Part shown: in pieces, positions 1 to 64,000 of the stretch
Layout: every line of letters begins with the position of its first letter
Position numbering within the stretch: the stretch's first letter is position 1
Origin: Arcobacter nitrofigilis DSM 7299
GTDB taxonomy: Bacteria > Campylobacterota > Campylobacteria > Campylobacterales > Arcobacteraceae
Length of the DNA stretch: 64,000 nucleotides
NCBI RefSeq assembly: GCF_000092245.1
Contig: NC_014166.1
Coordinates: forward strand, 496,001-560,000
Direction: 5' to 3'
The notes under the pieces: generated by a model
The model's input: only the letters and a program-made list of their open reading frames with translations
The model's database searches: none
Told to the model about the DNA's origin: nothing
Program-made: the position numbers and the translations under genes

Positions 1-563
1 AAGTTTGCTCCATCTTCTGTAACCATTTGAAGTCTTTGTACATCACTAGTACCTCCACTTGGATAAAGACAAGCCACTTGAATATTATCTTTATTTTTAA
101 AAGTATTTAAGGCAGCTGGTCCTGTATCACCAGAAGTTGCAGCTAAAATTAAATATTTTTCATCTTTGCTTTTTGCTATTGAACTTAATATTGAACCAAA
201 AGGTTGTAGTGCCATATCCTTAAAAGCTCTTGTAGGTCCATGATATTGTTCATGTACAAATAAGTCATTTTCTATTTTAACTACAGGACAAGGATTTGAA
301 GCATCATCAAAGTTATCATATAAATCTAAAGCTTTTTTTATTTCACTTTCATCTATATCAATATCAAAAGCTTTAAGTATGTCATATGCTAATTCTTTAT
401 AGCTTGAGTTTATATGATTTTGTAAAAAGTCATCTTCAAGTTTTGGCAAACTTTTGGGTACATAAAGTCCTCCAAAAGAAGCACTCGGGCTTAAAATTGC
501 TTCACTAAAACTTACTTCTTTAGCTTTAACTCCATCATTTCCTCTTGTTTCTATAAAATTCAT
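1..563 (-). CDS. thrC: Threonine synthase, 5' part only (runs off the window)
   Basis: Converts O-phosphohomoserine to threonine with PLP in the cytoplasm. The visible N-terminal part, about 187 residues, begins MNFIETRGND and contains the conserved stretch around HGPTRAFKDMALQPFG, in which the lysine after AF is the PLP-binding residue of this family, followed by AATSGDTGPAAL and YPSGGTSDVQRLQM. The ATG at 561-563 lies 14 bp downstream of the argB stop on the same strand, so the two are probably cotranscribed. The C-terminal half lies outside the window, so integrity cannot be judged. Confidence 0.93.
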   Translation of the reverse strand, partial: MNFIETRGNDGVKAKEVSFSEAILSPSASFGGLYVPKSLPKLEDDFLQNHINSSYKELAYDILKAFDIDIDESEIKKALDLYDNFDDASNPCPVVKIENDLFVHEQYHGPTRAFKDMALQPFGSILSSIAKSKDEKYLILAATSGDTGPAALNTFKNKDNIQVACLYPSGGTSDVQRLQMVTEDGAN

Positions 564-577
564 ATTAGTCCTTACTT

Positions 578-1477
578 TTAGTCATTTAATAATTTTTCTA
601 AATTTATTCCATTATTTGGATTATCTTTTCTTACAAATTGTGTACCAATTCCATCGCTTGTAAATAGCTCAAGAATAATAGAATGCTCAACTCTTCCATC
701 TATTATGTGAGCTTTATTTACTCCATTGTAAATAGCGTCTATACAAGAGTCAACTTTTGGAATCATACCACCTGCTATTGTTCCATCTTCTTTGTAAGCT
801 TCAACATCTGATTTATCTAATGAGTTTAATAGGTTTTTATCTTTGTCTAATACTCCTACAATATCTGTTAAGAATAAAACTTTTTGTGCTCCAAGTGCAA
901 TAGCTATTTTACTAGCTGCCACATCTGCATTTATATTAAATCCAGGGTGACCAGGTTCTTTAGCATCTGCAATTGGTGCAATAACTGGAACAAAACCTTC
1001 ATTTATAAGATTTGTAATCATTTTTCCATTTATCTCAGTAATAACACCTGTATATCCAAACTTACCACCATCTTTTGCTTGGGCTTTAATAATAGAAGAA
1101 TCTTTTCCAGAAATACCTATGGCTTTTGCACCATGGTGATTTAATAGTGAAGTTATGTTTTTATTAATCTCTCCACTTAAAACCATTTCCACAACTCTCA
1201 TACTATCAGCACAAGTTACCCTATGTCCATCAATAAATTCAGAGTGAATCTCAAGTTTTTTCAGTAATTCAGAAATTCTAGCTCCTCCACCATGTACGAT
1301 TACAGGTTTGATTCCTACAAGTGAAAGTAGGGCTATATCTTGGGCAAATTTTTCTTGTAAAGCAGGAGAAGTTTGTGCACTTCCACCATATTTGATAACA
1401 ATTATTTTTCCATAAAACTTTTTGATATATGGTATGGCTTCGAGTAATGTTTCTACAGTTGTATTTTTTATTTGCAT
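578..1477 (-). CDS. argB: Acetylglutamate kinase
   Basis: Phosphorylates N-acetylglutamate in the second step of arginine biosynthesis (cytoplasmic amino-acid kinase fold). The 299 residues are full length for ArgB. The nucleotide-binding KYGGSA stretch lies near residues 29-34 and the substrate loop HGGGARI near 62-68. The C-terminal half has KVLFLTDIVGV and GGMIPKVDSC, typical of the family. The start is the ATG at 1475-1477 with an AAGG upstream. A TATAAT-like -10 box lies about 30 bp upstream on the minus strand. thrC follows 14 bp downstream. Confidence 0.95.
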   Translation of the reverse strand: MQIKNTTVETLLEAIPYIKKFYGKIIVIKYGGSAQTSPALQEKFAQDIALLSLVGIKPVIVHGGGARISELLKKLEIHSEFIDGHRVTCADSMRVVEMVLSGEINKNITSLLNHHGAKAIGISGKDSSIIKAQAKDGGKFGYTGVITEINGKMITNLINEGFVPVIAPIADAKEPGHPGFNINADVAASKIAIALGAQKVLFLTDIVGVLDKDKNLLNSLDKSDVEAYKEDGTIAGGMIPKVDSCIDAIYNGVNKAHIIDGRVEHSIILELFTSDGIGTQFVRKDNPNNGINLEKLLND

Positions 1478-1506
1478 AATTTTAAAACCTTGTTAAAAAG
1501 TGAGGC

Positions 1507-1539
1507 ATTATACAACAAACTTTCTTTTTGTAATATAAT
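1507..1539. promoter_or_regulatory. Divergent -10 boxes for argB and addA
   Basis: The 95-bp gap between argB and addA holds TATAAT on the minus strand (1507-1512, facing argB) and TATAAT on the plus strand (1534-1539, facing addA). Positions relative to the starts suit back-to-back promoters. No clear -35 elements are seen, which is normal for Campylobacterota sigma-70 promoters. Confidence 0.5.
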
Positions 1540-1572
1540 GCAATATTTGGTAGATTTTTAGTATCATTTTTT

Positions 1573-4308
1573 ATGAAAAATTATTTAGCATTAAAAGCTA
1601 GTGCAGGAAGTGGGAAAACTTTTGCATTGACTGTAAGATACATATCGTTGTTATTAAAAGGGGCTAGTCCTACAGAGATTTTAGCTTTAACTTTTACTAA
1701 TAAAGCTGCAAAAGAGATGAGTGAAAGAATCTTTAAAACCCTAAAGAGTTTGGGTGAAGATAAGGTTTACTTAGAACAAATATCAAGTGTATCAGAACTA
1801 TCAGTTGAGCAAATACTGAATAAAAAAGATTATCTAATAAACTTATATTTAAATTCCGAACTCTCTATTTATACAATTGATAAATTTGTAAATAAAATAT
1901 TAAGAGAGTTTAGTGGATATATTGGTGTTGATGATGACTTCTCTATAAAACAAGATAATATAGAAAATCTTGAATATAAATTCTTACAATCACTAAATTT
2001 AGAAAATTTTGATAAATTGATTAACTTCTCATATTATGAAGCTAAAAAATTTAACTCTATATTTGATATTTTTTTAAATCTAAATGAAAAAAATGAAGAT
2101 TTTAAAATAGTTCCAATAGAAGAAAATCTAATAAACCTACAAAAAAACTTAGCTTTAGAAATTGCATTTAGATTAAAAAAACATATTCAAAATTGCCCAA
2201 GTGCTTCAAACGCGGCTTTAAAATCTGTTGATTTTGAGAACTTCGAAGAGTTATTGCTTAAAGGAAAAACTTGGCTTACAAAAGAGGTATCTACTGATTC
2301 TAGGGATTTTAAAAAGTGTTCTAATGAAGAGTTTGAACAGAACTTCCAAGAACTAAAGATGCAAATAAGTAATTACTATAAATTAAGATCTTCTTATTCT
2401 CTTAGTTCTTTATATGAGTTGTACAAGTTGTTTAAGGATTTTAAAAAGAGCTATAATAAAAATAAAAACTATTTTACTTTTAATGATATTTCAAACTATG
2501 TTTATGAGTTACTCTCAAGTAAAATTGATAAAGACTTTTTATACTTTAGACTAGATAGTAAATATAATCATATTTTAATAGATGAGTTCCAAGATACTTC
2601 ACTTTTACAATACAAAATTTTAGAACCACTTATAGAAGAAGCACTTTCAGGTAATAGTGAAAAGTTCAAGTCATTTTTTTATGTGGGTGATATTAAACAA
2701 TCAATTTATAGATTTAGGGGTGGAAAAAGGGAACTTTTTGATTTTGTAAGTAAAAAACACAATCAAATAGAAACTGAGATTTTAAATACAAACTTTAGAA
2801 GTGCTAAAAACATAGTTGAGTTTGTAAATAGGGCATTCATAAATTTAAATAATTATGAATACTATGAGCAATTAAGTAATATTGAAAATGGTTATGTGGA
2901 AGTAATAAGTGATGATAAACTAAAAGAAGAGGAAAAATATCAAACAATAGCAAGTACAATTGCTAAACTTATTAGAAAAAATATTGATCCAAATTCAATT
3001 GCTATTTTAACATATACAAATGATGATGTTCTGGAACTTTATTCATACTTAAGTAAGATGTTTCCAACACTTAAAATCTCTACAGAGATGACTTCAAAAC
3101 TTATTAATCAAGAGAATGTAAAAGCTTGTATAAATGCTATAAAATATCTTTATTACAAAGAAAATATTTATAAAGAGAATTTAAATGCAATAATTGGAAA
3201 TGCTCCAAATACAAAATTAGATTTTGATTTCGATTTAGAAGAGAATAAGGTATTTGAACTTGTTTTAAAAGTGGCAAAATATTTTAATATCTTAGATGAC
3301 AATGTAATAAAATTTGTTGAAGAATCAAAAAACTTTACTGATATTGTTGATTTTGTTTATGAAGTTGATTTAATGGAAACCCCAATTGAAAATAAAGAGC
3401 AAATTGGTTTACAAATTTTGACAATCTTTAAATCAAAAGGATTAGAATTTGATACTGTAATTTTACTTGACAGAATTAAAAATAAAAATGCAGATAGAAG
3501 TTCTTTATTATTTGAATATAGTGGAGTTTATTTAGATAATCTATATTATAAAATCTCAAATCTAGAAAACTTTGATAAAAACTATAAACGAGCCTTAAAT
3601 AAAGAAAAAGCATTGCAAGCAGAAGATGAATTAAATATTTTATATGTAGCTTTAACAAGGGCAAAAAGTAATTTGTTTATTTTCAAAAAAGAAGAAAAAT
3701 CAGTTTTTGATTTACTTGGATTAGAGTCTTGTAAGATAGGTGAGTTAGTTATAAATGAATTTACAAAAGATTCTAATGAAAAAATAGAAAAAATAGAGTA
3801 TAAACCTCTAAGTTTAGGTAGACAAAAAAATAAATCAGTTAAAGATTATGATGAAGATTTTGAATTAAAAGCTAGATATTTTGGAATAGCAACACACTAT
3901 TGTTTAGAGATGATGAATGACTTTACAATTGAACAATTAGAGTACTCTTTAAATCTTACAAAAAGCAGATATTCTGTCTATTTAAAAGATAATGACTTTG
4001 ATGAGATAAAACAAAGAATATCTTTACTAATTCAAAATGAAGAGTTTAATAGCTTTTTAGAAGATGCAAATTTTTTAAGGGAACAATCTTTGATTTACAA
4101 TGGAGAAATCAAAATAATAGATTTACTTATAGAAAAAGAGAACAAATACTATATTTTTGATTATAAAACAACAGTTCAAGAAAATACAGAACACGAAAAA
4201 CAAATATCATTTTATAAAAAAGCAATAAAAGAGATAAGTAACAGTGATGAGGTATATGCTTATTTAGTATATTTAGGAAATGAAAAAGCTTATTTAAAAG
4301 CTATTTAA
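1573..4308 (+). CDS. addA: AddA/RecB-like helicase-nuclease
   Basis: UvrD-type superfamily 1 helicase fused to a C-terminal RecB-family nuclease, expected to process double-strand DNA ends for recombination. Helicase motifs are complete: Walker A ASAGSGKT (9-16), DEFQD (337-341), VGDIKQSIYRFRGG (from 371), KGLEFDTVILLD, and YVALTRA (from 691). The nuclease has GIATH (771-775), Asp850, and FDYKT with Asp863 and Lys865; the D-12-D-x-K spacing matches RecB. It is annotated as RecB-like in relatives, but the AddA name fits the Campylobacterota AddAB system. The partner AddB is not in the window. The 3' end overlaps convergent thiE by 4 bp. The RBS is weak. Confidence 0.85.
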   Translation: MKNYLALKASAGSGKTFALTVRYISLLLKGASPTEILALTFTNKAAKEMSERIFKTLKSLGEDKVYLEQISSVSELSVEQILNKKDYLINLYLNSELSIYTIDKFVNKILREFSGYIGVDDDFSIKQDNIENLEYKFLQSLNLENFDKLINFSYYEAKKFNSIFDIFLNLNEKNEDFKIVPIEENLINLQKNLALEIAFRLKKHIQNCPSASNAALKSVDFENFEELLLKGKTWLTKEVSTDSRDFKKCSNEEFEQNFQELKMQISNYYKLRSSYSLSSLYELYKLFKDFKKSYNKNKNYFTFNDISNYVYELLSSKIDKDFLYFRLDSKYNHILIDEFQDTSLLQYKILEPLIEEALSGNSEKFKSFFYVGDIKQSIYRFRGGKRELFDFVSKKHNQIETEILNTNFRSAKNIVEFVNRAFINLNNYEYYEQLSNIENGYVEVISDDKLKEEEKYQTIASTIAKLIRKNIDPNSIAILTYTNDDVLELYSYLSKMFPTLKISTEMTSKLINQENVKACINAIKYLYYKENIYKENLNAIIGNAPNTKLDFDFDLEENKVFELVLKVAKYFNILDDNVIKFVEESKNFTDIVDFVYEVDLMETPIENKEQIGLQILTIFKSKGLEFDTVILLDRIKNKNADRSSLLFEYSGVYLDNLYYKISNLENFDKNYKRALNKEKALQAEDELNILYVALTRAKSNLFIFKKEEKSVFDLLGLESCKIGELVINEFTKDSNEKIEKIEYKPLSLGRQKNKSVKDYDEDFELKARYFGIATHYCLEMMNDFTIEQLEYSLNLTKSRYSVYLKDNDFDEIKQRISLLIQNEEFNSFLEDANFLREQSLIYNGEIKIIDLLIEKENKYYIFDYKTTVQENTEHEKQISFYKKAIKEISNSDEVYAYLVYLGNEKAYLKAI

Positions 4309-4865
4309 ATGAAGTATCTAATTGAGGCAAAACCAAAAACTTGGCAATCTTGTATCTGCTTTATTTGTAAGTCAGCAATAATACCACCAAGTGCTATTAT
4401 TTTTATCTGATATTTTTTTTGCATATCTTCTAATGCTTTAATTCCCTTTTCTTGCCCTTTATTTGGGGTATAAAAAATAGGAGAGTAAGTTATAGCATCT
4501 GCTTTTTCTTTTATAGCTTTTTCTATATCTTTTTCATTGTGACAAGATATTATTGTGTATATATTTTTTTCTTTTGCAATTTTTATTTTATCAAATTGTT
4601 GTGAAGTTAGGTGAATGCCACAATTTAGGTTTATTGCTAATTCTAAGTTCCTATTTAAAATAATTTGTTTTATGTTGAACTTTTTACAAGTATTTATGAA
4701 TATATTTGCTAACTCTTCATAATTTGCTGATTCCTTATCTCTAAAACATGCCATATCAACTCTTTTATTGGTTAATATATCTTCTAGTTTTTCTTTAAAT
4801 GTATTTTTATCATTTGTATAATATTGGGGGTCAGTAATAAGATAATAATTAAAAGTTTGATTCAT
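4305..4865 (-). CDS. thiE: Thiamine phosphate synthase family protein (ThiE/TenI type)
   Basis: Probably joins the pyrimidine and thiazole moieties of thiamine. The 186-residue TIM-barrel-like protein has the family landmarks YLITDP near the start, GIHLTSQ, TIISCHNEKDIEKA, ADAITYSPIFYTPNKGQEKGI and IIALGGI. It is shorter than typical ThiE (about 210), so a TenI-like or divergent ThiE role remains possible. It is convergent with addA, sharing 4 bp, and lies downstream of atpB behind a strong terminator. Confidence 0.7.
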   Translation of the reverse strand: MNQTFNYYLITDPQYYTNDKNTFKEKLEDILTNKRVDMACFRDKESANYEELANIFINTCKKFNIKQIILNRNLELAINLNCGIHLTSQQFDKIKIAKEKNIYTIISCHNEKDIEKAIKEKADAITYSPIFYTPNKGQEKGIKALEDMQKKYQIKIIALGGIIADLQIKQIQDCQVFGFASIRYFI

Positions 4866-4888
4866 CTTTAGCCTAGTTATTGGGTATA

Positions 4889-4921
4889 AAAAAAGGGAAG
4901 ACGAGAAGTCTTCCCTTTTTT
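4889..4921 (-). terminator. Intrinsic terminator after atpB
   Basis: A near-perfect stem (4889-4902 pairing with 4908-4921, loop GAGAA) includes the core GGGAAGAC/GTCTTCCC. A/T runs on both sides let it work in either direction. It lies downstream of atpB and just upstream of thiE on the minus strand. Confidence 0.85.
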
Positions 4922-4930
4922 AAGAGTCAT

Positions 4931-5012
4931 TTATTAATGATTCTCAGCCCATAATAAAACCGTTTAGGTTTTATTAATGCTTTCAGATCATTAAAAGTGA
5001 CGTTAGTCACTT
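4931..5012 (-). repeat. Hairpins with TTATTAATG repeats at 40-bp spacing in the atpB 3' region
   Basis: TTATTAATG occurs at 4931, 4971 and 5011, exactly 40 bp apart; the last copy covers the atpB stop. Between the copies sit separate perfect hairpins: AATAAAACC/GGTTTTATT (4953-4961 with 4967-4975) and AAGTGAC/GTCACTT (4995-5001 with 5006-5012). These precede the main terminator. The stems differ in sequence, so this is a repeated layout rather than a simple tandem copy. Function unknown. Confidence 0.6.
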
Positions 5013-5013
5013 A

Positions 5014-5700
5014 TTAATGGTCTTCATGCTCCATCATGATAGAACCTGCGATATATACGTAAGTTAAAATCATGAAAATAAACGCTTGTAAAAATGCAAA
5101 CGCTGTTAATAGGAAAAATCCTGGAAGTGGTAATAACCAAGGTACTAACATTAAAAGTACCATAAGGAACATATCATCCCCTCTAATTGAACCAAAAAGT
5201 CTGAATGATAATGAAATAATTCTAGATATATGAGAAATAATTTCAATAGGGAACATTAATGGAGCTAAAATAGGCATAGGTCCCATAAAATGAGCAAAAT
5301 AACCTACAAAACCATTTTTCTTAATACCTAAGTAGTTGTAGTAAACAAATACAATTAATGCTAATGCTAAAGTAAAGTTGATATTACTAGTAGTAGATTC
5401 AAACCCTGGAACTACTCCCATTAAGTTTGCAACAAGAACAACTAGACCTAATGAACCAATTAATGGTAAATATCTTCTAGCATTTTCTTCTCCCATAGTA
5501 TCAGCACCCATAGATACAACACCACCGATATATGCTTCCATTACATTTTGTGCACCAGTTGGAACTAGTTGCATCTTTCTTGTTGCCGCTCTTGCAACTA
5601 AAAATATAATCGCAATTACTAAAATATAATGCGACAGGATAATCCATTCTTGACTATGACCACCGATAGCGCCTAAGAATGTAAATAATCTTCCTTCCAT
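5014..5700 (-). CDS. atpB: F0F1 ATP synthase subunit a
   Basis: Integral membrane proton-channel subunit of ATP synthase. The 228-residue protein is strongly hydrophobic and has the family segments AYIGGVVSMGADTMGEENARRYLPLIGSLGL, and IEIISHISRIISLSFRLFGSIRGDDM, which carries the essential channel arginine. The ATG at 5698-5700 is preceded by a good AAGGAAG ribosome-binding site. The gene stands alone with no other atp genes nearby, as is usual for atpB in Campylobacterota. It is followed by an unusual series of hairpins. Confidence 0.95.
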   Translation of the reverse strand: MEGRLFTFLGAIGGHSQEWIILSHYILVIAIIFLVARAATRKMQLVPTGAQNVMEAYIGGVVSMGADTMGEENARRYLPLIGSLGLVVLVANLMGVVPGFESTTSNINFTLALALIVFVYYNYLGIKKNGFVGYFAHFMGPMPILAPLMFPIEIISHISRIISLSFRLFGSIRGDDMFLMVLLMLVPWLLPLPGFFLLTAFAFLQAFIFMILTYVYIAGSIMMEHEDH

Positions 5701-5792
5701 TTTCTTCCTTCTATGTGATTTTCTTCTATTTAATTATGGTGCCTATTATATACTGAAATTTCTAAATTTTTTATAAATAGAATAAAAAATAA

Positions 5793-7013
5793 TCAGATTT
5801 GTTTAAATCTGTAACCATTTTGTTTCAAATTTTCTCTTATTACTTTTTGGTGTTCTTCACCTTTTGTCTCTAATGAAACAGTAAGATAAGCTTCACCAAA
5901 CTCCAGTTTTATCGAACTTCTATCGTAATCTATTTGAACAATATTTGCATCACTTGATTGAAAAATTGATGTCAAATGCATCAAAGAACCTGGTTTATCT
6001 ATAAGTGTTACCATAAGATTCATTTTTCTATAAGATTTTACTAAACCTTTTTCAATAATTTGAGATAACATAGTTACATCAATATTTCCACCACTAATAA
6101 TTGCACAAACTTTAGAGTTTTCTATATCTATTCTTTTGTGCATAAGTGCTGCAACTGAAACTGCACCTGCACCTTCAACTACAAGTTTGTGTTTTTCAAG
6201 TAAAAATAAAATTGCATTTGCTATCTCATGTTCTTCCACTTCTACTACTTCATCCACATATTCTAAAGCATATTCAAGAAGTTTTGGTGTTACAACTTTT
6301 ACTGCAATTCCATCTGCTATTGTTTTTACAGAAGTTGAATCAATAGGTAATCTTGCTTCAAAAGAGTCTTTCATTCCCCTTGCACCACTTGCAACAACAC
6401 CTATAATTTTTATATTAGGATTTATAGATTTAGCAGCAACTGCAGCTCCTGCGATTAATCCACCACCACCAATTGGAATTACTAAAACTTCTAAATCTTC
6501 TATTTGTTCAATAATCTCTAATCCAATAGTTCCTTGTCCTGCAATTACTTTATCATTAGCAAAAGCATGAATAAATGTTTTATTATTCTCTTCACAAAAT
6601 TTAATAGCAGCTGCATACGCTTCATCATAGTTTTGACCAGTTAAAACAACATTTGCTCCATATTGTTTAACACCACTTACTTTTGTAAGAGGTGTAGCTT
6701 CAGGCATAAATATAGTTGCATCACAGCCAAAATAGTTTCCTGCATAAGCAATACCTTGGGCATGATTTCCAGCACTAGCTGCTACTATTCCTATATTTCT
6801 AGTCTCTTCATCAAGTGATGCAACTTTATTAAAAGCACCTCTTATTTTGAAACTTCCTGTTAATTGTAGGTTCTCTTTTTTTAAGAAAACATTACTATTA
6901 AGTTCTTCACTTAAAAATGGTGCATAAGTAAGAGGAGTTTTTAATATGATTCCTTCTAGTTTTTCTTTTGCGTCTTTTATATCTTTTAATGTAATCATTT
7001 TGTATCTTTTCAT
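5793..7013 (-). CDS. ilvA: Threonine dehydratase with C-terminal ACT domain
   Basis: PLP enzyme deaminating threonine to 2-oxobutyrate, the entry to isoleucine synthesis. SFKIRGAFNK carries the PLP lysine (Lys56 from the first start), SAGNHAQGIAYA is the substrate loop, and PIGGGGLIAG binds the PLP phosphate. The last 80 residues (NLMVTLIDKPGSLMHLTSIF onward) form one ACT domain, as in short-form IlvA/TdcB-like enzymes of about 400 aa. The start may be the internal ATG five codons later (6996-6998); neither has a strong RBS. It precedes no obvious operon partner; metE lies upstream behind a terminator. Confidence 0.88.
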   Translation of the reverse strand: MKRYKMITLKDIKDAKEKLEGIILKTPLTYAPFLSEELNSNVFLKKENLQLTGSFKIRGAFNKVASLDEETRNIGIVAASAGNHAQGIAYAGNYFGCDATIFMPEATPLTKVSGVKQYGANVVLTGQNYDEAYAAAIKFCEENNKTFIHAFANDKVIAGQGTIGLEIIEQIEDLEVLVIPIGGGGLIAGAAVAAKSINPNIKIIGVVASGARGMKDSFEARLPIDSTSVKTIADGIAVKVVTPKLLEYALEYVDEVVEVEEHEIANAILFLLEKHKLVVEGAGAVSVAALMHKRIDIENSKVCAIISGGNIDVTMLSQIIEKGLVKSYRKMNLMVTLIDKPGSLMHLTSIFQSSDANIVQIDYDRSSIKLEFGEAYLTVSLETKGEEHQKVIRENLKQNGYRFKQI

Positions 7014-7078
7014 ATTTTTTGTTTGAAATGTTATCTAAAAATAGTTTTTAGTAATATTATTTGAATAAAAACTATTTT

Positions 7079-7106
7079 TAAATAAGGGGAAATAACCCCT
7101 TATTTA
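7079..7106 (-). terminator. Intrinsic terminator after metE
   Basis: An 11-bp perfect stem (7079-7089 pairing with 7096-7106) has a GGGG/CCCC core and is followed on the minus strand by an A/T-rich run. It overlaps the metE stop codon and separates metE from ilvA. Confidence 0.75.
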
Positions 7107-9379
7107 TTCTCCTTCTTTATAATCTCTACTGCTTTTACCATATTTTTTAAACTTGGAATCACTTCTTCCCATTTTCTAGTTTTTAAACCACAATCTGGAT
7201 TAATCCAAAGTTGTTCTTTGGGTAAAACTTCCAAAAGTGCTTTGATTTGTTTTACAATCTCTTCCACACTTGGAATTCTTGGACTATGAATATCATAAAC
7301 ACCAGGTCCTACTTCTTGTTTATAACCATGTTTTTTAAATATTTTTAAAAGTTCATTTCCACTTCTAGCTGTTTCTATTGAAATAACATCTGCATCCATG
7401 TTTTCTATTGTTTCAATAATATCATTAAATTCACTATAACACATGTGGGTATGAATTTGAGTCTCTTTTTTTGCACTACTTACACAAATTTTGAAATCTC
7501 TAACTGACCAATCTTCATAAACTTTAATTTTCTCTTTTCTTAGAGGATATCCTTCTTTAAATGCAGCTTCGTCTACTTGAATTATTTTAATGCCTGCATT
7601 TTGTAAATCATTTACTTCATCACTTAGTGCAATGGCTATTTGTTTTGATACTTCATCTCTTGGTTTGTCATCCCTTACAAATGACCAGTTAAGTATAGTA
7701 ACTGGACCTGTTAGCATTCCTTTCATGATTTTTTTTGTTTTACTTTGTGCATAAGTAATCCAATCAACTGTCATAGGCTTTGGTCTAGATATATCTCCAT
7801 ATATAAAAGGAGGTTTTACACATCTACTTCCATAACTTTGTACCCAGCCATTTAATGTAAAGCCATAACCTTTTAGTTGTTCCCCAAAATATTCAACCAT
7901 GTCATTTCGCTCAGGTTCTCCATGAACTAATACATCTAAATTACACTCTTCTTGAAAAGTTATGCACTCATCAATATAATCTTTCATAGATTTTGTATAC
8001 TCTTCTTTTGTGATTTTATTTGTTTTAAAATCACTTCTTGATTTTCTTATTTCACTTGTTTGTGGAAAGGAACCAATAGTTGTTGTAACAAGAGAATCAT
8101 ATTTTAAAGCCTCTTTTTGTATCTTAATTCTCTCTTCATACTTTCCTTCTCTGTTAAATGTCTTAAAGTTTTCAACTCTATTTTGTACTTCTTTATCATG
8201 TATTAAAGGAGAAGTTTTTCTACTTTTGTTTGAATCTTTGTTTTTATTTAACTCTTTAAGTTCTTTCTCATCTAGATTTTCAATACCTTTATAAAAAACT
8301 TTTGAAAGAAGTGATACTTCTTCAAGTTTTTCGCAAGCAAAACTCAACCAGTTTTTAATTTTCTCATCAAGTTTATTTTCATATTTTAATGTAAATGGAG
8401 TATGTAATAAGGAACAAGATGAGGAGATGATAATTTTATCTTTCTCAACTTTTTGAGAAATCTTTGACAATAAATCTAAAGATTTTTCAAAGTTATTTTT
8501 CCATATATTTCTTCCATCAACTACTCCTGCAATTAGATTTTTATCACTATTTGCAATAAGTTCTAAAGAGGCTAAATTTTCACTTCCATATAAAAAATCA
8601 AGTCCTAATCCCCATATTGGAGTATTAACTAAAATCTTTGTTGCTTCAGTTGAGTGTTCAAAATATGTAGTAACTATTAGTTTTATATTATTTGTTGTAA
8701 GAGATAGGGCATCATATGTTGGTTTTATAAGACTTAAAATTTTTGCATCATTATCTTTTACAAAGATTGGTTCATCTATTTGGATAGTTACAACTTCATC
8801 AAGTTTTGATAACTCATAAAATAGCTCTATATAAATTGGTAATATTTTGTGTAACAACTCAAAAGTATCACCTCTGTCTACTCTTTTTGCTAAAGCTAAA
8901 AATGTGATAGGACCAATAAGATTTATTTTTGTTTTTATTCCTAGGTTTTTTGCTTCATTATATTCATTGATTATCTTTGAAGCATTAAGTTTATACTCAT
9001 CTTCTAAACTAAGTTCTGGAACTATATAGTGATAATTTGTATTAAACCATTTTGTCATCTCCATAGCAACTGAAGATTTATTTCCCCTAGACATTGCAAA
9101 ATATAGCTCTTCACCCCTCAGATTTTTAAATCTCTTTGGAATAGCATTTAACATAATTGCTGTATCTAAAACATTGTCATAAAAACTAAAATCATTTGAA
9201 CTTATATATGAAATACCAGCTTCTTTTTGATAGTTCCAATGTCTTTTCTTAAGTTCACTTGCAACTTTTTGTACTTCATCAAATGAGCAGTTTTTTGCCC
9301 AATAACTTTCTAATACTTTTTTTAACTCCCTTTGTTCTCCAATTCTTGGAAAACCTACTATATATGTGTTTTCTAGCAT
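7100..9379 (-). CDS. metE: Cobalamin-independent methionine synthase
   Basis: Transfers methyl from methyltetrahydrofolate polyglutamate to homocysteine without B12. The 759 residues are full length with two related barrels. The zinc ligands are visible: His645 and Cys647 in THMC and Cys730 in NPDCGLK. They lie four residues later than the His641/Cys643/Cys726 of E. coli MetE, so the catalytic centre is intact. The N-terminal GFPRIGEQRELK is also typical. An AAGGAT RBS precedes the ATG. A small unknown gene lies 47 bp upstream on the same strand. Confidence 0.96.
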   Translation of the reverse strand: MLENTYIVGFPRIGEQRELKKVLESYWAKNCSFDEVQKVASELKKRHWNYQKEAGISYISSNDFSFYDNVLDTAIMLNAIPKRFKNLRGEELYFAMSRGNKSSVAMEMTKWFNTNYHYIVPELSLEDEYKLNASKIINEYNEAKNLGIKTKINLIGPITFLALAKRVDRGDTFELLHKILPIYIELFYELSKLDEVVTIQIDEPIFVKDNDAKILSLIKPTYDALSLTTNNIKLIVTTYFEHSTEATKILVNTPIWGLGLDFLYGSENLASLELIANSDKNLIAGVVDGRNIWKNNFEKSLDLLSKISQKVEKDKIIISSSCSLLHTPFTLKYENKLDEKIKNWLSFACEKLEEVSLLSKVFYKGIENLDEKELKELNKNKDSNKSRKTSPLIHDKEVQNRVENFKTFNREGKYEERIKIQKEALKYDSLVTTTIGSFPQTSEIRKSRSDFKTNKITKEEYTKSMKDYIDECITFQEECNLDVLVHGEPERNDMVEYFGEQLKGYGFTLNGWVQSYGSRCVKPPFIYGDISRPKPMTVDWITYAQSKTKKIMKGMLTGPVTILNWSFVRDDKPRDEVSKQIAIALSDEVNDLQNAGIKIIQVDEAAFKEGYPLRKEKIKVYEDWSVRDFKICVSSAKKETQIHTHMCYSEFNDIIETIENMDADVISIETARSGNELLKIFKKHGYKQEVGPGVYDIHSPRIPSVEEIVKQIKALLEVLPKEQLWINPDCGLKTRKWEEVIPSLKNMVKAVEIIKKENK

Positions 9380-9426
9380 TTTATTATCCTTAATATATTT
9401 TATGTTTATGATTTTTTGTATGTTGA

Positions 9427-9774
9427 TTAAAGAGTAATAAGTGGTGGATGAACGCCAGTACGTCTAAAGGCAAAATGCGTTGAATAGTATGGACATCTTG
9501 GAATAAATTTAAAGTTTGAGATTGCTAGTTTTGTTTTTAATCTAAAGACACAATCACAATAACAAGGTTTTGAATATGCAGCATAAGTTGCAGTGTTTAA
9601 TAAGAGTTCTTCTAAAGGAGGGGACTCTTCTTCATCTTCATCACAAAGACTTGAGTATATAAAAGCAGTTTTTTTAGACCGTACTTCATTATCATTAAGT
9701 TTTTTTGCAGTCGAATATGCAGTGATTGCTGATAATGAAAAGTAGTTTTTTCTAAAACCTTTTAAATGTCTCAA
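9427..9774 (-). CDS. Small Cys-containing protein of unknown function
   Basis: Not recognised. This 115-residue frame opens with TTG at 9772-9774, seven bases after a good AAAGGG site, which favours real translation. It has no membrane segment. Features are a basic start, an acidic cluster CDEDEEESPPLEE in the middle, a KPCYCDC cysteine cluster, and the end FRRTGVHPPLITL, where codons such as GGC and CGT are less AT-biased than in neighbours. It lies upstream of metE in the same orientation and diverges from trmD, so it could be a leader gene for metE. A chance open frame is not excluded. Confidence 0.45.
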   Translation of the reverse strand: MRHLKGFRKNYFSLSAITAYSTAKKLNDNEVRSKKTAFIYSSLCDEDEEESPPLEELLLNTATYAAYSKPCYCDCVFRLKTKLAISNFKFIPRCPYYSTHFAFRRTGVHPPLITL

Positions 9775-9869
9775 ATGTTTTTCCCTTTTAAAAAATAGAA
9801 TATATGTTATTAAAGCTTAATTACAAATAAAAATTATTATGCTAGACTTTCAAAAAAGAAAAGGGGTAA

Positions 9870-9903
9870 CATACTTTTTTAAAGTATGAAAATAATAACT
9901 TGA
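9870..9903 (+). promoter_or_regulatory. Hairpin and five-codon mini-ORF in the trmD leader
   Basis: An 8-bp perfect stem (CATACTTT, 9870-9877, with AAAGTATG, 9881-9888) sits between an AAGGGG (9861-9866) and the trmD start. The right arm ends with an ATG (9886) that opens a mini-ORF of five codons. Its TGA (9901-9903) overlaps the trmD TTG start. The arrangement suggests translational coupling or looping-out of the leader, but this is inference. Confidence 0.4.
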
Positions 9904-10589
9904 AATTTACATTTGTAACACTGTTCCCAAATCTTATTGAGCCTTATTTTTATGACTCAATATTAAAAAGAGCAGTAGAAGATAACTTTATATCATATGA
10001 ATTCTATAATCCAAGAAATTATACAGAAAATAAACATAAAAAGACAGATAAACAAATGGTTGGTGGAGGAGCAGGAATGTTAATGACTCCCCAACCACTT
10101 TTTGATTGTTTGGATGAAATAAAAATCAAAAATCCTGATGCTTATATTATTTTTCCATTAGCTGCTGCAAAACCATTTAATCAAAAAGATGCAAAAAGGT
10201 TAGCAAAGAAAAAAAACATAGTTATTGTAAGTGGAAGGTATGAAGGAATTGATGAAAGAGTTATAGAAAAGTATGCAAATGAAGTATTTAGTATAGGAGA
10301 ATATATACTAACTGGTGGAGAATTACCTTCATTAGTCATGGCAGATGCAATTTCTAGAAATGTTCAAGGTGTACTTGGAAATGCTGACTCTTTAGTAATG
10401 GAAAGTTATGAAAATAATCTTTTAGAAGCTCCATCTTTTACAAAACCTGAAAATTTCCAAAAATTAAGTATAGTTAAAGAATTTTTAAAGGGAAATCATA
10501 GTAAAATTGCCGACTTGAAAAATAATCTGGCTATTTGCAAAACAAAATATTATAGACCAGGTTTAATCACGAATAAAAAAATAAAATAG
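9900..10589 (+). CDS. trmD: tRNA (guanine-N1)-methyltransferase
   Basis: Methylates G37 of tRNAs using SAM through a trefoil-knot SPOUT fold. The 229 residues match TrmD from the first codon ([17 protein letters not shown]). Knot motifs are [28 protein letters not shown] and [23 protein letters not shown]. The start is TTG at 9900-9902 with no normally spaced RBS. rplS lies 56 bp downstream in the usual trmD-rplS order, but rpsP and rimM, which normally precede trmD, are absent. Confidence 0.95.
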
Positions 10590-10640
10590 AAGTGTGATAC
10601 CCCACAACTTGCAAATGCGGGCACTTTCACCAAAGGGAAA
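10590..10640 (+). promoter_or_regulatory. Possible structured leader of rplS
   Basis: In the short trmD-rplS gap, AAGTG (10590-10594) can pair with CACTT (10622-10626) and CCC (10600-10602) with GGG (10619-10621), leaving a 5-nt bulge and an inner loop. The segment is less AT-rich than its surroundings and ends at the rplS RBS AAAGGG. This would fit an autogenous L19-type leader; conservation could not be tested here. Confidence 0.4.
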
Positions 10641-10644
10641 TACA

Positions 10645-11001
10645 ATGAAAAATAGATACATTGCGAGCTTTGAAGCAGCGCAAATTGCAGAAAAAGAGAT
10701 TCCTCAATTTAGAGCGGGTGATACTGTTAGACTTGGTATTGAAATTAAAGAGGGTGAGAAAAAAAGAGTTCAATCTTTTGAAGGTATTGTTATTGCTAGA
10801 AGTGCTGAAGGTGTAAGCGCTACTCTTACAGTAAGAAAAATCGGAGCTAACTCAGTTGGTGTTGAAAGAATTTTCCCATTATATTCAGAGTCAATTAAAA
10901 CTTTTGAAGTAATAAGAAGAGGTAGAGTAAGAAGAGCTAAACTTCACTACTTAAGAGGATTAACTGGTAAAAAAGCTAGAATTAAAGAGCTTAAAAAGTA
11001 A
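10645..11001 (+). CDS. rplS: 50S ribosomal protein L19
   Basis: Structural protein of the large subunit at the 30S-50S interface. The 118 residues from [20 protein letters not shown] cover full-length L19, including [31 protein letters not shown] and the basic end [25 protein letters not shown]. The frame is open 17 codons further upstream, but the ATG at 10645 has the AAAGGG RBS and matches the family start. It is followed by a strong terminator. Confidence 0.97.
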
Positions 11002-11009
11002 TCTTTTAG

Positions 11010-11037
11010 AGTCGAAGTTTTTACTTCGACTTTTTTA
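11010..11037 (+). terminator. Intrinsic terminator after rplS
   Basis: AGTCGAAG (11010-11017) pairs with CTTCGACT (11024-11031) around a 6-nt loop, followed by a run of Ts. It closes the trmD-rplS unit and lies only a few bases before the next start codon. Confidence 0.9.
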
Positions 11038-11042
11038 TTCTT

Positions 11043-11567
11043 ATGATTACTTCAAAAGTCTTAATCCACACAGCCCTTCAACCAGAAGCACAATATTTAA
11101 TCAACTACTATAAACTCAAACAAGACAATTCTATTCAAAATTTCAAACTGTTTTTTAATGATAATATTATTTTAATAGTCTCAGGTATGGGCAAAACTAA
11201 TACTATAGATTCTTTAAAATATGTATTTGAAAACTATAATATTAAAAAAGCTATAAATGTTGGAATTGCAGCATGTTGTGATGAGTCTATTAAGATAGGA
11301 ACTCTATTTTGTACAAATAGATTGTTACCAAATATTAATTTTGCACCAATTATTACAGTTGAGGAACCCCTTGATAGTGATGAAAATTTAGAGACGCTTC
11401 TAGTAGATATGGAAAGTTCATATTTTAAAGAGACTTGTTTAAAATATATAAATGATGTATATGTTTTTAAAGTGGTTTCTGATTATTTAGATGTGACAAT
11501 TCCTAAAAAATCATATGTTATTGATTTGATACAAAAAAGCTTTAAATTGTGGGAAAAATATATATGA
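11043..11567 (+). CDS. Nucleoside phosphorylase/hydrolase-family protein
   Basis: Short (174 aa) member of the MTAN/futalosine hydrolase/purine nucleoside phosphorylase family. Landmarks are KVLIHTALQPEAQYL at the start, IVSGMGKTNTIDSL, NVGIAACCDESIKIGTLF, VDMESSYF (the family VDME motif) and KVVSDYLD with the likely catalytic Asp. Substrate is unknown. Futalosine hydrolase is possible, but the protein is shorter than MqnB or MTAN (about 220-230). The ATG follows the rplS terminator by a few bases and has no clear RBS. It overlaps the downstream radical SAM gene by ATGA, so the two probably act together. Confidence 0.65.
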   Translation: MITSKVLIHTALQPEAQYLINYYKLKQDNSIQNFKLFFNDNIILIVSGMGKTNTIDSLKYVFENYNIKKAINVGIAACCDESIKIGTLFCTNRLLPNINFAPIITVEEPLDSDENLETLLVDMESSYFKETCLKYINDVYVFKVVSDYLDVTIPKKSYVIDLIQKSFKLWEKYI

Positions 11568-12835
11568 GTATAGAAAAATTTAATGAGCATATTACAAAAA
11601 CAAATTATGAAAATCTAAAAGAAAAAAATAAAGTATTTATAAAAGAGGTATATTTAAAATATCTTTTTTCATATCAAGAGTTAAAACAACTAATCGATTT
11701 TGCAATTGATTTTAATATGTGGAATGAAAAAGAGCTTTATGCTGTTTTTGAAGAAGAATACCCTTCAAGAAAAAATGCCTTTAATCATATAAGAAAGATT
11801 TGGGAAGAGTTAAAGTCATCTTCAAACTCATATAAAAGTTTTGATGAAAAAGCTTACGAAAAACCTAGAAGATTCTCTTTTAATGAGATAAAAAAAGAGA
11901 GTGTTGGTCTTGGTTCTTGTCCCGTTGCAAGTGAAAGTACTAGGTGCTGTAATTTACTAACCCTTGATGCTGTTCAATCTTGTGGATTTGATTGTTCTTA
12001 TTGTTCTATTCAATCTTTTTACAATCAAGATAAAATAGGCTTTGATGTAAATTTCAAAGATAATTTAAAAAAACTAAAACTAGACCCAAATTATACTTAT
12101 CATATAGGAACAGGGCAGAGTTCTGATTCTCTTATGTGGGGAAATAAAGATGGGCTTTTAGATGCATTATTTGATTTTGCTAGAAAAAATCAAAATGTTA
12201 TTTTAGAGTTCAAAACAAAATCAAATAATATAAAATATTTTTTGGAAAATGATGTTCCAGCAAATATTATTTGTACTTGGTCTTTAAATACACCAACAAT
12301 CATAAAAAATGAAGAACATTTAACTGCAACATTAGAGCAAAGAGTTGATGCTGCAAAAGCTTTAGCAAATAAAGGTGTAATTGTAGGCTTCCACTTTCAT
12401 CCAATTGTTCATTATGAGAATTATTTAGATGAGTATAAAGAGGTTTTTGATAAATTAATAACTGAATTTAATCCAGATGATGTAGCTTTAGTATCTTTTG
12501 GAACACTGACATTTATAAAACCAGTTATAAATAAAATAAAAAGTAGAGATTTTAAATCAAAAATCTTACAAATGCCCTTTGAAGAGATAAATAAAAAACA
12601 ATCATATCCCTATGAAATTAAAAAAGAGATGTTTAAATTTGCCTATGACTCTTTTAAAGCGTGGCACAATAAGGTATACTTCTATTTATGCATGGAAGAC
12701 CATAAACTTTGGAAAGACTGTTTTGGTTATGAATACTTTTCTAACAATCAAATGGAAGATATGATGAAAATGTCATACTTGAATAAAATTAATCAAAAAA
12801 ATAAAGTTAAGAAAAATGTCAAAAGAGAAAAGTAA
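11564..12835 (+). CDS. Radical SAM protein resembling spore photoproduct lyase
   Basis: The iron-sulphur/SAM motif is SCGFDCSYC with Cys140, Cys144 and Cys147 (C-x3-C-x2-C). Before it lies GSCPVASESTRCCNLLTLDAVQ, reminiscent of the spore photoproduct lyase group. The organism is not a spore former, so DNA repair of that exact lesion is not expected and the real substrate is unknown. The ATG at 11564 (423 aa) with GGGA upstream is preferred over the GTG at 11549. It overlaps the phosphorylase-like gene by 4 bp and the patatin gene by 20 bp. Its 3' end is partly duplicated at 13595-13705. Confidence 0.7.
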   Translation: MSIEKFNEHITKTNYENLKEKNKVFIKEVYLKYLFSYQELKQLIDFAIDFNMWNEKELYAVFEEEYPSRKNAFNHIRKIWEELKSSSNSYKSFDEKAYEKPRRFSFNEIKKESVGLGSCPVASESTRCCNLLTLDAVQSCGFDCSYCSIQSFYNQDKIGFDVNFKDNLKKLKLDPNYTYHIGTGQSSDSLMWGNKDGLLDALFDFARKNQNVILEFKTKSNNIKYFLENDVPANIICTWSLNTPTIIKNEEHLTATLEQRVDAAKALANKGVIVGFHFHPIVHYENYLDEYKEVFDKLITEFNPDDVALVSFGTLTFIKPVINKIKSRDFKSKILQMPFEEINKKQSYPYEIKKEMFKFAYDSFKAWHNKVYFYLCMEDHKLWKDCFGYEYFSNNQMEDMMKMSYLNKINQKNKVKKNVKREK

Positions 12836-13589
12836 ATTAAATGAAAAAGAAATTACTTTAACCTTATCAGGTGGAGGTGTAAGAACAGCTGCATCTCTTG
12901 GAGTAATAAAATACTTAGAAGAAAATAATTTTAAAATAAAGAAGTTATCAGGAACAAGTGGAGGGGCAATAATTGCCTTGCTTTATGCCTATGGCTTTTC
13001 AATAGATGAGATTAAAGAGTTTTTTTTTACAATAAATAAATGGGATTTATTTAGATTTAGATTCAACTCGATTTTAAGTTTAAATAAAGTAGAGAAGAAA
13101 TTAAGAGCTTTTGTTAAAGATAAAGAGATAAAAATACCAGTTGAAATATGTGTAACTAATATTGAAACAGGAAAAGCAGAATATCATAGTAAAAATGATT
13201 TGATAAAATCAACTATAGCCTCTTGTTCTCTTTTACCATATTTCTCATCAGTTGAAATTGATAAAAAACATTATGTAGATGGTGGATATAGTGATAATTT
13301 GCCTAATAAAAATCTTTGCAAAATGAAATGTTTAAATATAAGTGTAAATGTTAATAATTTGCCAAATAAATTTTCTCATAAAAAAGATGCTTTACATAGA
13401 AGATCATTATTTATATTAACTCAAAGTGCTATGAAAAGAGCAAAAAAAAGAGCAGATTATTTTGTGAATATAGATACTATTTCAGAAGTAAAGTTATTTG
13501 ATTTTAAAAGTTTTGATTTTGTTTTAGAAGAGGGATATAAAAAAGCAAATGAAATACTGAATGTAGGAAAATTAAATAAAAATCTATAG
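12816..13589 (+). CDS. Patatin-like phospholipase (RssA type)
   Basis: Probable serine lipase/acyl hydrolase. Oxyanion-hole motif SGGGVR (18-23), nucleophile elbow GTSGG with Ser48, and DGG with catalytic Asp155 are all present, giving a complete Ser-Asp dyad. The 257 residues fit small bacterial patatins; no signal peptide is seen, so it is cytoplasmic or membrane-peripheral. The start lies inside the end of the radical SAM gene. A second copy of that gene's 3' end follows the patatin gene, suggesting insertion between an older radical SAM-znuC pair. Confidence 0.85.
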   Translation: MSKEKSKLNEKEITLTLSGGGVRTAASLGVIKYLEENNFKIKKLSGTSGGAIIALLYAYGFSIDEIKEFFFTINKWDLFRFRFNSILSLNKVEKKLRAFVKDKEIKIPVEICVTNIETGKAEYHSKNDLIKSTIASCSLLPYFSSVEIDKKHYVDGGYSDNLPNKNLCKMKCLNISVNVNNLPNKFSHKKDALHRRSLFILTQSAMKRAKKRADYFVNIDTISEVKLFDFKSFDFVLEEGYKKANEILNVGKLNKNL

Positions 13590-13594
13590 CTTAA

Positions 13595-13705
13595 GAAGAG
13601 TTCCATTACAAGGCTTTTTATGGTATTATTCTAGGTTTAAATAATAATAAAATTGAAGATATGATGAAAATGTCGTATTTAAGAAAAATAAATAAAAGAA
13701 GATAA
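13595..13705 (+). pseudogene. Duplicated 3' remnant of the radical SAM gene
   Basis: Thirty-six codons before a stop read EEFHYKAFYG...NNNKIEDMMKMSYLRKINKRR, resembling the end of the radical SAM protein (FSNNQMEDMMKMSYLNKINQ). The 20 bp at 12755-12774 and 13655-13674 are identical, exactly 900 bp apart. The fragment starts just after an in-frame TAA, has no start of its own, and its stop abuts the znuC ATG. Confidence 0.75.
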
Positions 13706-14452
13706 ATGAATATACTTGAAATAGATAAATTAAGCTTTTCATATGATAAACAAGTTATTCTTGAAGATATAAGTTTAACAATAAAAGAGAATGATTTTTT
13801 AGCAATTATTGGACCTAATGGTGGAGGAAAATCTACTTTATTAAAAGCAATTTTGGGAATAAACAAAGTTAAAAAAGGGAAAATAAAATTTTTAGGTTCT
13901 AAGGTTGAAAAAAATATTTCTACAATAGGGTATGTTCCCCAAAATACAAATGTAAATGTAAATTTTCCAATAAAAGTAATTGAAGTAGTAATGATGGGAC
14001 ATGTTGGACATAAGCGACCATTACTTGGGTATAAAAAAGAAGAGATAGCTTGTGCTATGGGTGCTTTGGAACAAGTTGGTATGCAAGATTTTGCCAATGT
14101 AAAAATTGGAACTCTTTCAGGAGGACAAAGACAAAGGGTAATGATAGCACGTGCACTTTGTGCTCATCCTAAAATTTTACTTTTAGATGAACCAACTGCT
14201 AGTATTGATGTGGATGGACAAAAACAAATTTATGATTTATTAAAACTTTTAAATAAATCAATCACAATAGTTGTTGTTAGTCATGATATTTCGGTTATTT
14301 TAGGTTATGCCTCAAAAGTTGCTCACATAAATAAAAAATTGACTTTCCATGATATCTCAAATAGAAGAAATGATATTCCCAATGCTGATAATCATTTTTG
14401 TGAAGTTGAAATGCTTCAATTATTTGGTACACAAAAGAGTTGTGGATGTTAG
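13706..14452 (+). CDS. znuC: Metal (zinc/manganese) ABC transporter ATPase
   Basis: ATP-hydrolysing subunit of a cluster-9 metal importer. Walker A GPNGGGKST (36-44), signature LSGGQ (137-141), Walker B LLLDEPTASID and the switch-His region VVVSHD are intact in 248 residues. The C-terminus ends QKSCGC, a possible metal-binding tail. It overlaps the permease gene (ATG at 14446) by 7 bp. No periplasmic binding protein is encoded nearby, so zinc specificity is an inference from family resemblance. Confidence 0.85.
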   Translation: MNILEIDKLSFSYDKQVILEDISLTIKENDFLAIIGPNGGGKSTLLKAILGINKVKKGKIKFLGSKVEKNISTIGYVPQNTNVNVNFPIKVIEVVMMGHVGHKRPLLGYKKEEIACAMGALEQVGMQDFANVKIGTLSGGQRQRVMIARALCAHPKILLLDEPTASIDVDGQKQIYDLLKLLNKSITIVVVSHDISVILGYASKVAHINKKLTFHDISNRRNDIPNADNHFCEVEMLQLFGTQKSCGC

Positions 14453-15255
14453 AAGCTCTAAATTATTCATTTATTCAAAATGCAATTATTGCAGGATTGT
14501 TAGTTAGTATTGCTGCTGGAATTATAGGTTCATTGATCGTTGTAAATAGAATGGTGTTTCTAGCAGGTGGAATGGCACACACCTCTTATGGTGGAATAGG
14601 TATTGCTATTTATTTTGGACTTCCTATTTTTTTAGGTGCTACTGTGTTTTCAATTGGAGCTGCTCTTTTAATGTCATATTTAACCCTTTATCAAAGGGAA
14701 AGAATAGATACTTTTATTGGTCTTATTTGGGCTTGTGGTATGGCTATTGGGATTATATTAGTTGATTTAACGCCTGGATATAATGTGGATTTGATGAGTT
14801 ATTTATTTGGAACAATCTTAGCAGTTGGAAGTGATGACTTGATTTTTATGGCAATATTAGTAGCTTTTATAATTGTAGTAGTAAGTCTTTTTTATAGGGA
14901 TATTTTAGCTGTTTCATATGATAGTGAATATGCCTCTTTAAGAGGAATAAATGTAAAAGTATTTTATACCTTGATTTTAGTTTTATCAGCATTAACAGTT
15001 GTGATTGCAATTAAAGTTGTGGGATTGATTTTAGTAATTGCTCTTTTGACAATTCCAATATATATCGCTGAAAAACTATCAAATTCATTATATGGAATGA
15101 TGGTAATATCAGCACTTTTATCTTCACTTTTTACCCTTGTTGGTCTTTATTTGTCTTATACATTTAATTTGACTTCTGGAGCAACTATAATAATTGTAAG
15201 CGCAATGTCACTATTTATGTTTATAATATATAAAAAAATTAGAGTTGGTGCTTAA
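14446..15255 (+). CDS. znuB: Metal ABC transporter permease
   Basis: Inner-membrane partner of the preceding ATPase, ABC-3 family, 269 residues and about eight membrane spans. Typical stretches are [20 protein letters not shown] near the start and [25 protein letters not shown] in the middle. An upstream TTG (14440) is open, but the ATG at 14446 with AAAGAG upstream is preferred. It is followed by dedA with a TAATG overlap, so the run is probably one transcript. Confidence 0.86.
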
Positions 15256-15863
15256 TGTTACATGAAATAGTTGACTTCATCGTTCAAACAGTTGGAAGTT
15301 TAGGTTATATAGGAATATTTATTATGATGTTTTTAGAAAGCTCTTTTTTCCCTTTTCCTAGTGAAGTAGTTATGGTACCAGCTGGATATTTAGCCTTTCA
15401 AGGTGAGATGAATATGGGTATTGCAATTATTTGTGGAGTATTGGGAAGTTTATCAGGTGCTTTATTTAACTATTACTTAGCTGTAAAATTTGGAAGAAAG
15501 TTTTTAATAAAATATGGGAAATATTTTTTTATAAGTGAAGAAACTATAAACAAAATGGAAAAGTTTTTTAAAGACCATGGGCATATCTCAACTTTTTCAG
15601 GAAGATTAATTCCAGCTGTTCGACAATATATCTCATTCCCAGCAGGTTTAGCAAAAATGAATATCTTTTTATTCTCTTTGTACACTAGTTTAGGTGCTGC
15701 TGTTTGGGTTATAATTTTAGTTTTAGTAGGGTACTTTATAGGAGATAGTCAACTTTTAATTAAAGAGTATTTAAGAGTTATTATTATTGCTATTTTAATA
15801 GTTTTAGCTATAGTTGCATACCTTTATTATAAAAATTTTAAAAGAAAAAGTTTAAACCAATGA
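15255..15863 (+). CDS. DedA-family membrane protein
   Basis: The 202-residue polytopic inner-membrane protein carries the DedA signatures [22 protein letters not shown] near residues 25-46 and [21 protein letters not shown] in the second half. The family includes proton-linked flippases that recycle undecaprenyl phosphate or move phospholipids; which role applies here cannot be told. It overlaps znuB and the following SDR gene by 1 and 4 bp, consistent with an operon. Confidence 0.85.
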
Positions 15864-16495
15864 AAGCAATAGTTACAGGATATAGTTCAGGAATAGGGAA
15901 AGCTATTTCTGATATTTTAGAAAATAATGCTTATGAAGTAATAAAGCTAAAAAGTAGGCTAAATAATTTTGATGCTTTAGAAAAAGAGATAAAATCTTTG
16001 CTTAAAGAAAATGATATTAATATTCTGGTAAATTGTGCAGGTGTTGGTATTTTTAAACCCCATGAAGAGATATCATTAGCTAAAATAAAAGAGTTAATTG
16101 ATGTCAATTTAACAGCACCAATTATTTTATCAAATTTACTCCTTAGAAGTTTGAAAAAAACAAAGGGACATATTATAAATGTAGCTTCAATAGAAGCCAC
16201 AAGACATTCAAAGTTTTCAGCACTTTATACTGCTACTAAATCAGGACTTAGGGATTTTGGTTTAGCACTATTTGAAGAGCTTAGGCGAAGTGATGTTAAA
16301 GTTACAACAATAAATCCAGACCTTACAAAAACAAATTTTTTTGATGATTTTAATTTTGAACCAGGAGATAGTAAAAGTTCATATCTAATAGCTGAAGATA
16401 TTGCAAAAAGTGTATTAGAAATTATAAATTATAATGGTGTTATTACTGATATAACAATTAGGCCTCAAAAACTAGAGATAAAAAAGAAGATTTAA
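15860..16495 (+). CDS. Short-chain dehydrogenase/reductase
   Basis: A 211-residue Rossmann-fold oxidoreductase. The cofactor loop is [11 protein letters not shown] (a TGxxxGIG variant), followed by NCAG and the catalytic YTATK (Tyr-x3-Lys) with a preceding serine in [15 protein letters not shown]. Substrate unknown. The start is an ATGA overlap with dedA; mgtE begins 2 bp after the stop. Confidence 0.82.
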
Positions 16496-16496
16496 T

Positions 16497-17870
16497 ATGA
16501 ATGAAAAAAACATAGAACAGCTTGATCAATTAGTTGAAATACTTAATAGTGAAATATTAGAGTTTAAAACAGATAATAACAATAGCGTTCACCCTTATGA
16601 TATCTCTGAACAACTTTTAAAACTTAGAGATATTGATGAAGATGAATACTCTAAAATGCTTAAAAGAATTCCAAGTGCTCTTCTTGCTGAAGTTTTATCT
16701 GAGATGCCAGATATTGTTCAAGAAGAGATTAGTGATCATATCAGTACTAAAAAAATAGTTGCAATTACATCGAGTATGGATACCGATGATGCAGCTGACT
16801 TTATTCAAAATATTTCTGAAGATAATGAAGAATTAGCTCAAGAGATTTTAGAAAGCTTTGATGACCAAGATAAAGAAGTACTTGAACAACTTATCTCATA
16901 TAGTGATGATGAAGCTGGTGCTTACATGCAAACAGAGCTTTTTAGCGCGAGAGATGATGAAAAAATCGGTGATGCAATAAAAAGACTAAAAGATTTAAAA
17001 GAAATTGGAGAAGTTGATAATATCTGGCATTGTCATATTACAGGCAAAAGAGGAGAATATATAGGCAGTGTTGGACTAGAAGAACTTATTATTTTCGAAC
17101 ATGATATGAAGTTTTCTGATATTCCAAGTGAGAAATTAAGAAATTATAAGATTTCTCATAAAGCTGACTTAAAAGATGTGGTAGAGATGGTTACAAACTA
17201 TAACTTATCTAGTTTGCCTGTTGTGGATAATAGAAATAGACTTATTGGTAGAATTACATCAGATGACGTTTATGACATCATCCAAGATAGTGCAACTGAG
17301 CAAATCTATAACATGGCAGGGGTTAATGATGAAGCAGAGCAAGAAGAGAGCATGTATCAAATCGGAAAGAGTAGAGCGATTTGGTTAGGTGTAAACTTAC
17401 TTACTGCAATCGCTGCTTCTATTGTAATTGGGATGTTTGATGCCACTATTCAATCTCTTGTTGCCTTAGCAGTACTTATGCCAATAGTAGCTTCTATGGG
17501 TGGAAATGCAGGAACTCAAACACTAACCGTAACTGTAAGACAGATGGCTTTAGGTGATATTGAAAATGAAGATGCAAAAAAAACTATAATAAAAGAAGTA
17601 ATAATATCTTTAGTAAATGGTTTACTTTTTGCAGGAGTCATAGGAGTAATTGCATATTTATGGTTTAAACTACCCTTATTAGGGCTTGTTATTGCAATGT
17701 CTATGGTTATTAATTTAATTAGTGCAGGCTTTTTTGGTGCAGTTATACCTTTAACTTTACAAAAATTAAAAATAGACCCAGCAATTGGAAGTACAGTATT
17801 ACTTACAACTGTTACTGATGTTGTTGGCTTTTTTAGTTTCTTAGGACTTGCAACTTTAATACTTCTATAA
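16497..17870 (+). CDS. mgtE: Magnesium transporter MgtE
   Basis: Mg2+ channel of 457 residues with the standard order: acidic helical N domain (LRDIDEDEYSKMLKRIPSALLAEVLSEM), paired CBS domains (about 140-270), plug helix, then five membrane helices including LMPIVASMGGNAGTQTLTVTVRQMALG, which carries the ion-pore motif. No truncation. It ends directly against the convergent ThrE-type gene with no intergenic base, and no terminator is visible between them. Confidence 0.93.
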   Translation: MNEKNIEQLDQLVEILNSEILEFKTDNNNSVHPYDISEQLLKLRDIDEDEYSKMLKRIPSALLAEVLSEMPDIVQEEISDHISTKKIVAITSSMDTDDAADFIQNISEDNEELAQEILESFDDQDKEVLEQLISYSDDEAGAYMQTELFSARDDEKIGDAIKRLKDLKEIGEVDNIWHCHITGKRGEYIGSVGLEELIIFEHDMKFSDIPSEKLRNYKISHKADLKDVVEMVTNYNLSSLPVVDNRNRLIGRITSDDVYDIIQDSATEQIYNMAGVNDEAEQEESMYQIGKSRAIWLGVNLLTAIAASIVIGMFDATIQSLVALAVLMPIVASMGGNAGTQTLTVTVRQMALGDIENEDAKKTIIKEVIISLVNGLLFAGVIGVIAYLWFKLPLLGLVIAMSMVINLISAGFFGAVIPLTLQKLKIDPAIGSTVLLTTVTDVVGFFSFLGLATLILL

Positions 17871-18341
17871 TTAGATTATTGGTCTTTTGTACCTCATGAA
17901 ATATAGTGATGGGAGTGCAAGACCAAAACTAATCGCTCCAATAATAGAGACTGATTTTAATCCATTGTCAATGAATATGGCGATTAATTCAATACTTACT
18001 CCATGGGAATTCATGTCAACTAAACTTATCATTGCTGTAAAAGCATAAGTTCCTGGAATCATAGGAATAATAGAAGCAACAGTATAAATAGGTCTTGGAA
18101 CTAAGTTCTTTTTAGACCAATAAAGTGCAATTATACCAATAATAACAGAAGCTAAAAATGTTGATAATTCTATTGTCAAATGTAAAGTTATAAAAAATTC
18201 TCTACAAGTATAAACAATAGCTCCACCCATAGCACAATATTTTAGTGCCGATTTGGGTACATTAAAAAGCATTGCAAATCCAACAGCTGGAATAGCTGCA
18301 AAAATAGCATGTAAAAAAATATTTTCTAAAGTATCAATCAT
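17871..18341 (-). CDS. ThrE-type threonine/serine exporter, C-terminal half
   Basis: A 156-residue membrane protein of the ThrE C-terminal (DUF3815-like) type, with about five hydrophobic segments and PRPIYTVASIIPMIPGTYAFTAM, typical of that family. Together with the upstream gene it makes the two halves of a ThrE/YjjPB-like exporter, which exports small amino or organic acids in known systems. There is 1 base between the two genes. Confidence 0.8.
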   Translation of the reverse strand: MIDTLENIFLHAIFAAIPAVGFAMLFNVPKSALKYCAMGGAIVYTCREFFITLHLTIELSTFLASVIIGIIALYWSKKNLVPRPIYTVASIIPMIPGTYAFTAMISLVDMNSHGVSIELIAIFIDNGLKSVSIIGAISFGLALPSLYFMRYKRPII

Positions 18342-18342
18342 C

Positions 18343-19110
18343 TTACCACCCCTTTATATTAAAAACTGACATGGCAATAATTATTCCAATAGAAGTTGCA
18401 AGTGTCAAAAGTGAAGCTTGCATCCAACGCCCCCAAGCCATTGATAAATACCCTTTAGTTGCATCAAGCATTGAATTTATAAAGGGAAATCCAGGAACTA
18501 AAAGTAAAACAGATGCTGATAAAACAATATTTGAAGTAGAGCTTATATTAAAATATGATGCCAAGTGTGCAATTGCTGTTGCACAAAAAGCTGTAATTCC
18601 AAAAGTTAAAATTAATACAAATTTCTTTTTTGCCAATTCTTGTCTTATAATCATTGCTATTGAAGCTGCAATAAATGTTACAAAAAAGCCATTAAAATCT
18701 ATACCTCTTAAATACCCAAAAGAAGCACAAGACAATCCTACCATAAATACTACAAGCCATCTGTTATAATAATTTGGTTCAATATTTTTTAAAGTAGTAG
18801 TTATATAATCAGCAGTCAAATTAGGATTTTTCTCAGCATCTATTGTCATTTTTTGTACATCATAAACAATTGACATATTTATAGGTTTGTGATGTGAACG
18901 CCTTGTTGTAGTTACTGATTGGGAGTCTTTTAAAGTAGTTAATACAATAGCAGAAGGTATCAAAGATATCTCTACAGAATCAACACCTAAAGCACGACCA
19001 AGTCTTTGAGCAGTTTGTTCTATTAGAATACTTTCAGCTCCAAATTCTAACATTAATACAGCTGATTTTATAACAGCTCTTGTAATTTTTGTTTGTTCTT
19101 CATAATTCAT
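18343..19110 (-). CDS. ThrE-type threonine/serine exporter, N-terminal half
   Basis: A 255-residue protein of the DUF1212/ThrE N-terminal family. The soluble front (LEFGAESILIEQTAQRLGRALGVDSVEISLIPSAI) is followed by hydrophobic segments from about residue 120 on. It works with the downstream 156-residue partner. The ATG (19108-19110) and its GGA site lie inside a long hairpin, so translation may be structurally controlled. Confidence 0.82.
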   Translation of the reverse strand: MNYEEQTKITRAVIKSAVLMLEFGAESILIEQTAQRLGRALGVDSVEISLIPSAIVLTTLKDSQSVTTTRRSHHKPINMSIVYDVQKMTIDAEKNPNLTADYITTTLKNIEPNYYNRWLVVFMVGLSCASFGYLRGIDFNGFFVTFIAASIAMIIRQELAKKKFVLILTFGITAFCATAIAHLASYFNISSTSNIVLSASVLLLVPGFPFINSMLDATKGYLSMAWGRWMQASLLTLATSIGIIIAMSVFNIKGW

Positions 19111-19158
19111 TAGTTTTTTCCATAAAAGTATTCTATCACTTTTATTAAAAAACTAATG
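19108..19158 (-). promoter_or_regulatory. Start-codon hairpin of the ThrE-type gene
   Basis: In the mRNA sense the outer stem CATTAGTTTTTT (19147-19158) pairs with AAAAAACTAATG (19108-19119), 12 bp perfect. The inner stem ATAAAAGT/ACTTTTAT (19138-19145 with 19122-19129) has 8 bp and an 8-nt loop. The final ATG is the start codon, and the Shine-Dalgarno GG falls in the internal loop. No U-run follows, so it does not look like a terminator. Confidence 0.6.
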
Positions 19159-19200
19159 AATATAATTGTATAAAAAATAATATATTTTAATTAAAGACTT

Positions 19201-20157
19201 TTAATAGTAATATTTTCTTCTTTTCATAATATCTTTAGGACGGATATTGAAGTACCGAATAAATGCATTTGTAAAGCTCTGTTGATATTTATACCCTACA
19301 AAGTTCGAAATTTCAGAAATAGAAAATTCACTTTTTTCAATAAGTTCTTTTGCATGAATCATTTTTTGCTCAAGTATCATATTTCCAGGAGTAGTATTAA
19401 ATAGTTTTTTAAATCCATATTTGAGTTTAAACTCATTAATAGCTACTTTTTTAGATAAGTTAAGTACAGTTAAAAAGTCTTTATTTTGCAAAATTATTTC
19501 CCTTGCTTTATATAAAGCTTCTATATCTTCTTTTGTTATTTTGACTTTCTTATCTTTTGTACTTTGTTTATGAAAAGTTAATTCATTAAATTCATTGTAA
19601 ATAATTTCTAAGATTTTACTTTGCATATAAACATCATGTAATCCACCATGAAAAGGTGAAGTAAATAATTCTTTAGCTAAATGAATATTATTTGAATTTT
19701 TGCATTTTAAAGTTGTACTTGATTCTTTTTGAATATTTTTGGAGTTTAAATCAAGAATTTCCGAGAAGTTTTTTTCAATAAAGTTTTTTTCAATAAATAA
19801 ACCAATTCCATTAGAAGAATGATTAAATATAGTTGTGATATCAAATTCATTTATATATGAAATTTTTGTTTCATTTTTTTTTAATATTATACTTTTATTT
19901 AAAATATTATCATTATAGGTTACTGTGCCATCTAATAATATTCCCACATAAATACCATTCATTTTTTGATTTGATTGAATTTTAATATTATTACTAGTTA
20001 AAACTTTTGATTTAAAAAATAAAATATCATCATTAATAATTTTTTTTTGTGAACTTATTGAACCAATATTGTCAGGAAAAGTTAATGTATAGTCATTTTC
20101 TGATGAAAATCTACTAAGTAACTTACCTATATCATCTTGCGTAAAATTATAAGACAT
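19201..20157 (-). CDS. AraC-family regulator, YbtA/PchR-like (copy 1)
   Basis: A 318-residue transcription factor with a poorly conserved N-terminal sensing part and a C-terminal double helix-turn-helix (about 215-318: VAINEFKLKYGFKKLF and SISEISNFVGYKYQQSFTNAF). It is divergent from the TonB receptor at 20271. In yersiniabactin and pyochelin systems this class binds the internalised ferric metallophore and activates its receptor; the same role is inferred. It is closely related in its C-terminal third to the regulator at 23847, with the same MSYNFT start. Confidence 0.85.
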   Translation of the reverse strand: MSYNFTQDDIGKLLSRFSSENDYTLTFPDNIGSISSQKKIINDDILFFKSKVLTSNNIKIQSNQKMNGIYVGILLDGTVTYNDNILNKSIILKKNETKISYINEFDITTIFNHSSNGIGLFIEKNFIEKNFSEILDLNSKNIQKESSTTLKCKNSNNIHLAKELFTSPFHGGLHDVYMQSKILEIIYNEFNELTFHKQSTKDKKVKITKEDIEALYKAREIILQNKDFLTVLNLSKKVAINEFKLKYGFKKLFNTTPGNMILEQKMIHAKELIEKSEFSISEISNFVGYKYQQSFTNAFIRYFNIRPKDIMKRRKYYY

Positions 20158-20212
20158 TTAATCCCTTATTAATAAAAAATAAACCGAAATCAGTAAATTT
20201 TTACTTGAATTT

Positions 20213-20231
20213 GATAATTAATATCATTATA
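20213..20231 (+). promoter_or_regulatory. Fur-like box before receptor 1
   Basis: GATAATTAATATCATTATA lies 40 bp before the receptor start and fits a degenerate GATAAT-repeat Fur site. Flanking bases (ACTTGAA before, ATCATTATAATC and GAATT after) match the promoter at 24880, indicating a duplicated control region. Confidence 0.6.
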
Positions 20232-20270
20232 ATCTGAATTGATTTAAAAAATGTTTAATAGAAGGAAAAA

Positions 20271-22361
20271 ATGATGAAAAGGTTTAAAATAAAAAAGCTT
20301 TTTTTAATATTTTGTGTATCTAATACTATCTTAGTAGGTTCAGAAATACCGACTAATTTGGGAGATGTTTTAGTTAGTGCAAATAAAATTGAAGAAAATA
20401 TACAAGATGTCCCTCAGAGTATTACTGTAATAAGTGAAGAGGAGATAGAAGGAAAAGGAATTAAAAACATTGCAGATGTGATAACTGAAATCCCCAATAT
20501 GTATATTTCTCCAAGTCATGGTGGGGCATTAAATTTTAGAGGGTTAAATACTTCTATGTTTACAAATAATAATCCTGTTGTAATTTATATAGATGGAATA
20601 CCTACTACAGATAGAAATTCATTTGATGTTTCAATGGAAAATGTTGAAAGAATAGAAGTTTTAAGAGGACCACAAGGAACACTTTATGGTAAAGATGCAA
20701 TTGGTGGTGTAATTAATATTATAACAAAGAAGCCTAGTAATTTTTTATCTGGAAGTATCGGTATGGAATATGGGAGTAATAATTATTTACTAAATACTTT
20801 TAATTTAAATATTCCTTTTATAGATAATAAACTTTTTTTTAATATTAATGGAACAATCAATTCAGATGATGGTTGGGTAACTAATACTTATAATGGAGAT
20901 GATAAAGCAGCCAAAGAAAAAGAAAAAAGGTTTAGTACTTCTCTTTTATATAATTTAAATGATGAACTTTCTACAAAATTAGTTTTAAAAAAGGAAAAAT
21001 ATGAAAATTATTGGGGGAATGATGAAGGTATTTTAAGTGCTGTAAGTCTAAGTGAGTTTAATAGAGATTCAGCAAAGAATACAAGTTTTGACATGCCATC
21101 AGTCGAAAAAGGAAATATTAATTCACAAAGTTTAAATGTCAAATATGAAAGAGAAGAGTATTTAGTTGATGCTATTGCTACTCATAAAAAAGTAGACTTT
21201 AATAGTTTATTTGATGCAGATTTTACAAGTGGAACTATTTATGATGGGTCATATATGCAACGTGATTCTATTACAGATACGTATACAGGAGAAATACGAA
21301 TATCTAATAAGAATAATAGTAAAGGTATCAAATGGATAGGGGGAATTTATACAGATACAGAAGAGAAAAAATATAATCCATATAGTCTGAATTATCATAT
21401 AAATAATATACCCTATATGAGTGGAAATGCTGTCTCTACATCTAATGGTGATACTCAAGCTTTATTTGCTCAAACAATTATTCCAATAAATAATAAAATG
21501 GATCTTACGATTGGGGGAAGATATCAAAGAATTAAAAAATCAATAGATATGACTGTTTCTAGTTATACTATGGGAAGTGGCTCATCAAGTTTTGATTTTG
21601 ATGCAGAGAAAACATGGAATACTTTTATTCCTAAACTTGCTTTATCTTATAAATTAAATGACAATTTTACTACATATGCCTCTTTTTCAAAAGGATATAT
21701 GCCTGGAGGATTTAATAATTATGCTTCTTCTACAAATGTAGAACAAAATAGCTTTGAACCTCAAGAATCAGTAAATTATGAGATTGGAATCAAAGGATAT
21801 TTAGATAATTTTACCTTTACAGCTTCAATATTTAAAATGGACATAAAAAATATACATGTATATAGACAAGTACTTGGAAATTATTATACTGATAATGCAG
21901 ATAAAGGATCTTCGCAAGGAATAGAGTTTGATTTTACTTATTACCCTTATGAGAGTATAGAGTTAAGTGGTGCTTTTGGTTTTATAAGCACTAAGTATGA
22001 TTCTTTTAATGCAGGAGATTATGATTTTAGTGGTGAAAAAATAGAAAATACTCCATCTCATACTGCAAATTTAAGTATTGCTTATTATCACCCAAAAGGG
22101 TTTTATGCAAGAGGAGATATAAGAAATAAAGGTTCTATGTACTTTTATGATGATAGACAAAAGAATTTTCTAAAAAATGATGGATATACAACAGTAGATG
22201 TTAAATTGGGTTATAAATTCTCAGATTTTGACATTTATGGATATGTTAAAAATTTGACAGATAAAGAGTATATTACATATTATAACTCAAATTCAATAGT
22301 ATCTCTTGCCTCTTATGGTGATAAAAGAATGTTTGGTGTTGGGGTAAAATATAAATTTTAA
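20271..22361 (+). CDS. TonB-dependent receptor, FyuA-like (copy 1)
   Basis: Outer-membrane metallophore receptor of 696 residues. It has a signal peptide (residues 1 to about 25), a plug domain starting at the TonB-box-like LGDVLVSANKIEENIQDVPQSITVI and containing NFRGLNTSMFTNNNPVVIYIDGIP and ERIEVLRGPQGTLYGKDAIGGVINI, then a barrel ending in aromatic YKF. The plug and KGYMPGGFNNY barrel segment resemble the yersiniabactin receptor FyuA. ATGATG follows AAGGA; the second ATG has better spacing. The paralog at 24940 shares the same layout. The true ligand is unknown. Confidence 0.88.
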   Translation: MMKRFKIKKLFLIFCVSNTILVGSEIPTNLGDVLVSANKIEENIQDVPQSITVISEEEIEGKGIKNIADVITEIPNMYISPSHGGALNFRGLNTSMFTNNNPVVIYIDGIPTTDRNSFDVSMENVERIEVLRGPQGTLYGKDAIGGVINIITKKPSNFLSGSIGMEYGSNNYLLNTFNLNIPFIDNKLFFNINGTINSDDGWVTNTYNGDDKAAKEKEKRFSTSLLYNLNDELSTKLVLKKEKYENYWGNDEGILSAVSLSEFNRDSAKNTSFDMPSVEKGNINSQSLNVKYEREEYLVDAIATHKKVDFNSLFDADFTSGTIYDGSYMQRDSITDTYTGEIRISNKNNSKGIKWIGGIYTDTEEKKYNPYSLNYHINNIPYMSGNAVSTSNGDTQALFAQTIIPINNKMDLTIGGRYQRIKKSIDMTVSSYTMGSGSSSFDFDAEKTWNTFIPKLALSYKLNDNFTTYASFSKGYMPGGFNNYASSTNVEQNSFEPQESVNYEIGIKGYLDNFTFTASIFKMDIKNIHVYRQVLGNYYTDNADKGSSQGIEFDFTYYPYESIELSGAFGFISTKYDSFNAGDYDFSGEKIENTPSHTANLSIAYYHPKGFYARGDIRNKGSMYFYDDRQKNFLKNDGYTTVDVKLGYKFSDFDIYGYVKNLTDKEYITYYNSNSIVSLASYGDKRMFGVGVKYKF

Positions 22362-22386
22362 TAACTTATTTTATAGGTTTTTTTTA

Positions 22387-22422
22387 ATTTTCCATAAAAG
22401 TAAGTTTACTTTTATGGAAAAT
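22387..22422. terminator. Bidirectional terminator-like palindrome
   Basis: A 17-bp perfect inverted repeat (22387-22403 with 22406-22422, 2-nt centre) sits between the convergent receptor 1 and CDF genes. T-runs lie on its upstream side. It contains TTTTCCATAAAAGTA, also present in the hairpin at 19108-19158. Confidence 0.65.
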
Positions 22423-22446
22423 GATAGTAATTTATTAGATTAAAAA

Positions 22447-23427
22447 TTACCACTCAAACTGAAATGTTGTATGTACGATTTTAAATTTCTTTTTTAAATC
22501 ATGATTTATGTTATGTAAGATATCTTCATAATTATCAATATATTTTGAATCAATTTTGACATGTGCCGTCATATTGTACATATCTTGGGTAATTTCCCAA
22601 ATATGCACATCATGTAATTCTATAACTTTATTATTTTTTTCTATAAAAGCTTTTACTTTTTCTATTTCCACTGGAGAAGTTTCCATTAAGGTATTTGTAG
22701 AACTTTTTAATATACCTATTGCCCATTTCCCAATAACTAAAGCAACTAATATTGCTAAGATAATATCAATAAAATACCAATGAGTAAAATATATTACTAT
22801 ATATCCAATAATAATTGCTACAGAAGATAGAGCATCACTTAGCATATGGATAAAAGATGATTTTAAATTAATATTATTTTTATCTCCTTGCATTAAAATT
22901 ACACCAGTAATAATATTCACAACAAGTCCAATAGTCGCAACAATCATAGCAATTTTTATATCAATAACTTCAGGATTTAAAAATCGTTCAATGGCTTCAT
23001 AAATAATCCACAAAATAGATAAAACTATTGTTATACCATTTATAAATGCAGCTAAAACTTCAGCTCTATAATATCCAAAAGTTTTTTCAAGTGGGGCTTG
23101 TTTACTTGCAATTATAATTGCTAAAAGTGAAATTATAAGTGCAAAGGAGTGCGTAAACATATGTATAGCATCAGAAACAAGAGCTAATGAATTTGATAAA
23201 AAGCCATAAAAAAATTCTGCAAACATTGTAATAAGTGTAATACCTAATGCCCACTTTAATACCTTTTTATCTGTTCCTCTATGGTCATGTGAGTGATCAT
23301 GTGAATGTTCTTTTTCATGACTATGTGAGCAATTATGCCCATGATGATGTTCGTGTTTATGATCATGATGGTTTTTATCATCAAGAAAAGGCTTATGATC
23401 ATTTAACCCAAATTTACAAGTTCCCAT
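22447..23427 (-). CDS. CDF metal exporter, DmeF-like
   Basis: Cation diffusion facilitator of 326 residues pumping divalent metals out of the cytoplasm. A histidine-rich N-terminus (about residues 10-52) precedes six membrane helices. The metal-site helices read SDAIHMFTHSFAL and HMLSDALSSVAII, the former in the HM-x-TH form seen in DmeF-type Co/Ni/Fe exporters rather than the HxxxD of ZitB. The C-terminal cytoplasmic domain is present (VEIEKVKAFIEKNNKVIELHDVHIWEI). It lies 11 bp after a CsoR/RcnR-type repressor gene, matching dmeRF operons. Confidence 0.85.
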   Translation of the reverse strand: MGTCKFGLNDHKPFLDDKNHHDHKHEHHHGHNCSHSHEKEHSHDHSHDHRGTDKKVLKWALGITLITMFAEFFYGFLSNSLALVSDAIHMFTHSFALIISLLAIIIASKQAPLEKTFGYYRAEVLAAFINGITIVLSILWIIYEAIERFLNPEVIDIKIAMIVATIGLVVNIITGVILMQGDKNNINLKSSFIHMLSDALSSVAIIIGYIVIYFTHWYFIDIILAILVALVIGKWAIGILKSSTNTLMETSPVEIEKVKAFIEKNNKVIELHDVHIWEITQDMYNMTAHVKIDSKYIDNYEDILHNINHDLKKKFKIVHTTFQFEW

Positions 23428-23438
23428 ATTTATTTCCT

Positions 23439-23738
23439 TTATTTTCCATATACTTTGATTATTTCTAATAGATTATCAATTTGTGCTTCAGCTTCTGAGC
23501 TTGTGCCTTTTTTTATATTTTCTATTAAGTGACCTTTTGCATAATGTTCTATATAAGAACTTATCATACCGCTTACAGCACCTTTTATAGCAGTCAATTG
23601 TCTAATGGTTTCATAAGGGTCATTATCTAAATTGAACTTTTCGTCATTAAATTTATTTTTTAAAGAATGAACTTGCCCATGAATTCTGCTAATCCTATTT
23701 TGTAACTTTTTTCTCTCCACATCACAACAATATGCCAT
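23439..23738 (-). CDS. CsoR/RcnR-family metal-sensing repressor
   Basis: A 99-residue all-helical repressor. It has the family core RISRIHGQVHSLKNK and QLTAIKGAVSGMISSYIEHYAKGHL. Possible ligands are Cys4, Cys5, His20, His65 and His70. The cysteine that binds metal in RcnR/CsoR (start of helix 2) is replaced here (NDPYETIRQ), so the metal cannot be named. It probably represses its own operon with the CDF exporter through the operator at 23751. An AAGGAAT RBS precedes the ATG. Confidence 0.83.
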   Translation of the reverse strand: MAYCCDVERKKLQNRISRIHGQVHSLKNKFNDEKFNLDNDPYETIRQLTAIKGAVSGMISSYIEHYAKGHLIENIKKGTSSEAEAQIDNLLEIIKVYGK

Positions 23739-23750
23739 TTTTATTCCTTA

Positions 23751-23775
23751 ATATAGTATACCCCCTATAGTATAT
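23751..23775 (-). promoter_or_regulatory. Probable CsoR/RcnR-type operator
   Basis: ATAGTATA-CCCCCTA-TAGTATA shows a C/G tract flanked by identical TAGTATA blocks, 13 bp upstream of the repressor ATG. G/C tracts in A/T-rich flanks are the hallmark of RcnR/CsoR-family operators. This five-C run stands out in the AT-rich background. Confidence 0.6.
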
Positions 23776-23846
23776 AATTTTAACTTAAATTCAATTGATA
23801 ATCAATATTAAATTATTATAAAAGATAATTATCGTTCTTTTGAAAA

Positions 23847-24824
23847 TTAATAATAATAGTTTCTTGTTTTAATTACATCTATAGGACGGAGGCCAAAAAA
23901 ATGAATAAATGCATTACTGAAACTTTGTTGATATTTGTATCCAACAAAGTTTGCAATTTCTGCAATAGAGTATTCGCTTGTTTCTAAAAGTTGTTTTGCA
24001 TGTAACATTTTCTGTTCAAGTATCATATTCCCAGGACTAGTACTAAAAAGTTTTTTAAATCCATATTTTAGTTTAAATTCATTAATAGCTACTTTCTTTG
24101 CTAAAGTACTTAAATCCGGGAATTCATGGGTCAAAAGTATAATATCTCGAGCTTTATATAAAGCTTCTATATCTTCATTTGAGAGTTTTATTTTTTCTTT
24201 TGTATTACATTTAGGACAAGATAATATTTCATTAAATTCATTATAAATTATTTCTAAACATTTACTTTGTAAATAAATATTGTGTAATCCTCCATGAAAA
24301 GGAGAATTATATAATTCTTTAGCAAGGTGGAGATTTTTTGAAATATCTTTTCTATAAATAGATAATGATGGAAGTTTATTTGAATTTTTTTCTTTTATAT
24401 CGTTTATGTGACTAAAGTGATTTAAAAAGTTTTTCTCTAAAAAATCATTTCTTAGAATTATTCCTATTCCTTTTGATGAAGAATTTTGATCTATTATAGT
24501 AGTGGAATCATATTCATTTATATATTTTATATAAAGATTATTTTTCTTAAAAGTTTCAACTTGATTGTTCATATTATCTTTATAGTGTATTTTACCATCT
24601 AATATGATACTAATTACTAAACCCTTTACTTCAGAGATAGCTTGTAAAGCAAGAGTTTTATTTGCAAGTGCATGTGTTTTAAAAAGAAAAATATCTTCAG
24701 TAACAATTTCTTTTTTGCATGACATAAAACCCAGATTATCTGGGAAATTGATTTTGTAATCTTCTTTTAAAGTTGATGAACACATAAATTCACTCATATT
24801 GTTTAATGTAAAATTATAAGACAT
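23847..24824 (-). CDS. AraC-family regulator, YbtA/PchR-like (copy 2)
   Basis: A 325-residue paralog of the regulator at 19201, divergent from receptor 2. The C-terminal DNA-binding third is nearly the same (INEFKLKYGFKKLF, TSPGNMILEQKM, FVGYKYQQSF, ending RNYYY), while the N-terminal sensing half is more divergent. The frame is open 15 codons upstream, but the ATG at 24822-24824 (MSYNFT, as in copy 1) has an AAGGGAT RBS and is chosen. It probably activates the receptor and possibly the following transport genes. Confidence 0.84.
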   Translation of the reverse strand: MSYNFTLNNMSEFMCSSTLKEDYKINFPDNLGFMSCKKEIVTEDIFLFKTHALANKTLALQAISEVKGLVISIILDGKIHYKDNMNNQVETFKKNNLYIKYINEYDSTTIIDQNSSSKGIGIILRNDFLEKNFLNHFSHINDIKEKNSNKLPSLSIYRKDISKNLHLAKELYNSPFHGGLHNIYLQSKCLEIIYNEFNEILSCPKCNTKEKIKLSNEDIEALYKARDIILLTHEFPDLSTLAKKVAINEFKLKYGFKKLFSTSPGNMILEQKMLHAKQLLETSEYSIAEIANFVGYKYQQSFSNAFIHFFGLRPIDVIKTRNYYY

Positions 24825-24879
24825 TTTATCCCTTAATATTAAAAAAAAATACTGATTTCTTAAAAACATACTTGAAGTT

Positions 24880-24898
24880 GAGAATTATTATCATTATA
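24880..24898 (+). promoter_or_regulatory. Fur-like box before receptor 2
   Basis: GAGAATTATTATCATTATA lies 42 bp before the receptor start and fits a Fur site. ACTTGAA upstream and ATCATTATAATC downstream match the copy at 20213. Confidence 0.6.
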
Positions 24899-24939
24899 AT
24901 CCAGAATTATTTAATATATCATTAATCTAGGGAGAGAAA

Positions 24940-27033
24940 ATGAAAAAAGTAAATTTAGTGAAATATATTACTTGTTCCTTAATTGTGAGTTCTACTTTAT
25001 ATGCTAATCAAAACGTTACACTTGATGAGGTAATGGTAAGTGCAAATAAAGTTGAAGAAAGTATATCTGATGTACCTCAAAGTATTACGGTGATTACAAA
25101 TGAAGAATTAGAAGAAAAAGGAATAAAAAAAGTTTTTGATGTTGTAAAAGAAGTACCTAATATGAATATAAGAGGAAATACAGGGATGGGGACTAATTTG
25201 TCATTTAGAGGATTGAATAGTTCTATGTTTACAAATAATAATCCTGTTGTCATTTATGTAGATGGTGTTCCTTATTATGATAGATATGATTTTGATCCCT
25301 CATTGGTTAATGTAGAACAAATAGAAATATTAAGAGGACCTCAAGGTACACTTTATGGGAAAGATGCCATAGGTGCAGTTATAAATATTATTACTAAAAC
25401 ACCTGAAAATGAATGGAGAGGAGCAATAGGTGCTGAATATGGCAATTATAACTATATGAGAACAACTCTAAATGCTAGTGGAGCTTTAATCAAAGATAAA
25501 TTATTTGCTGGAATAAATGGATCATTTAAAAGTGATGATGGTTGGATTACTAATCATCATGAAGGCATGAATAAAAATGCTAATAAAAAGCAAGATAGAA
25601 AAACAAGTGGGTTTTTTTTATATAAAGCAAGTGATGAATTTTTGACTAAATTAACATTAACTGATAATTACAAGAAAAATTACTTTATTGATGGGTTTGG
25701 CTCAGATCCGAGTTTAGATATAAATAGCTTAAAACGTAAAACAGCGAAGAATGTAAATTTTGATGTGCCGACATTTGAAAAAACAAAAGTAAAATCTCAA
25801 GCAATAAATTTATCATATGAAGTGGAAAAATTTAAGATTGATTCAACAACTACACATAAAAAGTTTGATTTAGATGGACAGTATGATACTGATAACCAAG
25901 CAAATAATACTAATGATGGCTTAAAACAATTCAATTATACAAACACAGATACTTGGACACAAGAAATTAAACTTACAAGTAAAAATCAAGATATAAAGTG
26001 GATTAGTGGTGTTTATTTTGATAAAGAAAAAAGAGAACAAGGTCCTTATGGAGCAGAACAACTTTATATGGGGGCTATTTATGTAGGAGATGCATATTCT
26101 ACAAGTAATAGTAAAACTCAAGCAATTTTTGGGCAAACAATGATTCCTTTGGGAGAAAAATTTGAATTAACCTTAGGTGCTAGGTATCAAAAAATAAAAA
26201 AAGAGATAGATGCTATTGCTAAATCAAGTTGGGGAGGTATATCAAATTCTGATATAAATTATAATGATGAAAAGACTTGGAATAGTTTTTTACCTAAAGT
26301 TGCTATTTCATATAAAGTTAATGATAATTTAAAAACTTTTGCTTCTATTACAAAAGGTTATATGCCAGGTGGCTTTAACTACTACCCCTCAAATTCAAGT
26401 AGTGAAGATAATACTTTTGAGCCACAAGAATCAATTAATTATGAAATTGGTATGAAATACTTGGGCGAAAATTATTCTATTAATGCTTCAATTTTTAGAA
26501 TGAATATTGAAGATATTCATGTTTATAAACAATTAAGTGGAAGCACTATTTTTCAAACATCAAATGCAAAGAAAGCTCACTCTCAAGGAATAGAAGTTGA
26601 TGGAAGGTATTATTTAACTAATAATATAGAATTATCAGGAGCAGTAGGTTTTATACAAGCTAAATATGATGACTATGATAATGGAACTAAAAAATTTGAT
26701 GGAAATAAAATAGAATATACTCCAAATTATACGGCTAGTTTAGGGATCGCTTATATACAAGAAAAAGGTTTATATGGGAGATTAGATATTTATTCAAGAG
26801 GAGAAACAACTTTTATTGATGGGGCAAATAGTGACAGAATGATTGAATCAAACGGAGGAATTACATCAAATATAAAAGTTGGTTATAAAGTTGGTGATTG
26901 GGATATATATAGTTATATTACTAATATTACTAATGAAGATTATGTTAATTCATATATGTCAAAAAGTGGTGGATCTTGGGTTGGTTTTAATGAACCTAGA
27001 CGTTTTGGTGTAGGTGCAATTTATAAATTTTAA
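24940..27033 (+). CDS. TonB-dependent receptor, FyuA-like (copy 2)
   Basis: A 697-residue outer-membrane receptor and paralog of 20271. It has a signal peptide to about residue 22, then LDEVMVSANKVEESISDVPQSITVI, plug motif SFRGLNSSMFTNNNPVVIYVDGVP and EILRGPQGTLYGKDAIGAVINI, and a barrel ending IYKF. A good AGGGAGA site precedes the ATG. The ABC pair follows 98 bp downstream on the same strand, so this copy is the one linked to inner-membrane transport. Resemblance to FyuA suggests a phenolate/thiazoline-type metallophore, but the ligand is an inference. Confidence 0.88.
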   Translation: MKKVNLVKYITCSLIVSSTLYANQNVTLDEVMVSANKVEESISDVPQSITVITNEELEEKGIKKVFDVVKEVPNMNIRGNTGMGTNLSFRGLNSSMFTNNNPVVIYVDGVPYYDRYDFDPSLVNVEQIEILRGPQGTLYGKDAIGAVINIITKTPENEWRGAIGAEYGNYNYMRTTLNASGALIKDKLFAGINGSFKSDDGWITNHHEGMNKNANKKQDRKTSGFFLYKASDEFLTKLTLTDNYKKNYFIDGFGSDPSLDINSLKRKTAKNVNFDVPTFEKTKVKSQAINLSYEVEKFKIDSTTTHKKFDLDGQYDTDNQANNTNDGLKQFNYTNTDTWTQEIKLTSKNQDIKWISGVYFDKEKREQGPYGAEQLYMGAIYVGDAYSTSNSKTQAIFGQTMIPLGEKFELTLGARYQKIKKEIDAIAKSSWGGISNSDINYNDEKTWNSFLPKVAISYKVNDNLKTFASITKGYMPGGFNYYPSNSSSEDNTFEPQESINYEIGMKYLGENYSINASIFRMNIEDIHVYKQLSGSTIFQTSNAKKAHSQGIEVDGRYYLTNNIELSGAVGFIQAKYDDYDNGTKKFDGNKIEYTPNYTASLGIAYIQEKGLYGRLDIYSRGETTFIDGANSDRMIESNGGITSNIKVGYKVGDWDIYSYITNITNEDYVNSYMSKSGGSWVGFNEPRRFGVGAIYKF

Positions 27034-27069
27034 TACCAACTTAACAAAAAATAATCCCTTTAACCTAAA

Positions 27070-27100
27070 ATAGATATTGATATAAGTTATCAATATCTAT
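27070..27100 (+). promoter_or_regulatory. Inverted repeat before the ABC pair (possible Fur site or attenuator)
   Basis: ATAGATATTGATA (27070-27082) pairs perfectly with TATCAATATCTAT (27088-27100) across 5 nt, 31 bp before the ABC gene start. Its centre, TGATATAAGTTATCA, resembles a Fur box. It could also reduce read-through from the receptor gene. Confidence 0.45.
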
Positions 27101-27131
27101 ATACTCTTTATTTAAACTTTAGGACAAATAT

Positions 27132-28916
27132 ATGAAAAAATATGAAAAACAAAAACAAGGACTTTGGAGTATTATTGCTCCAGTTAATATTTATATAAAA
27201 TTTGCGATGTTCTTATCAGCTATTGGCGCAATTACTTCAGTTATGGGATTCGTCCTTTTAGCATACGTTATAGGGTTGACATCAGGTGGGTCTATTAGTT
27301 TATTTGGAATAAACTTTGAATTAAAAGAATCTTTGATTCTTTTATCTGTAATTACAATTTTTTCATTTCTGGCTAAGTATTATTCTTTTGTAATATCTCA
27401 TCTTGGAGCTTTTAGGTTAGAACAAATTTTAAGAGTAAAGATTACTACTCATATGTCACAAGTTCCATTAGGTCATATAATAACTATAGGTACTGGTGCG
27501 ATAAAAAAAGTTTTACTTGATGATGTGAAAAACTTGCATGCTTTTGTGGCAGATAATACACCTTTTATGGCAAAAGCAATTATTTCTCCTATTGCTTCAA
27601 TGATAGCACTATTTTTTATTGATTATCGATTAGCTTTTGTTGCTTTTGGTGTATTATTAATTGGTGGCATTCTTATGAGTCTTGTGATGAAGGATTCGGT
27701 GAATTATAGGAATAATTATGAACAAAGCCAATCCGAAATCAATAAAGCAGTTGTTGAATTTATTCAAGCAATGCCAGTTGTTAGAACATTTGATGATGGT
27801 ACAACTTCTTTTAAACGATATAATAATTCACTTGATCGATACCGTATGCATTTAAAAGAGTGGATAGCAACAACAAGTAATCCAGCTAGAATATCTATGA
27901 CTATACTAAGTCCTATGCCAACGCTTTTAGCTATAAGTATTGCTGGATTATTTTTTATGATAAATGGCACTCTTTTATTTGCTCCTTTTATTGCTGCTTT
28001 ACTTGTAAGTACAGGAATGGCAGATGCAATGATACCTTTAATGTGGATGAGTAATTTTGTCAAAAAATCAACTGCAGCTGCTATAAGAATACAAGAAATT
28101 ATGACAATTCCTAGTCTAAAAATAAGTGATAAAAAAGAAAAAATCGAAAATACCAATATTGTATTTGAAAATGTTTCATTTAAATATAAGGAAGAAGATA
28201 ATTACGCACTTAAAGGAGTCTCTTTTGAAGTACCTAAAAATACAGTAACGGCACTTGTAGGAGCAAGTGGAGCAGGGAAAAGTACTGTAGCAAAACTTAT
28301 TCCTAGATTTTGGGATGTAACAAGTGGAACTATTAAAATAGGTGATGTAAATATCAAAAATATTGATTCAGAAACTTTAATGAATACAGTTTCCTTTGTG
28401 TTTCAAGATACCTTTTTATTTAATGATACCCTTGGAAATAATATAAAAATAGCCAATAATAATGCTAGTGACGAAGATATGATACAAGCTGCAAAAGCAG
28501 CTCAAATTCATGAATTTATCCAAAGTTTACCCAATGGCTATGAAACAATGGCAGGAGATAGAGGAACAAATCTTTCAGGTGGTCAAAAACAAAGAATTAC
28601 GATTGCTCGATCGATTTTAAGGAATACTCCTATTGTAGTGCTTGATGAAGCAACTGCTTTTGCTGATCCTGAAAATGAAGAAGAAATTATCAAAGCTTTA
28701 GCAAATCTGATGAAAAATAAAACAGTTATTGTAATTGCACATAGACTCTCAACCATAAAAGATGTTAATCAAATCATAGTATTTGATAATGGTGAAATAA
28801 AAGAAAAAGGAAAGCATGAAGAACTCTTACAGATACAAGGGATTTATGCAAATCTTTGGAGCAATTATGAAAAAGCTCAAAATTGGGATATGCAACATAT
28901 AGGAGCTGAAAAATGA
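27132..28916 (+). CDS. ABC transporter, YbtP/IrtA-like half
   Basis: Membrane-fused ATPase of the exporter fold, 594 residues: about six helices (20-300), then a nucleotide-binding domain with Walker A GASGAGKST (from Gly377), signature LSGGQKQR, Walker B VVLDEATAF and switch VIAHRLST. In yersiniabactin and mycobactin systems (YbtPQ, IrtAB) such heterodimers import the ferric siderophore despite the exporter fold. The context here, after a FyuA-like receptor and before an RhtX-like carrier, supports import. The next subunit overlaps by ATGA. Confidence 0.82.
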   Translation: MKKYEKQKQGLWSIIAPVNIYIKFAMFLSAIGAITSVMGFVLLAYVIGLTSGGSISLFGINFELKESLILLSVITIFSFLAKYYSFVISHLGAFRLEQILRVKITTHMSQVPLGHIITIGTGAIKKVLLDDVKNLHAFVADNTPFMAKAIISPIASMIALFFIDYRLAFVAFGVLLIGGILMSLVMKDSVNYRNNYEQSQSEINKAVVEFIQAMPVVRTFDDGTTSFKRYNNSLDRYRMHLKEWIATTSNPARISMTILSPMPTLLAISIAGLFFMINGTLLFAPFIAALLVSTGMADAMIPLMWMSNFVKKSTAAAIRIQEIMTIPSLKISDKKEKIENTNIVFENVSFKYKEEDNYALKGVSFEVPKNTVTALVGASGAGKSTVAKLIPRFWDVTSGTIKIGDVNIKNIDSETLMNTVSFVFQDTFLFNDTLGNNIKIANNNASDEDMIQAAKAAQIHEFIQSLPNGYETMAGDRGTNLSGGQKQRITIARSILRNTPIVVLDEATAFADPENEEEIIKALANLMKNKTVIVIAHRLSTIKDVNQIIVFDNGEIKEKGKHEELLQIQGIYANLWSNYEKAQNWDMQHIGAEK

Positions 28917-30682
28917 AAAAGAATCAATTTACCTCTATTTCTACTATTTATAAACTCACTTTAGAATTAGCAGGTGATAAAGAAAATGAGTTTAAAAAAA
29001 GTTTGATATATTTTACCTTGGCTTTTGTATCACAAGGTCTTGCTTTTGGTATGTTTTATCCTATGTTAAAATCAATGTTTGCAGAGACATTTATTTTATC
29101 AAATACTTTTTTATATTTAGGAGTAATGGCTTTGTTTAGTGTCATATCATTTTGGGCAAAATGGAAAGGGCATGATTTTGATTATACGGGTAATATAGTA
29201 GAAATAAGTCATGATATAAGAACAAAACTCGGCGTTGCACTTAGAAAAATGCCTTTAGAAAAACTTTCAAGGTATAAAACTGGAGAATTAAATTCAATCT
29301 TTTCAAGTAATGTGGATGAGTCTGTTTTACACATGGGGATGATTGCTTCTATGTTTTTACAAATCATAATTGTACCAATAACCATTGTTATTTTTACTTT
29401 CTTCGTTGACTATCGATTGGCTTTATTGATTTTATTAATTTTGCCATTTGCTATTCCTCTTTATAATTGGAAAAGAAATGATTCAAATAAAGAAAAAGTT
29501 GAATTTAATAAAGCAAATGCAATTTTAGAAGCTGATTTTATAGAATACATTCAAGGTTTACCTGTATTAAGAGCTGTGAATAAGGTTGGAGTGAATGCTC
29601 AAAATTTACATGATTCTATAGCCCATGTAAAAGAAGTACAAAAAGAAGGATTACATAAAGGACAAATTCCCTTTGTACTTATGGGTATCTTGATTGAAAT
29701 AACTTTATTGGCATTGGTTTTTATAGGCTCATATTTTATATTAGATAATAGCTTATCTATTATAACTTTAGCTGCTGCTGTAATTGTTGTATCTAGATTA
29801 TCAGAACCCTTATCTATTTTTTTAGGAGTAGTTTCAGTATTTGATATCATGGATTCAGCATTTAATCGAATAAAAGCTATTTTCGCTATTAATCCATTAA
29901 TTATAGAAAAACCATATCAAGAGGCAGAAACTTTTGATATTACTTTTGATAATGTAAGTTTTGCTTATGAAAATCAGAAAACAAATGCACTTAAAAAAGT
30001 AAGTTTTTCTATGCCAAATAAAACAATGACAGCTATAGTTGGACATTCAGGTTGTGGTAAAACAACACTTACAAAAATGATTATGAGATATTCAGATCCC
30101 CAAACTGGAAGTATTAAAATTGGTGGAATAAATATAAAAAATATGAGTTCAATAGATTTGATGAAAAATATCTCAGTGGTATTTCAAGATGTATATTTAT
30201 TTGATGATACTATTATGAATAATATTCGTATGGCAAATCAAAATGCTACGGATAAAGAAGTAGAAATTGCAGCCCAAAGTGCATTTTGTCATGAGTTTAT
30301 TTCTAGATTACCTGCTGGTTATAATACAACAATAGGAGATATTGGTGGAAGCTTAAGTGGAGGAGAAAAGCAAAGAATAAGTATAGCAAGAGCTATATTA
30401 AAAAATGCACCCATAGTAATTCTTGATGAACCCACTGCTGCTCTTGATACTCAAAGTGAAGTCGCTGTACAAAAAGCTATTGATAAACTTCTTGAAGATA
30501 AAACAGTAATAGTAATTGCTCATAGACTTTCTACTATTTCAAGTGCAGATAATATCCTTGTATTAGATAATGGAGAAGTAATTGAGATGGGTACTCATAA
30601 TGAATTAGTAAATAACAAAGACAAATATTTTGATATGTGGTCTGCTCAACAAAGAGTAAAAGAATGGAGTCTGGATGCATAA
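28913..30682 (+). CDS. ABC transporter, YbtQ/IrtB-like half
   Basis: Second half-transporter, 589 residues, same domain order as its partner. Walker A GHSGCGKTT also begins at residue 377, signature LSGGEKQR, Walker B VILDEPTAALD, switch IAHRLST. Both active-site sets look intact, so the heterodimer could hydrolyse ATP at both sites. It overlaps the upstream subunit by 4 bp and the MFS gene by 8 bp. Confidence 0.82.
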   Translation: MKKNQFTSISTIYKLTLELAGDKENEFKKSLIYFTLAFVSQGLAFGMFYPMLKSMFAETFILSNTFLYLGVMALFSVISFWAKWKGHDFDYTGNIVEISHDIRTKLGVALRKMPLEKLSRYKTGELNSIFSSNVDESVLHMGMIASMFLQIIIVPITIVIFTFFVDYRLALLILLILPFAIPLYNWKRNDSNKEKVEFNKANAILEADFIEYIQGLPVLRAVNKVGVNAQNLHDSIAHVKEVQKEGLHKGQIPFVLMGILIEITLLALVFIGSYFILDNSLSIITLAAAVIVVSRLSEPLSIFLGVVSVFDIMDSAFNRIKAIFAINPLIIEKPYQEAETFDITFDNVSFAYENQKTNALKKVSFSMPNKTMTAIVGHSGCGKTTLTKMIMRYSDPQTGSIKIGGINIKNMSSIDLMKNISVVFQDVYLFDDTIMNNIRMANQNATDKEVEIAAQSAFCHEFISRLPAGYNTTIGDIGGSLSGGEKQRISIARAILKNAPIVILDEPTAALDTQSEVAVQKAIDKLLEDKTVIVIAHRLSTISSADNILVLDNGEVIEMGTHNELVNNKDKYFDMWSAQQRVKEWSLDA

Positions 30683-31892
30683 ATGTTCTGCTTTGAATAT
30701 CCAAGCTATTTTTCTATTAGCTAGTTTATATATTACTCAATATGTGGGATTTTCTTTTTTTTCAGTTGCAATTATTGCAATCTGGCGAAAAAGTGGCATG
30801 CCATTGGAACAATTAGGCTTTTTTTCTTTAATTAGTTTAGTTTGGGTTGTAAAGTTTTTATGGGCTCCTTGGGTAGATAGATATGTTACAAAACACGAGG
30901 GATATTACTCTAGTTTTCTTAAAATAGTTCAGCTTTTATTGATTATAGCAATCTCTTTTTCTTCTTTTTTTGATGTTATTGAAGATAAATTAATCATAAT
31001 TATATCTTTGGTTTTAGTGGGACTTTTAGCAGCTAGTCAAGACATAGCAACAGAGGGATTAGCTTTTAAACTTTTAAATATAAATGAAAGAGGATTGGGA
31101 GGTACTCTTAAAACAACAGGAGGAATTATTGGAAATATTGTAGGCGTTGGGGGAGCTTTAGCTATTTATGAGTATTTTGGTTGGAGTGCTACTATATTAC
31201 TTTTAGCTTTTATTACAACTATTACTCTTATTCAATTATTTTTTTATAAAGAATCTAAGTGTGAAGTTGAACATACAATCCATGATATTTCATGGAGACT
31301 TTTTTATCAATTTTGGAATAAAAAGGGGCGTTTGTTATTACTTATTTTATTAATAATTTATCCAATAGGAATGAGTATGTCCTATGCTTTACTAACTCCA
31401 ATATTGGTAGATGCTGGTTATTCTTTAGATAAAATTGGGTTTATAAATGGTGTAGTTGGAAGTGTCATAGGTGTTATTGCAGCCGTTATTAGTGGTTTTT
31501 TATTAAGAATATTTTCAAGGAAAACGATGCTTATTAGTATTAGTATTTTTGAAGGTTTTGGTTTTTTAACACTATTATTTCTTGTTAATGGTCACTCAAA
31601 TATTTTATTTGCTTCCTTATCTATGGGAATTATTTTTATAAGTTATAGTGCTTCTATGCCAATTATTCATGCGCTTATGATGGATCAATTATCAACAAAA
31701 TCACCTACAACTGAATATGCTTTACAGTTTACACCTTTAATGTTAACAGGTGTTATTGCTAGTGTATTTGGTATTTCTTTATCTGGAATTTTTGGATATA
31801 ACACGATGATTATTGTTTCCTCATTATTTTCATTTATCTCAATGATATATGTAGTATTATTTTTTAAAGGAATTGTAAATGAAAGAGATTAA
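30675..31892 (+). CDS. MFS carrier, RhtX/FptX/YbtX-like
   Basis: A 405-residue, 12-helix carrier. The start (YITQYVGFSFFSVAIIAIWRKSGMPLEQLGFFSLISLVWVVKFLWAPWVDRY) and ASQDIATEGLAFKLL resemble the RhtX/FptX siderophore transporters and AmpG-like YbtX. In pyochelin systems FptX moves the ferric complex across the inner membrane. The ATG overlaps the ABC gene end, and its own end overlaps the next MFS gene by 14 bp. Whether it complements or replaces the ABC route is unknown. Confidence 0.75.
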   Translation: MHKCSALNIQAIFLLASLYITQYVGFSFFSVAIIAIWRKSGMPLEQLGFFSLISLVWVVKFLWAPWVDRYVTKHEGYYSSFLKIVQLLLIIAISFSSFFDVIEDKLIIIISLVLVGLLAASQDIATEGLAFKLLNINERGLGGTLKTTGGIIGNIVGVGGALAIYEYFGWSATILLLAFITTITLIQLFFYKESKCEVEHTIHDISWRLFYQFWNKKGRLLLLILLIIYPIGMSMSYALLTPILVDAGYSLDKIGFINGVVGSVIGVIAAVISGFLLRIFSRKTMLISISIFEGFGFLTLLFLVNGHSNILFASLSMGIIFISYSASMPIIHALMMDQLSTKSPTTEYALQFTPLMLTGVIASVFGISLSGIFGYNTMIIVSSLFSFISMIYVVLFFKGIVNERD

Positions 31893-33054
31893 ACCATTAA
31901 TAGGGATTACTATTTTATGTGTTTCTTCAATGATGGCATTTTTAGCCGTAGTAGGTCCAATTATAAGAAAACTAAATTTGCAAGAGTGGCATGCCGGTGT
32001 TATGGTAGCACTTGCTGGTATTGCTTGGATATTTTTGTCAAGATTTTGGGGTAAAAAAAGTGATATTTTTGGAAGAAAGAATATTTTATTATTAAGTATT
32101 TTTGGATTTTTCATATCTTATTTACTCTTAGCAATATTTGTAAATTATGCTGTTATTACTCCACCTTTGGTAATTATTTCTTTTATAGTTCTAATAATAA
32201 CTAGACTACTTATAGGAGTCTTTTATTCAGCAATTCCGCCAGTTTGTAATGCTTTAATAGCTGATAAAGCAAAATCTGGAAAAAGAACTTCATATATGGC
32301 TAGTTTAGGTGCATCAAATGGCTTAGGAATGATTTTAGGTCCAATTATTGGCGGTGCATTGGCAACTTATGGGTTAGCTATTCCTTTATATGCTGCTGCG
32401 ATTTTGCCTTTATTTGCTGTTTTTATTGCCCTTTTCTTTTTAGAAAAAGATAGAAAGATAGAAAAAATAAAAGACACACCTTTGCATTTTTTAGATAAAA
32501 GATTAAGACTTCCAATGATTGCATCATTTATTACAATGTTTAGTATAGTCACATCACAAATTTGTTTAGGATTTTTTATTCTAGATAGATTTCAAACGAA
32601 TGAGATTGAAACAGCAAAAATCACAGGTTATATATTAGCCATTATTGGAGTCGTTTTTATCTTAACTCAAATTGTTGTTTCAAAATTAAAATCTGTAAAA
32701 CCTATAAATTGGTTAACTTTAGGTGCAACATTTAGTGCTATTGGTTATTTATTAATAGGAATAATTACCACAAAAGAAGAATTAACGATGGCTTTTTGTA
32801 TAGGAACTATTGGGCTAGGAATGATAATGCCTGCATTTTTAGCAATTACAGCAAATAGTGTAGAGGCTCATGAACAAGGAATTGCAGCTGGGACAGTATC
32901 TTCAGCACAAGGTCTTGGAATAATAGTTGGACCACTTTTAAGTACTATTTTGTATTCAATAAATCCTAATTTCCCATTTGTTTTTGCGGGAATTACATTT
33001 ATAATATTGTTTGCAGTTAGCTTGTTATACAAAAAGACAAAAGTGATATGTTAG
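31879..33054 (+). CDS. MFS transporter, DHA1 drug-efflux type
   Basis: A 391-residue, 12-helix protein with MFS motif A GKKSDIFGRKN between helices 2 and 3 and GLGMILGPIIGG in helix 5, the motif C pattern of drug/H+ antiporters. In an uptake operon it may export the apo-metallophore or a toxic ligand; this is inference. Its start overlaps the upstream MFS gene and its end overlaps mntP by 7 bp. Confidence 0.75.
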   Translation: MKEIKPLIGITILCVSSMMAFLAVVGPIIRKLNLQEWHAGVMVALAGIAWIFLSRFWGKKSDIFGRKNILLLSIFGFFISYLLLAIFVNYAVITPPLVIISFIVLIITRLLIGVFYSAIPPVCNALIADKAKSGKRTSYMASLGASNGLGMILGPIIGGALATYGLAIPLYAAAILPLFAVFIALFFLEKDRKIEKIKDTPLHFLDKRLRLPMIASFITMFSIVTSQICLGFFILDRFQTNEIETAKITGYILAIIGVVFILTQIVVSKLKSVKPINWLTLGATFSAIGYLLIGIITTKEELTMAFCIGTIGLGMIMPAFLAITANSVEAHEQGIAAGTVSSAQGLGIIVGPLLSTILYSINPNFPFVFAGITFIILFAVSLLYKKTKVIC

Positions 33055-33599
33055 AGGTTTTGGTTTTAGCATTTGCACTTAGTATGGATGCCTTTGCTGT
33101 ATCTATTGGACTTGGAATAAAAAGTAATGAAAACTTAAAAGTATTAGCATTAAAAGCTGGATTATATTTTGGTTTTTTCCAAGCTCTAATGCCATTTATT
33201 GGATATTTAGGTGGAGTTGGATTAAAAGATTATATTGGTAGTTTTGATTATATCATTGCATTTTTATTATTGCTTATAATTGCTATTAAAATGATTATGG
33301 AAGCGCTAGGAGAAAATGTTGAAGAAGAGATAACAAAAGTCTCAACAAAAATATTATTTACTTTAGCTATAGCAACAAGTATTGATGCTATGGCTGCAGG
33401 TTTTTCACTTCACTTATTTAATTTAAACATATATTTATCACTATTTATTATTGGAATTATAACATTTATATTTAGTTTTATTGGTGTTATGATTGGCTCA
33501 AAAGGAACTAAAAAGTATGAAAGTAAAGCTGAAATATTTGGTGGAATAATCTTAATAATTATTGCATTTAAAATTCTTATTCAAAATATTAACTTATAA
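33048..33599 (+). CDS. mntP: Manganese exporter MntP
   Basis: A 183-residue, six-helix inner-membrane protein. LAFALSMDAFAVSIGLG at the start and ATSIDAMAAGFSL in the middle are the paired acidic motifs of MntP. It exports Mn2+ and prevents manganese poisoning. It closes the island with a 7-bp overlap on the MFS gene, adding a second metal-efflux function next to metal uptake. Confidence 0.85.
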   Translation: MLEVLVLAFALSMDAFAVSIGLGIKSNENLKVLALKAGLYFGFFQALMPFIGYLGGVGLKDYIGSFDYIIAFLLLLIIAIKMIMEALGENVEEEITKVSTKILFTLAIATSIDAMAAGFSLHLFNLNIYLSLFIIGIITFIFSFIGVMIGSKGTKKYESKAEIFGGIILIIIAFKILIQNINL

Positions 33600-33678
33600 A
33601 TTACAATATACAAATAAAAAGTAAGTAAGGATTAACCAAAAGTGTGTAAAATTCCAAAAAAGAAATAAAAGGCTATTA

Positions 33679-34461
33679 ATGAAAAAATTAACATTAATTT
33701 TTCTTACTTTATCAACTCTATTATTTATAGGTTGTTCAGATGAGAAAAAAGGTGCAGATACAACAGCAAATGAAAAAGTCATTAAAGTTGGAACTTCAGG
33801 TGCATATTTTCCATTTACATTTTATAAAGATGATAAACTAAAAGGGTTTGAAATTGATGTTTGGAATGCCATTGGTAAAAAATTAAATGCAAAAATTGAG
33901 TTTAAAACTGCTAAGTTTTCAGGACTATTTGGAATGTTAGAAACTGGTAAAATTGATACTATTTCAAACCAAGTAACAATGACAGATAAAAGAATAGAAA
34001 AATATGACTTCACAACTCCTTATGTATACGATGGTGCGCAAATTATCATAAATAAAGATAATAATGATATAAAATCTTTTGATGACTTAAAAGGTAAAAA
34101 AGTTGGTGTAACTTTAGGTACAAATTATGCACAAATTGTAAGAAGTCTAGATAAAAACAATGAAATTGAACTTGTAACATATGAAGGAAATGGATTTGAA
34201 CAAGATGTAAAATTAAATAGAATAGCAGCTTTTGTTCAAGATAGAACTTCTGCGGTTGAACTTATTAAAAAAACTAAATTGCCTTTAAAAATAGTGGGGG
34301 AACCTCTTGAAATATTGACAAACTCTTTTCCTTTTGTAAAAAATGAAAAAAATAAGACATTGATCAAAGAAGTAAATGAAGCTATTGAAGAACTTAGAAA
34401 AGATGGAACATTAAAAAAGATCTCTATATATTGGTTTGATACTAATATTACAGATAAATAA
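33679..34461 (+). CDS. Amino-acid ABC transporter binding lipoprotein (cystine type)
   Basis: Family-3 solute-binding protein, 260 residues. A lipoprotein signal ends in LFIGC with Cys19. The ligand fold shows VGTSGAYFPFTFYKDDKLKGFEIDVWNAIGKKL and the conserved KKVGVTLGTNYAQIV. Cystine is the best guess, given the TcyB/YecS-like permease that follows by TAATG overlap. No ATPase gene lies in the window. Confidence 0.83.
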   Translation: MKKLTLIFLTLSTLLFIGCSDEKKGADTTANEKVIKVGTSGAYFPFTFYKDDKLKGFEIDVWNAIGKKLNAKIEFKTAKFSGLFGMLETGKIDTISNQVTMTDKRIEKYDFTTPYVYDGAQIIINKDNNDIKSFDDLKGKKVGVTLGTNYAQIVRSLDKNNEIELVTYEGNGFEQDVKLNRIAAFVQDRTSAVELIKKTKLPLKIVGEPLEILTNSFPFVKNEKNKTLIKEVNEAIEELRKDGTLKKISIYWFDTNITDK

Positions 34462-35135
34462 TGAAAACATTTGATGTAGATTACGCATTGGGAATTTTCC
34501 CAATACTATTTAAATATATTGATATTACAGTATCTATGGCACTCATAGGAACTGTAATAGCACTATTTATTGCAATATTAATTGCTATAATGAAAACATA
34601 TAAAGTAAAAGTTATTTCTCAATTTTGTGATTTGTATATCTCCTTTTTAAGAGGAACTCCTTTATTAGTTCAACTATTTTTACTATATTATGGACTTCCT
34701 CAAATATTTCCAGTTTTTGCAAATTTAGATTCATATTCTGCATCAATTGCTGGTCTATCTTTACACTTTTCTGCATACATGGCAGAATCAATTAGAGGAG
34801 CTATTTCATCAATTGACAAAGGTCAATTTGAGGCTTCTTCTTCATTAGGTTTGTCAAACACACAAACTTTCATATATATTATATTACCTCAAGCAATTAG
34901 AGTTGCAGTGCCAAGTTTGATGAATAACTTCATTGATTTAATAAAAAGTACATCTCTTGCATTTACACTAGGTGTACCTGAAATAATGGCAAAAGCTCAA
35001 CTTGAAGCTTCTAGTAGTTATAAATATTTTGAGTCATTTCTTGCAGTTGCATTAGTTTATTGGGTTATTGTTTTAGTATTTACATATATTCAAAAGAAAT
35101 TAGAAAAGAAACTTAATAAAGCCTATGCTGTTTAG
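34461..35135 (+). CDS. Amino-acid ABC transporter permease (TcyB/YecS-like)
   Basis: A 224-residue, five-helix inner-membrane permease of the HisMQ family. FLRGTPLLVQLFLLYYGLP and the EAA loop FEASSSLGLSNTQTFIYIILPQAIRVAVPS are typical, and LIKSTSLAFTLGVPEIM resembles cystine permeases. It functions with the upstream lipoprotein; the ATPase must come from elsewhere, as the next gene is unrelated. Confidence 0.83.
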   Translation: MKTFDVDYALGIFPILFKYIDITVSMALIGTVIALFIAILIAIMKTYKVKVISQFCDLYISFLRGTPLLVQLFLLYYGLPQIFPVFANLDSYSASIAGLSLHFSAYMAESIRGAISSIDKGQFEASSSLGLSNTQTFIYIILPQAIRVAVPSLMNNFIDLIKSTSLAFTLGVPEIMAKAQLEASSSYKYFESFLAVALVYWVIVLVFTYIQKKLEKKLNKAYAV

Positions 35136-35184
35136 TTATTCATTCATAGACTTTACCCTTAACACTTTTAAACGATTTTTTTGA

Positions 35185-35190
35185 TACAAT
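35185..35190 (+). promoter_or_regulatory. -10 box for the coaX-hisG unit
   Basis: TGATACAAT gives a TACAAT -10 element 24 bp before the TTG start at 35215. It lies in the short gap after the permease. Confidence 0.4.
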
Positions 35191-35214
35191 ATTTTTTTTA
35201 TAAGGAAATCATAT

Positions 35215-35547
35215 TTGAAAGATTTAACCAACTATTTTAACAAAAAAGATATTATTTTTAAATCAATAGAAAAGATAGACCCAAAAACTATTGGGAGTCG
35301 AAAAAAAGTTGAAATTTATTGTGCAACTGGAATTGATAAAAACTACTATGCTATTATATTACATAACTCAAAAAGTCGATTTATACGAAAGACTGCGGAA
35401 GAATTGATGGAACTTCTTGAAAAACTAAGTGATTATAAAGAACATAATTTTAAGAAAAAGATTTTGCTCATTGGTTCACCTTTATGCTCAAAAGCTAAAA
35501 AATTACTTGTGGATAATAAATGGAGTGTTGATATTGATTTTATGTGA
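35215..35547 (+). CDS. Conserved-looking small protein upstream of coaX
   Basis: Not recognised. 110 residues, no membrane segment or signal; lysine-rich with a central strand pattern (KKVEIYCATGIDKNYYAIILH) and KKILLIGSPLCSKAKKLLVDNKW. The start is TTG (35215-35217) eight bases after AAGGA, a convincing site. Its end overlaps the coaX start by 14 bp, implying translational coupling. It may be an accessory protein of Campylobacterota; no function is proposed. Confidence 0.65.
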   Translation: MKDLTNYFNKKDIIFKSIEKIDPKTIGSRKKVEIYCATGIDKNYYAIILHNSKSRFIRKTAEELMELLEKLSDYKEHNFKKKILLIGSPLCSKAKKLLVDNKWSVDIDFM

Positions 35548-36157
35548 TATAGGAAATAGTACATATCATTTTTTGATAGAAGGTAAAGATAAAAGATATT
35601 TATTAGATGAAGAATTGCCAAAATTTGATGATGAAATATATTTTGTCTCAGTAAATGATAGGGGTTCTAAAAAACTTATAAAATCAAATCCACAAGCAAA
35701 AAATATAGAAAAGCTAATGAAGTTTGAGACAGAATATAAAGGCTTGGGAATAGATAGAGCACTTGCTTGTTATTTTGAAAAGAACTGCATAGTTGTAGAT
35801 GCGGGAAGTGCAATAACAGTTGATATTATGGATGAAAAACATTCTGGTGGTTTTATATTACCAGGTTGTAAAGCATATATGAATACTTATCCTAAAATCT
35901 CCAAAAAACTAAATTTTGATTTTGATATAAATATAAATTTGGATAAAATACCGCTTCAAACAAAAGATGCTATATCATATGCTATGATGAAATCTATTAT
36001 TTTACCAATCAAAGAAGTAAGCAAAGACAGAAAAATTATTTTTACAGGTGGCGACGGAGAGCTATTTAGTAAATATTTTGAAAATAGTGTATATAAAAAA
36101 GATTTGATATTTATGAACATGAAAAGGATTATTGATGCTAACAATTGCATTGCCTAA
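35534..36157 (+). CDS. coaX: Type III pantothenate kinase
   Basis: First step of coenzyme A synthesis, ASKHA fold, cytoplasmic. The N-terminal phosphate loop ILCDIGNSTYHF, GIDRALACY, VVDAGSAITVDIM and GGFILPG are CoaX landmarks. The frame is open far upstream, but TTG at 35534 with GGAG eight bases before places the first residues as in the family and gives 207 residues, the usual length for this short clade. It overlaps the preceding gene by 14 bp and hisG by 23 bp. Confidence 0.82.
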   Translation: MILCDIGNSTYHFLIEGKDKRYLLDEELPKFDDEIYFVSVNDRGSKKLIKSNPQAKNIEKLMKFETEYKGLGIDRALACYFEKNCIVVDAGSAITVDIMDEKHSGGFILPGCKAYMNTYPKISKKLNFDFDININLDKIPLQTKDAISYAMMKSIILPIKEVSKDRKIIFTGGDGELFSKYFENSVYKKDLIFMNMKRIIDANNCIA

Positions 36158-36743
36158 GGGAAGAATTGCAGAAGAGACTTTAGACAAATTTGAGAAAGCT
36201 TTTGGTGAAAAGTTTATATTTGAAAAAAGAAAATTGATTTTAGAGAAAAGTGGATTTAAGTTTTTAAATGTAAGAAACCAAGATGTACCAACTTATGTAA
36301 TGCATGGAGCAGCTGATTTAGGTGTTGTTGGCTTAGATGTTTTAGAAGAAAAAGAGTATGACTTAATCAAACTTCTTGATTTGCAATTAGGAAAGTGCAA
36401 AGTTGCTTTTGGACTTAGAAAGGGAGAAAAGTTAGACTTCTCTAAAAGTAAAATTACCGTTGCAACAAAACATGAAAAAATAGCAAAAAGATATTTTGAA
36501 GAAAAAGCTATGGCTGTTGAGATTATCAAACTTTATGGTTCAATAGAACTTGCACCTTTAGTTAACTTAAGTGATTGTATTGTGGATATTGTAGAAACAG
36601 GTGAAACAATGAAACAAAATGGCTTAGAAGTAGGTCCAACTATTATGTTAAGTAGTGCACACTTAATAGCAAACAAAAATTCATATTATGCAAAAAAAGA
36701 TAAAATTTTAGAACTAAGAGAAAGAATCAAAGCAGTTTTATAA
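36135..36743 (+). CDS. hisG: ATP phosphoribosyltransferase, short form
   Basis: Commits ATP and PRPP to histidine synthesis. MLTIALPKGRIAEE, YVMHGAADLGVVGLDVL and the PRPP loop DIVETGETMKQNGL are present. At 202 residues it lacks the regulatory C-terminal domain, so it is the short form that normally needs HisZ, which is not in this window. The ATG at 36135 with AAAGGA upstream is preferred to the TTG one codon earlier. It starts inside coaX. Confidence 0.93.
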   Translation: MLTIALPKGRIAEETLDKFEKAFGEKFIFEKRKLILEKSGFKFLNVRNQDVPTYVMHGAADLGVVGLDVLEEKEYDLIKLLDLQLGKCKVAFGLRKGEKLDFSKSKITVATKHEKIAKRYFEEKAMAVEIIKLYGSIELAPLVNLSDCIVDIVETGETMKQNGLEVGPTIMLSSAHLIANKNSYYAKKDKILELRERIKAVL

Positions 36744-37441
36744 TGGGTCTAAATTTATATGCAAAAATAGAAGAGTACTTAGATTTTGAAGATGAGGTTT
36801 TTAGACTTCATAGTGAATTTATGTCTATAATTATAGAAAAGAAACTTGACAATATCTTAGATGTGGGTTGTGGACAAGGCTCTTTTTTAAACCAATTAGC
36901 ATTATTAGAACTAAACTCTTTTGGTATAGATTTAAGTAGTGAACAAATAAAAATCTGTAAAAAAAATGGCATCAAAAATGTAGCAAGTTTGCCTTTAAAT
37001 GAAGTAAAAGAAAAATATGATTGCACAACTGCAATTTTTGATGTTATCAATTATATTCCTAAAAATGGAATAAAAACTTTTTTTACTGAGATGAATCTTG
37101 TTTTAAATCAAGGCGGATATTTTATTTTTGATGTAAACTCGCTTTTTGGATTTGAAGATGTAGCACAAGGAACTTTGAGTATGGATTTAGGTGATAAATT
37201 TATAGTTATAGATGCTACTTTTGAAGAAGAGAAACTATTTACAGATATTACCCTTTTTACACAAGATAAAAACAATCTTTTCAAAAAAGAGAATGATGCT
37301 ATTATTCAATATTACTATGAAATAAATGAATTAAAAGAACTTCTAAGAGAGTCTGGTTTTGAAGTTGAAAGAGTACTTGAATTTAATCTGCATGACTATG
37401 GTCAAAGTGATAAGGAAATATATATCTGTAAAAAATCTTAA
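36743..37441 (+). CDS. SAM-dependent methyltransferase (class I)
   Basis: A 232-residue Rossmann methyltransferase with the SAM loop ILDVGCGQGSFLNQL near residues 38-52 followed by GIDLS. The middle part (CTTAIFDVINYIP, GGYFIFDVNSLFGFE) is like small-molecule methyltransferases. Substrate unknown. TAATG overlap with hisG places it in the same operon. Confidence 0.8.
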   Translation: MGLNLYAKIEEYLDFEDEVFRLHSEFMSIIIEKKLDNILDVGCGQGSFLNQLALLELNSFGIDLSSEQIKICKKNGIKNVASLPLNEVKEKYDCTTAIFDVINYIPKNGIKTFFTEMNLVLNQGGYFIFDVNSLFGFEDVAQGTLSMDLGDKFIVIDATFEEEKLFTDITLFTQDKNNLFKKENDAIIQYYYEINELKELLRESGFEVERVLEFNLHDYGQSDKEIYICKKS

Positions 37442-37452
37442 AAGGATTTTTT

Positions 37453-38052
37453 ATGAACTACCCAGAATTTTTTGACAAAATTCCCCAAATAAAATTAAAA
37501 GATAATCTTTCTAGCTTTTTAGGAGCCTTCAGTGATGGTGAACTTGTCTTCTCATATAAAGAGATAGTAAAAAGTGCAGGGCACTCTTGTCCTACAGTTT
37601 TAGGTGCATATCTTATGACTTATAAGGCTTTAGAAGAGTTGTATGTAAATGAAATACCACTTCGAGGCGAAATTAAAATAGAGTTTTCAAATAAACAAAG
37701 TGATGGTGTCACAGGAGTTATCTCAAATGTTATGTCTAATATAACTGGTGCTACTTATGATACTGGATTTAAAGGTTTAGCTGGTAATTTTGATAGAAGA
37801 CATTTAATGTTTTTTGAAAAAGATATTATTTCAAATGTTAGATTTACAAGAGTTAATAATCAAAATAGTGTAGATGTTTTTTATGATACAAGTTCTATAA
37901 AGATGAGCGAAGAACTTCAATTTTTGATGCAAAAATGCCTATCAAAAAAAGCAAATGAAGAAGAGATAAAAGAGTTTGGAAAACTTTGGCAAAAAAGAGT
38001 TGAAGAGATATTTAATAAAATTGATGAGGTAATAAGTGTAGTTAAAGTTTAA
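37453..38052 (+). CDS. FmdE-like protein
   Basis: A 199-residue soluble protein. SAGHSCPTVLGAYLMTYKAL (His44, Cys46) resembles the metal-binding start of the FmdE (formylmethanofuran dehydrogenase subunit E) domain, here without methanogenesis. The second half (FDRRHLMFFEKDI) is unremarkable. Role unknown; metal or molybdopterin-linked handling is possible. It follows the methyltransferase by 11 bp and ends in a terminator stem. Confidence 0.6.
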   Translation: MNYPEFFDKIPQIKLKDNLSSFLGAFSDGELVFSYKEIVKSAGHSCPTVLGAYLMTYKALEELYVNEIPLRGEIKIEFSNKQSDGVTGVISNVMSNITGATYDTGFKGLAGNFDRRHLMFFEKDIISNVRFTRVNNQNSVDVFYDTSSIKMSEELQFLMQKCLSKKANEEEIKEFGKLWQKRVEEIFNKIDEVISVVKV

Positions 38053-38064
38053 CTACACTTTTTT
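38034..38064. terminator. Bidirectional terminator between FmdE-like gene and trpS
   Basis: AAGTGTAGTTAAA (38034-38046) pairs with TTTAACTACACTT (38048-38060), followed by TTTT. The left gene's stop lies in the stem. Convergent trpS ends at 38068. Confidence 0.8.
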
Positions 38065-38067
38065 GTT

Positions 38068-39030
38068 TTATAGTCCTACTATATCTCTGATTTTTTCCAT
38101 TTTGGCTTTTGCTATTTTGCCAGCTTTCTCAGCTCCAAATGCAAGTATTTCATGTACTTCTTTTGGATTATTTAAAAGCTCTTGTCTTCTTTGGGCATAT
38201 GGTTCAAAATGCTCATTGATTTTATCTAATAGGGTCATTTTAAAGTGTCCATATCCTTCACCAGGAGTTGCATATCTTTGTCTTAGCTCTGCTAATTCTT
38301 CTTCATTCATAAATAGTTCACTAAGTTTATAAATATTACAAGTTGTAGGATCTTTTACATCATCTAATCCTTTAGAGTCAGTTACTACTCCCATAACTTG
38401 CTTTTTGATTGTTTTTGCGTCTCCAAACATATCAATTGTATTTCCATAAGATTTTGACATTTTTGCTCCATCAGTTCCAGGAACTGTTGCAACAACTTCA
38501 TCAACTTTTGCTTCTGGTAATACTAAGATATCAGTTTTATAGTGGTTATTAAAACTATTTGCTATATCCCTTGTCATCTCCACATGTTGGATTTGATCTT
38601 TTCCAACTGGTACGATATTTGAGTCATATACTAAAATATCAGCAGCCATAAGTACAGGATAAGAAAATAGTCCATGGTTTGTTTGAAAACCACGAGCTAC
38701 TTTATCTTTATAAGAATGTGCTCGTTCAAGTAAACCCATAGATGTATGATTTGATAAAAGCCAGTATAACTCTAGTACTTCTTTTACATGGTGTTGTACC
38801 CAAAAAGTTGATTTTTCTGGATCCATTCCAAGTGCTAAAAAGTTTACTGCTACTTCAAAGATATTTTTTTCTAAAACTTCTTTTTCTTTAACAGTTGTCA
38901 ATGCATGATATGAAGCAATAAAGGCAAAAAGTTCACCATCGTCTTGCGATTCAATCATTTTTTTAATCATTCCAAAGTAGTTACCTATATGAATAATTCC
39001 CGAGGGTTGTATTCCTGAAAGTATTCTCAA
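38068..39030 (-). CDS. trpS: Tryptophanyl-tRNA synthetase
   Basis: Class I aminoacyl-tRNA synthetase of 320 residues. HIGH-type motif is HIGN (14-17) and KMSKS lies at 190-194; GIQPSGIIHIGNYFG and VGKDQIQHVEMTRDIA are typical. The start is TTG (39028-39030) with AAGGAT upstream. It is convergent with the FmdE-like gene and separated from it by a terminator. Confidence 0.96.
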   Translation of the reverse strand: MRILSGIQPSGIIHIGNYFGMIKKMIESQDDGELFAFIASYHALTTVKEKEVLEKNIFEVAVNFLALGMDPEKSTFWVQHHVKEVLELYWLLSNHTSMGLLERAHSYKDKVARGFQTNHGLFSYPVLMAADILVYDSNIVPVGKDQIQHVEMTRDIANSFNNHYKTDILVLPEAKVDEVVATVPGTDGAKMSKSYGNTIDMFGDAKTIKKQVMGVVTDSKGLDDVKDPTTCNIYKLSELFMNEEELAELRQRYATPGEGYGHFKMTLLDKINEHFEPYAQRRQELLNNPKEVHEILAFGAEKAGKIAKAKMEKIRDIVGL

Positions 39031-39064
39031 ATCTTAATCCTTATAAAAAATTTCAGAATTATAT

Positions 39065-40366
39065 CTAATTGTTGATTTGTGTTAGATTTAGTCTCTCTTT
39101 GATTTTATTTTGAATTAACTCTAAGTGAACCATCAAGTTGTAATATTCACCCATAAAAGATAAGGGAACTTTTGTCTCTTTTTGTATTTCAATACTTAAC
39201 TCATCAAGTTCATTATTAAAGCCTTCAAGCTCTTCATTATTTGCTGTAGCTATTTTTTTATCAATTTTATTTAATATTTTATACCATCTATATATTTTTG
39301 AACGCATACTCCATTGATATAAAGGGAAAACACCTTTAAAAAGAGGGAACATCAAGGTTAATAATGGGATTAATAGAAGTTTTAATCTATCAATATTAGA
39401 GGCAATCCAATATGGAAAAATTTTCTCTAACCAAGTATCTCCATGGGTAAAATACTGTTTTGCCTCTTTGTTTATTTTAAGGTTAGTATTTAATAAATTG
39501 GGGAATTGATTCTCTTGTGCAAATAAAGACTCTTTTGAGTGTATTAGTTTAACTTGTTTTAAAAAGAGTCGAGTTAGTTCTTCAGGAACATTTTTATTAA
39601 CTAATAAACTAGCACTAGTAGATAATAAATTTATATTCTCTTCTGGAATATTTTTATATAAGTCAAGTGTTCCCTCATAAAGAGTTAGTGCTGATAAGAA
39701 GCCATATTTTTGTCCATAAGCTTTTGCTCTTTTTATACTCAAAACATTTATTTTTGGATTTTCAAGTAACTCTTTTACTACAGGTGATTTGTGGGAAGTT
39801 ACCATAAACATAGCATCAATTTTTCCTTCAAGAAGCATTTTTTTTGAAGTTTGAGTATCAAGGGATAAAATAGTGCTATTACTATTATTTATTCCATTGT
39901 CTTTTAAAAGTTTCATTGCTAAGTCTTTTGTACCACTACCATCTTCACCAATAGATATTCTTTTAGTGATTAATTGAATAAGATAATCAATTGTATATTG
40001 GTCATTTTTATAAAATATCCATAAGGGTTCATAATAAATATTTCCTAAAAACTCTATATTTGGCTCTGGAGCATTTAATATTCCATTTTGTGCAAAGGCA
40101 ATATCTGCTTTTCCTTCTTTTAGAAGTTCTATATTTTCAACTGAACCTTTTGTAGTAAGTAAAGTTACATCTATTTTGTTTTCTTCTAAAAGTTTTTTAT
40201 ACTCTTTTGCGATTTTATAATAATTGCCATCTTTTGCGCCAGTTGCAATAACCAGTTTTTTTATAGGAGCTGGTTGAATAAACTTTGAGGTTACAGCAAA
40301 CATAGCAATAATAACAATCAAAATGGGAATAGATATTTTTAAAAAACTATATTTCATAATAATCAC
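39065..40366 (-). CDS. Membrane-anchored TAXI-type TRAP binding protein
   Basis: A 433-residue protein with an N-terminal helix (about 8-28), then a TAXI-family ligand domain (KLVIATGAKDGNYYKIAKEYKKLLEE, GSVENIELLKEGKADIAFAQNG, ISIGEDGSGTKDLAMKLL), and unusually a second hydrophobic segment near residues 325-350 plus a cytoplasmic helical tail. The start may be three codons later. No TRAP membrane subunits are nearby, so transport is uncertain; an anchored sensor or orphan binding protein is possible. Confidence 0.75.
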   Translation of the reverse strand: MIIMKYSFLKISIPILIVIIAMFAVTSKFIQPAPIKKLVIATGAKDGNYYKIAKEYKKLLEENKIDVTLLTTKGSVENIELLKEGKADIAFAQNGILNAPEPNIEFLGNIYYEPLWIFYKNDQYTIDYLIQLITKRISIGEDGSGTKDLAMKLLKDNGINNSNSTILSLDTQTSKKMLLEGKIDAMFMVTSHKSPVVKELLENPKINVLSIKRAKAYGQKYGFLSALTLYEGTLDLYKNIPEENINLLSTSASLLVNKNVPEELTRLFLKQVKLIHSKESLFAQENQFPNLLNTNLKINKEAKQYFTHGDTWLEKIFPYWIASNIDRLKLLLIPLLTLMFPLFKGVFPLYQWSMRSKIYRWYKILNKIDKKIATANNEELEGFNNELDELSIEIQKETKVPLSFMGEYYNLMVHLELIQNKIKERLNLTQINN

Positions 40367-40446
40367 TTTTAATTTTAACTTAGATACTTTAGTATAAAAC
40401 TAATTATATCTGACTAAATGAAATATGTTGAGTAGATTAGATTAGA

Positions 40447-40475
40447 CAAAAGATAGAAATAGTTTCTATCTTTTG
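40447..40475 (-). terminator. Hairpin at the end of the PepSY cassette 1
   Basis: CAAAAGATAGAAA (40447-40459) pairs perfectly with TTTCTATCTTTTG (40463-40475), 3-nt loop, covering the stop of the 161-residue gene. Only a short T stretch follows on the minus strand, so termination efficiency is uncertain. Confidence 0.55.
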
Positions 40476-40951
40476 TTATTGAGCATCTTCATTAGTTTAT
40501 TTGTATTTCTAATGCTTATAAATATAGTTGCAAAAAGTAATAAAAATGCAATTGCAATGGAAATTGTGATGGCTTTGCTTGTAGAAAATTGTGCATCAGT
40601 TCTTTTTTTTTCTTTCTTCTTACTATTTTGTTCTTGGAATCCTTCTTTTGGAGGAATTCCTTCTTTTATTGTTATATCATCATCCCCTTCATCTAAAACT
40701 ATTAAATAAGCAATTTTGGGAATATCAATTACTAGCTTATTATTACTAGGAATTCTTTGTTCATAAAGTATTTCTTTTGTTAGTTTATCTTCTAATTTAA
40801 GTAATACACCAGCTGCACTTTCACCTGTATTAAAGAGTGCTGTTATTGTCATTGTATTATCATTATTGTCTTTTACTTTTATATCTAATTCATGAGCATA
40901 AAGATTTAGCCCAAGAAGAATTAGTGTAATTATTTTTAAATATATTTTCAT
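40466..40951 (-). CDS. Periplasmic domain protein with C-terminal anchor (FeoB-locus paralog)
   Basis: 161 residues: signal peptide ending near LNLYA, an extracytoplasmic domain of about 70 residues (KDNNDNTMTITALFNTGESAAGVLLKL ... YLIVLDEGDDDI), a charged linker and one membrane helix (about 128-150) with a basic tail. The domain resembles the secreted protein at 49387 (DNGDNTITCEGGFSNGSSGSGV ... YVVIFDAGKG). Both lie beside iron genes. It overlaps the upstream PepSY gene by 4 bp, so it likely assists that membrane reductase. No named family recognised. Confidence 0.65.
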   Translation of the reverse strand: MKIYLKIITLILLGLNLYAHELDIKVKDNNDNTMTITALFNTGESAAGVLLKLEDKLTKEILYEQRIPSNNKLVIDIPKIAYLIVLDEGDDDITIKEGIPPKEGFQEQNSKKKEKKRTDAQFSTSKAITISIAIAFLLLFATIFISIRNTNKLMKMLNNKR

Positions 40952-42522
40952 TTGTTAACCTTTTTTTTTAGTGTCCAAAATTGTTTTGCTTCATCTCTAT
41001 TATTAGGCAGCTTTTTTGCTATATAAATTAAAATTATTCCAAATAAAACTAAACCTATATCCACAGCAAGTATATTTGTTAGATTTAAAAGTTCTAATAT
41101 GGAAATATTTAAAAAAGCTACATGAAATACTACTGAGAGTATAAATAATAATCCTCCAATAAAAAAGAAGTTTTTAGCTGCTTCATAAGAATTTATTTTG
41201 TAAAAAGACCAAAAGAGAGTAAATAACCATATATTATAAAAAATTCCTTTTTGCCATAATACTCTATCTTGTAAATCAAAAGGAAAAATCCATTGCAAAA
41301 CAAATAGCATCCCTGTAGCTGGAATAACTCCTATCATACTAGTAAGGGAAAATTTTCCTATCCAATGATAAAAAATAATTTTATCTTGAAATTTCTTTGC
41401 TGTTTTTTCAAGAAATAACATTATCCCAAATCCAATTCCAATAGCACATAATGCCATTAGTAAAGCCATAATAACTCTAGAGAATATATCAATACCAAAT
41501 AAAAAGTGTAAGAAGAATAGTCCTTCTGCAACAAATACTGGCCACTGTTTATCCATTACTTTTTGATTTTTTATCAAGTTTCCTGTAACGGCACTTAATA
41601 TGATAGTTGGTTTGTTAAAAACACCTCCATTAAAAAATGGTTTGTATGGGTTATATCCTATAATCTCAACTTGTGCATTTTTATCATTCCAATTGATAAG
41701 TTTTATTTGTTTGAAGCTAAGTTGAGGATTTATTTGTTCTGCTTTTTTTAATAATTCATTTATATTCTTCATAGGAGTTTTTTCATTTAATCTTTTAGGT
41801 GCTTTATTTTGTTCAAATAATACTTTACCCACTAGTACATCAATACTTTTTGCTTTTCCTTTTGTAAGTATTTGTGACATTGGACCAGCTGTAATTAATC
41901 CTATATTCATAACAGCACCAGATATTGTAATCAAAGTTAAAGGTAAAAATATCCAAGAAAAGATTTCCACATGAAGTTTTGAAAAAAGCTCTTGTTGATT
42001 TTGTCCTTTATTTTTAAACTTCACTATAATAATTAAGATAAGTCCAGTGATTATTAATACAAGAGTTCCAACTGCCACAAATCCAAAAAATATCATTCCA
42101 ATAACTTTTAAAGGTCCACCATAGTGTAACTCATTTAAAAAATCAGCAAGACTAGATTGTTCCTTAGTTTCATTGATTATTTCTTTATTTGTTTTAGGGT
42201 TAAAGGCATGGGCTTTTGCAAATCTATGTGTAATTGTAACAGCTGGGTCACCCATATATCTTGGTAAATTTATAAGGATATTATCTTTTGGAAAATTTGG
42301 ATTTTCCAAAACTTTATTTATCATAGAATTATAATCAATCCTTGTTATATCAACTTTTTCAATAAGCCTTGATGGTTTTTCCCATGTTTTTATATATGGT
42401 AATAGTATTGTAAAAACACCGAAAAAAATAGATATGTACATAAAAGAAGAAAAAAGTATTCCTATTGCTATGTGCATTCTAAAAAGTCTTTGTTTAAATA
42501 GTTTTAATTTTGTTTCTTTCAT
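40948..42522 (-). CDS. PepSY-domain membrane protein, FoxB/PiuB-like (cassette 1)
   Basis: A 524-residue inner-membrane protein with an N-terminal helix, periplasmic PepSY-type segments and at least four helix groups; RMHIAIGILFSSFMYISIFFG at the start and FLFGIDIFSRVIMALLMALCAIGIGFGIMLF later are typical. Relatives such as FoxB are implicated in periplasmic reduction of ferric siderophores so that Fe(II) is released. Conserved histidines in the helices (HIAIG, HFLFG, HWIGKFS) could bind haem. It forms a cassette with the upstream small membrane protein and receptor. Paralog at 57319. Confidence 0.78.
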   Translation of the reverse strand: MKETKLKLFKQRLFRMHIAIGILFSSFMYISIFFGVFTILLPYIKTWEKPSRLIEKVDITRIDYNSMINKVLENPNFPKDNILINLPRYMGDPAVTITHRFAKAHAFNPKTNKEIINETKEQSSLADFLNELHYGGPLKVIGMIFFGFVAVGTLVLIITGLILIIIVKFKNKGQNQQELFSKLHVEIFSWIFLPLTLITISGAVMNIGLITAGPMSQILTKGKAKSIDVLVGKVLFEQNKAPKRLNEKTPMKNINELLKKAEQINPQLSFKQIKLINWNDKNAQVEIIGYNPYKPFFNGGVFNKPTIILSAVTGNLIKNQKVMDKQWPVFVAEGLFFLHFLFGIDIFSRVIMALLMALCAIGIGFGIMLFLEKTAKKFQDKIIFYHWIGKFSLTSMIGVIPATGMLFVLQWIFPFDLQDRVLWQKGIFYNIWLFTLFWSFYKINSYEAAKNFFFIGGLLFILSVVFHVAFLNISILELLNLTNILAVDIGLVLFGIILIYIAKKLPNNRDEAKQFWTLKKKVNK

Positions 42523-42531
42523 TAATAGCCT

Positions 42532-42834
42532 TTAGTATAAAATAAAAAGTGCAAGTGAAAATAAGATTGTAGGAATCATAAATCTAAGTAAGGCACTCCA
42601 TTTTGTATAAGATAATCCAATATATACTGTTGCTATTGCCCATGCTAAAGTATTAAACATAATAGATATAATTCCTGATTTTTGAACTTCAAGTGGAATT
42701 AAAAAAGCTAGTAAAGTCATACCTAAGTATGCTACAATTAAACCTCCAAATATGGAAGTTATTGTTCTAAATAGGCCTATTCTTTTACCACTTTTTTCTG
42801 GTGTTGATAAATATTTATATAGTTTTTGTATCAT
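42532..42834 (-). CDS. Small membrane protein of siderophore cassette 1
   Basis: 100 residues, three hydrophobic segments. GLFRTITSIFGGLIVAYLGMTLLAF and LRFMIPTILFSLALFILY parallel the 97-residue protein at 58886 (RLLSSIFGSLVVAYLL, LLKVIIPFILLFFIIY). It resembles the DUF3649-type proteins that sit between TonB receptors and PepSY proteins. Role unknown; it may support the reductase. Confidence 0.7.
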   Translation of the reverse strand: MIQKLYKYLSTPEKSGKRIGLFRTITSIFGGLIVAYLGMTLLAFLIPLEVQKSGIISIMFNTLAWAIATVYIGLSYTKWSALLRFMIPTILFSLALFILY

Positions 42835-42845
42835 TATTTCTTTCT

Positions 42846-44921
42846 TTAAAATTTATAACTGATTGTTGCAAGAACAGTTCTTGGATCTCCTACATATACT
42901 CTGGTATCACTTGTCTTACCTGAAGCTGATCCATCAACATACTCTTCATCTGTTAGATTTTGAACACTAATATTTGCTTTCCAATTTCCTTTTTTATAAC
43001 CAAGTGTTGCATTATAAATAATTGCAGAATCTAGTTTTATACTATTTGCATCATCTGCATATTTACTTCCTAAATATCTAGCTCCCGCACCAACATAAAA
43101 ATCTGGTAAATCAAAAGTAGATAATTTATATGTTGTGAAAATATTTGCTGTATGTTTTGGGATATTTCTTAAGTTTTTATCATCATTATCTTTATTTTTT
43201 GTTTTAGTATATCCATACGAAGCAATTACAGACCAATTTGATGTAATATCACCTGCTAAGTCTAATTCAAAGCCTTGACTCTCTTGTTTACCACTTGGAA
43301 CTGACCATCCACTATTAGAAGGAGCATCAGGATCTGCCAATGCAATATTTTCTTTTTCTATTTTAAATATGGCAGCTGTTAAATTTAATCTATCATCAAA
43401 TAGTTTTTGTTTGACTCCAATTTCATATCCTTTTCCTGTTTCAGGATCTAAAATATTCCCACTTTTATCTGTAGCACTATTTGGTGTGAAAGATTCAGAG
43501 TAATTTGTATATAGGCTTGTTTTATCTGTGACATGATAAACTAATCCAAATGAAGGGCTAATTGCATCAGTTTTTTTCCCATTTTTTGGTTTAGATTCAC
43601 TATATCTTACTCCTGCACTAAATATTAAGTCATCTGTTAGATTTATGCTATCTTGTAGAAATGTTCCCCACGATTTTACATAAGAATCTTTACCTGACAT
43701 ATCTCGTGTGATAGGATATGAATTTACAGGATTTATATGTTTTTCATAAACTGGATTTGAAAGATTTATATTATAAGCTTGTAAAGCAATATTAGAAGTT
43801 CCACTTGAATATGCTTTATTATAATCAGCACCAATACTAATGTTATTTTTTAAATTAAGTATTTTAAGCTCTTTATTAAGTGTATATTGTAAAGCATGCT
43901 CTTTATATTCACCTCTTTGATCCGCTGGGTATCTTGTGACTGTGTTTGTTGATTCATTATAAGAAAGTGGTAAATAAACATTTCCATAATCTCTTACATG
44001 TGTGATATATTTATATTTAAACTTAGAGTTCCAAGTGTCATAAATAGTATCAAAATTAAATCCAATAATTTTTTGTGTTCTTTTATACTCTTCATCAGGA
44101 TGGGAAGCAACATTTTCTATAGGTGCTACAAGCTCTCCCTTACTATTAACATTAGTTCCAAATCTTGTAGGAGTTGTTTCTTTAGTGTATTCACTAATAA
44201 AAGTAAAAGTGTTGTTATCATTTAGATCATAAGCTAAACTTGGAGCTATAAATATTTTATTTGTGTTTGTATTACTCTTTGTGTATCCCTCATCATATTG
44301 GTAAGTGGAAATAAGTCTAAAATATAATGATTTATCTTCATTTAAACTACCACCAATATCAAGTTTTGGAGTATAAGATGGATTGTCGTTTATCTCTAAT
44401 TCTATATTTGCAATAGTCTCTTTTGAAGGTTTCTTTTTAACTAAGTTTACTATTCCACCAGGACTTGATTGCCCATATTGCAATGAGTCTGGACCTTTTT
44501 GTATCTCAACTGCTTCTAAAGCAAAAACTTCTGGATTTGAGATTTTATTTGTAACTTTTAATCCATCAATTAAAATAGGAACTCCTGAAAATCCTCTCAT
44601 AGAAATATTAGTTGATTTTCCATCTGTATCACCAGTATAAACAGTATTTGATGATAATTCTATAATATCATCAATATTTCGAAGACTTGCATCTTCAATC
44701 AATGTTTTATTAAAAACTTGTATAGATTTGGCAGTATCTTCTATATCAATACCTGTACGATTTAATTTTACTTTTTCTTCACTTTGATAATTTGAAATGC
44801 CATTTTCAATAATATTAACTTCATTTAATGTTGTACTCTCTTGGGCAAAAAGTAATGGACTTGTTAATAAAAGAGAAGAAAGGCTTATTGATAAATTTCT
44901 TTTAAGAAATTCTTTTTTCAT
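42846..44921 (-). CDS. TonB-dependent siderophore receptor (FoxA/FhuE-like)
   Basis: A 691-residue outer-membrane receptor: signal peptide to about 26, plug with IEDTAKSIQVFNKTLI, STNISMRGFSGVPILIDGL and ALEAVEIQKGPDSLQYGQSSPGGIVNLVKKKP, then a barrel ending ISYKF. The plug resembles hydroxamate-type receptors (FoxA, FhuE, FpvA group), but the ligand is unproven. It is the first gene of a receptor/small membrane protein/PepSY/161-residue operon. A perfect Fur palindrome lies 40 bp upstream of the start. Confidence 0.88.
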   Translation of the reverse strand: MKKEFLKRNLSISLSSLLLTSPLLFAQESTTLNEVNIIENGISNYQSEEKVKLNRTGIDIEDTAKSIQVFNKTLIEDASLRNIDDIIELSSNTVYTGDTDGKSTNISMRGFSGVPILIDGLKVTNKISNPEVFALEAVEIQKGPDSLQYGQSSPGGIVNLVKKKPSKETIANIELEINDNPSYTPKLDIGGSLNEDKSLYFRLISTYQYDEGYTKSNTNTNKIFIAPSLAYDLNDNNTFTFISEYTKETTPTRFGTNVNSKGELVAPIENVASHPDEEYKRTQKIIGFNFDTIYDTWNSKFKYKYITHVRDYGNVYLPLSYNESTNTVTRYPADQRGEYKEHALQYTLNKELKILNLKNNISIGADYNKAYSSGTSNIALQAYNINLSNPVYEKHINPVNSYPITRDMSGKDSYVKSWGTFLQDSINLTDDLIFSAGVRYSESKPKNGKKTDAISPSFGLVYHVTDKTSLYTNYSESFTPNSATDKSGNILDPETGKGYEIGVKQKLFDDRLNLTAAIFKIEKENIALADPDAPSNSGWSVPSGKQESQGFELDLAGDITSNWSVIASYGYTKTKNKDNDDKNLRNIPKHTANIFTTYKLSTFDLPDFYVGAGARYLGSKYADDANSIKLDSAIIYNATLGYKKGNWKANISVQNLTDEEYVDGSASGKTSDTRVYVGDPRTVLATISYKF

Positions 44922-44960
44922 ATAATACTCCTGAAATTTTTATTTAGGGATATTATATAA

Positions 44961-44979
44961 ATTGATAATAATTATCAAT
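44961..44979 (-). promoter_or_regulatory. Fur box of the FoxA/FhuE-like operon
   Basis: ATTGATAATAATTATCAAT is a perfect 19-bp palindrome (9-1-9) matching the Fur consensus core TGATAATnATTATCA, 40 bp before the receptor ATG. Confidence 0.85.
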
Positions 44980-45026
44980 ACATAAGAAGACACTATGAGG
45001 AAAAATTTATTGGATAATGGGAAAAT

Positions 45027-46010
45027 TTAAAAATTATTGAGCTCTTTTCTATAGTCATTGGGGCTTATTTGAAAATTATCAAAAAATAACTTACTAAAAT
45101 AGCTAGCATTGTTATATCCTATTTTTATAGAAACTTCTTTTACGCTGAGGTTTTCTTTTAATAGTTTTTTTGCTACTTCTAATCGTCTTTTTTGAATCAT
45201 TTCTAAAATAGTCATGCCATAATACTCTTTAAAGTCTTTTTTTAAATAACATTCATTTATTGCAGATTTATAGGCTATAGTTTTTATAGATAATTTTGAA
45301 TTGTAGTTATTCATAATAATCTCTTTTGCTCTTTCTAAAGATAAGACTCTATCTTTTTTGAGGATTATTGAAGATGAACTACTTAAAGATTTGGAAATTT
45401 TTTCAATAGTATAGTGAAGTAAGTTTGTAATTTTTGATTCTAAATAAATACTTTTTAAAATATCTTCAAAAGAATTTTCATCTTTAAAATCAGTAGATAA
45501 TTCAAGTTGTAGTGCATCAATTTGTAAATCTTTCAAAATAAAGTAACTTTGTTCAAATGTAAGTTGCATATATTGCTCAATATCTGTAATTGGATGGGCT
45601 AATTTTAAAAACAGATTTTTCTTTATACCTATAAAAATATAGCTAAAAGGTTCATCTTTTTTTAACGGAGTTTCACAATAAAATTTATTGGATGCTAGTT
45701 CTAAAAAAAAGTGATTTTTCCTCAAAATATGTTCTTTTTTATCTTTATATTTAAAATTGATATTGGAACCAAAATTAAATATTAAACATGCTCCAGGAAC
45801 CTCTGACTCTTCATATAATAATAAATTTTTTTTAGGAATAAATTTTCTAACAAAAAGACCAATGCCATTTCCCATATCATAAAAAATAGAAAAGCCTTCT
45901 CCATATTCCTTTTTTATTTTAGATATGTAAGTCTCTCTTGAAAAAGGATTTTTTGTCTTTTTAACAATATCAAATAAATCTATATAATTTACTTTTATTA
46001 GGGTATTCAT
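45027..46010 (-). CDS. AraC-family regulator (copy 3)
   Basis: 327 residues, C-terminal double HTH from about 225 (LSIKTIAYKSAINECYLKKDF, LSVKEVSIKIGYNNASYFSKLFFDNFQISPNDYRKE). It is less related to the two YbtA-like copies but shares the YLKKDFKEYYG core with them. It lies upstream of and parallel to the FoxA/FhuE-like receptor operon, with the Fur box between them, and probably controls it in response to its siderophore. Confidence 0.85.
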   Translation of the reverse strand: MNTLIKVNYIDLFDIVKKTKNPFSRETYISKIKKEYGEGFSIFYDMGNGIGLFVRKFIPKKNLLLYEESEVPGACLIFNFGSNINFKYKDKKEHILRKNHFFLELASNKFYCETPLKKDEPFSYIFIGIKKNLFLKLAHPITDIEQYMQLTFEQSYFILKDLQIDALQLELSTDFKDENSFEDILKSIYLESKITNLLHYTIEKISKSLSSSSSIILKKDRVLSLERAKEIIMNNYNSKLSIKTIAYKSAINECYLKKDFKEYYGMTILEMIQKRRLEVAKKLLKENLSVKEVSIKIGYNNASYFSKLFFDNFQISPNDYRKELNNF

Positions 46011-46118
46011 ATTATTGTTTTGTGAAAAATTATTAATATATTCTGTGACATTTGTATTTGTTCCCTTGAAATTAAATACTTATAATAGTGAGAAATATTT
46101 AAATTATCTTTAATTAAT

Positions 46119-46137
46119 GATAGTGATTATTATAATT
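46119..46137. promoter_or_regulatory. Fur-like box between AraC copy 3 and the two-component genes
   Basis: GATAGTGATTATTATAATT fits a degenerate GATAAT-repeat Fur site. It lies in the divergent 152-bp gap and could serve either direction. Confidence 0.45.
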
Positions 46138-46162
46138 AAACAATAATATGATAAAATAACTC

Positions 46163-46846
46163 ATGGGAATGAATGAATTTAAAAATTTAAAATTGTTATA
46201 TGTTGAAGATGAAAATAATATACGTAAAGTTGCTATGTCATATTTTAATCGCTTATTTGATGAGAGTTATGAAGCTAAAGATGCTTTAGAGGCATTTGAA
46301 ATTTTTAAAGATATTAAACCTCACATTATAGTAACAGATATAAAAATGGCTAAAATGTCAGGTATAGATTTAGTTAGAAAAGTAAGAGAACTAGATAGAA
46401 GATGTCAAATTGTCATTTTGACTGCATATACAGATACAAATTTTTTACTTGAAGCTGTAGAGTTAAATTTGGTGAAATACTTAATTAAACCAATACGACA
46501 TGATAAAATGCACTCTGTTTTAACTCAATGTGCTATAAATATAAAAGAAAATAGATTAAATCTTATTTATATTACTGCAAATTGTATTTATGATATTTTT
46601 AATAAAACACTTATTCTGAATAAACAAATAGTAAAGTTGTCTAAAACAGAATTGGAGTTTTTAGAATTATTGTGTATGAACTTAACTCGTGTAGTAACCT
46701 ATGAAGAGATAGAAAATAGAATTTGGTATGACTCTTATATGAGTGAAGATGCTCTTCGTTCTATGGTTAGAAAACTAAGAAAAAAATTACCAGAAAACTG
46801 TATAGAAAATGTGGCAAAAATGGGTTATAAACTTCAATGCCATTAA
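46163..46846 (+). CDS. OmpR/PhoB-type response regulator
   Basis: 227 residues. Receiver domain with acidic YVEDEN, phospho-acceptor Asp59 in VTDIKM, TAYTD and the lysine of LIKPI; then a winged-helix DNA-binding domain (about 130-225: LSKTELEFLELLCMNLTRVVTYEEIENRIW, ALRSMVRKLRKKLP, NVAKMGYKL). The target is unknown. The kinase follows with a 10-bp overlap. Confidence 0.88.
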   Translation: MGMNEFKNLKLLYVEDENNIRKVAMSYFNRLFDESYEAKDALEAFEIFKDIKPHIIVTDIKMAKMSGIDLVRKVRELDRRCQIVILTAYTDTNFLLEAVELNLVKYLIKPIRHDKMHSVLTQCAINIKENRLNLIYITANCIYDIFNKTLILNKQIVKLSKTELEFLELLCMNLTRVVTYEEIENRIWYDSYMSEDALRSMVRKLRKKLPENCIENVAKMGYKLQCH

Positions 46847-48552
46847 TTAGAATTATTATTTGTATTTTAATAATAAATATTTTTGCATATGCAAATGGCA
46901 GAAATAGCATAATAAGTGGGGTTTATATCTTCGTAAATAATGGAGAATATAAGAGTTATAAACAATATGATTTAAAAAGTGACTATTTTAAGAAATTCAA
47001 TGTAAAGTTAGAAATAAATAAAAAAGCCCTAGAAAATAAAACATACTATTTTTTTATAACTACTGATGTAAAAAATTTAATTAGTGCAAATGTTGATTAT
47101 GATAAAAATTTAGATGAAGTAATATTGAAAGTTAATAAAAACAGCCCTAAGAATATATATTTTTCATATGAATATGGAAAGCAAAAAACACTAAACTTTA
47201 AGATATTAATATTTAATGAATTTGAATATAAATATATATTAAAAAATAAAAGTATACTCTATGGAATAGCTTATGGAATAATATTCTCAGCTTTTTTATA
47301 TAATCTTGTTATCTTTTTAAGTACCAGAAGAAAAGCTTTTTTTTATTACTCTTTTATGCAATTGTTTTTATTGATTGTTTTAGTTGATATCGTTAGATTC
47401 TCAACTATGACATATAAAAGTTCTTTTGAAATTATAATTTTAGATATATTTGAAAATCTATCTTTGATAATGGTTATTCTATTTTCTAAAGAGATATTAA
47501 ATACTAAAAAAAATATACCACTTATTGATAACTTACTTAATATATTTGTAATATTAAATTTAATTGATTTATTTACTATCCCTTTCCTTGGATACTCTAT
47601 TTTATATGAATATATAACAAGAACAATAGTTATTTCAACTTTAATGCTTGCTGGACTAATTGTTCTATACAAAGGAGAAAAAACAGCGATTTTTTATATT
47701 TTAGGATGGAGTGTTCTATTTTTATGCTTAGCAATTAGTGAATATAATTTAATAGATATAAATGAACTGTTCATCTTTCATATTGGATTCCCCCTTGAAT
47801 CTATGATTTTAAGTTTTGCACTTGGATATAAATTAAAACAAAGTGTCCATGAAAATATTGAAAAAGAGCAACTTCTAGTGCACCAAAGTAAACTAGCTTC
47901 TATGGGAGAAATGATTAATAATATTGCCCATCAATGGAGACAACCCTTAACCCATTTATCTTTTATCAATATGGATATACAAACTGCACAAGAGAGCAAA
48001 GAGTTAGATGAAAATTATCTAAATGAAAAGATAAATGAATCTTATGATCAAATCGAATTTATGTCTCAGACTATTGATAACTTTAAAGACTTTTATCAAC
48101 CAGTTAAAAATAAAGAGCTATTTTTAATAAGTGAGGCAGTTAATAAAGCAATTAATATAATCAAACCATCTTTAGATAATTTGAATATAAATCTAAATTT
48201 TACAATTTATCAAGATAGTGAAGTAGAAGCATTTGAAAATGAATATTCACAAGTAGTCTTGAACTTTATTAGTAATGCTAAAGATGTATTACACATAAGA
48301 AAAATCAAAAATCCTAAAATAGATATTTTATTGGAAGTTACAAATAATAAAAGTATTTTAACTGTAAATGATAATGCAAAAGGAATTTCTGAAGATATTA
48401 TAAATAAAATATTTAATCCATATTTTAGTACGAAAAATAAAAGTAGTGGAATAGGGCTTTATATGTCAAAAATAATAGTTGAGTCACACTTCAAAGGTAC
48501 AATTAGTGCTTATAACACCAATGAAGGTGCTTGTTTCAAAGTTGAAATATAA
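46837..48552 (+). CDS. Sensor histidine kinase with 7TM-DISM-like input
   Basis: 571 residues. Signal peptide, periplasmic domain to about 130, a block of seven hydrophobic helices (about 140-330), coiled region, then HisKA with phospho-acceptor His365 in NIAHQWRQPL and an HATPase domain (NFISNAKD, NDNAKGIS, STKNKSSGIGLYMSK). The order is that of 7TM-DISM kinases, which sense extracellular ligands. It pairs with the response regulator. The last 43 bp overlap the convergent transposase-like gene. Confidence 0.85.
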   Translation: MPLIRIIICILIINIFAYANGRNSIISGVYIFVNNGEYKSYKQYDLKSDYFKKFNVKLEINKKALENKTYYFFITTDVKNLISANVDYDKNLDEVILKVNKNSPKNIYFSYEYGKQKTLNFKILIFNEFEYKYILKNKSILYGIAYGIIFSAFLYNLVIFLSTRRKAFFYYSFMQLFLLIVLVDIVRFSTMTYKSSFEIIILDIFENLSLIMVILFSKEILNTKKNIPLIDNLLNIFVILNLIDLFTIPFLGYSILYEYITRTIVISTLMLAGLIVLYKGEKTAIFYILGWSVLFLCLAISEYNLIDINELFIFHIGFPLESMILSFALGYKLKQSVHENIEKEQLLVHQSKLASMGEMINNIAHQWRQPLTHLSFINMDIQTAQESKELDENYLNEKINESYDQIEFMSQTIDNFKDFYQPVKNKELFLISEAVNKAINIIKPSLDNLNINLNFTIYQDSEVEAFENEYSQVVLNFISNAKDVLHIRKIKNPKIDILLEVTNNKSILTVNDNAKGISEDIINKIFNPYFSTKNKSSGIGLYMSKIIVESHFKGTISAYNTNEGACFKVEI

Positions 48553-49181
48553 GCCACATTAGATTTTTTTAAATGTAATAAGGAAAGAAGAGTTTCATAT
48601 AAAAAATCTTGTGAGTAGTTATAACGAAATTGAGACTCTTTTAAGTGTAAATATAGGCTATCTTTATTTAGTCCTCTAAATTTTTTTAATCTATTTTGAA
48701 TAAATCCTTGAATAGTATCATCGCTTTTTGTAAGATACAAGAGGGTGAATTTATTCTCTTTTTTATTAAATGAGATTTTTGCAGCATTTGCTTTTTTATT
48801 GTTTTGCAATGGTAGATGAATAGTATTATCTATAAACTTTTGAAGATTTGGAAAAGTATTTTCATTATTTTTAAAAATAAAAGCTTTTTTTTGACATTCA
48901 ATAAAATAGTTAATATATGGTCCATTTTTGATATATTTTATTAATAAGGTATTATTAGAGAAATGAGTATTTTTTATCATATAAAGCATCTCATCTTCTT
49001 TTGAAAGTAATAAGTTTCTAATAATTTTGTAATAATTATTTATAGTTTGTCTACTTAAATTTAGATTTTGAGCCGTTTGTATAGCAGTATAATCTTCTGT
49101 AAAATATTTACATATTTTTTTTAAAACATTAGCTTCGATTTTGGCATTTTTTAAATAATTTAATATTTCATTGTTACTCAT
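48510..49181 (-). CDS. IS1595-type transposase-derived protein, probably domesticated
   Basis: 223 residues resembling the ends of IS1595-family transposases: an N-terminal HTH (CKYFTEDYTAIQTAQNLNLSRQTINNYYKIIRNLLL, about 25-60) and the C-terminal IQGFIQNRLKKFRGL and SLYLHLKESQFRYNYSQDFLYETLL (about 160-210). The middle lacks the acidic catalytic motifs of the DDE domain. No terminal repeats are seen and the frame is intact, so it may now act as a DNA-binding protein. Its end overlaps the kinase gene by 43 bp; the feo operon lies upstream on the same strand. Confidence 0.65.
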   Translation of the reverse strand: MSNNEILNYLKNAKIEANVLKKICKYFTEDYTAIQTAQNLNLSRQTINNYYKIIRNLLLSKEDEMLYMIKNTHFSNNTLLIKYIKNGPYINYFIECQKKAFIFKNNENTFPNLQKFIDNTIHLPLQNNKKANAAKISFNKKENKFTLLYLTKSDDTIQGFIQNRLKKFRGLNKDSLYLHLKESQFRYNYSQDFLYETLLSLLHLKKSNVAYISTLKQAPSLVL

Positions 49182-49234
49182 ACATAAATTATATGAAAAA
49201 ACAATGGCTAAAGAATGTCCAAAAAAAGAAATTT

Positions 49235-49390
49235 TTAATTTGATAAATATTTCTTTTTTTCTTTAGGTTTATTTTGAGAACCACATCCACAAGAACCACC
49301 GCATGTTTTCTTTTTAAATAGTGATTTATAAATGTAAAAAAGTGCAAAAGCAAAGATAATTATAGTAAAAAGTAATTCATAAAGATTCAT
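49235..49390 (-). CDS. FeoB-associated Cys-rich membrane protein
   Basis: A 51-residue gene, easy to miss by length. One membrane helix (about residues 5-23), a KKK stop-transfer, the cluster TCGGSCGCG (Cys30, 34, 36), then a lysine-rich tail. This is the pattern of the small proteins encoded after feoB in many bacteria, thought to assist Fe(II) uptake. Its ATG overlaps the stop of the preceding secreted-domain gene (ATGA), joining it to feoA-feoB. Confidence 0.8.
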   Translation of the reverse strand: MNLYELLFTIIIFAFALFYIYKSLFKKKTCGGSCGCGSQNKPKEKKKYLSN

Positions 49391-49689
49391 TCTATTATTT
49401 CCTCCCCTTTGATAGATACAATATGTCCTTTACCTGCATCAAAAATCACTACATAAGAGTTTTGCGGTTTGGTGAAAGTAAACTCGCTATCTTCATTCAT
49501 TAAACCCTCTATAATCTTTTTATCACCGTGTTTTACATACATTTGTACACCACTTCCACTACTACCATTTGAAAATCCACCTTCACAAGTGATTGTATTA
49601 TCTCCATTGTCAAAGCACGTCATGATTGCTGTATGTGCATATGAACTACTTATTAGAAGTAAACTTGAAATTAAAACTTTTTTAAACAT
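49387..49689 (-). CDS. Secreted small protein of the feo operon
   Basis: 100 residues with a signal peptide cleaved near SSYAHTA, then a compact domain (DNGDNTITCEGGFSNGSSGSGVQMYVKHGDKK and YVVIFDAGKG). It has one cysteine pair (Cys25, Cys35) that could form a disulphide. It resembles the extracytoplasmic domain of 40466. It starts inside the feoB end (8-bp overlap) and precedes the Cys-rich FeoB-associated gene, so a periplasmic role in Fe(II) supply to FeoB is inferred. Confidence 0.7.
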   Translation of the reverse strand: MFKKVLISSLLLISSSYAHTAIMTCFDNGDNTITCEGGFSNGSSGSGVQMYVKHGDKKIIEGLMNEDSEFTFTKPQNSYVVIFDAGKGHIVSIKGEEIIE

Positions 49690-52126
49690 ATGTTTCCTTT
49701 TTTGTTGGTATTAATCCTAAAGCAAGAGTTATTAAAATAACAAAGATATAAAAATAACCCATAGCTTCAATTTCTGATAGGGAAAAAATTGTGCCTACTT
49801 GAAAAATAAAGATAGCACATATTAATCCTAAAGTTATTGGATAAAATAGAGCAAATAACATCCATTTTAAAGAGTTCGTTTGGATTTTTATCATAATCAT
49901 TGTGGCAATACAAGGAGGTGTCAATGCCATAAATATTATAATAGCAACAGCGCTTAGTGGGGAATAAACATTATTTTCTCCCAACGCATTATTTTGATTG
50001 CTTTCATATAAAGCACCAAGGGTTGAAACAGAACTTTCCCTTGCCGCAAAAGAACTTAAAAAGGCTACATTGATCTTCCAATCAAAGCCTGCATATTGAG
50101 TAATTGGTACAAAGAATTTTCCAATGGAACCTAAAAAAGAGTTCTCTATTTTATTGTTTTTCAATTCTCGAAGTAATTTTTTTCTTGTCTTCAATAGTTT
50201 TTTTAAAGCTCTGTTTATTATTTTTGCTTCTTGATTCTTATGGGGTTTAGTAAAAAGAAAAAACAATTGATTTCTATTTTTAAATTTTTCATCAATAGCT
50301 TTTGCAACATTTACATCTTTTGTATTCATTCTTTGATATTTATATTGAGTATAAAAATTAATTAACTCTTTGAGCTCTTTTTTTTCATCTACATAATTGA
50401 AGTAAGTACTTTTTTTTGCTTGTTTATAAAAAGTATCTTGCATAGTTTTACTTTCCATAGTATATTGTGCTTTTTCTTTTTGTGAGATACCTGGGAATTG
50501 AATAAGTACAAATAATACTATAGCCACTGCTGCTACAATAGTAACAATCTTTTTTAAATATAACCAAACTCTATCAAAAACTTTAACTAATAGACCTCTT
50601 AATGTAGGAATATGATAAGAGGGTAATTCCATGATAAAAGGAGTGTTTGGATAAGCCTTTAAAATACTCATACTTAATAGTTTTGAAATAATTAGTGCAA
50701 TAAAAAGGGTAATAGTTGAAATCATAAACATCATTAAAGCCATATGTACTTTAAAGAAAGTCACTATAATCAATATAAAAAATGGAATCTTTGCTAAACA
50801 ATTCATAAGTGGAATGGTTAATATTGTAGCTATCTTTGCTCTTTTATCATTCATTCCTTTTGTTGCCATTACTCCTGGAACTGCACAACCACCTGCAAAA
50901 ATTCCACTTAAAACTAGGGGCAATGTAGATTCTCCATGTAAGCCAAATTTTGAGAAAACTCTATCTAAAATAAAGGCCATTCGTGGCATATATCCTACAT
51001 CTTCTAATATGGCAATTAGGAAAAAAAGTATTACAAATATTGGAATGTAATTAAGTAAGGCAATAATGCTATTCATCATCCAAATAGCAAACTGGGTCAA
51101 ATATGGAATGGAACTAATATTTTCACTTGGGAATAGTGAAACTATAGAATATTTAAGCCAAGCTAGTATTGGCCAAGTAATATTTGTAAGATCATATCCA
51201 TATACTATAGAAAATTTGTACAAAGTAAAAATAATAAGTCCTAAAATAGGTAGGGCTAAAAACTTATTTAATATTATAGTATCAATTTTTTCACTTATTG
51301 TTTTTTCTTTAGTTTTATTTACTGTTGTACAGGTTTTAACCAATTCATCTGCTTTTTCATATCTTATTTTTACTATATATTGTTCAACACTTATTTTATA
51401 TATCTCTTGGAACTCTTTTTTATATTTTTCAACAATTTCAAATATCTCTTCATAGTTATAATCATTTTTTTTAACAAAAGATTTGATTTCTTCATCATTT
51501 TCAAAAAGTTTAACAGATATAAAGTGTTTCGATAACTCGAAAGAATCTGCTGTTAACTGTGTTTTTAATTTATCAATATAAGGTTGTAGATTTTTATAAA
51601 ATAAAGCAGTGGATACATGAGAAATCAAGTCATTATTTACTTCAATTATAGAATCTTTTAATTCTTTTAATCCTTGTTTTTTAGAAGCTACTGTTTGAAC
51701 AACTTTTGCATTTATTGATTTTTCTAATGCCTTAAAGTTAATCTCTTGACCATTTTGTTTTGCAATATCTAACATATTAAATGCAATAATCATAGGTTTT
51801 TGCATATCAAAAAGCTGCATAGTTAAATACAAATTTCTTCTTAAGTTTGATGCATCAATTGTATTTATTATTATGTTAGTTTCTTTATTTAAAATATAAC
51901 TTCTTGTGATTTTTTCTTCTTCTGAATATGAAGAGAAAGAGTAAGTTCCTGGTAAATCAATTATATTATATTTTGAGTTTTCATAAATATATGAGCCTTC
52001 TTTTTTATCAACAGTTACCCCAGGATAATTTGCAATGTGTTGTTTAATATTTGTTAGCATGTTAAAAATAGTAGACTTCCCACAATTAGGTTGTCCAACA
52101 AGAGCTAAATTTATACTATTATTCAT
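49682..52126 (-). CDS. feoB: Ferrous iron transporter FeoB
   Basis: Fe(II) uptake protein, inner membrane, 814 residues from the ATG at 52124-52126 (AAGG upstream); an in-frame upstream extension of nine codons is less likely. N-terminal G domain: GQPNCGKST (11-19), DLPGTYS, NMLD. The membrane part shows GCAVPGVMATKGM and AARESSVSTLGALYE. A lysine-rich insertion of about 110 residues (near 50150-50470) interrupts the membrane domain. It overlaps feoA by 8 bp. Confidence 0.95.
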   Translation of the reverse strand: MNNSINLALVGQPNCGKSTIFNMLTNIKQHIANYPGVTVDKKEGSYIYENSKYNIIDLPGTYSFSSYSEEEKITRSYILNKETNIIINTIDASNLRRNLYLTMQLFDMQKPMIIAFNMLDIAKQNGQEINFKALEKSINAKVVQTVASKKQGLKELKDSIIEVNNDLISHVSTALFYKNLQPYIDKLKTQLTADSFELSKHFISVKLFENDEEIKSFVKKNDYNYEEIFEIVEKYKKEFQEIYKISVEQYIVKIRYEKADELVKTCTTVNKTKEKTISEKIDTIILNKFLALPILGLIIFTLYKFSIVYGYDLTNITWPILAWLKYSIVSLFPSENISSIPYLTQFAIWMMNSIIALLNYIPIFVILFFLIAILEDVGYMPRMAFILDRVFSKFGLHGESTLPLVLSGIFAGGCAVPGVMATKGMNDKRAKIATILTIPLMNCLAKIPFFILIIVTFFKVHMALMMFMISTITLFIALIISKLLSMSILKAYPNTPFIMELPSYHIPTLRGLLVKVFDRVWLYLKKIVTIVAAVAIVLFVLIQFPGISQKEKAQYTMESKTMQDTFYKQAKKSTYFNYVDEKKELKELINFYTQYKYQRMNTKDVNVAKAIDEKFKNRNQLFFLFTKPHKNQEAKIINRALKKLLKTRKKLLRELKNNKIENSFLGSIGKFFVPITQYAGFDWKINVAFLSSFAARESSVSTLGALYESNQNNALGENNVYSPLSAVAIIIFMALTPPCIATMIMIKIQTNSLKWMLFALFYPITLGLICAIFIFQVGTIFSLSEIEAMGYFYIFVILITLALGLIPTKKETYV

Positions 52127-52343
52127 AACTAACCTTAACAGCCTTAGCTTCATTTACTCGCAATGTAATATGATAAGATAATAGTTCTACTTCAATTGGG
52201 TCTTTTAAAGGAGAGTGTCTAATAAGTTTAATTGAAGTTCCTTCTATAAACCCCATGTCAAAAAGTTTTTGTAATAATATTCCTGAGGCAGTAATCTCTT
52301 TGATTATTGCAGGTTTGTATGGGATTATTTCATCTAGGGTCAT
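52119..52343 (-). CDS. feoA: Ferrous iron transport accessory protein FeoA
   Basis: 74-residue SH3-like protein that supports FeoB at the membrane. TASGILLQKLFDMGFIEGTSIKLIRHSPLKDPIEVELLSYHITLRVNEAKAVKV covers the whole FeoA fold. An AAAGGTGG site precedes the ATG. The promoter is expected in the 83-bp gap behind the TPR gene, but no clear Fur box was found there. Confidence 0.93.
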   Translation of the reverse strand: MTLDEIIPYKPAIIKEITASGILLQKLFDMGFIEGTSIKLIRHSPLKDPIEVELLSYHITLRVNEAKAVKVSYE

Positions 52344-52426
52344 TTGCCACCTTTTTTAATATGTTAATAGTAAGTATTAATATTATAATAAAAAAAGATG
52401 GCTAAAATATGTCCGTTTTTTATTAA

Positions 52427-53653
52427 TCATATTTTGTAACCTAATTGTTTGATAATTTTTTTAGCTCTTAATTTTTCAAACTTATTTGATAGAGCTTTTT
52501 TCAAATATTTTTTTGAGAACTCTTCTTTTTCTAATTCATAATAAGAAAGAGCCAACAAGATATTTTTTTGACCTTCATATTTTGTATTTTTTTTAAATTT
52601 TAAATTTTCTAAGGTGGAGATTACTTTTTTATAATTTGATTTATTGTAATAAATATTTCCTAGTAAAATTTCATAATATTCATCTTTAGCATTTACATTT
52701 GTAGTTAGAAGTTTTATAGCACGTTTTATATTTTTGGCATTTAGATGTGCATTAACTAAAGTTTTGAAATTTAATTTATCATCTTTTAAAATACCTTTTT
52801 TTATTCCATCTTCAATTAAAAGTGCAGCTTTATTATAGAGTTCATTTTGTAACAACATATTTATAAAATATTGTATATTGTTCTTATGATTAATCAACCC
52901 TTTGTCATAGGCTAATTCTAAAGTAGAAAGCATTTGTTTTTGGCCATTTGTATTTTGATAAATCAAAACTAACTGCATCCAGTACTCTTCTTTTGATTCA
53001 AAAGTATTAATCATATATTTAATAATCTCAATAGCTTTAGGATATTGTTTTAACTCAAAATAAGATGAATACAAAATTTTATACCAAGTCTCCAAATTTG
53101 GTTTTGTTTTATTTTTTTGTTTTTCTTTTGGAGTTTGTAGATACTCATCTAATAATCTTTTTTTATTTTCAATAACTTTTTCATCATAGATAATGCTTTG
53201 TTTATACTCTTCTGTATAATAGTATGCCAAAGTTAAATTTTGATAAATAAGTTCTTTATTGGTATCTTTTGATTTTAATAATTCTAATGAATATTTAATA
53301 CTTTTTTTATATAAAGTTTCAGATAAATATAGTTGAGATAAAACATATTTTACTCTGTTTATTTCATTGGTTTTAAAGGCATCTAATTTAAGAATCTTTT
53401 CATAATTTGATATAGCTTTTTTATATTTATTTTGCTCTAAATATATACTTGCAAAGCTTTGTAAAGCATAAGATGTAGTAATATTATTTGTATCTTTTAA
53501 TAGTGGTTTTAAAATATTAGAGGCTTGTTTATACTCTTTTTTTTCAATAAATTTTTCTGCTTCTTGTAGCTTATTAAATGCTGAGTTACTAAGGGTCTCT
53601 TTTGCAAAAGTTGATAAAACTAAAAGAGTTAAAATTAAAATTATTTTTTTCAT
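52427..53653 (-). CDS. TPR protein of the TonB2-like operon
   Basis: 408 residues: signal peptide (1 to about 17, ending TFAKE), then repeated helical TPR-like units over most of the length (for example LQEAEKFIEKKEYKQASNILKPLL and SIYLEQNKYKKAISNYEKILKLD). Comparable TPR proteins close the TonB2 operons of Vibrio-type systems and are periplasmic. ATGA overlap with tonB. Confidence 0.75.
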   Translation of the reverse strand: MKKIILILTLLVLSTFAKETLSNSAFNKLQEAEKFIEKKEYKQASNILKPLLKDTNNITTSYALQSFASIYLEQNKYKKAISNYEKILKLDAFKTNEINRVKYVLSQLYLSETLYKKSIKYSLELLKSKDTNKELIYQNLTLAYYYTEEYKQSIIYDEKVIENKKRLLDEYLQTPKEKQKNKTKPNLETWYKILYSSYFELKQYPKAIEIIKYMINTFESKEEYWMQLVLIYQNTNGQKQMLSTLELAYDKGLINHKNNIQYFINMLLQNELYNKAALLIEDGIKKGILKDDKLNFKTLVNAHLNAKNIKRAIKLLTTNVNAKDEYYEILLGNIYYNKSNYKKVISTLENLKFKKNTKYEGQKNILLALSYYELEKEEFSKKYLKKALSNKFEKLRAKKIIKQLGYKI

Positions 53654-54243
53654 CTTGCTAACCTAAAATTAAATTTTATAGTGGCAGTTTTTGAGTATTC
53701 ACTTCTGTTAAATTTCCATCTTTTAATTGCACTAATTGAACTATTTTCAAAAACACCTTCAGGATTGGATTCTACTACTCTAACATTTGAAACATATCCA
53801 TCTTTCCCAATATCAAAAATCAATTTTACATAACCCTCTTGTTTTTTAGATTTTGCATGTCTTGGATATTTTGGATTTACTTTTTTTAGTGGTGCTAAAG
53901 TATTTGCATCTAAAATAACTTTTGCTCCAGAGAGTGATGAGATTTTTGATATCTCAATTTTTTGTTGAATTTTAAAAGGAACAATCTTTACATTTTTTTC
54001 AGGTTCTGTGGAGTATTTTTTGACAAATTTTGGTTTTTGCTCTAATTTTTTAACTTTTGGTTTCTCTTGAATTCTTTTTTTTCTTTCTATTTTTGTCTCA
54101 TCTTTATCTCTTAAATAGACTAAATGTCGTAATTCACTTTGTTCTTCAAATTTTTTATTATTGCTATTTGTCATGATAAACATACCAAAAAATAAACCAA
54201 GACAAATAATAATAGAGAGACTAAGGGCTAAGAAAAATCGCAT
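53650..54243 (-). CDS. tonB: TonB energy-transducing protein
   Basis: 197 residues with one N-terminal helix (about 3-24), a charged Lys/Glu/Pro spacer (KKRIQEKPKVKKLEQKPKFVKK), and a C-terminal TonB domain: NPKYPRHAKSKKQEGYVKLIFDIGKDGYVSNVRVVESNPEGVFENSSISAIKRWKF. It is short, like TonB2-class proteins. It links the ExbBD motor to the receptors in this window and possibly others. Confidence 0.9.
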   Translation of the reverse strand: MRFFLALSLSIIICLGLFFGMFIMTNSNNKKFEEQSELRHLVYLRDKDETKIERKKRIQEKPKVKKLEQKPKFVKKYSTEPEKNVKIVPFKIQQKIEISKISSLSGAKVILDANTLAPLKKVNPKYPRHAKSKKQEGYVKLIFDIGKDGYVSNVRVVESNPEGVFENSSISAIKRWKFNRSEYSKTATIKFNFRLAR

Positions 54244-54244
54244 T

Positions 54245-54652
54245 TTAGTTATCTCTTAATGTAGAAATCGAGATATTAAAAATACCTGCAAGTCTTATTT
54301 GATCCATTACTTTTACTAAGATACCAGTTTTAGAATCTACATCTGATTGTATTACAACAGAATTTTGAGAATTTAAGGCTTTTAATCTTTCTATATTAGC
54401 TCTAATTGAGCGTATATCTACCATTCTTTTATCAATCCATATTTCATTATTGTTTTTTATAGCAATAAGAATATTTGCTTTACCTTTTTGTTCTGAGGAT
54501 TTTGCACTTGGACGATTTACTTCTATACCTGTTTCTTTGACAAAAGAGGTTGTAACAATAAAAAAAATCAACATAATAAAAACAACATCAAGCATTGGTG
54601 TTAGATTGATTTCTGTCTCTTCTTTATGTCTATGTTGTGAAAATCTTCTCAT
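54245..54652 (-). CDS. exbD: ExbD biopolymer transport protein
   Basis: 135 residues with one helix (about 21-41). LTPMLDVVFIMLIFFIVTTSF carries the conserved membrane Asp22 (Asp25 in E. coli ExbD) that couples to the proton gradient. The C-terminal periplasmic domain is intact. It follows exbB by 1 base and precedes tonB by 1 base. Confidence 0.93.
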   Translation of the reverse strand: MRRFSQHRHKEETEINLTPMLDVVFIMLIFFIVTTSFVKETGIEVNRPSAKSSEQKGKANILIAIKNNNEIWIDKRMVDIRSIRANIERLKALNSQNSVVIQSDVDSKTGILVKVMDQIRLAGIFNISISTLRDN

Positions 54653-54653
54653 A

Positions 54654-55172
54654 TTATATTACCTTGGAAAGTTCTAATTCAAATTTTTGTATTTTATATC
54701 TAATTGAAAGTTCTAGTTTTTTTTCAAATAAAATACCACTAAGTGCTACAGCCATTCCTGCCATGGTTGGAATAGTAGCCATTGATACACCATTTGCCAT
54801 AGATTTCACATCACTACTTCCAGTAATTGCCATAACATCAAATACTTCAATCATTCCCGTAACAGTTCCTAATAGACCAATTAATGGACAAACCATAATC
54901 ATAGTTTTGATTAAATCAAGACCTGATTTTAGTTTAAAAGATGAGCTGTGAAGAAAATATCTTTTAATCTCATCTTTAAATCTATTTTGACTATGGATAT
55001 TTTTAAGTTCTTTTATAATTGCTTTTTTCTCTTTTTTATAGGTAAAACTAACATACATATATCGCTCAATTAATAGTGTCCATAAAATAATTGCAAGAAA
55101 AAAAACAAAATATAAAACTAAGCCTCCCTTATCAAAAAAAGAGAATAGATCATCTATATATAAATCAATCAT
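54654..55172 (-). CDS. exbB: ExbB/TolQ-type motor protein
   Basis: 172 residues, three helices; LIKTMIMVCPLIGLLGTVTGMIEVFDVMA and MANGVSMATIPTMAGMAVALSGILF are the ExbB/MotA helices that form the proton channel with ExbD. The short length matches the ExbB2 of TonB2 systems. It lies between the TtpC-like gene and exbD, almost end to end. Confidence 0.9.
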   Translation of the reverse strand: MIDLYIDDLFSFFDKGGLVLYFVFFLAIILWTLLIERYMYVSFTYKKEKKAIIKELKNIHSQNRFKDEIKRYFLHSSSFKLKSGLDLIKTMIMVCPLIGLLGTVTGMIEVFDVMAITGSSDVKSMANGVSMATIPTMAGMAVALSGILFEKKLELSIRYKIQKFELELSKVI

Positions 55173-55173
55173 A

Positions 55174-56487
55174 TTATTTCAATGTTTTTGCTAATAACCC
55201 AATACTTTGTTCTTCTAATATAGATACAAGTTCTTCTGATTTTGAAGAGATATACGTATATGCAAAAAGAAGTGGTATTGCTGTAACTAATCCTAAAACA
55301 GTAGTAATCAATGCAGTTGAAATACCACCTGCCATAAGTTTTGGATCACCTGTACCAAATAAAGTTATGGCTTGAAAAGTTGCAATCATTCCTGTAACTG
55401 TTCCCAATAATCCCAATAAAGGAGTAACAGCTGCTAGAAGTTTTACAAAACTTTGGCCTTTTTTTATTTGTGTTGTTTCTTTTAAAATTGCTTGACCGAT
55501 TTTAATTTCTAAGTCATTAATAGAATCATTTGAGTTTTCATAAAAAATATGTGCAATCTTCCCTAATGAATTATCTTGGTTAATCTTAGATATATTTTTC
55601 ATCTGTTTTTTGATTTTTATTGAACTAATATTTAATACGATTATTTTAAATAAAGCAAATAGTAAACCTAAGGCTCCTAATATCAAAATAATATATCCTA
55701 CAATTCCACCTTGCGTTAGCCTGTCCATTATTGTAGGATTATTTGCAATCATCTCAAAAAGTGTACCTCTTGTTGGATCAATAATGATATTTGAAATTTC
55801 ATTTGATGATTCAAAATCTTTTGCTAATTGAACTGCTGAATCACTTGGTTGAACAGTTAATTCCACTAATGATTTCATATCATTTGAATAAGTTAAATAT
55901 TTACCATTTGATGTGGCAGCAAATAAACCAACTCTAGTAACTTTCTCTTTTGTCTTTTCTCCTGAAGCTAAAATTACATCAGCATCATATTGTGCAATAT
56001 TTCCACTTTTGATAATTTCATCTAACATTGAATACCAAAAATCTTTTAACTCATGGATATTTGCAAGTTTTTTAGAATTTGATAGTTTTAAAAATTGTTC
56101 TTCTTTATTTGGATCTTCTGATGCTGTTAATGAACTTTGAAAGTTAATTAAAAAATCAGAAGAAGTTTGTCTTACACTTCCAAATATTTCACCCAAATTA
56201 GCTGCTTTTATTTTTAGCTCTTCTTCTTTTTTGGCTAAAACTTTTTCTTTCTCATCAATTAGTTTTTTTAATTTATCAGTTCGTAGTTCTTCTTTTTTAA
56301 GCTCTTCTTCTGTTTGCTTAAGTAGCTTTTTTTGTTTTTCTTTATTATCAATAAATGTTTTTAATCTTTTTTGTTCTGCTTGTATTTCTTTTTTTGAATC
56401 ATTTTGAACACTTTGTAAAAGTGAATGTAAATCAATTGAAAATGATAAAGTGCTAAAAAGAGCTACTGTAAGTAAATATCGTATCAT
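55174..56487 (-). CDS. TtpC-like MotA/TolQ/ExbB protein with coiled-coil periplasmic part
   Basis: 437 residues: signal peptide (to about 17), a long coiled coil (about 20-95, KKEIQAEQKRLKTFIDNKEKQ), a periplasmic domain to about 260, then ExbB-like helices with LAAVTPLLGLLGTVTGMIATFQ and ISTALITTVLGLVTAIPLLFAYTY. This is the layout of TtpC, the extra component needed by TonB2 systems in Vibrio. It is in operon with DUF3450 and exbB. Confidence 0.8.
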   Translation of the reverse strand: MIRYLLTVALFSTLSFSIDLHSLLQSVQNDSKKEIQAEQKRLKTFIDNKEKQKKLLKQTEEELKKEELRTDKLKKLIDEKEKVLAKKEEELKIKAANLGEIFGSVRQTSSDFLINFQSSLTASEDPNKEEQFLKLSNSKKLANIHELKDFWYSMLDEIIKSGNIAQYDADVILASGEKTKEKVTRVGLFAATSNGKYLTYSNDMKSLVELTVQPSDSAVQLAKDFESSNEISNIIIDPTRGTLFEMIANNPTIMDRLTQGGIVGYIILILGALGLLFALFKIIVLNISSIKIKKQMKNISKINQDNSLGKIAHIFYENSNDSINDLEIKIGQAILKETTQIKKGQSFVKLLAAVTPLLGLLGTVTGMIATFQAITLFGTGDPKLMAGGISTALITTVLGLVTAIPLLFAYTYISSKSEELVSILEEQSIGLLAKTLK

Positions 56488-57233
56488 TTTGCTTCCTTTT
56501 TAGCTAAAAAGGGTAAGTTTAGCAAAGTTACATTCCCTTGTTTTTTTGCTATTTTAATAGCTTTTCTTATATTTGATTTTGAAGTATTATCTGTAATTTC
56601 TTGCCATTTTTTAGTCTCTTTATTGTAGTAACCATAATTTTTCAAATCCAAACTTTGATAATATAAAGCTACTCTTCCAAGTCGTAAAATGTTGTAACTT
56701 GTATTGCCTATTTTTTCTTGATATGCTTCTATTGTTTTAGCATAGTCATATTCTATTTTAAACGCTTCAAGGATAATTCTAAATTTTTCATTTGTTTTTA
56801 TATCTGCTTTTGAAAGACTATCTTCAAGTCTTTTTACCCTTTCTTCTCTTTCTTGTAGTAAAAATGGTGTATCAGACTCTATTAATATTTTTAATGAACT
56901 AATCATCTCTAACATAAGAGGGTAGATATTCTTTTTTGTTTGTTCAATATCAATTAATTGTTGATTTATGCTATTAAGTTCTTCTTTTTGAGAGAGAATG
57001 ATTTTTTCTAGTTGCTCATTATATTTTTGAGTATTTCTTAACTGAGCATTTTTTTGTTTATACTGGTCAAAAAGTGTTTCTCGTATATCTTCACTTTTAT
57101 CAATTTTTTTCTGATATGACTTTAGTGTATCATTACTTTTTTGTATTACATTAAGGGATTTGTCCAAATCTGAAGCAAAAAGTCCTGTTGATATAAAAGC
57201 AAAAAGTATAAGACAATTAAATGTTTTAAACAT
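56484..57233 (-). CDS. DUF3450-family periplasmic coiled-coil protein
   Basis: 249 residues: signal peptide (to about 20), coiled coil (LRNTQKYNEQLEKIILSQKEELNSINQQLIDIEQ), then a compact domain with EEREERVKRLEDSLSKADIKTNEKFRIILEAFKIEYDYAKTIEAY and the typical NILRLGRVALYYQSLD. DUF3450 proteins lead TonB2-like operons. First gene of this unit; the promoter with the shared operator module is at 57258-57316. It overlaps the TtpC-like gene by 4 bp. Confidence 0.83.
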   Translation of the reverse strand: MFKTFNCLILFAFISTGLFASDLDKSLNVIQKSNDTLKSYQKKIDKSEDIRETLFDQYKQKNAQLRNTQKYNEQLEKIILSQKEELNSINQQLIDIEQTKKNIYPLMLEMISSLKILIESDTPFLLQEREERVKRLEDSLSKADIKTNEKFRIILEAFKIEYDYAKTIEAYQEKIGNTSYNILRLGRVALYYQSLDLKNYGYYNKETKKWQEITDNTSKSNIRKAIKIAKKQGNVTLLNLPFLAKKEAK

Positions 57234-57257
57234 TTTTTTCCTTTTTTATTTAAATAA

Positions 57258-57316
57258 TGAGAATAGTAATCAAAATTAATTTAAATTTAGATTAATTTTA
57301 TTTCAAACATGACAAG
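57258..57316 (-). promoter_or_regulatory. Two-operator promoter module, copy A (TonB2-like operon)
   Basis: A Fur-like box TGAGAATAGTAATCA (57258-57272) lies beside an inverted repeat AAAATTAAT/ATTAATTTT (57272-57280 with 57291-57299) and an AACATGACAAG element (57306-57316, TTGTCA on the minus strand). The same three elements with identical overall spacing precede the FhuA-like receptor (61529-61587). Confidence 0.65.
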
Positions 57317-57318
57317 TA

Positions 57319-58884
57319 TTATTTGCCATGCTCATTTTTGGGAGTTTCAATAAAATATTTAATGGGAAGTTTATATGAAAAATATATTAATAATAATCCC
57401 AAACAAAATAAAACTAAATCAGTAAAAAATATTTCATTTAAGCCTAATTTGTAAGATTTATAGATGTTAAATCCACTTGTAAGATTATGTGAAATACTTG
57501 CAATTATAAATAATATCCCACTAAAAAATAGAGCATATTTACTTGCTTTATATAAAGAAGACACAATTTTTATATAAATAAATATTAATATAAAGGAGAT
57601 ATAAAATAGTACTTCTTGAGTATTATAAAGGTTATTTAAAAGATTAAAATGCATATATTGTTTTGGAATCATCCAAGTTGTTGCAAATAATAAACTACAA
57701 CTTAAAAGTGAACCTAAAACAACTGTATAACTCAAAGGTTCAAGAACTTTATATGTAAATTTATCTTTTTTTGCTCTATGCATCCACAATAATAGTGAAG
57801 CTGTAATCCCAAATAAAATAATAAAACATATAAGTGCAAAGAGAATTCTTGGAATATCACTAAATGTTCTTACAAAGTGTAAATAAAATACAGAATCTAA
57901 AGTTTTTTCAACAAATGTTCCATCACTAGCACTTTTTTTAGAGATAATTTCACCATTTGTACCATTTAAAACTACATAGCTTTCATTGTATACAGAACTT
58001 ATAAAAAATGTTTTAGGTTCATATCCTATAAATTTAACCCTAGCTTTTACATCATCTAGATTGTATATTTGTATAGAATAAAAAGAGATATCAGAAAAAG
58101 ACTCTTTGGCTTTTTTGTATAGAGTATTAATATCTAATGTTTTTACTTTTTGTGAAGGTGGATAGAGTTTTAAATCTCTATCTAATAATATATTTTTATC
58201 CACAGTTAATAGATTTGATGTTTTTGAATGTGTTAAATAATTAGTCATAACAGGAGTACTATATATTCCTAGATTAAATAGAGCTCCTGTTAATCCAAAC
58301 ATAAAAACTAAAGGCAAGGTATACAATAATAAAAGTCTATGGTACTTGGCAAAAAAACCTTTTACACTTTTAGTCTTTTTATTCTTGTAATTATTTTTTA
58401 TGATTAATACTATTCCACTAAGAGATAAAAATACAACAGCAACAGCAGCAAAACCGAAAATCATTTGGGCAATTAAAGATTTGAAAATACGACCATAATG
58501 TATCATTTCAAAAAACTTTGAAATAGTAAAACTTTTAGGTTTGATTTTTTTACAGGTATTTGGATTTAGATAAAAATTTGGTCTATTACTTAGTTGAATC
58601 AAGTTAGTTGATTTAAACTCTTTTGCTGGTAATAGAAGTTTTATAAAGTCATTTCTCATAACTTTACCATCTTCACCTATATATTTTCTTTTTTTTATCT
58701 CTTTTAAGCATTTTTCAAAATTTATATTTTGGATTTCTATATTAGAAATATGTTTTTGGCTATCTTCCCAAAAACTAACATAAGGTCTAAATATAGTTAA
58801 AATACCAAAAAATATTGAAATAAAGAAAAATAGTAAAACGTTTATACCTATTAGTTTGTGTATATTAAATAATCTTTTATTCAT
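57319..58884 (-). CDS. PepSY-domain membrane protein, FoxB/PiuB-like (cassette 2)
   Basis: A 521-residue paralog of 40948 with the same helix and loop order: LIGINVLLFFFISIFFGILTIFRPYVSFWEDSQKHI at the start, periplasmic PepSY-like parts, HFVRTFSDIPRILFALICFIILFGI and HLLISFLLW-type late helices. Probably a periplasmic ferric-siderophore reductase serving the FhuA-like receptor, by analogy with FoxB. It is the last gene of the receptor cassette; 1 base follows the 97-residue gene. Confidence 0.76.
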   Translation of the reverse strand: MNKRLFNIHKLIGINVLLFFFISIFFGILTIFRPYVSFWEDSQKHISNIEIQNINFEKCLKEIKKRKYIGEDGKVMRNDFIKLLLPAKEFKSTNLIQLSNRPNFYLNPNTCKKIKPKSFTISKFFEMIHYGRIFKSLIAQMIFGFAAVAVVFLSLSGIVLIIKNNYKNKKTKSVKGFFAKYHRLLLLYTLPLVFMFGLTGALFNLGIYSTPVMTNYLTHSKTSNLLTVDKNILLDRDLKLYPPSQKVKTLDINTLYKKAKESFSDISFYSIQIYNLDDVKARVKFIGYEPKTFFISSVYNESYVVLNGTNGEIISKKSASDGTFVEKTLDSVFYLHFVRTFSDIPRILFALICFIILFGITASLLLWMHRAKKDKFTYKVLEPLSYTVVLGSLLSCSLLFATTWMIPKQYMHFNLLNNLYNTQEVLFYISFILIFIYIKIVSSLYKASKYALFFSGILFIIASISHNLTSGFNIYKSYKLGLNEIFFTDLVLFCLGLLLIYFSYKLPIKYFIETPKNEHGK

Positions 58885-58885
58885 T

Positions 58886-59179
58886 TTAATCCAATCCGTA
58901 AATAATGAAAAATAGCAATATAAAAGGAATAATGACTTTTAATAGTGCTTCAATTTTAGTTTTTGATAAAACAACCCATAGTCCAATAGAAGACCAAAGT
59001 ATTGGCAAGAGTATAATTGCAAGTACAATATTTTCAAATATTGAAAAGTTTAATAATTGTGCAAATTTTATTAATAATAAGTAAGCAACTACAAGGGAAC
59101 CAAATATAGAACTAAGTAGTCTTATTGCTCCTAATGAAGCATTTGTATCTTTTTTAAATAAGTTTTTAATTATAGTCAT
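58886..59179 (-). CDS. Small membrane protein of siderophore cassette 2
   Basis: 97 residues, three hydrophobic segments, paralog of 42532 in size, position and sequence (RLLSSIFGSLVVAYLL). Its repeated presence between receptor and PepSY genes argues for a real role in the reductase system. Function unknown. Confidence 0.7.
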   Translation of the reverse strand: MTIIKNLFKKDTNASLGAIRLLSSIFGSLVVAYLLLIKFAQLLNFSIFENIVLAIILLPILWSSIGLWVVLSKTKIEALLKVIIPFILLFFIIYGLD

Positions 59180-59216
59180 AATAGTCTCTTTTTAATAGAA
59201 GAATTAAATTCTTCCA

Positions 59217-61496
59217 TTAAAATTTATATTTTGTAGTGAACATAAATGATCTACTAGCTGTCTGGGCACTTTGTATTGAATTGTTATTTAATCTAGCTTC
59301 TTTATCAAATAAATTATAGATATTTAAAGAGATATCCCAATTATTGTATTTTGTTCCAATTAAAGCATCAACAATTGTGTACTCATCCACATCGTAAAGT
59401 TTTTGAGGTCTACTTGGTAAATCAAATTGATCAACACTTAAAGCTTTTGATTTTCCTATATATTTAACACCTGCACCTATTTTAAAATCACCTATAGGAG
59501 TTTTTGGAAAAGTATAATCTGTCCATAATCTTACAGAAAAGTCAGGAATATCAGCTAAATCTCTTCCCTCATAAGCATGATTTGCCATATTTACTTCTTT
59601 TCCAGTCATTTTTGAAAATGAAAAAACAGTATTTAGATTTTCTGTAGGACTTGCAATAATATTAAACTCTAAACCTTTTACTTCTGCATCACCTTGTTGG
59701 ATACTATATCCTGTATGTTTAGGATCACTTTGCACTATATCTTTTTCTTTTAAACTAAATACTGCTACTGTAAATAAAGCATCTAAATTATTTGGTTTAT
59801 ATTTAATACCAGCTTCAACTTGCTTACCAATAGATGGGTCAAATGTATTTCCATCAAATCCTGATCCAATATTACTTTGAAAAGAAGTAGAATAAGAAAT
59901 ATAAGGAGTAATACCATTATCAAATAGATAACTCAAGCCAAATCTTCCAGAGAGATTATTATCCTTTTGTGAATTTTTTGTATTTTTAAGATGATCTGTT
60001 TTTTTCTGCTTTAATTTGTCATATCTCAGTGAAGAAGAAATAATAAAATTATTGTATGTTTTAATTTGACTTTGTGCATATAAACCTGTTTGGAAAGACT
60101 TTTGATTAAAATCCTCGGTATATGCATTTGAAGCACTTGGAATACTTGTTGGTTGCCTTGTGGTTAAATCATAAGTATATTGAGTAGGCTTAGTTGTTGT
60201 TCTATCATAGTCTGAGTATTGAAAGTCTATTCCTATCAATGAAGTATATTCTGCATTTTCAGTTTTTGCTGTATATTGTAAATTATTGTCTGTTGCAAAA
60301 GTCTTTAATTTAGAGTTAATTTCAGAATATTCTAAAGGAAATTGCGTTAAATCTGGAGATGAACTTTGTAATAAGGGAAATAATCCAGTAGCTGAAGGTG
60401 TTGAATAATTATATTTCCCATCCATTTTCATAACTCTAATATTTGAACGAAATTTCAAGTCATCATTAATATTGTTTTTATAAACAGTTGAAATAGATTT
60501 ATGATTTTTTTCAAAAATTTCTTTATCTTTTAGACCAATAAGTAAGTCATCAGGTAGATTTAAAGCATTTACTGTGGCTGCTGAATTTCTTATATTGTCA
60601 TCATAGGCTGGTGTAAGGCTCATACTAAGACTATTAAGATATGCTCTTATAGTTGCAGCCTTATCTGCAATACTATTGTGATAGTTCAAGATACTTTTAG
60701 CTCCACTAAAACTCATTCCCAAACCTTTGATTTGGTCTTTTGCCACAGAAGCAATAACATCTATTGAACTATCATCATCAATATAATATGTCAATGAAGG
60801 ATTAAAAAAGTATGATTTATTTGTTGAATCTTGTAACTCATTATCCCCTTCTTTATATTTTCCTGTCAATCTAAATAGGGTTTTTTCATTGATAACATCA
60901 CTTATATCTGCAAAAACAGATTTATTATTGTTTGAAGCATATGAGATACCTATTTCTTTTAAAGGCTCTATTATAGGAGTTTTACTTTGCATATTAATAA
61001 GACCACCAGGAGCACTTGCTCCATAAAGAACAGATGCTGGACCTTTTAATACTTCAACTCTCTCTAATGCATAAGGATCAATGTTAGGTATTAAATGACC
61101 AGCATAAAGTAGTTTCATACCATCTAAAAATGTTGATTTATATAAATAACCAATACCTCTTAGTTTCCCATAATTTGTTCTATGATCACCATTTTCACCA
61201 TATGGTTGAGTAACGGCTGATACATAAGAAGTAACATTTTGAATACTTTGCGCACCAATGGTATTCATCATATCATTGGTAATGACAGATACCGATTGTG
61301 GAATTTCTGTAATATCAATGTCCATTTTAGAACCTGTTGAACTTTTAGTTGCAACAATACCTTTTAATTGTCCATAAGCACTTTCTTGATATCCAATAAC
61401 ATCTTGTGTAATATCTGAAGATGTATCTTCTGCCTGTAAAAAAGAGCTAGTACAAACACTAATTAAGCTTGCACATAATATATTACTTAACTTCAT
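59217..61496 (-). CDS. TonB-dependent receptor, FhuA-like
   Basis: A 759-residue outer-membrane receptor. After a signal peptide (to about 22), the plug shows IPQSVSVITNDMM, YGKLRGIGYLYKSTFLDGMKLLYAGHLIPNIDPYALERVEVLKGPASVLYGASAPGGLINMQSKTP, strongly like FhuA of hydroxamate (ferrichrome) uptake. The barrel ends TKYKF. It heads the receptor/small membrane protein/PepSY cassette and has the two-operator promoter module at 61529-61587. Ferrichrome as ligand is an inference. Confidence 0.87.
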   Translation of the reverse strand: MKLSNILCASLISVCTSSFLQAEDTSSDITQDVIGYQESAYGQLKGIVATKSSTGSKMDIDITEIPQSVSVITNDMMNTIGAQSIQNVTSYVSAVTQPYGENGDHRTNYGKLRGIGYLYKSTFLDGMKLLYAGHLIPNIDPYALERVEVLKGPASVLYGASAPGGLINMQSKTPIIEPLKEIGISYASNNNKSVFADISDVINEKTLFRLTGKYKEGDNELQDSTNKSYFFNPSLTYYIDDDSSIDVIASVAKDQIKGLGMSFSGAKSILNYHNSIADKAATIRAYLNSLSMSLTPAYDDNIRNSAATVNALNLPDDLLIGLKDKEIFEKNHKSISTVYKNNINDDLKFRSNIRVMKMDGKYNYSTPSATGLFPLLQSSSPDLTQFPLEYSEINSKLKTFATDNNLQYTAKTENAEYTSLIGIDFQYSDYDRTTTKPTQYTYDLTTRQPTSIPSASNAYTEDFNQKSFQTGLYAQSQIKTYNNFIISSSLRYDKLKQKKTDHLKNTKNSQKDNNLSGRFGLSYLFDNGITPYISYSTSFQSNIGSGFDGNTFDPSIGKQVEAGIKYKPNNLDALFTVAVFSLKEKDIVQSDPKHTGYSIQQGDAEVKGLEFNIIASPTENLNTVFSFSKMTGKEVNMANHAYEGRDLADIPDFSVRLWTDYTFPKTPIGDFKIGAGVKYIGKSKALSVDQFDLPSRPQKLYDVDEYTIVDALIGTKYNNWDISLNIYNLFDKEARLNNNSIQSAQTASRSFMFTTKYKF

Positions 61497-61528
61497 CTTT
61501 CACCTTTTAATTATCTAATTTATGATTT

Positions 61529-61587
61529 TGAGAATAATAATCAAAATTTAGTTAATCTAAACTAAATTTATTAGTCAACATGACAAG
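61529..61587 (-). promoter_or_regulatory. Two-operator promoter module, copy B (FhuA-like receptor)
   Basis: Fur-like TGAGAATAATAATCA (61529-61543), perfect inverted repeat AAATTTAGTT/AACTAAATTT (61544-61553 with 61560-61569) and AACATGACAAG (61577-61587). Element order and the 48-bp offset from Fur box to AACATGACAAG equal those at 57258-57316. Confidence 0.65.
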
Positions 61588-61636
61588 CAAGGTAATAATT
61601 AGAATTAACATTTTATTAGTTTAATTTGGTATTGGA

Positions 61637-61642
61637 TATAAT
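61637..61642 (+). promoter_or_regulatory. -10 box of serS
   Basis: TATAAT 32 bp before the serS ATG in GGTATTGGATATAATTTC; no clear -35. Confidence 0.5.
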
Positions 61643-61674
61643 TTCGAAAATTAGAAAATTAAAAGTAGAGACAA

Positions 61675-62919
61675 ATGATTGATATTAAACTATTACAAAA
61701 AGATTTTGATGAAGTTGCAACAGCTTTAAATAGAAAAGGTGTTAGCCAAGATATTTTAGATAATTTAAAAGCCCTTTCAGTTGATGCAAAAGCTAAAAGA
61801 CAAGAGATGGAAAATGTAACTGCTGAACAAAATTCTTTATCAAAAGAGTTTGGTAGATATAAAAAAGAGGGGCTAGATATTGCACCTTTACAAGAAAATA
61901 TTAATAAACTTAAAAATCAAAAACAAGAGCTAGAAGAGCAAGTTAGAGTTTTAGAAGAAGAACTTTCATCTATAATTCTAGGTGTTCCAAATATGCCAGA
62001 TAGTGATGTTCCAGATGGTGCAGATGAGAATGAAAATGTAGTATTAGAAACTATTGGAGAAAAACCAAACTTTTCTTTTGAACCAAAAGAGCATTGGGAT
62101 TTGGGTGAAAGTAATGGAACACTAGATTTTATAAGAGGTGTAAAACTTGCAAAATCAAGATTTACAGCTATGAGAGGGCAAGCTGCAAAATTAGAGAGAG
62201 CACTTATTAACTATATGCTTAAGTTTAACGCAGAACGAGGTTTTGAAGAGTGGTATGTTCCTTTTATGGCAAATACAAATGCTCTTCAAGGAACTGGGCA
62301 ATTACCAAAATTTGGTGAAGATTTATTTAAAATTGAGGGTGAAGATTTGTATTTGATTCCAACTGCTGAGGTTGCTTTAACAAATCTTTATAATGATGAA
62401 ATTATACCAGTAGAAGAGTTACCTTATCTTATGACTTCTTATACTCCTTGTTTTAGAAAAGAGGCTGGAAGTGCAGGAAGAGATACTAGAGGACTGATTC
62501 GTCAGCATCAGTTTGATAAAGTTGAAATGGTAGCTATTACAACACAAGAACAAAGTGAAGAGGTATTTGAAAAAATGGTTGCTTGTGCAAGTGATTTATT
62601 AACTTCACTTGGACTTGCTCATCAGAAAGTTATGCTTTGTACTGGGGATTTAGGATTTAGTGCTACAAGAACTATTGACTTAGAAGTTTGGTTACCAGGT
62701 CAAGGTAAATATAGAGAAATCTCTTCTATTTCAAATACAAGAGATTTCCAAGCAAGACGAGCAAAAATAAGATATAAAGATGGTAAGAAAAATATTTTGG
62801 CTCACACATTAAATGGTTCTTCTTTAGCAGTCGGGCGAACACTTGTGGCTATTATGGAAAACTATCAACAAGAAGATGGAACTATTACTATTCCAGAAGT
62901 TTTAAAAAAATATATGTAA
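61675..62919 (+). CDS. serS: Seryl-tRNA synthetase
   Basis: Class II synthetase, 414 residues. N-terminal coiled-coil arm (about 30-100) binds the tRNA variable arm. Motif 2 is [25 protein letters not shown] and motif 3 [19 protein letters not shown]. It has no truncation and ends in a terminator stem convergent with the regulator gene. Confidence 0.97.
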
Positions 62920-62946
62920 AAAGTAGAAATCTATTTTCTACTTTTT
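62918..62946. terminator. Bidirectional terminator between serS and the cupin regulator
   Basis: AAAAAGTAGAAA (62918-62929) pairs with TTTCTACTTTTT (62935-62946), 5-nt loop. The A and T runs in the stem serve both directions. Confidence 0.8.
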
Positions 62947-63538
62947 AAAAAGAAACTGGAGTAATTACAGATAAATAAGAGGCTTTTTTTGAACTTCTGT
63001 TTTCTATTTTATGTGGAATTTCAGGATTGAATCTTATACAATCACCCTGAGATAAGGCAAACTCTTTTTCATTTAAAGTAACAACAATCTCACCTTCTAT
63101 TACATAATCACACTCTTCACCACCTTTAGTGTGGGGAATCAACTCTTCAGTTATTCTATTTGGTTCCATATTTACTTGCAAGAATTCAATCTCACCTTGT
63201 AAATCAGGAACAAGCAATTCACAAGTATATTGAGGATCAGGGAAAGATATTTTTTTTCTTTGTTCTTTTCTTACAACATAAGAGTTTTCATTATCTAGAT
63301 TTTTTGGGCTTGTTGCCAAATCACTATCTTCACTGTTTGTAAATAAATGAGCAATAGTTACACCAAGAACCTTTGCAACTTTTCTTAAAGTTTCAACTGA
63401 ACCTTGTGTTGATCCACTTTCTAAAAGTGAAAGCATTCCATATGAGATACCAGCATCTTTGGCTAGCTCTTTTGCATTCATCTTTTTTTCTTTTCTAAGA
63501 AATTTTATTTTTTTACCAACATTAAATTCTTCAGTCAA
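62945..63538 (-). CDS. XRE-family regulator with cupin domain
   Basis: 197 residues: N-terminal lambda-repressor-type HTH (about 7-62, KIKFLRKEKKMNAKELAKDAGISYGMLSLLESGSTQGSVETLRKVAKVLGV) and a C-terminal cupin (about 120-195, HTKGGEECDYVIEGEIVVTLNEKEFALSQGDCIRFNPEIPHKIENRS). Proteins of this type regulate amine, sugar or amino-acid metabolism after ligand binding to the cupin. Start TTG with AAAGGG upstream. Target unknown; the divergent FAD oxidoreductase is a candidate. Confidence 0.87.
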   Translation of the reverse strand: MTEEFNVGKKIKFLRKEKKMNAKELAKDAGISYGMLSLLESGSTQGSVETLRKVAKVLGVTIAHLFTNSEDSDLATSPKNLDNENSYVVRKEQRKKISFPDPQYTCELLVPDLQGEIEFLQVNMEPNRITEELIPHTKGGEECDYVIEGEIVVTLNEKEFALSQGDCIRFNPEIPHKIENRSSKKASYLSVITPVSF

Positions 63539-63688
63539 AATTTACCCTTTAAGTAATAATTTTTATTCTAACATAAACTCTCTTAACCAAATAAAGTTAA
63601 ATTGTTTAATCAAATTAAATAATTTAATTAAAATTTGTATAAATTTTATACAAAAACTTGAGTAATATTAGAAAATATATGATAATAT

Positions 63689-63740
63689 TTAATTATATTA
63701 AAATATAAGTGCTTAAAGGTATTTATTTTAATATAATTAA
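63689..63740. repeat. 17-bp perfect inverted repeat upstream of the FAD gene
   Basis: TTAATTATATTAAAATA (63689-63705) and its exact inverse (63724-63740) flank an 18-nt spacer. ATATAAGTG with similar following bases also recurs at 63703 and 63742. Probably an operator or hairpin for the divergent genes; the regulator is unknown. Confidence 0.55.
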
Positions 63741-63758
63741 CATATAAGTGGATAAAAG

Positions 63759-64000
63759 ATGTTTAATATCATTAAAAAGAATATTGTAATTATAGGTGGT
63801 GGTTATAGTGGTATTTCCTTGGTTGAGAAAATCAGTAACAATAAAGATTTTGAAGTAACTTTAATAAATAAAAATCTATATCATTTACATCAAACTGATA
63901 TTCATAAATATATAAGTGGACAATGTGAATTGGAAGATATATCTTTTAACTTAGAAATATATTGCAAAAATATAAAGATCAATTTTATTGAAGCTTTTGT
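63759..64000 (+). CDS. FAD/NAD(P)-binding oxidoreductase, N-terminal part (NDH-2/SQR type)
   Basis: Only the first 80 residues are present. The start MFNIIKKNIVIIGGGYSGISLVEKIS is a dinucleotide-binding GxGxxG motif (GGGYSG) followed by TLINKNLYHLHQTDIHKYISG, typical of type II NADH dehydrogenases and sulphide:quinone oxidoreductases. The choice between these cannot be made from the fragment. It diverges from the cupin regulator across a 220-bp gap with an inverted repeat. Confidence 0.75.
   Translation, partial: MFNIIKKNIVIIGGGYSGISLVEKISNNKDFEVTLINKNLYHLHQTDIHKYISGQCELEDISFNLEIYCKNIKINFIEAF

Follow-up and report, generated by a model that had tools for sequence, protein, structure and literature searches.

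In Pseudomonas aeruginosa, the two-component system PfeR/PfeS controls a TonB-dependent siderophore receptor. Two-component control of siderophore receptors is already known (PMC8001512 for the PfeR/PfeS receptor context), as is the exaptation of mobile-element proteins as regulators, of which TldR, derived from TnpB (PMC13418256), and FHY3/FAR1 in plants (PMC13306707) are examples and which has been reviewed for prokaryotes (PMC8987985). The locus described here lies in a 64,000-nucleotide stretch of Arcobacter nitrofigilis DSM 7299, which is referred to as the window. It resembles PfeR/PfeS in coupling a histidine kinase and an OmpR-type regulator to a TonB receptor, with an iron-responsive (Fur) layer above them. 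In contrast to PfeR/PfeS, the regulator apparently reaches the receptor by way of a transposase-derived protein, P0001, and the regulon includes the operon of the TonB energiser. As with TldR and FHY3/FAR1, a mobile-element protein without an enzymatic role would control genes, but TldR is RNA-guided and FHY3/FAR1 are eukaryotic MULE derivatives, whereas P0001 is a bacterial DDE-family protein for which we propose direct HTH-DNA contact. With the IS1595-family transposases (DDE_Tnp_IS1595, PF12762; e.g., ISAcra1 and ISEc75), P0001 shares the N-terminal HTH, the overall length and a C-terminal motif (K-F-x-G ... LKE ... RFN), although it is without the catalytic DES, the second D and H-I-N-G-I-E and is mostly single-copy and syntenic. 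The box GAGAATARTAATC, which lies across the -10, looks like a Fur site but forms only one layer of the module, and Fur binding is predicted from this resemblance.

The literature search, which most subscription journals lay outside, returned no report of an IS1595-derived or other transposase-derived iron regulator or of this motif, and the literature on 7TMR-DISM kinases with siderophores and on Arcobacter iron regulation gave no description of this system. To this extent, the original prediction of a candidate undescribed regulon signal was right. Iron regulation in Arcobacteraceae is little described, and the locus offers a testable protein-DNA pair for the joint control of a siderophore receptor and the TonB energiser in this family, as well as what is likely to be a site-specific regulator that arose from a bacterial DDE transposase.

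The two 59-bp copies on which that prediction was based were found where it had placed them, at 57258-57316 and 61529-61587 (Table 1). Compared without gaps, they are identical at 44 of 59 positions, a score reached by 4 of 200,000 random window pairs, and the Fur-like TGAGAATARTAATCA and the terminal AACATGACAAG do have the same offset in both, as had been claimed. Since the copies are promoters of minus-strand operons, AACATGACAAG reads CTTGTCATGTT and forms the upstream end. In promoter orientation, both copies have the layout CTTGTCATG, 36 nt, GATTAYTATTCT, the predicted -10 being covered by the Fur-like box. Composites of CTTGTCATG and the Fur/-10 element in promoter position occur at just these two places in the 3.19-Mb genome. 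As a signal by itself, AACATGACAAG was rejected, only two of its six exact genome copies having such a promoter context. The receptor at 59217-61496 scores above the TIGR01783 cut-off; its nearest equivalogs are FhuA and FoxA, both far under their own cut-offs.

Table 1. Features of the iron-uptake locus, with positions in the window
Feature	Position	Strand	Remarks
OmpR-type response regulator P0002	46163..46846	+	receiver + Trans_reg_C
7TMR-DISM histidine kinase P0003	46837..48552	+	7TMR-DISM + HATPase_c
P0001, 223-aa HTH protein, very probably IS1595-transposase-derived	48510..49181	-	proposed CTTGTCATGA-binding activator
Predicted -10 (TATAAT) of P0001	49188..49193	-	6 nt ahead of ATG; near-leaderless transcript predicted
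Direct repeat GGACAT-N5-AGCCAT, 11-bp period	49204..49220	-	P0001 promoter; proposed response-regulator box
Target operon: DUF3450, ExbB, ExbB2, ExbD, TonB, TPR protein	52427..57233	-	
Fur-like box, module A	57258..57272	.	on predicted -10; assigned by resemblance
Module A: CTTGTCATG (57308-57316) + 36-nt spacer + GATTACTATTCT (-10/Fur)	57260..57316	-	upstream of DUF3450-ExbB-ExbB-ExbD-TonB-TPR operon
Target operon: receptor + small TM + PepSY	57319..61496	-	
PepSY_TM protein	57319-58884	-	
97-aa TM protein	58886-59179	-	
TonB-dependent siderophore receptor	59217-61496	-	TIGR01783
Fur-like box, module B	61529..61543	.	on predicted -10; assigned by resemblance
Module B: CTTGTCATG (61579-61587) + 36-nt spacer + GATTATTATTCT (-10/Fur)	61531..61587	-	upstream of FhuA-like TonB receptor operon

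The repeated sequence is a genuine regulatory site, and across Arcobacteraceae it is the mark of a few siderophore-uptake operons. Its conserved module, in minus-strand reading, consists of CTTGTCATGA, TAAG and then a -10 carrying the Fur-like box, in fixed spacing. Upstream of the DUF3450 orthologs of other genera, CTTGTCATG still stands equally far from the Fur/-10 element, with different sequence between the two. When 104 Arcobacteraceae genomes were searched for the pattern CTTGTCATG-N37-ATTATNATTCT, with up to 2 mismatches allowed, 45 matches were obtained, compared with 1 for the reversed control pattern; 36 sites yielded the consensus CTTGTCATGA-N13-TAAG-N6-TTTA-N9-GATTATNATTCT. TTGTCA was rejected as a sigma-70 -35, since at about 44 nt from the -10 it is too distant. 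Nearly all matches precede three operon types, namely, the receptor, the small TM + PepSY genes and DUF3450-ExbB-ExbB-ExbD-TonB. The original prediction was right in reading the repeat as a two-regulator module that ties expression of the receptor to that of the TonB energiser; it is kept in relatives and is nearly specific for siderophore genes. A few matches (e.g., in G079, in G081 and at 502533 of the genome itself) are not ahead of such genes.

Many genomes have a second form of the module, situated between the receptor gene and a divergent gene for an HTH protein of about 200 aa that is homologous to 48510-49181. Its layout is CTTGTCATGA ... TAAG ... GAAATAATTCC. The distance from CTTGTCATGA to the -10 is identical to that of the first form, whereas TAAG is displaced downstream by 11 nt and the position of the Fur-like box is below the -10. 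Scanning the family for this form gave 29 matches, against 2 for the control.

In A. nitrofigilis the homologous gene, that of P0001, is 8 kb from the modules, within the same window. The pattern was matched in 26 of the 29 genomes with a P0001 ortholog and in 6 of the 75 without one (Fisher p 1e-15, uncorrected for phylogeny). On inspection, the three P0001 genomes without a match (G027, G103, and G105) contained a diverged element. Two of the six matches in P0001-less genomes are real modules, those of G108 and G118; the G118 assembly is a fragmented draft, and its response regulator gene sits right at the end of a contig. Four genomes (G028, G070, G069, and G088, the contig of the last starting inside the PepSY gene) have kept the receptor, response regulator, kinase, small TM and PepSY genes; P0001 is absent from them, tblastn found no P0001 remnants in their receptor loci, and their receptor promoters are without CTTGTCATGA.

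The protein and the site also covary. Scored on receptor-adjacent sites, base 4 is A instead of G in five genomes; residue 45 of P0001 is Q in 18 of 18 genomes with G and V or P in 5 of 5 with A, as in the matched close relatives G062 (P, A) and G071 (Q, G). Residue 45 is situated where the putative recognition helix starts. No other column of the 183 covaries in this way, and random five-genome labels gave none in 5,000 trials, although just two evolutionary events underlie the covariation and, when the V clade was combined with an alternative fifth genome, a column also emerged for 1 of the 18 choices. Co-occurrence, natural losses and residue-base covariation thus point to P0001 as the likely reader of CTTGTCATGA.

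P0001 is very probably a former IS1595-family transposase that has become catalytically inactive. In a Pfam search no family was above threshold, and PF12762, which annotated IS1595 transposases match at E 1e-27 or better, was unmatched even at E 10. However, hhalign of a 20-member P0001 alignment against IS1595-family transposases gave a full-length match (98.0%, E 1.8e-13, 190 columns), compared with at most 0.6% for the decoys (15 column-shuffled profiles and the reversed profile). The catalytic D-E-S, second D and H-I-N-G-I-E, which are invariant in IS1595 transposases, are not among the invariant columns of the P0001 alignment, which makes transposase activity of P0001 very improbable. 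Nearly all carrier genomes have one close copy, syntenic with iron genes. The AlphaFold2 model (pLDDT 85) has an N-terminal HTH with helices 17-28, 33-40, and 44-72. Foldseek against the PDB gave no significant match (best E 0.03) and did not confirm the DDE/RNase H-like part; with a second structure aligner, Mos1 transposase DNA-binding domains ranked first for the HTH at a middling Z of 5.8, and the central domain reached a Z of only 3.7-3.8 with transposase/integrase cores. Given these values, the predicted fold is consistent with a transposase but is not proof of it.

Most P0001 promoters contain a direct repeat of 11-bp period (e.g., AGCCAT-N5-AGCCAT) that ends about 10 nt before a TATAAT-like -10, itself about 6 nt from the start codon. 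The half-sites within one promoter agree beyond chance (11 of 20,000 re-dealings). In G035b, G100, G103, G104, G105, and G106, the best-scoring repeat of the scan fell outside the P0001 promoter. Three of the four genomes that lack P0001 have the same arrangement of repeat and -10 directly upstream of the receptor; in the other, G069, a repeat remains in the opposite orientation. The simplest reading is that the repeat is probably the site of the neighboring OmpR-type regulator, which would drive P0001 where this is present and the receptor directly where it is absent.

We therefore propose a small siderophore-uptake regulon with a promoter signature that would be activated by P0001, shut by Fur and switched by the two-component system, and we put the probability of this explanation as a whole at about 0.7. 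It builds on what the computations showed, namely, the module and the specificity of its targets, the homology of P0001 to transposases, the co-occurrence and the residue-base covariation. P0001 would bind CTTGTCATGA at about -60 to -51, probably also contact the TAAG elements nearer the promoter, and activate, rather than repress, the receptor, the small-TM/PepSY operon and the DUF3450-ExbB-ExbB-ExbD-TonB operon. In the presence of iron, Fur would silence these promoters by covering the -10, and P0001 itself would probably be switched on by the 7TMR-DISM kinase/OmpR-type regulator pair through the 11-bp direct repeat. With a Fur shut-off and a two-component switch on P0001, expression of the genes would require both low iron and a signal, perhaps a ferric siderophore. 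With somewhat less assurance, we also favor the view that P0001 founds a family of sequence-specific bacterial activators derived from a DDE (IS1595) transposase and linking a two-component system to a siderophore regulon, in which the absence of P0001 goes with a regulator box directly at the receptor.

It could be argued that the OmpR-type regulator at 46163-46846 itself binds CTTGTCATGA, which contains a PhoB-box-like TGTCAT, and that P0001 is a bystander. In most genomes, kinase and regulator genes lie close to the module, and the TAAG elements after CTTGTCATGA lie about 11 bp apart between the two architectures, a phasing like that of the OmpR family. However, the four genomes with natural losses have the regulator and neither P0001 nor the element, the 11-bp direct repeat is a better candidate site for the regulator, and none of its 227 columns covaries with site base 4, all of which makes this explanation unlikely. 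Binding by an AraC-type (PchR-like) regulator, as for the pyochelin and yersiniabactin receptors, might be suspected from the AraC genes at 19201, 23847, and 45027 of the window and near the modules of several genomes. We regard it as quite improbable, given that the window's receptor promoters adjoining AraC genes are without the module and that the module neighborhoods of G083, G087, G016, and G035 revealed no close relative of the AraC gene at 45027.

The adjoining positions of the receptor and TonB operons and their Fur-like boxes would also fit ordinary Fur-regulated promoters of common ancestry, with CTTGTCATGA a passive remnant of duplication. We find this hard to believe, since the element and its spacing are kept in seven genera while the intervening sequence diverges, and since CTTGTCATGA is kept in two architectures in which the Fur-like boxes are placed differently. 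The least credible explanation is that of the original prediction, in which the AT-rich inverted repeat beside the Fur-like box is the operator of a second regulator. In the window, the arms do pair at 10 of 10 positions in the 61529 copy (p 0.010 against shuffles) and at 9 of 10 in the 57258 copy (p 0.33), but this DNA is very AT-rich. The repeat is not enriched in any of the 26 other sites (mean p of arm pairing 0.71, none below 0.05, two sister-species sites included), most of its columns carry almost no information, and the sister species does not conserve it. It is an AT-rich accident of this genome and is rejected as an operator. The site of the second regulator had thus been misplaced, and we put it at CTTGTCATGA, which that prediction had counted as a third element, together with TAAG.

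Some genomes do not fit P0001 activation through CTTGTCATGA smoothly. G004 has a module whose spacing is one shorter, and G108 has the CTTGTCTTG variant; P0001 is not detectable in either. In the sister species G001, the DUF3450 promoter has lost the good site and a poor one remains, and in G071 P0001 is split into two frames and the site is intact. Because of these exceptions, our confidence is kept at the level given above. In the genus g13, where P0001 has Q45, the receptor sites keep TTGTCATG, but several first-architecture sites read TTATCATG and so depart from the residue-base covariation. Beside the P0001 relatives found in other Campylobacterales families (G255, G265, and G318), no TonB receptor was recognized and no module was found. 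In Arcobacter cloacae, the counterpart of P0001 (WP_129013749.1) is annotated as a hypothetical protein, and on plasmid pACLO of this species it adjoins a receptor, an RND pump and two-component genes.

In the region 40466-46010, the genes that follow the third AraC gene of the window, which encode in order a receptor, a 100-aa TM protein, a PepSY protein and a 161-aa protein, are a paralogous copy of the target siderophore receptor operon, and this paralogous operon is without the CTTGTCATGA module. The module is also absent from the AraC/TonB receptor region 19201-30682, where the layout of AraC genes divergent from TonB receptors is like that of PchR/YbtA. The second AraC gene there is followed by two ABC-exporter-like genes and then by transporter-like genes.

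AraC-type regulator genes of the window
Gene	Position	Arrangement
First	19201-20157	Divergent from a TonB receptor
Second	23847-24869	Divergent from a TonB receptor
Third	45027-46010	

Module variants reading CTTGTCTTG or CTTGTCCTG were found in G106, G118, and G032 (loci L187, L189, and L115); in G118 and G032 the variant adjoins a more diverged response regulator. These variants perhaps represent a paralogous specificity.

The gene for P0001, the proposed CTTGTCATGA-reading activator, and the histidine kinase gene lie on opposite strands and share 43 bp at their 3′ ends (48510-48552). Two distant P0001 relatives with a zinc ribbon, L148:6011-6664 (IS1595 zinc ribbon, E 0.003) and L210:1027-1683 (DDE_Tnp_IS1595, E 2e-4), are possibly further domesticated IS1595 proteins; hydrogenase-maturation-like genes adjoin one of them. 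Arcobacter cloacae carries the complete receptor-P0001-RND pump-two-component cassette on the 189-kb plasmid pACLO (L215:4677-14552).
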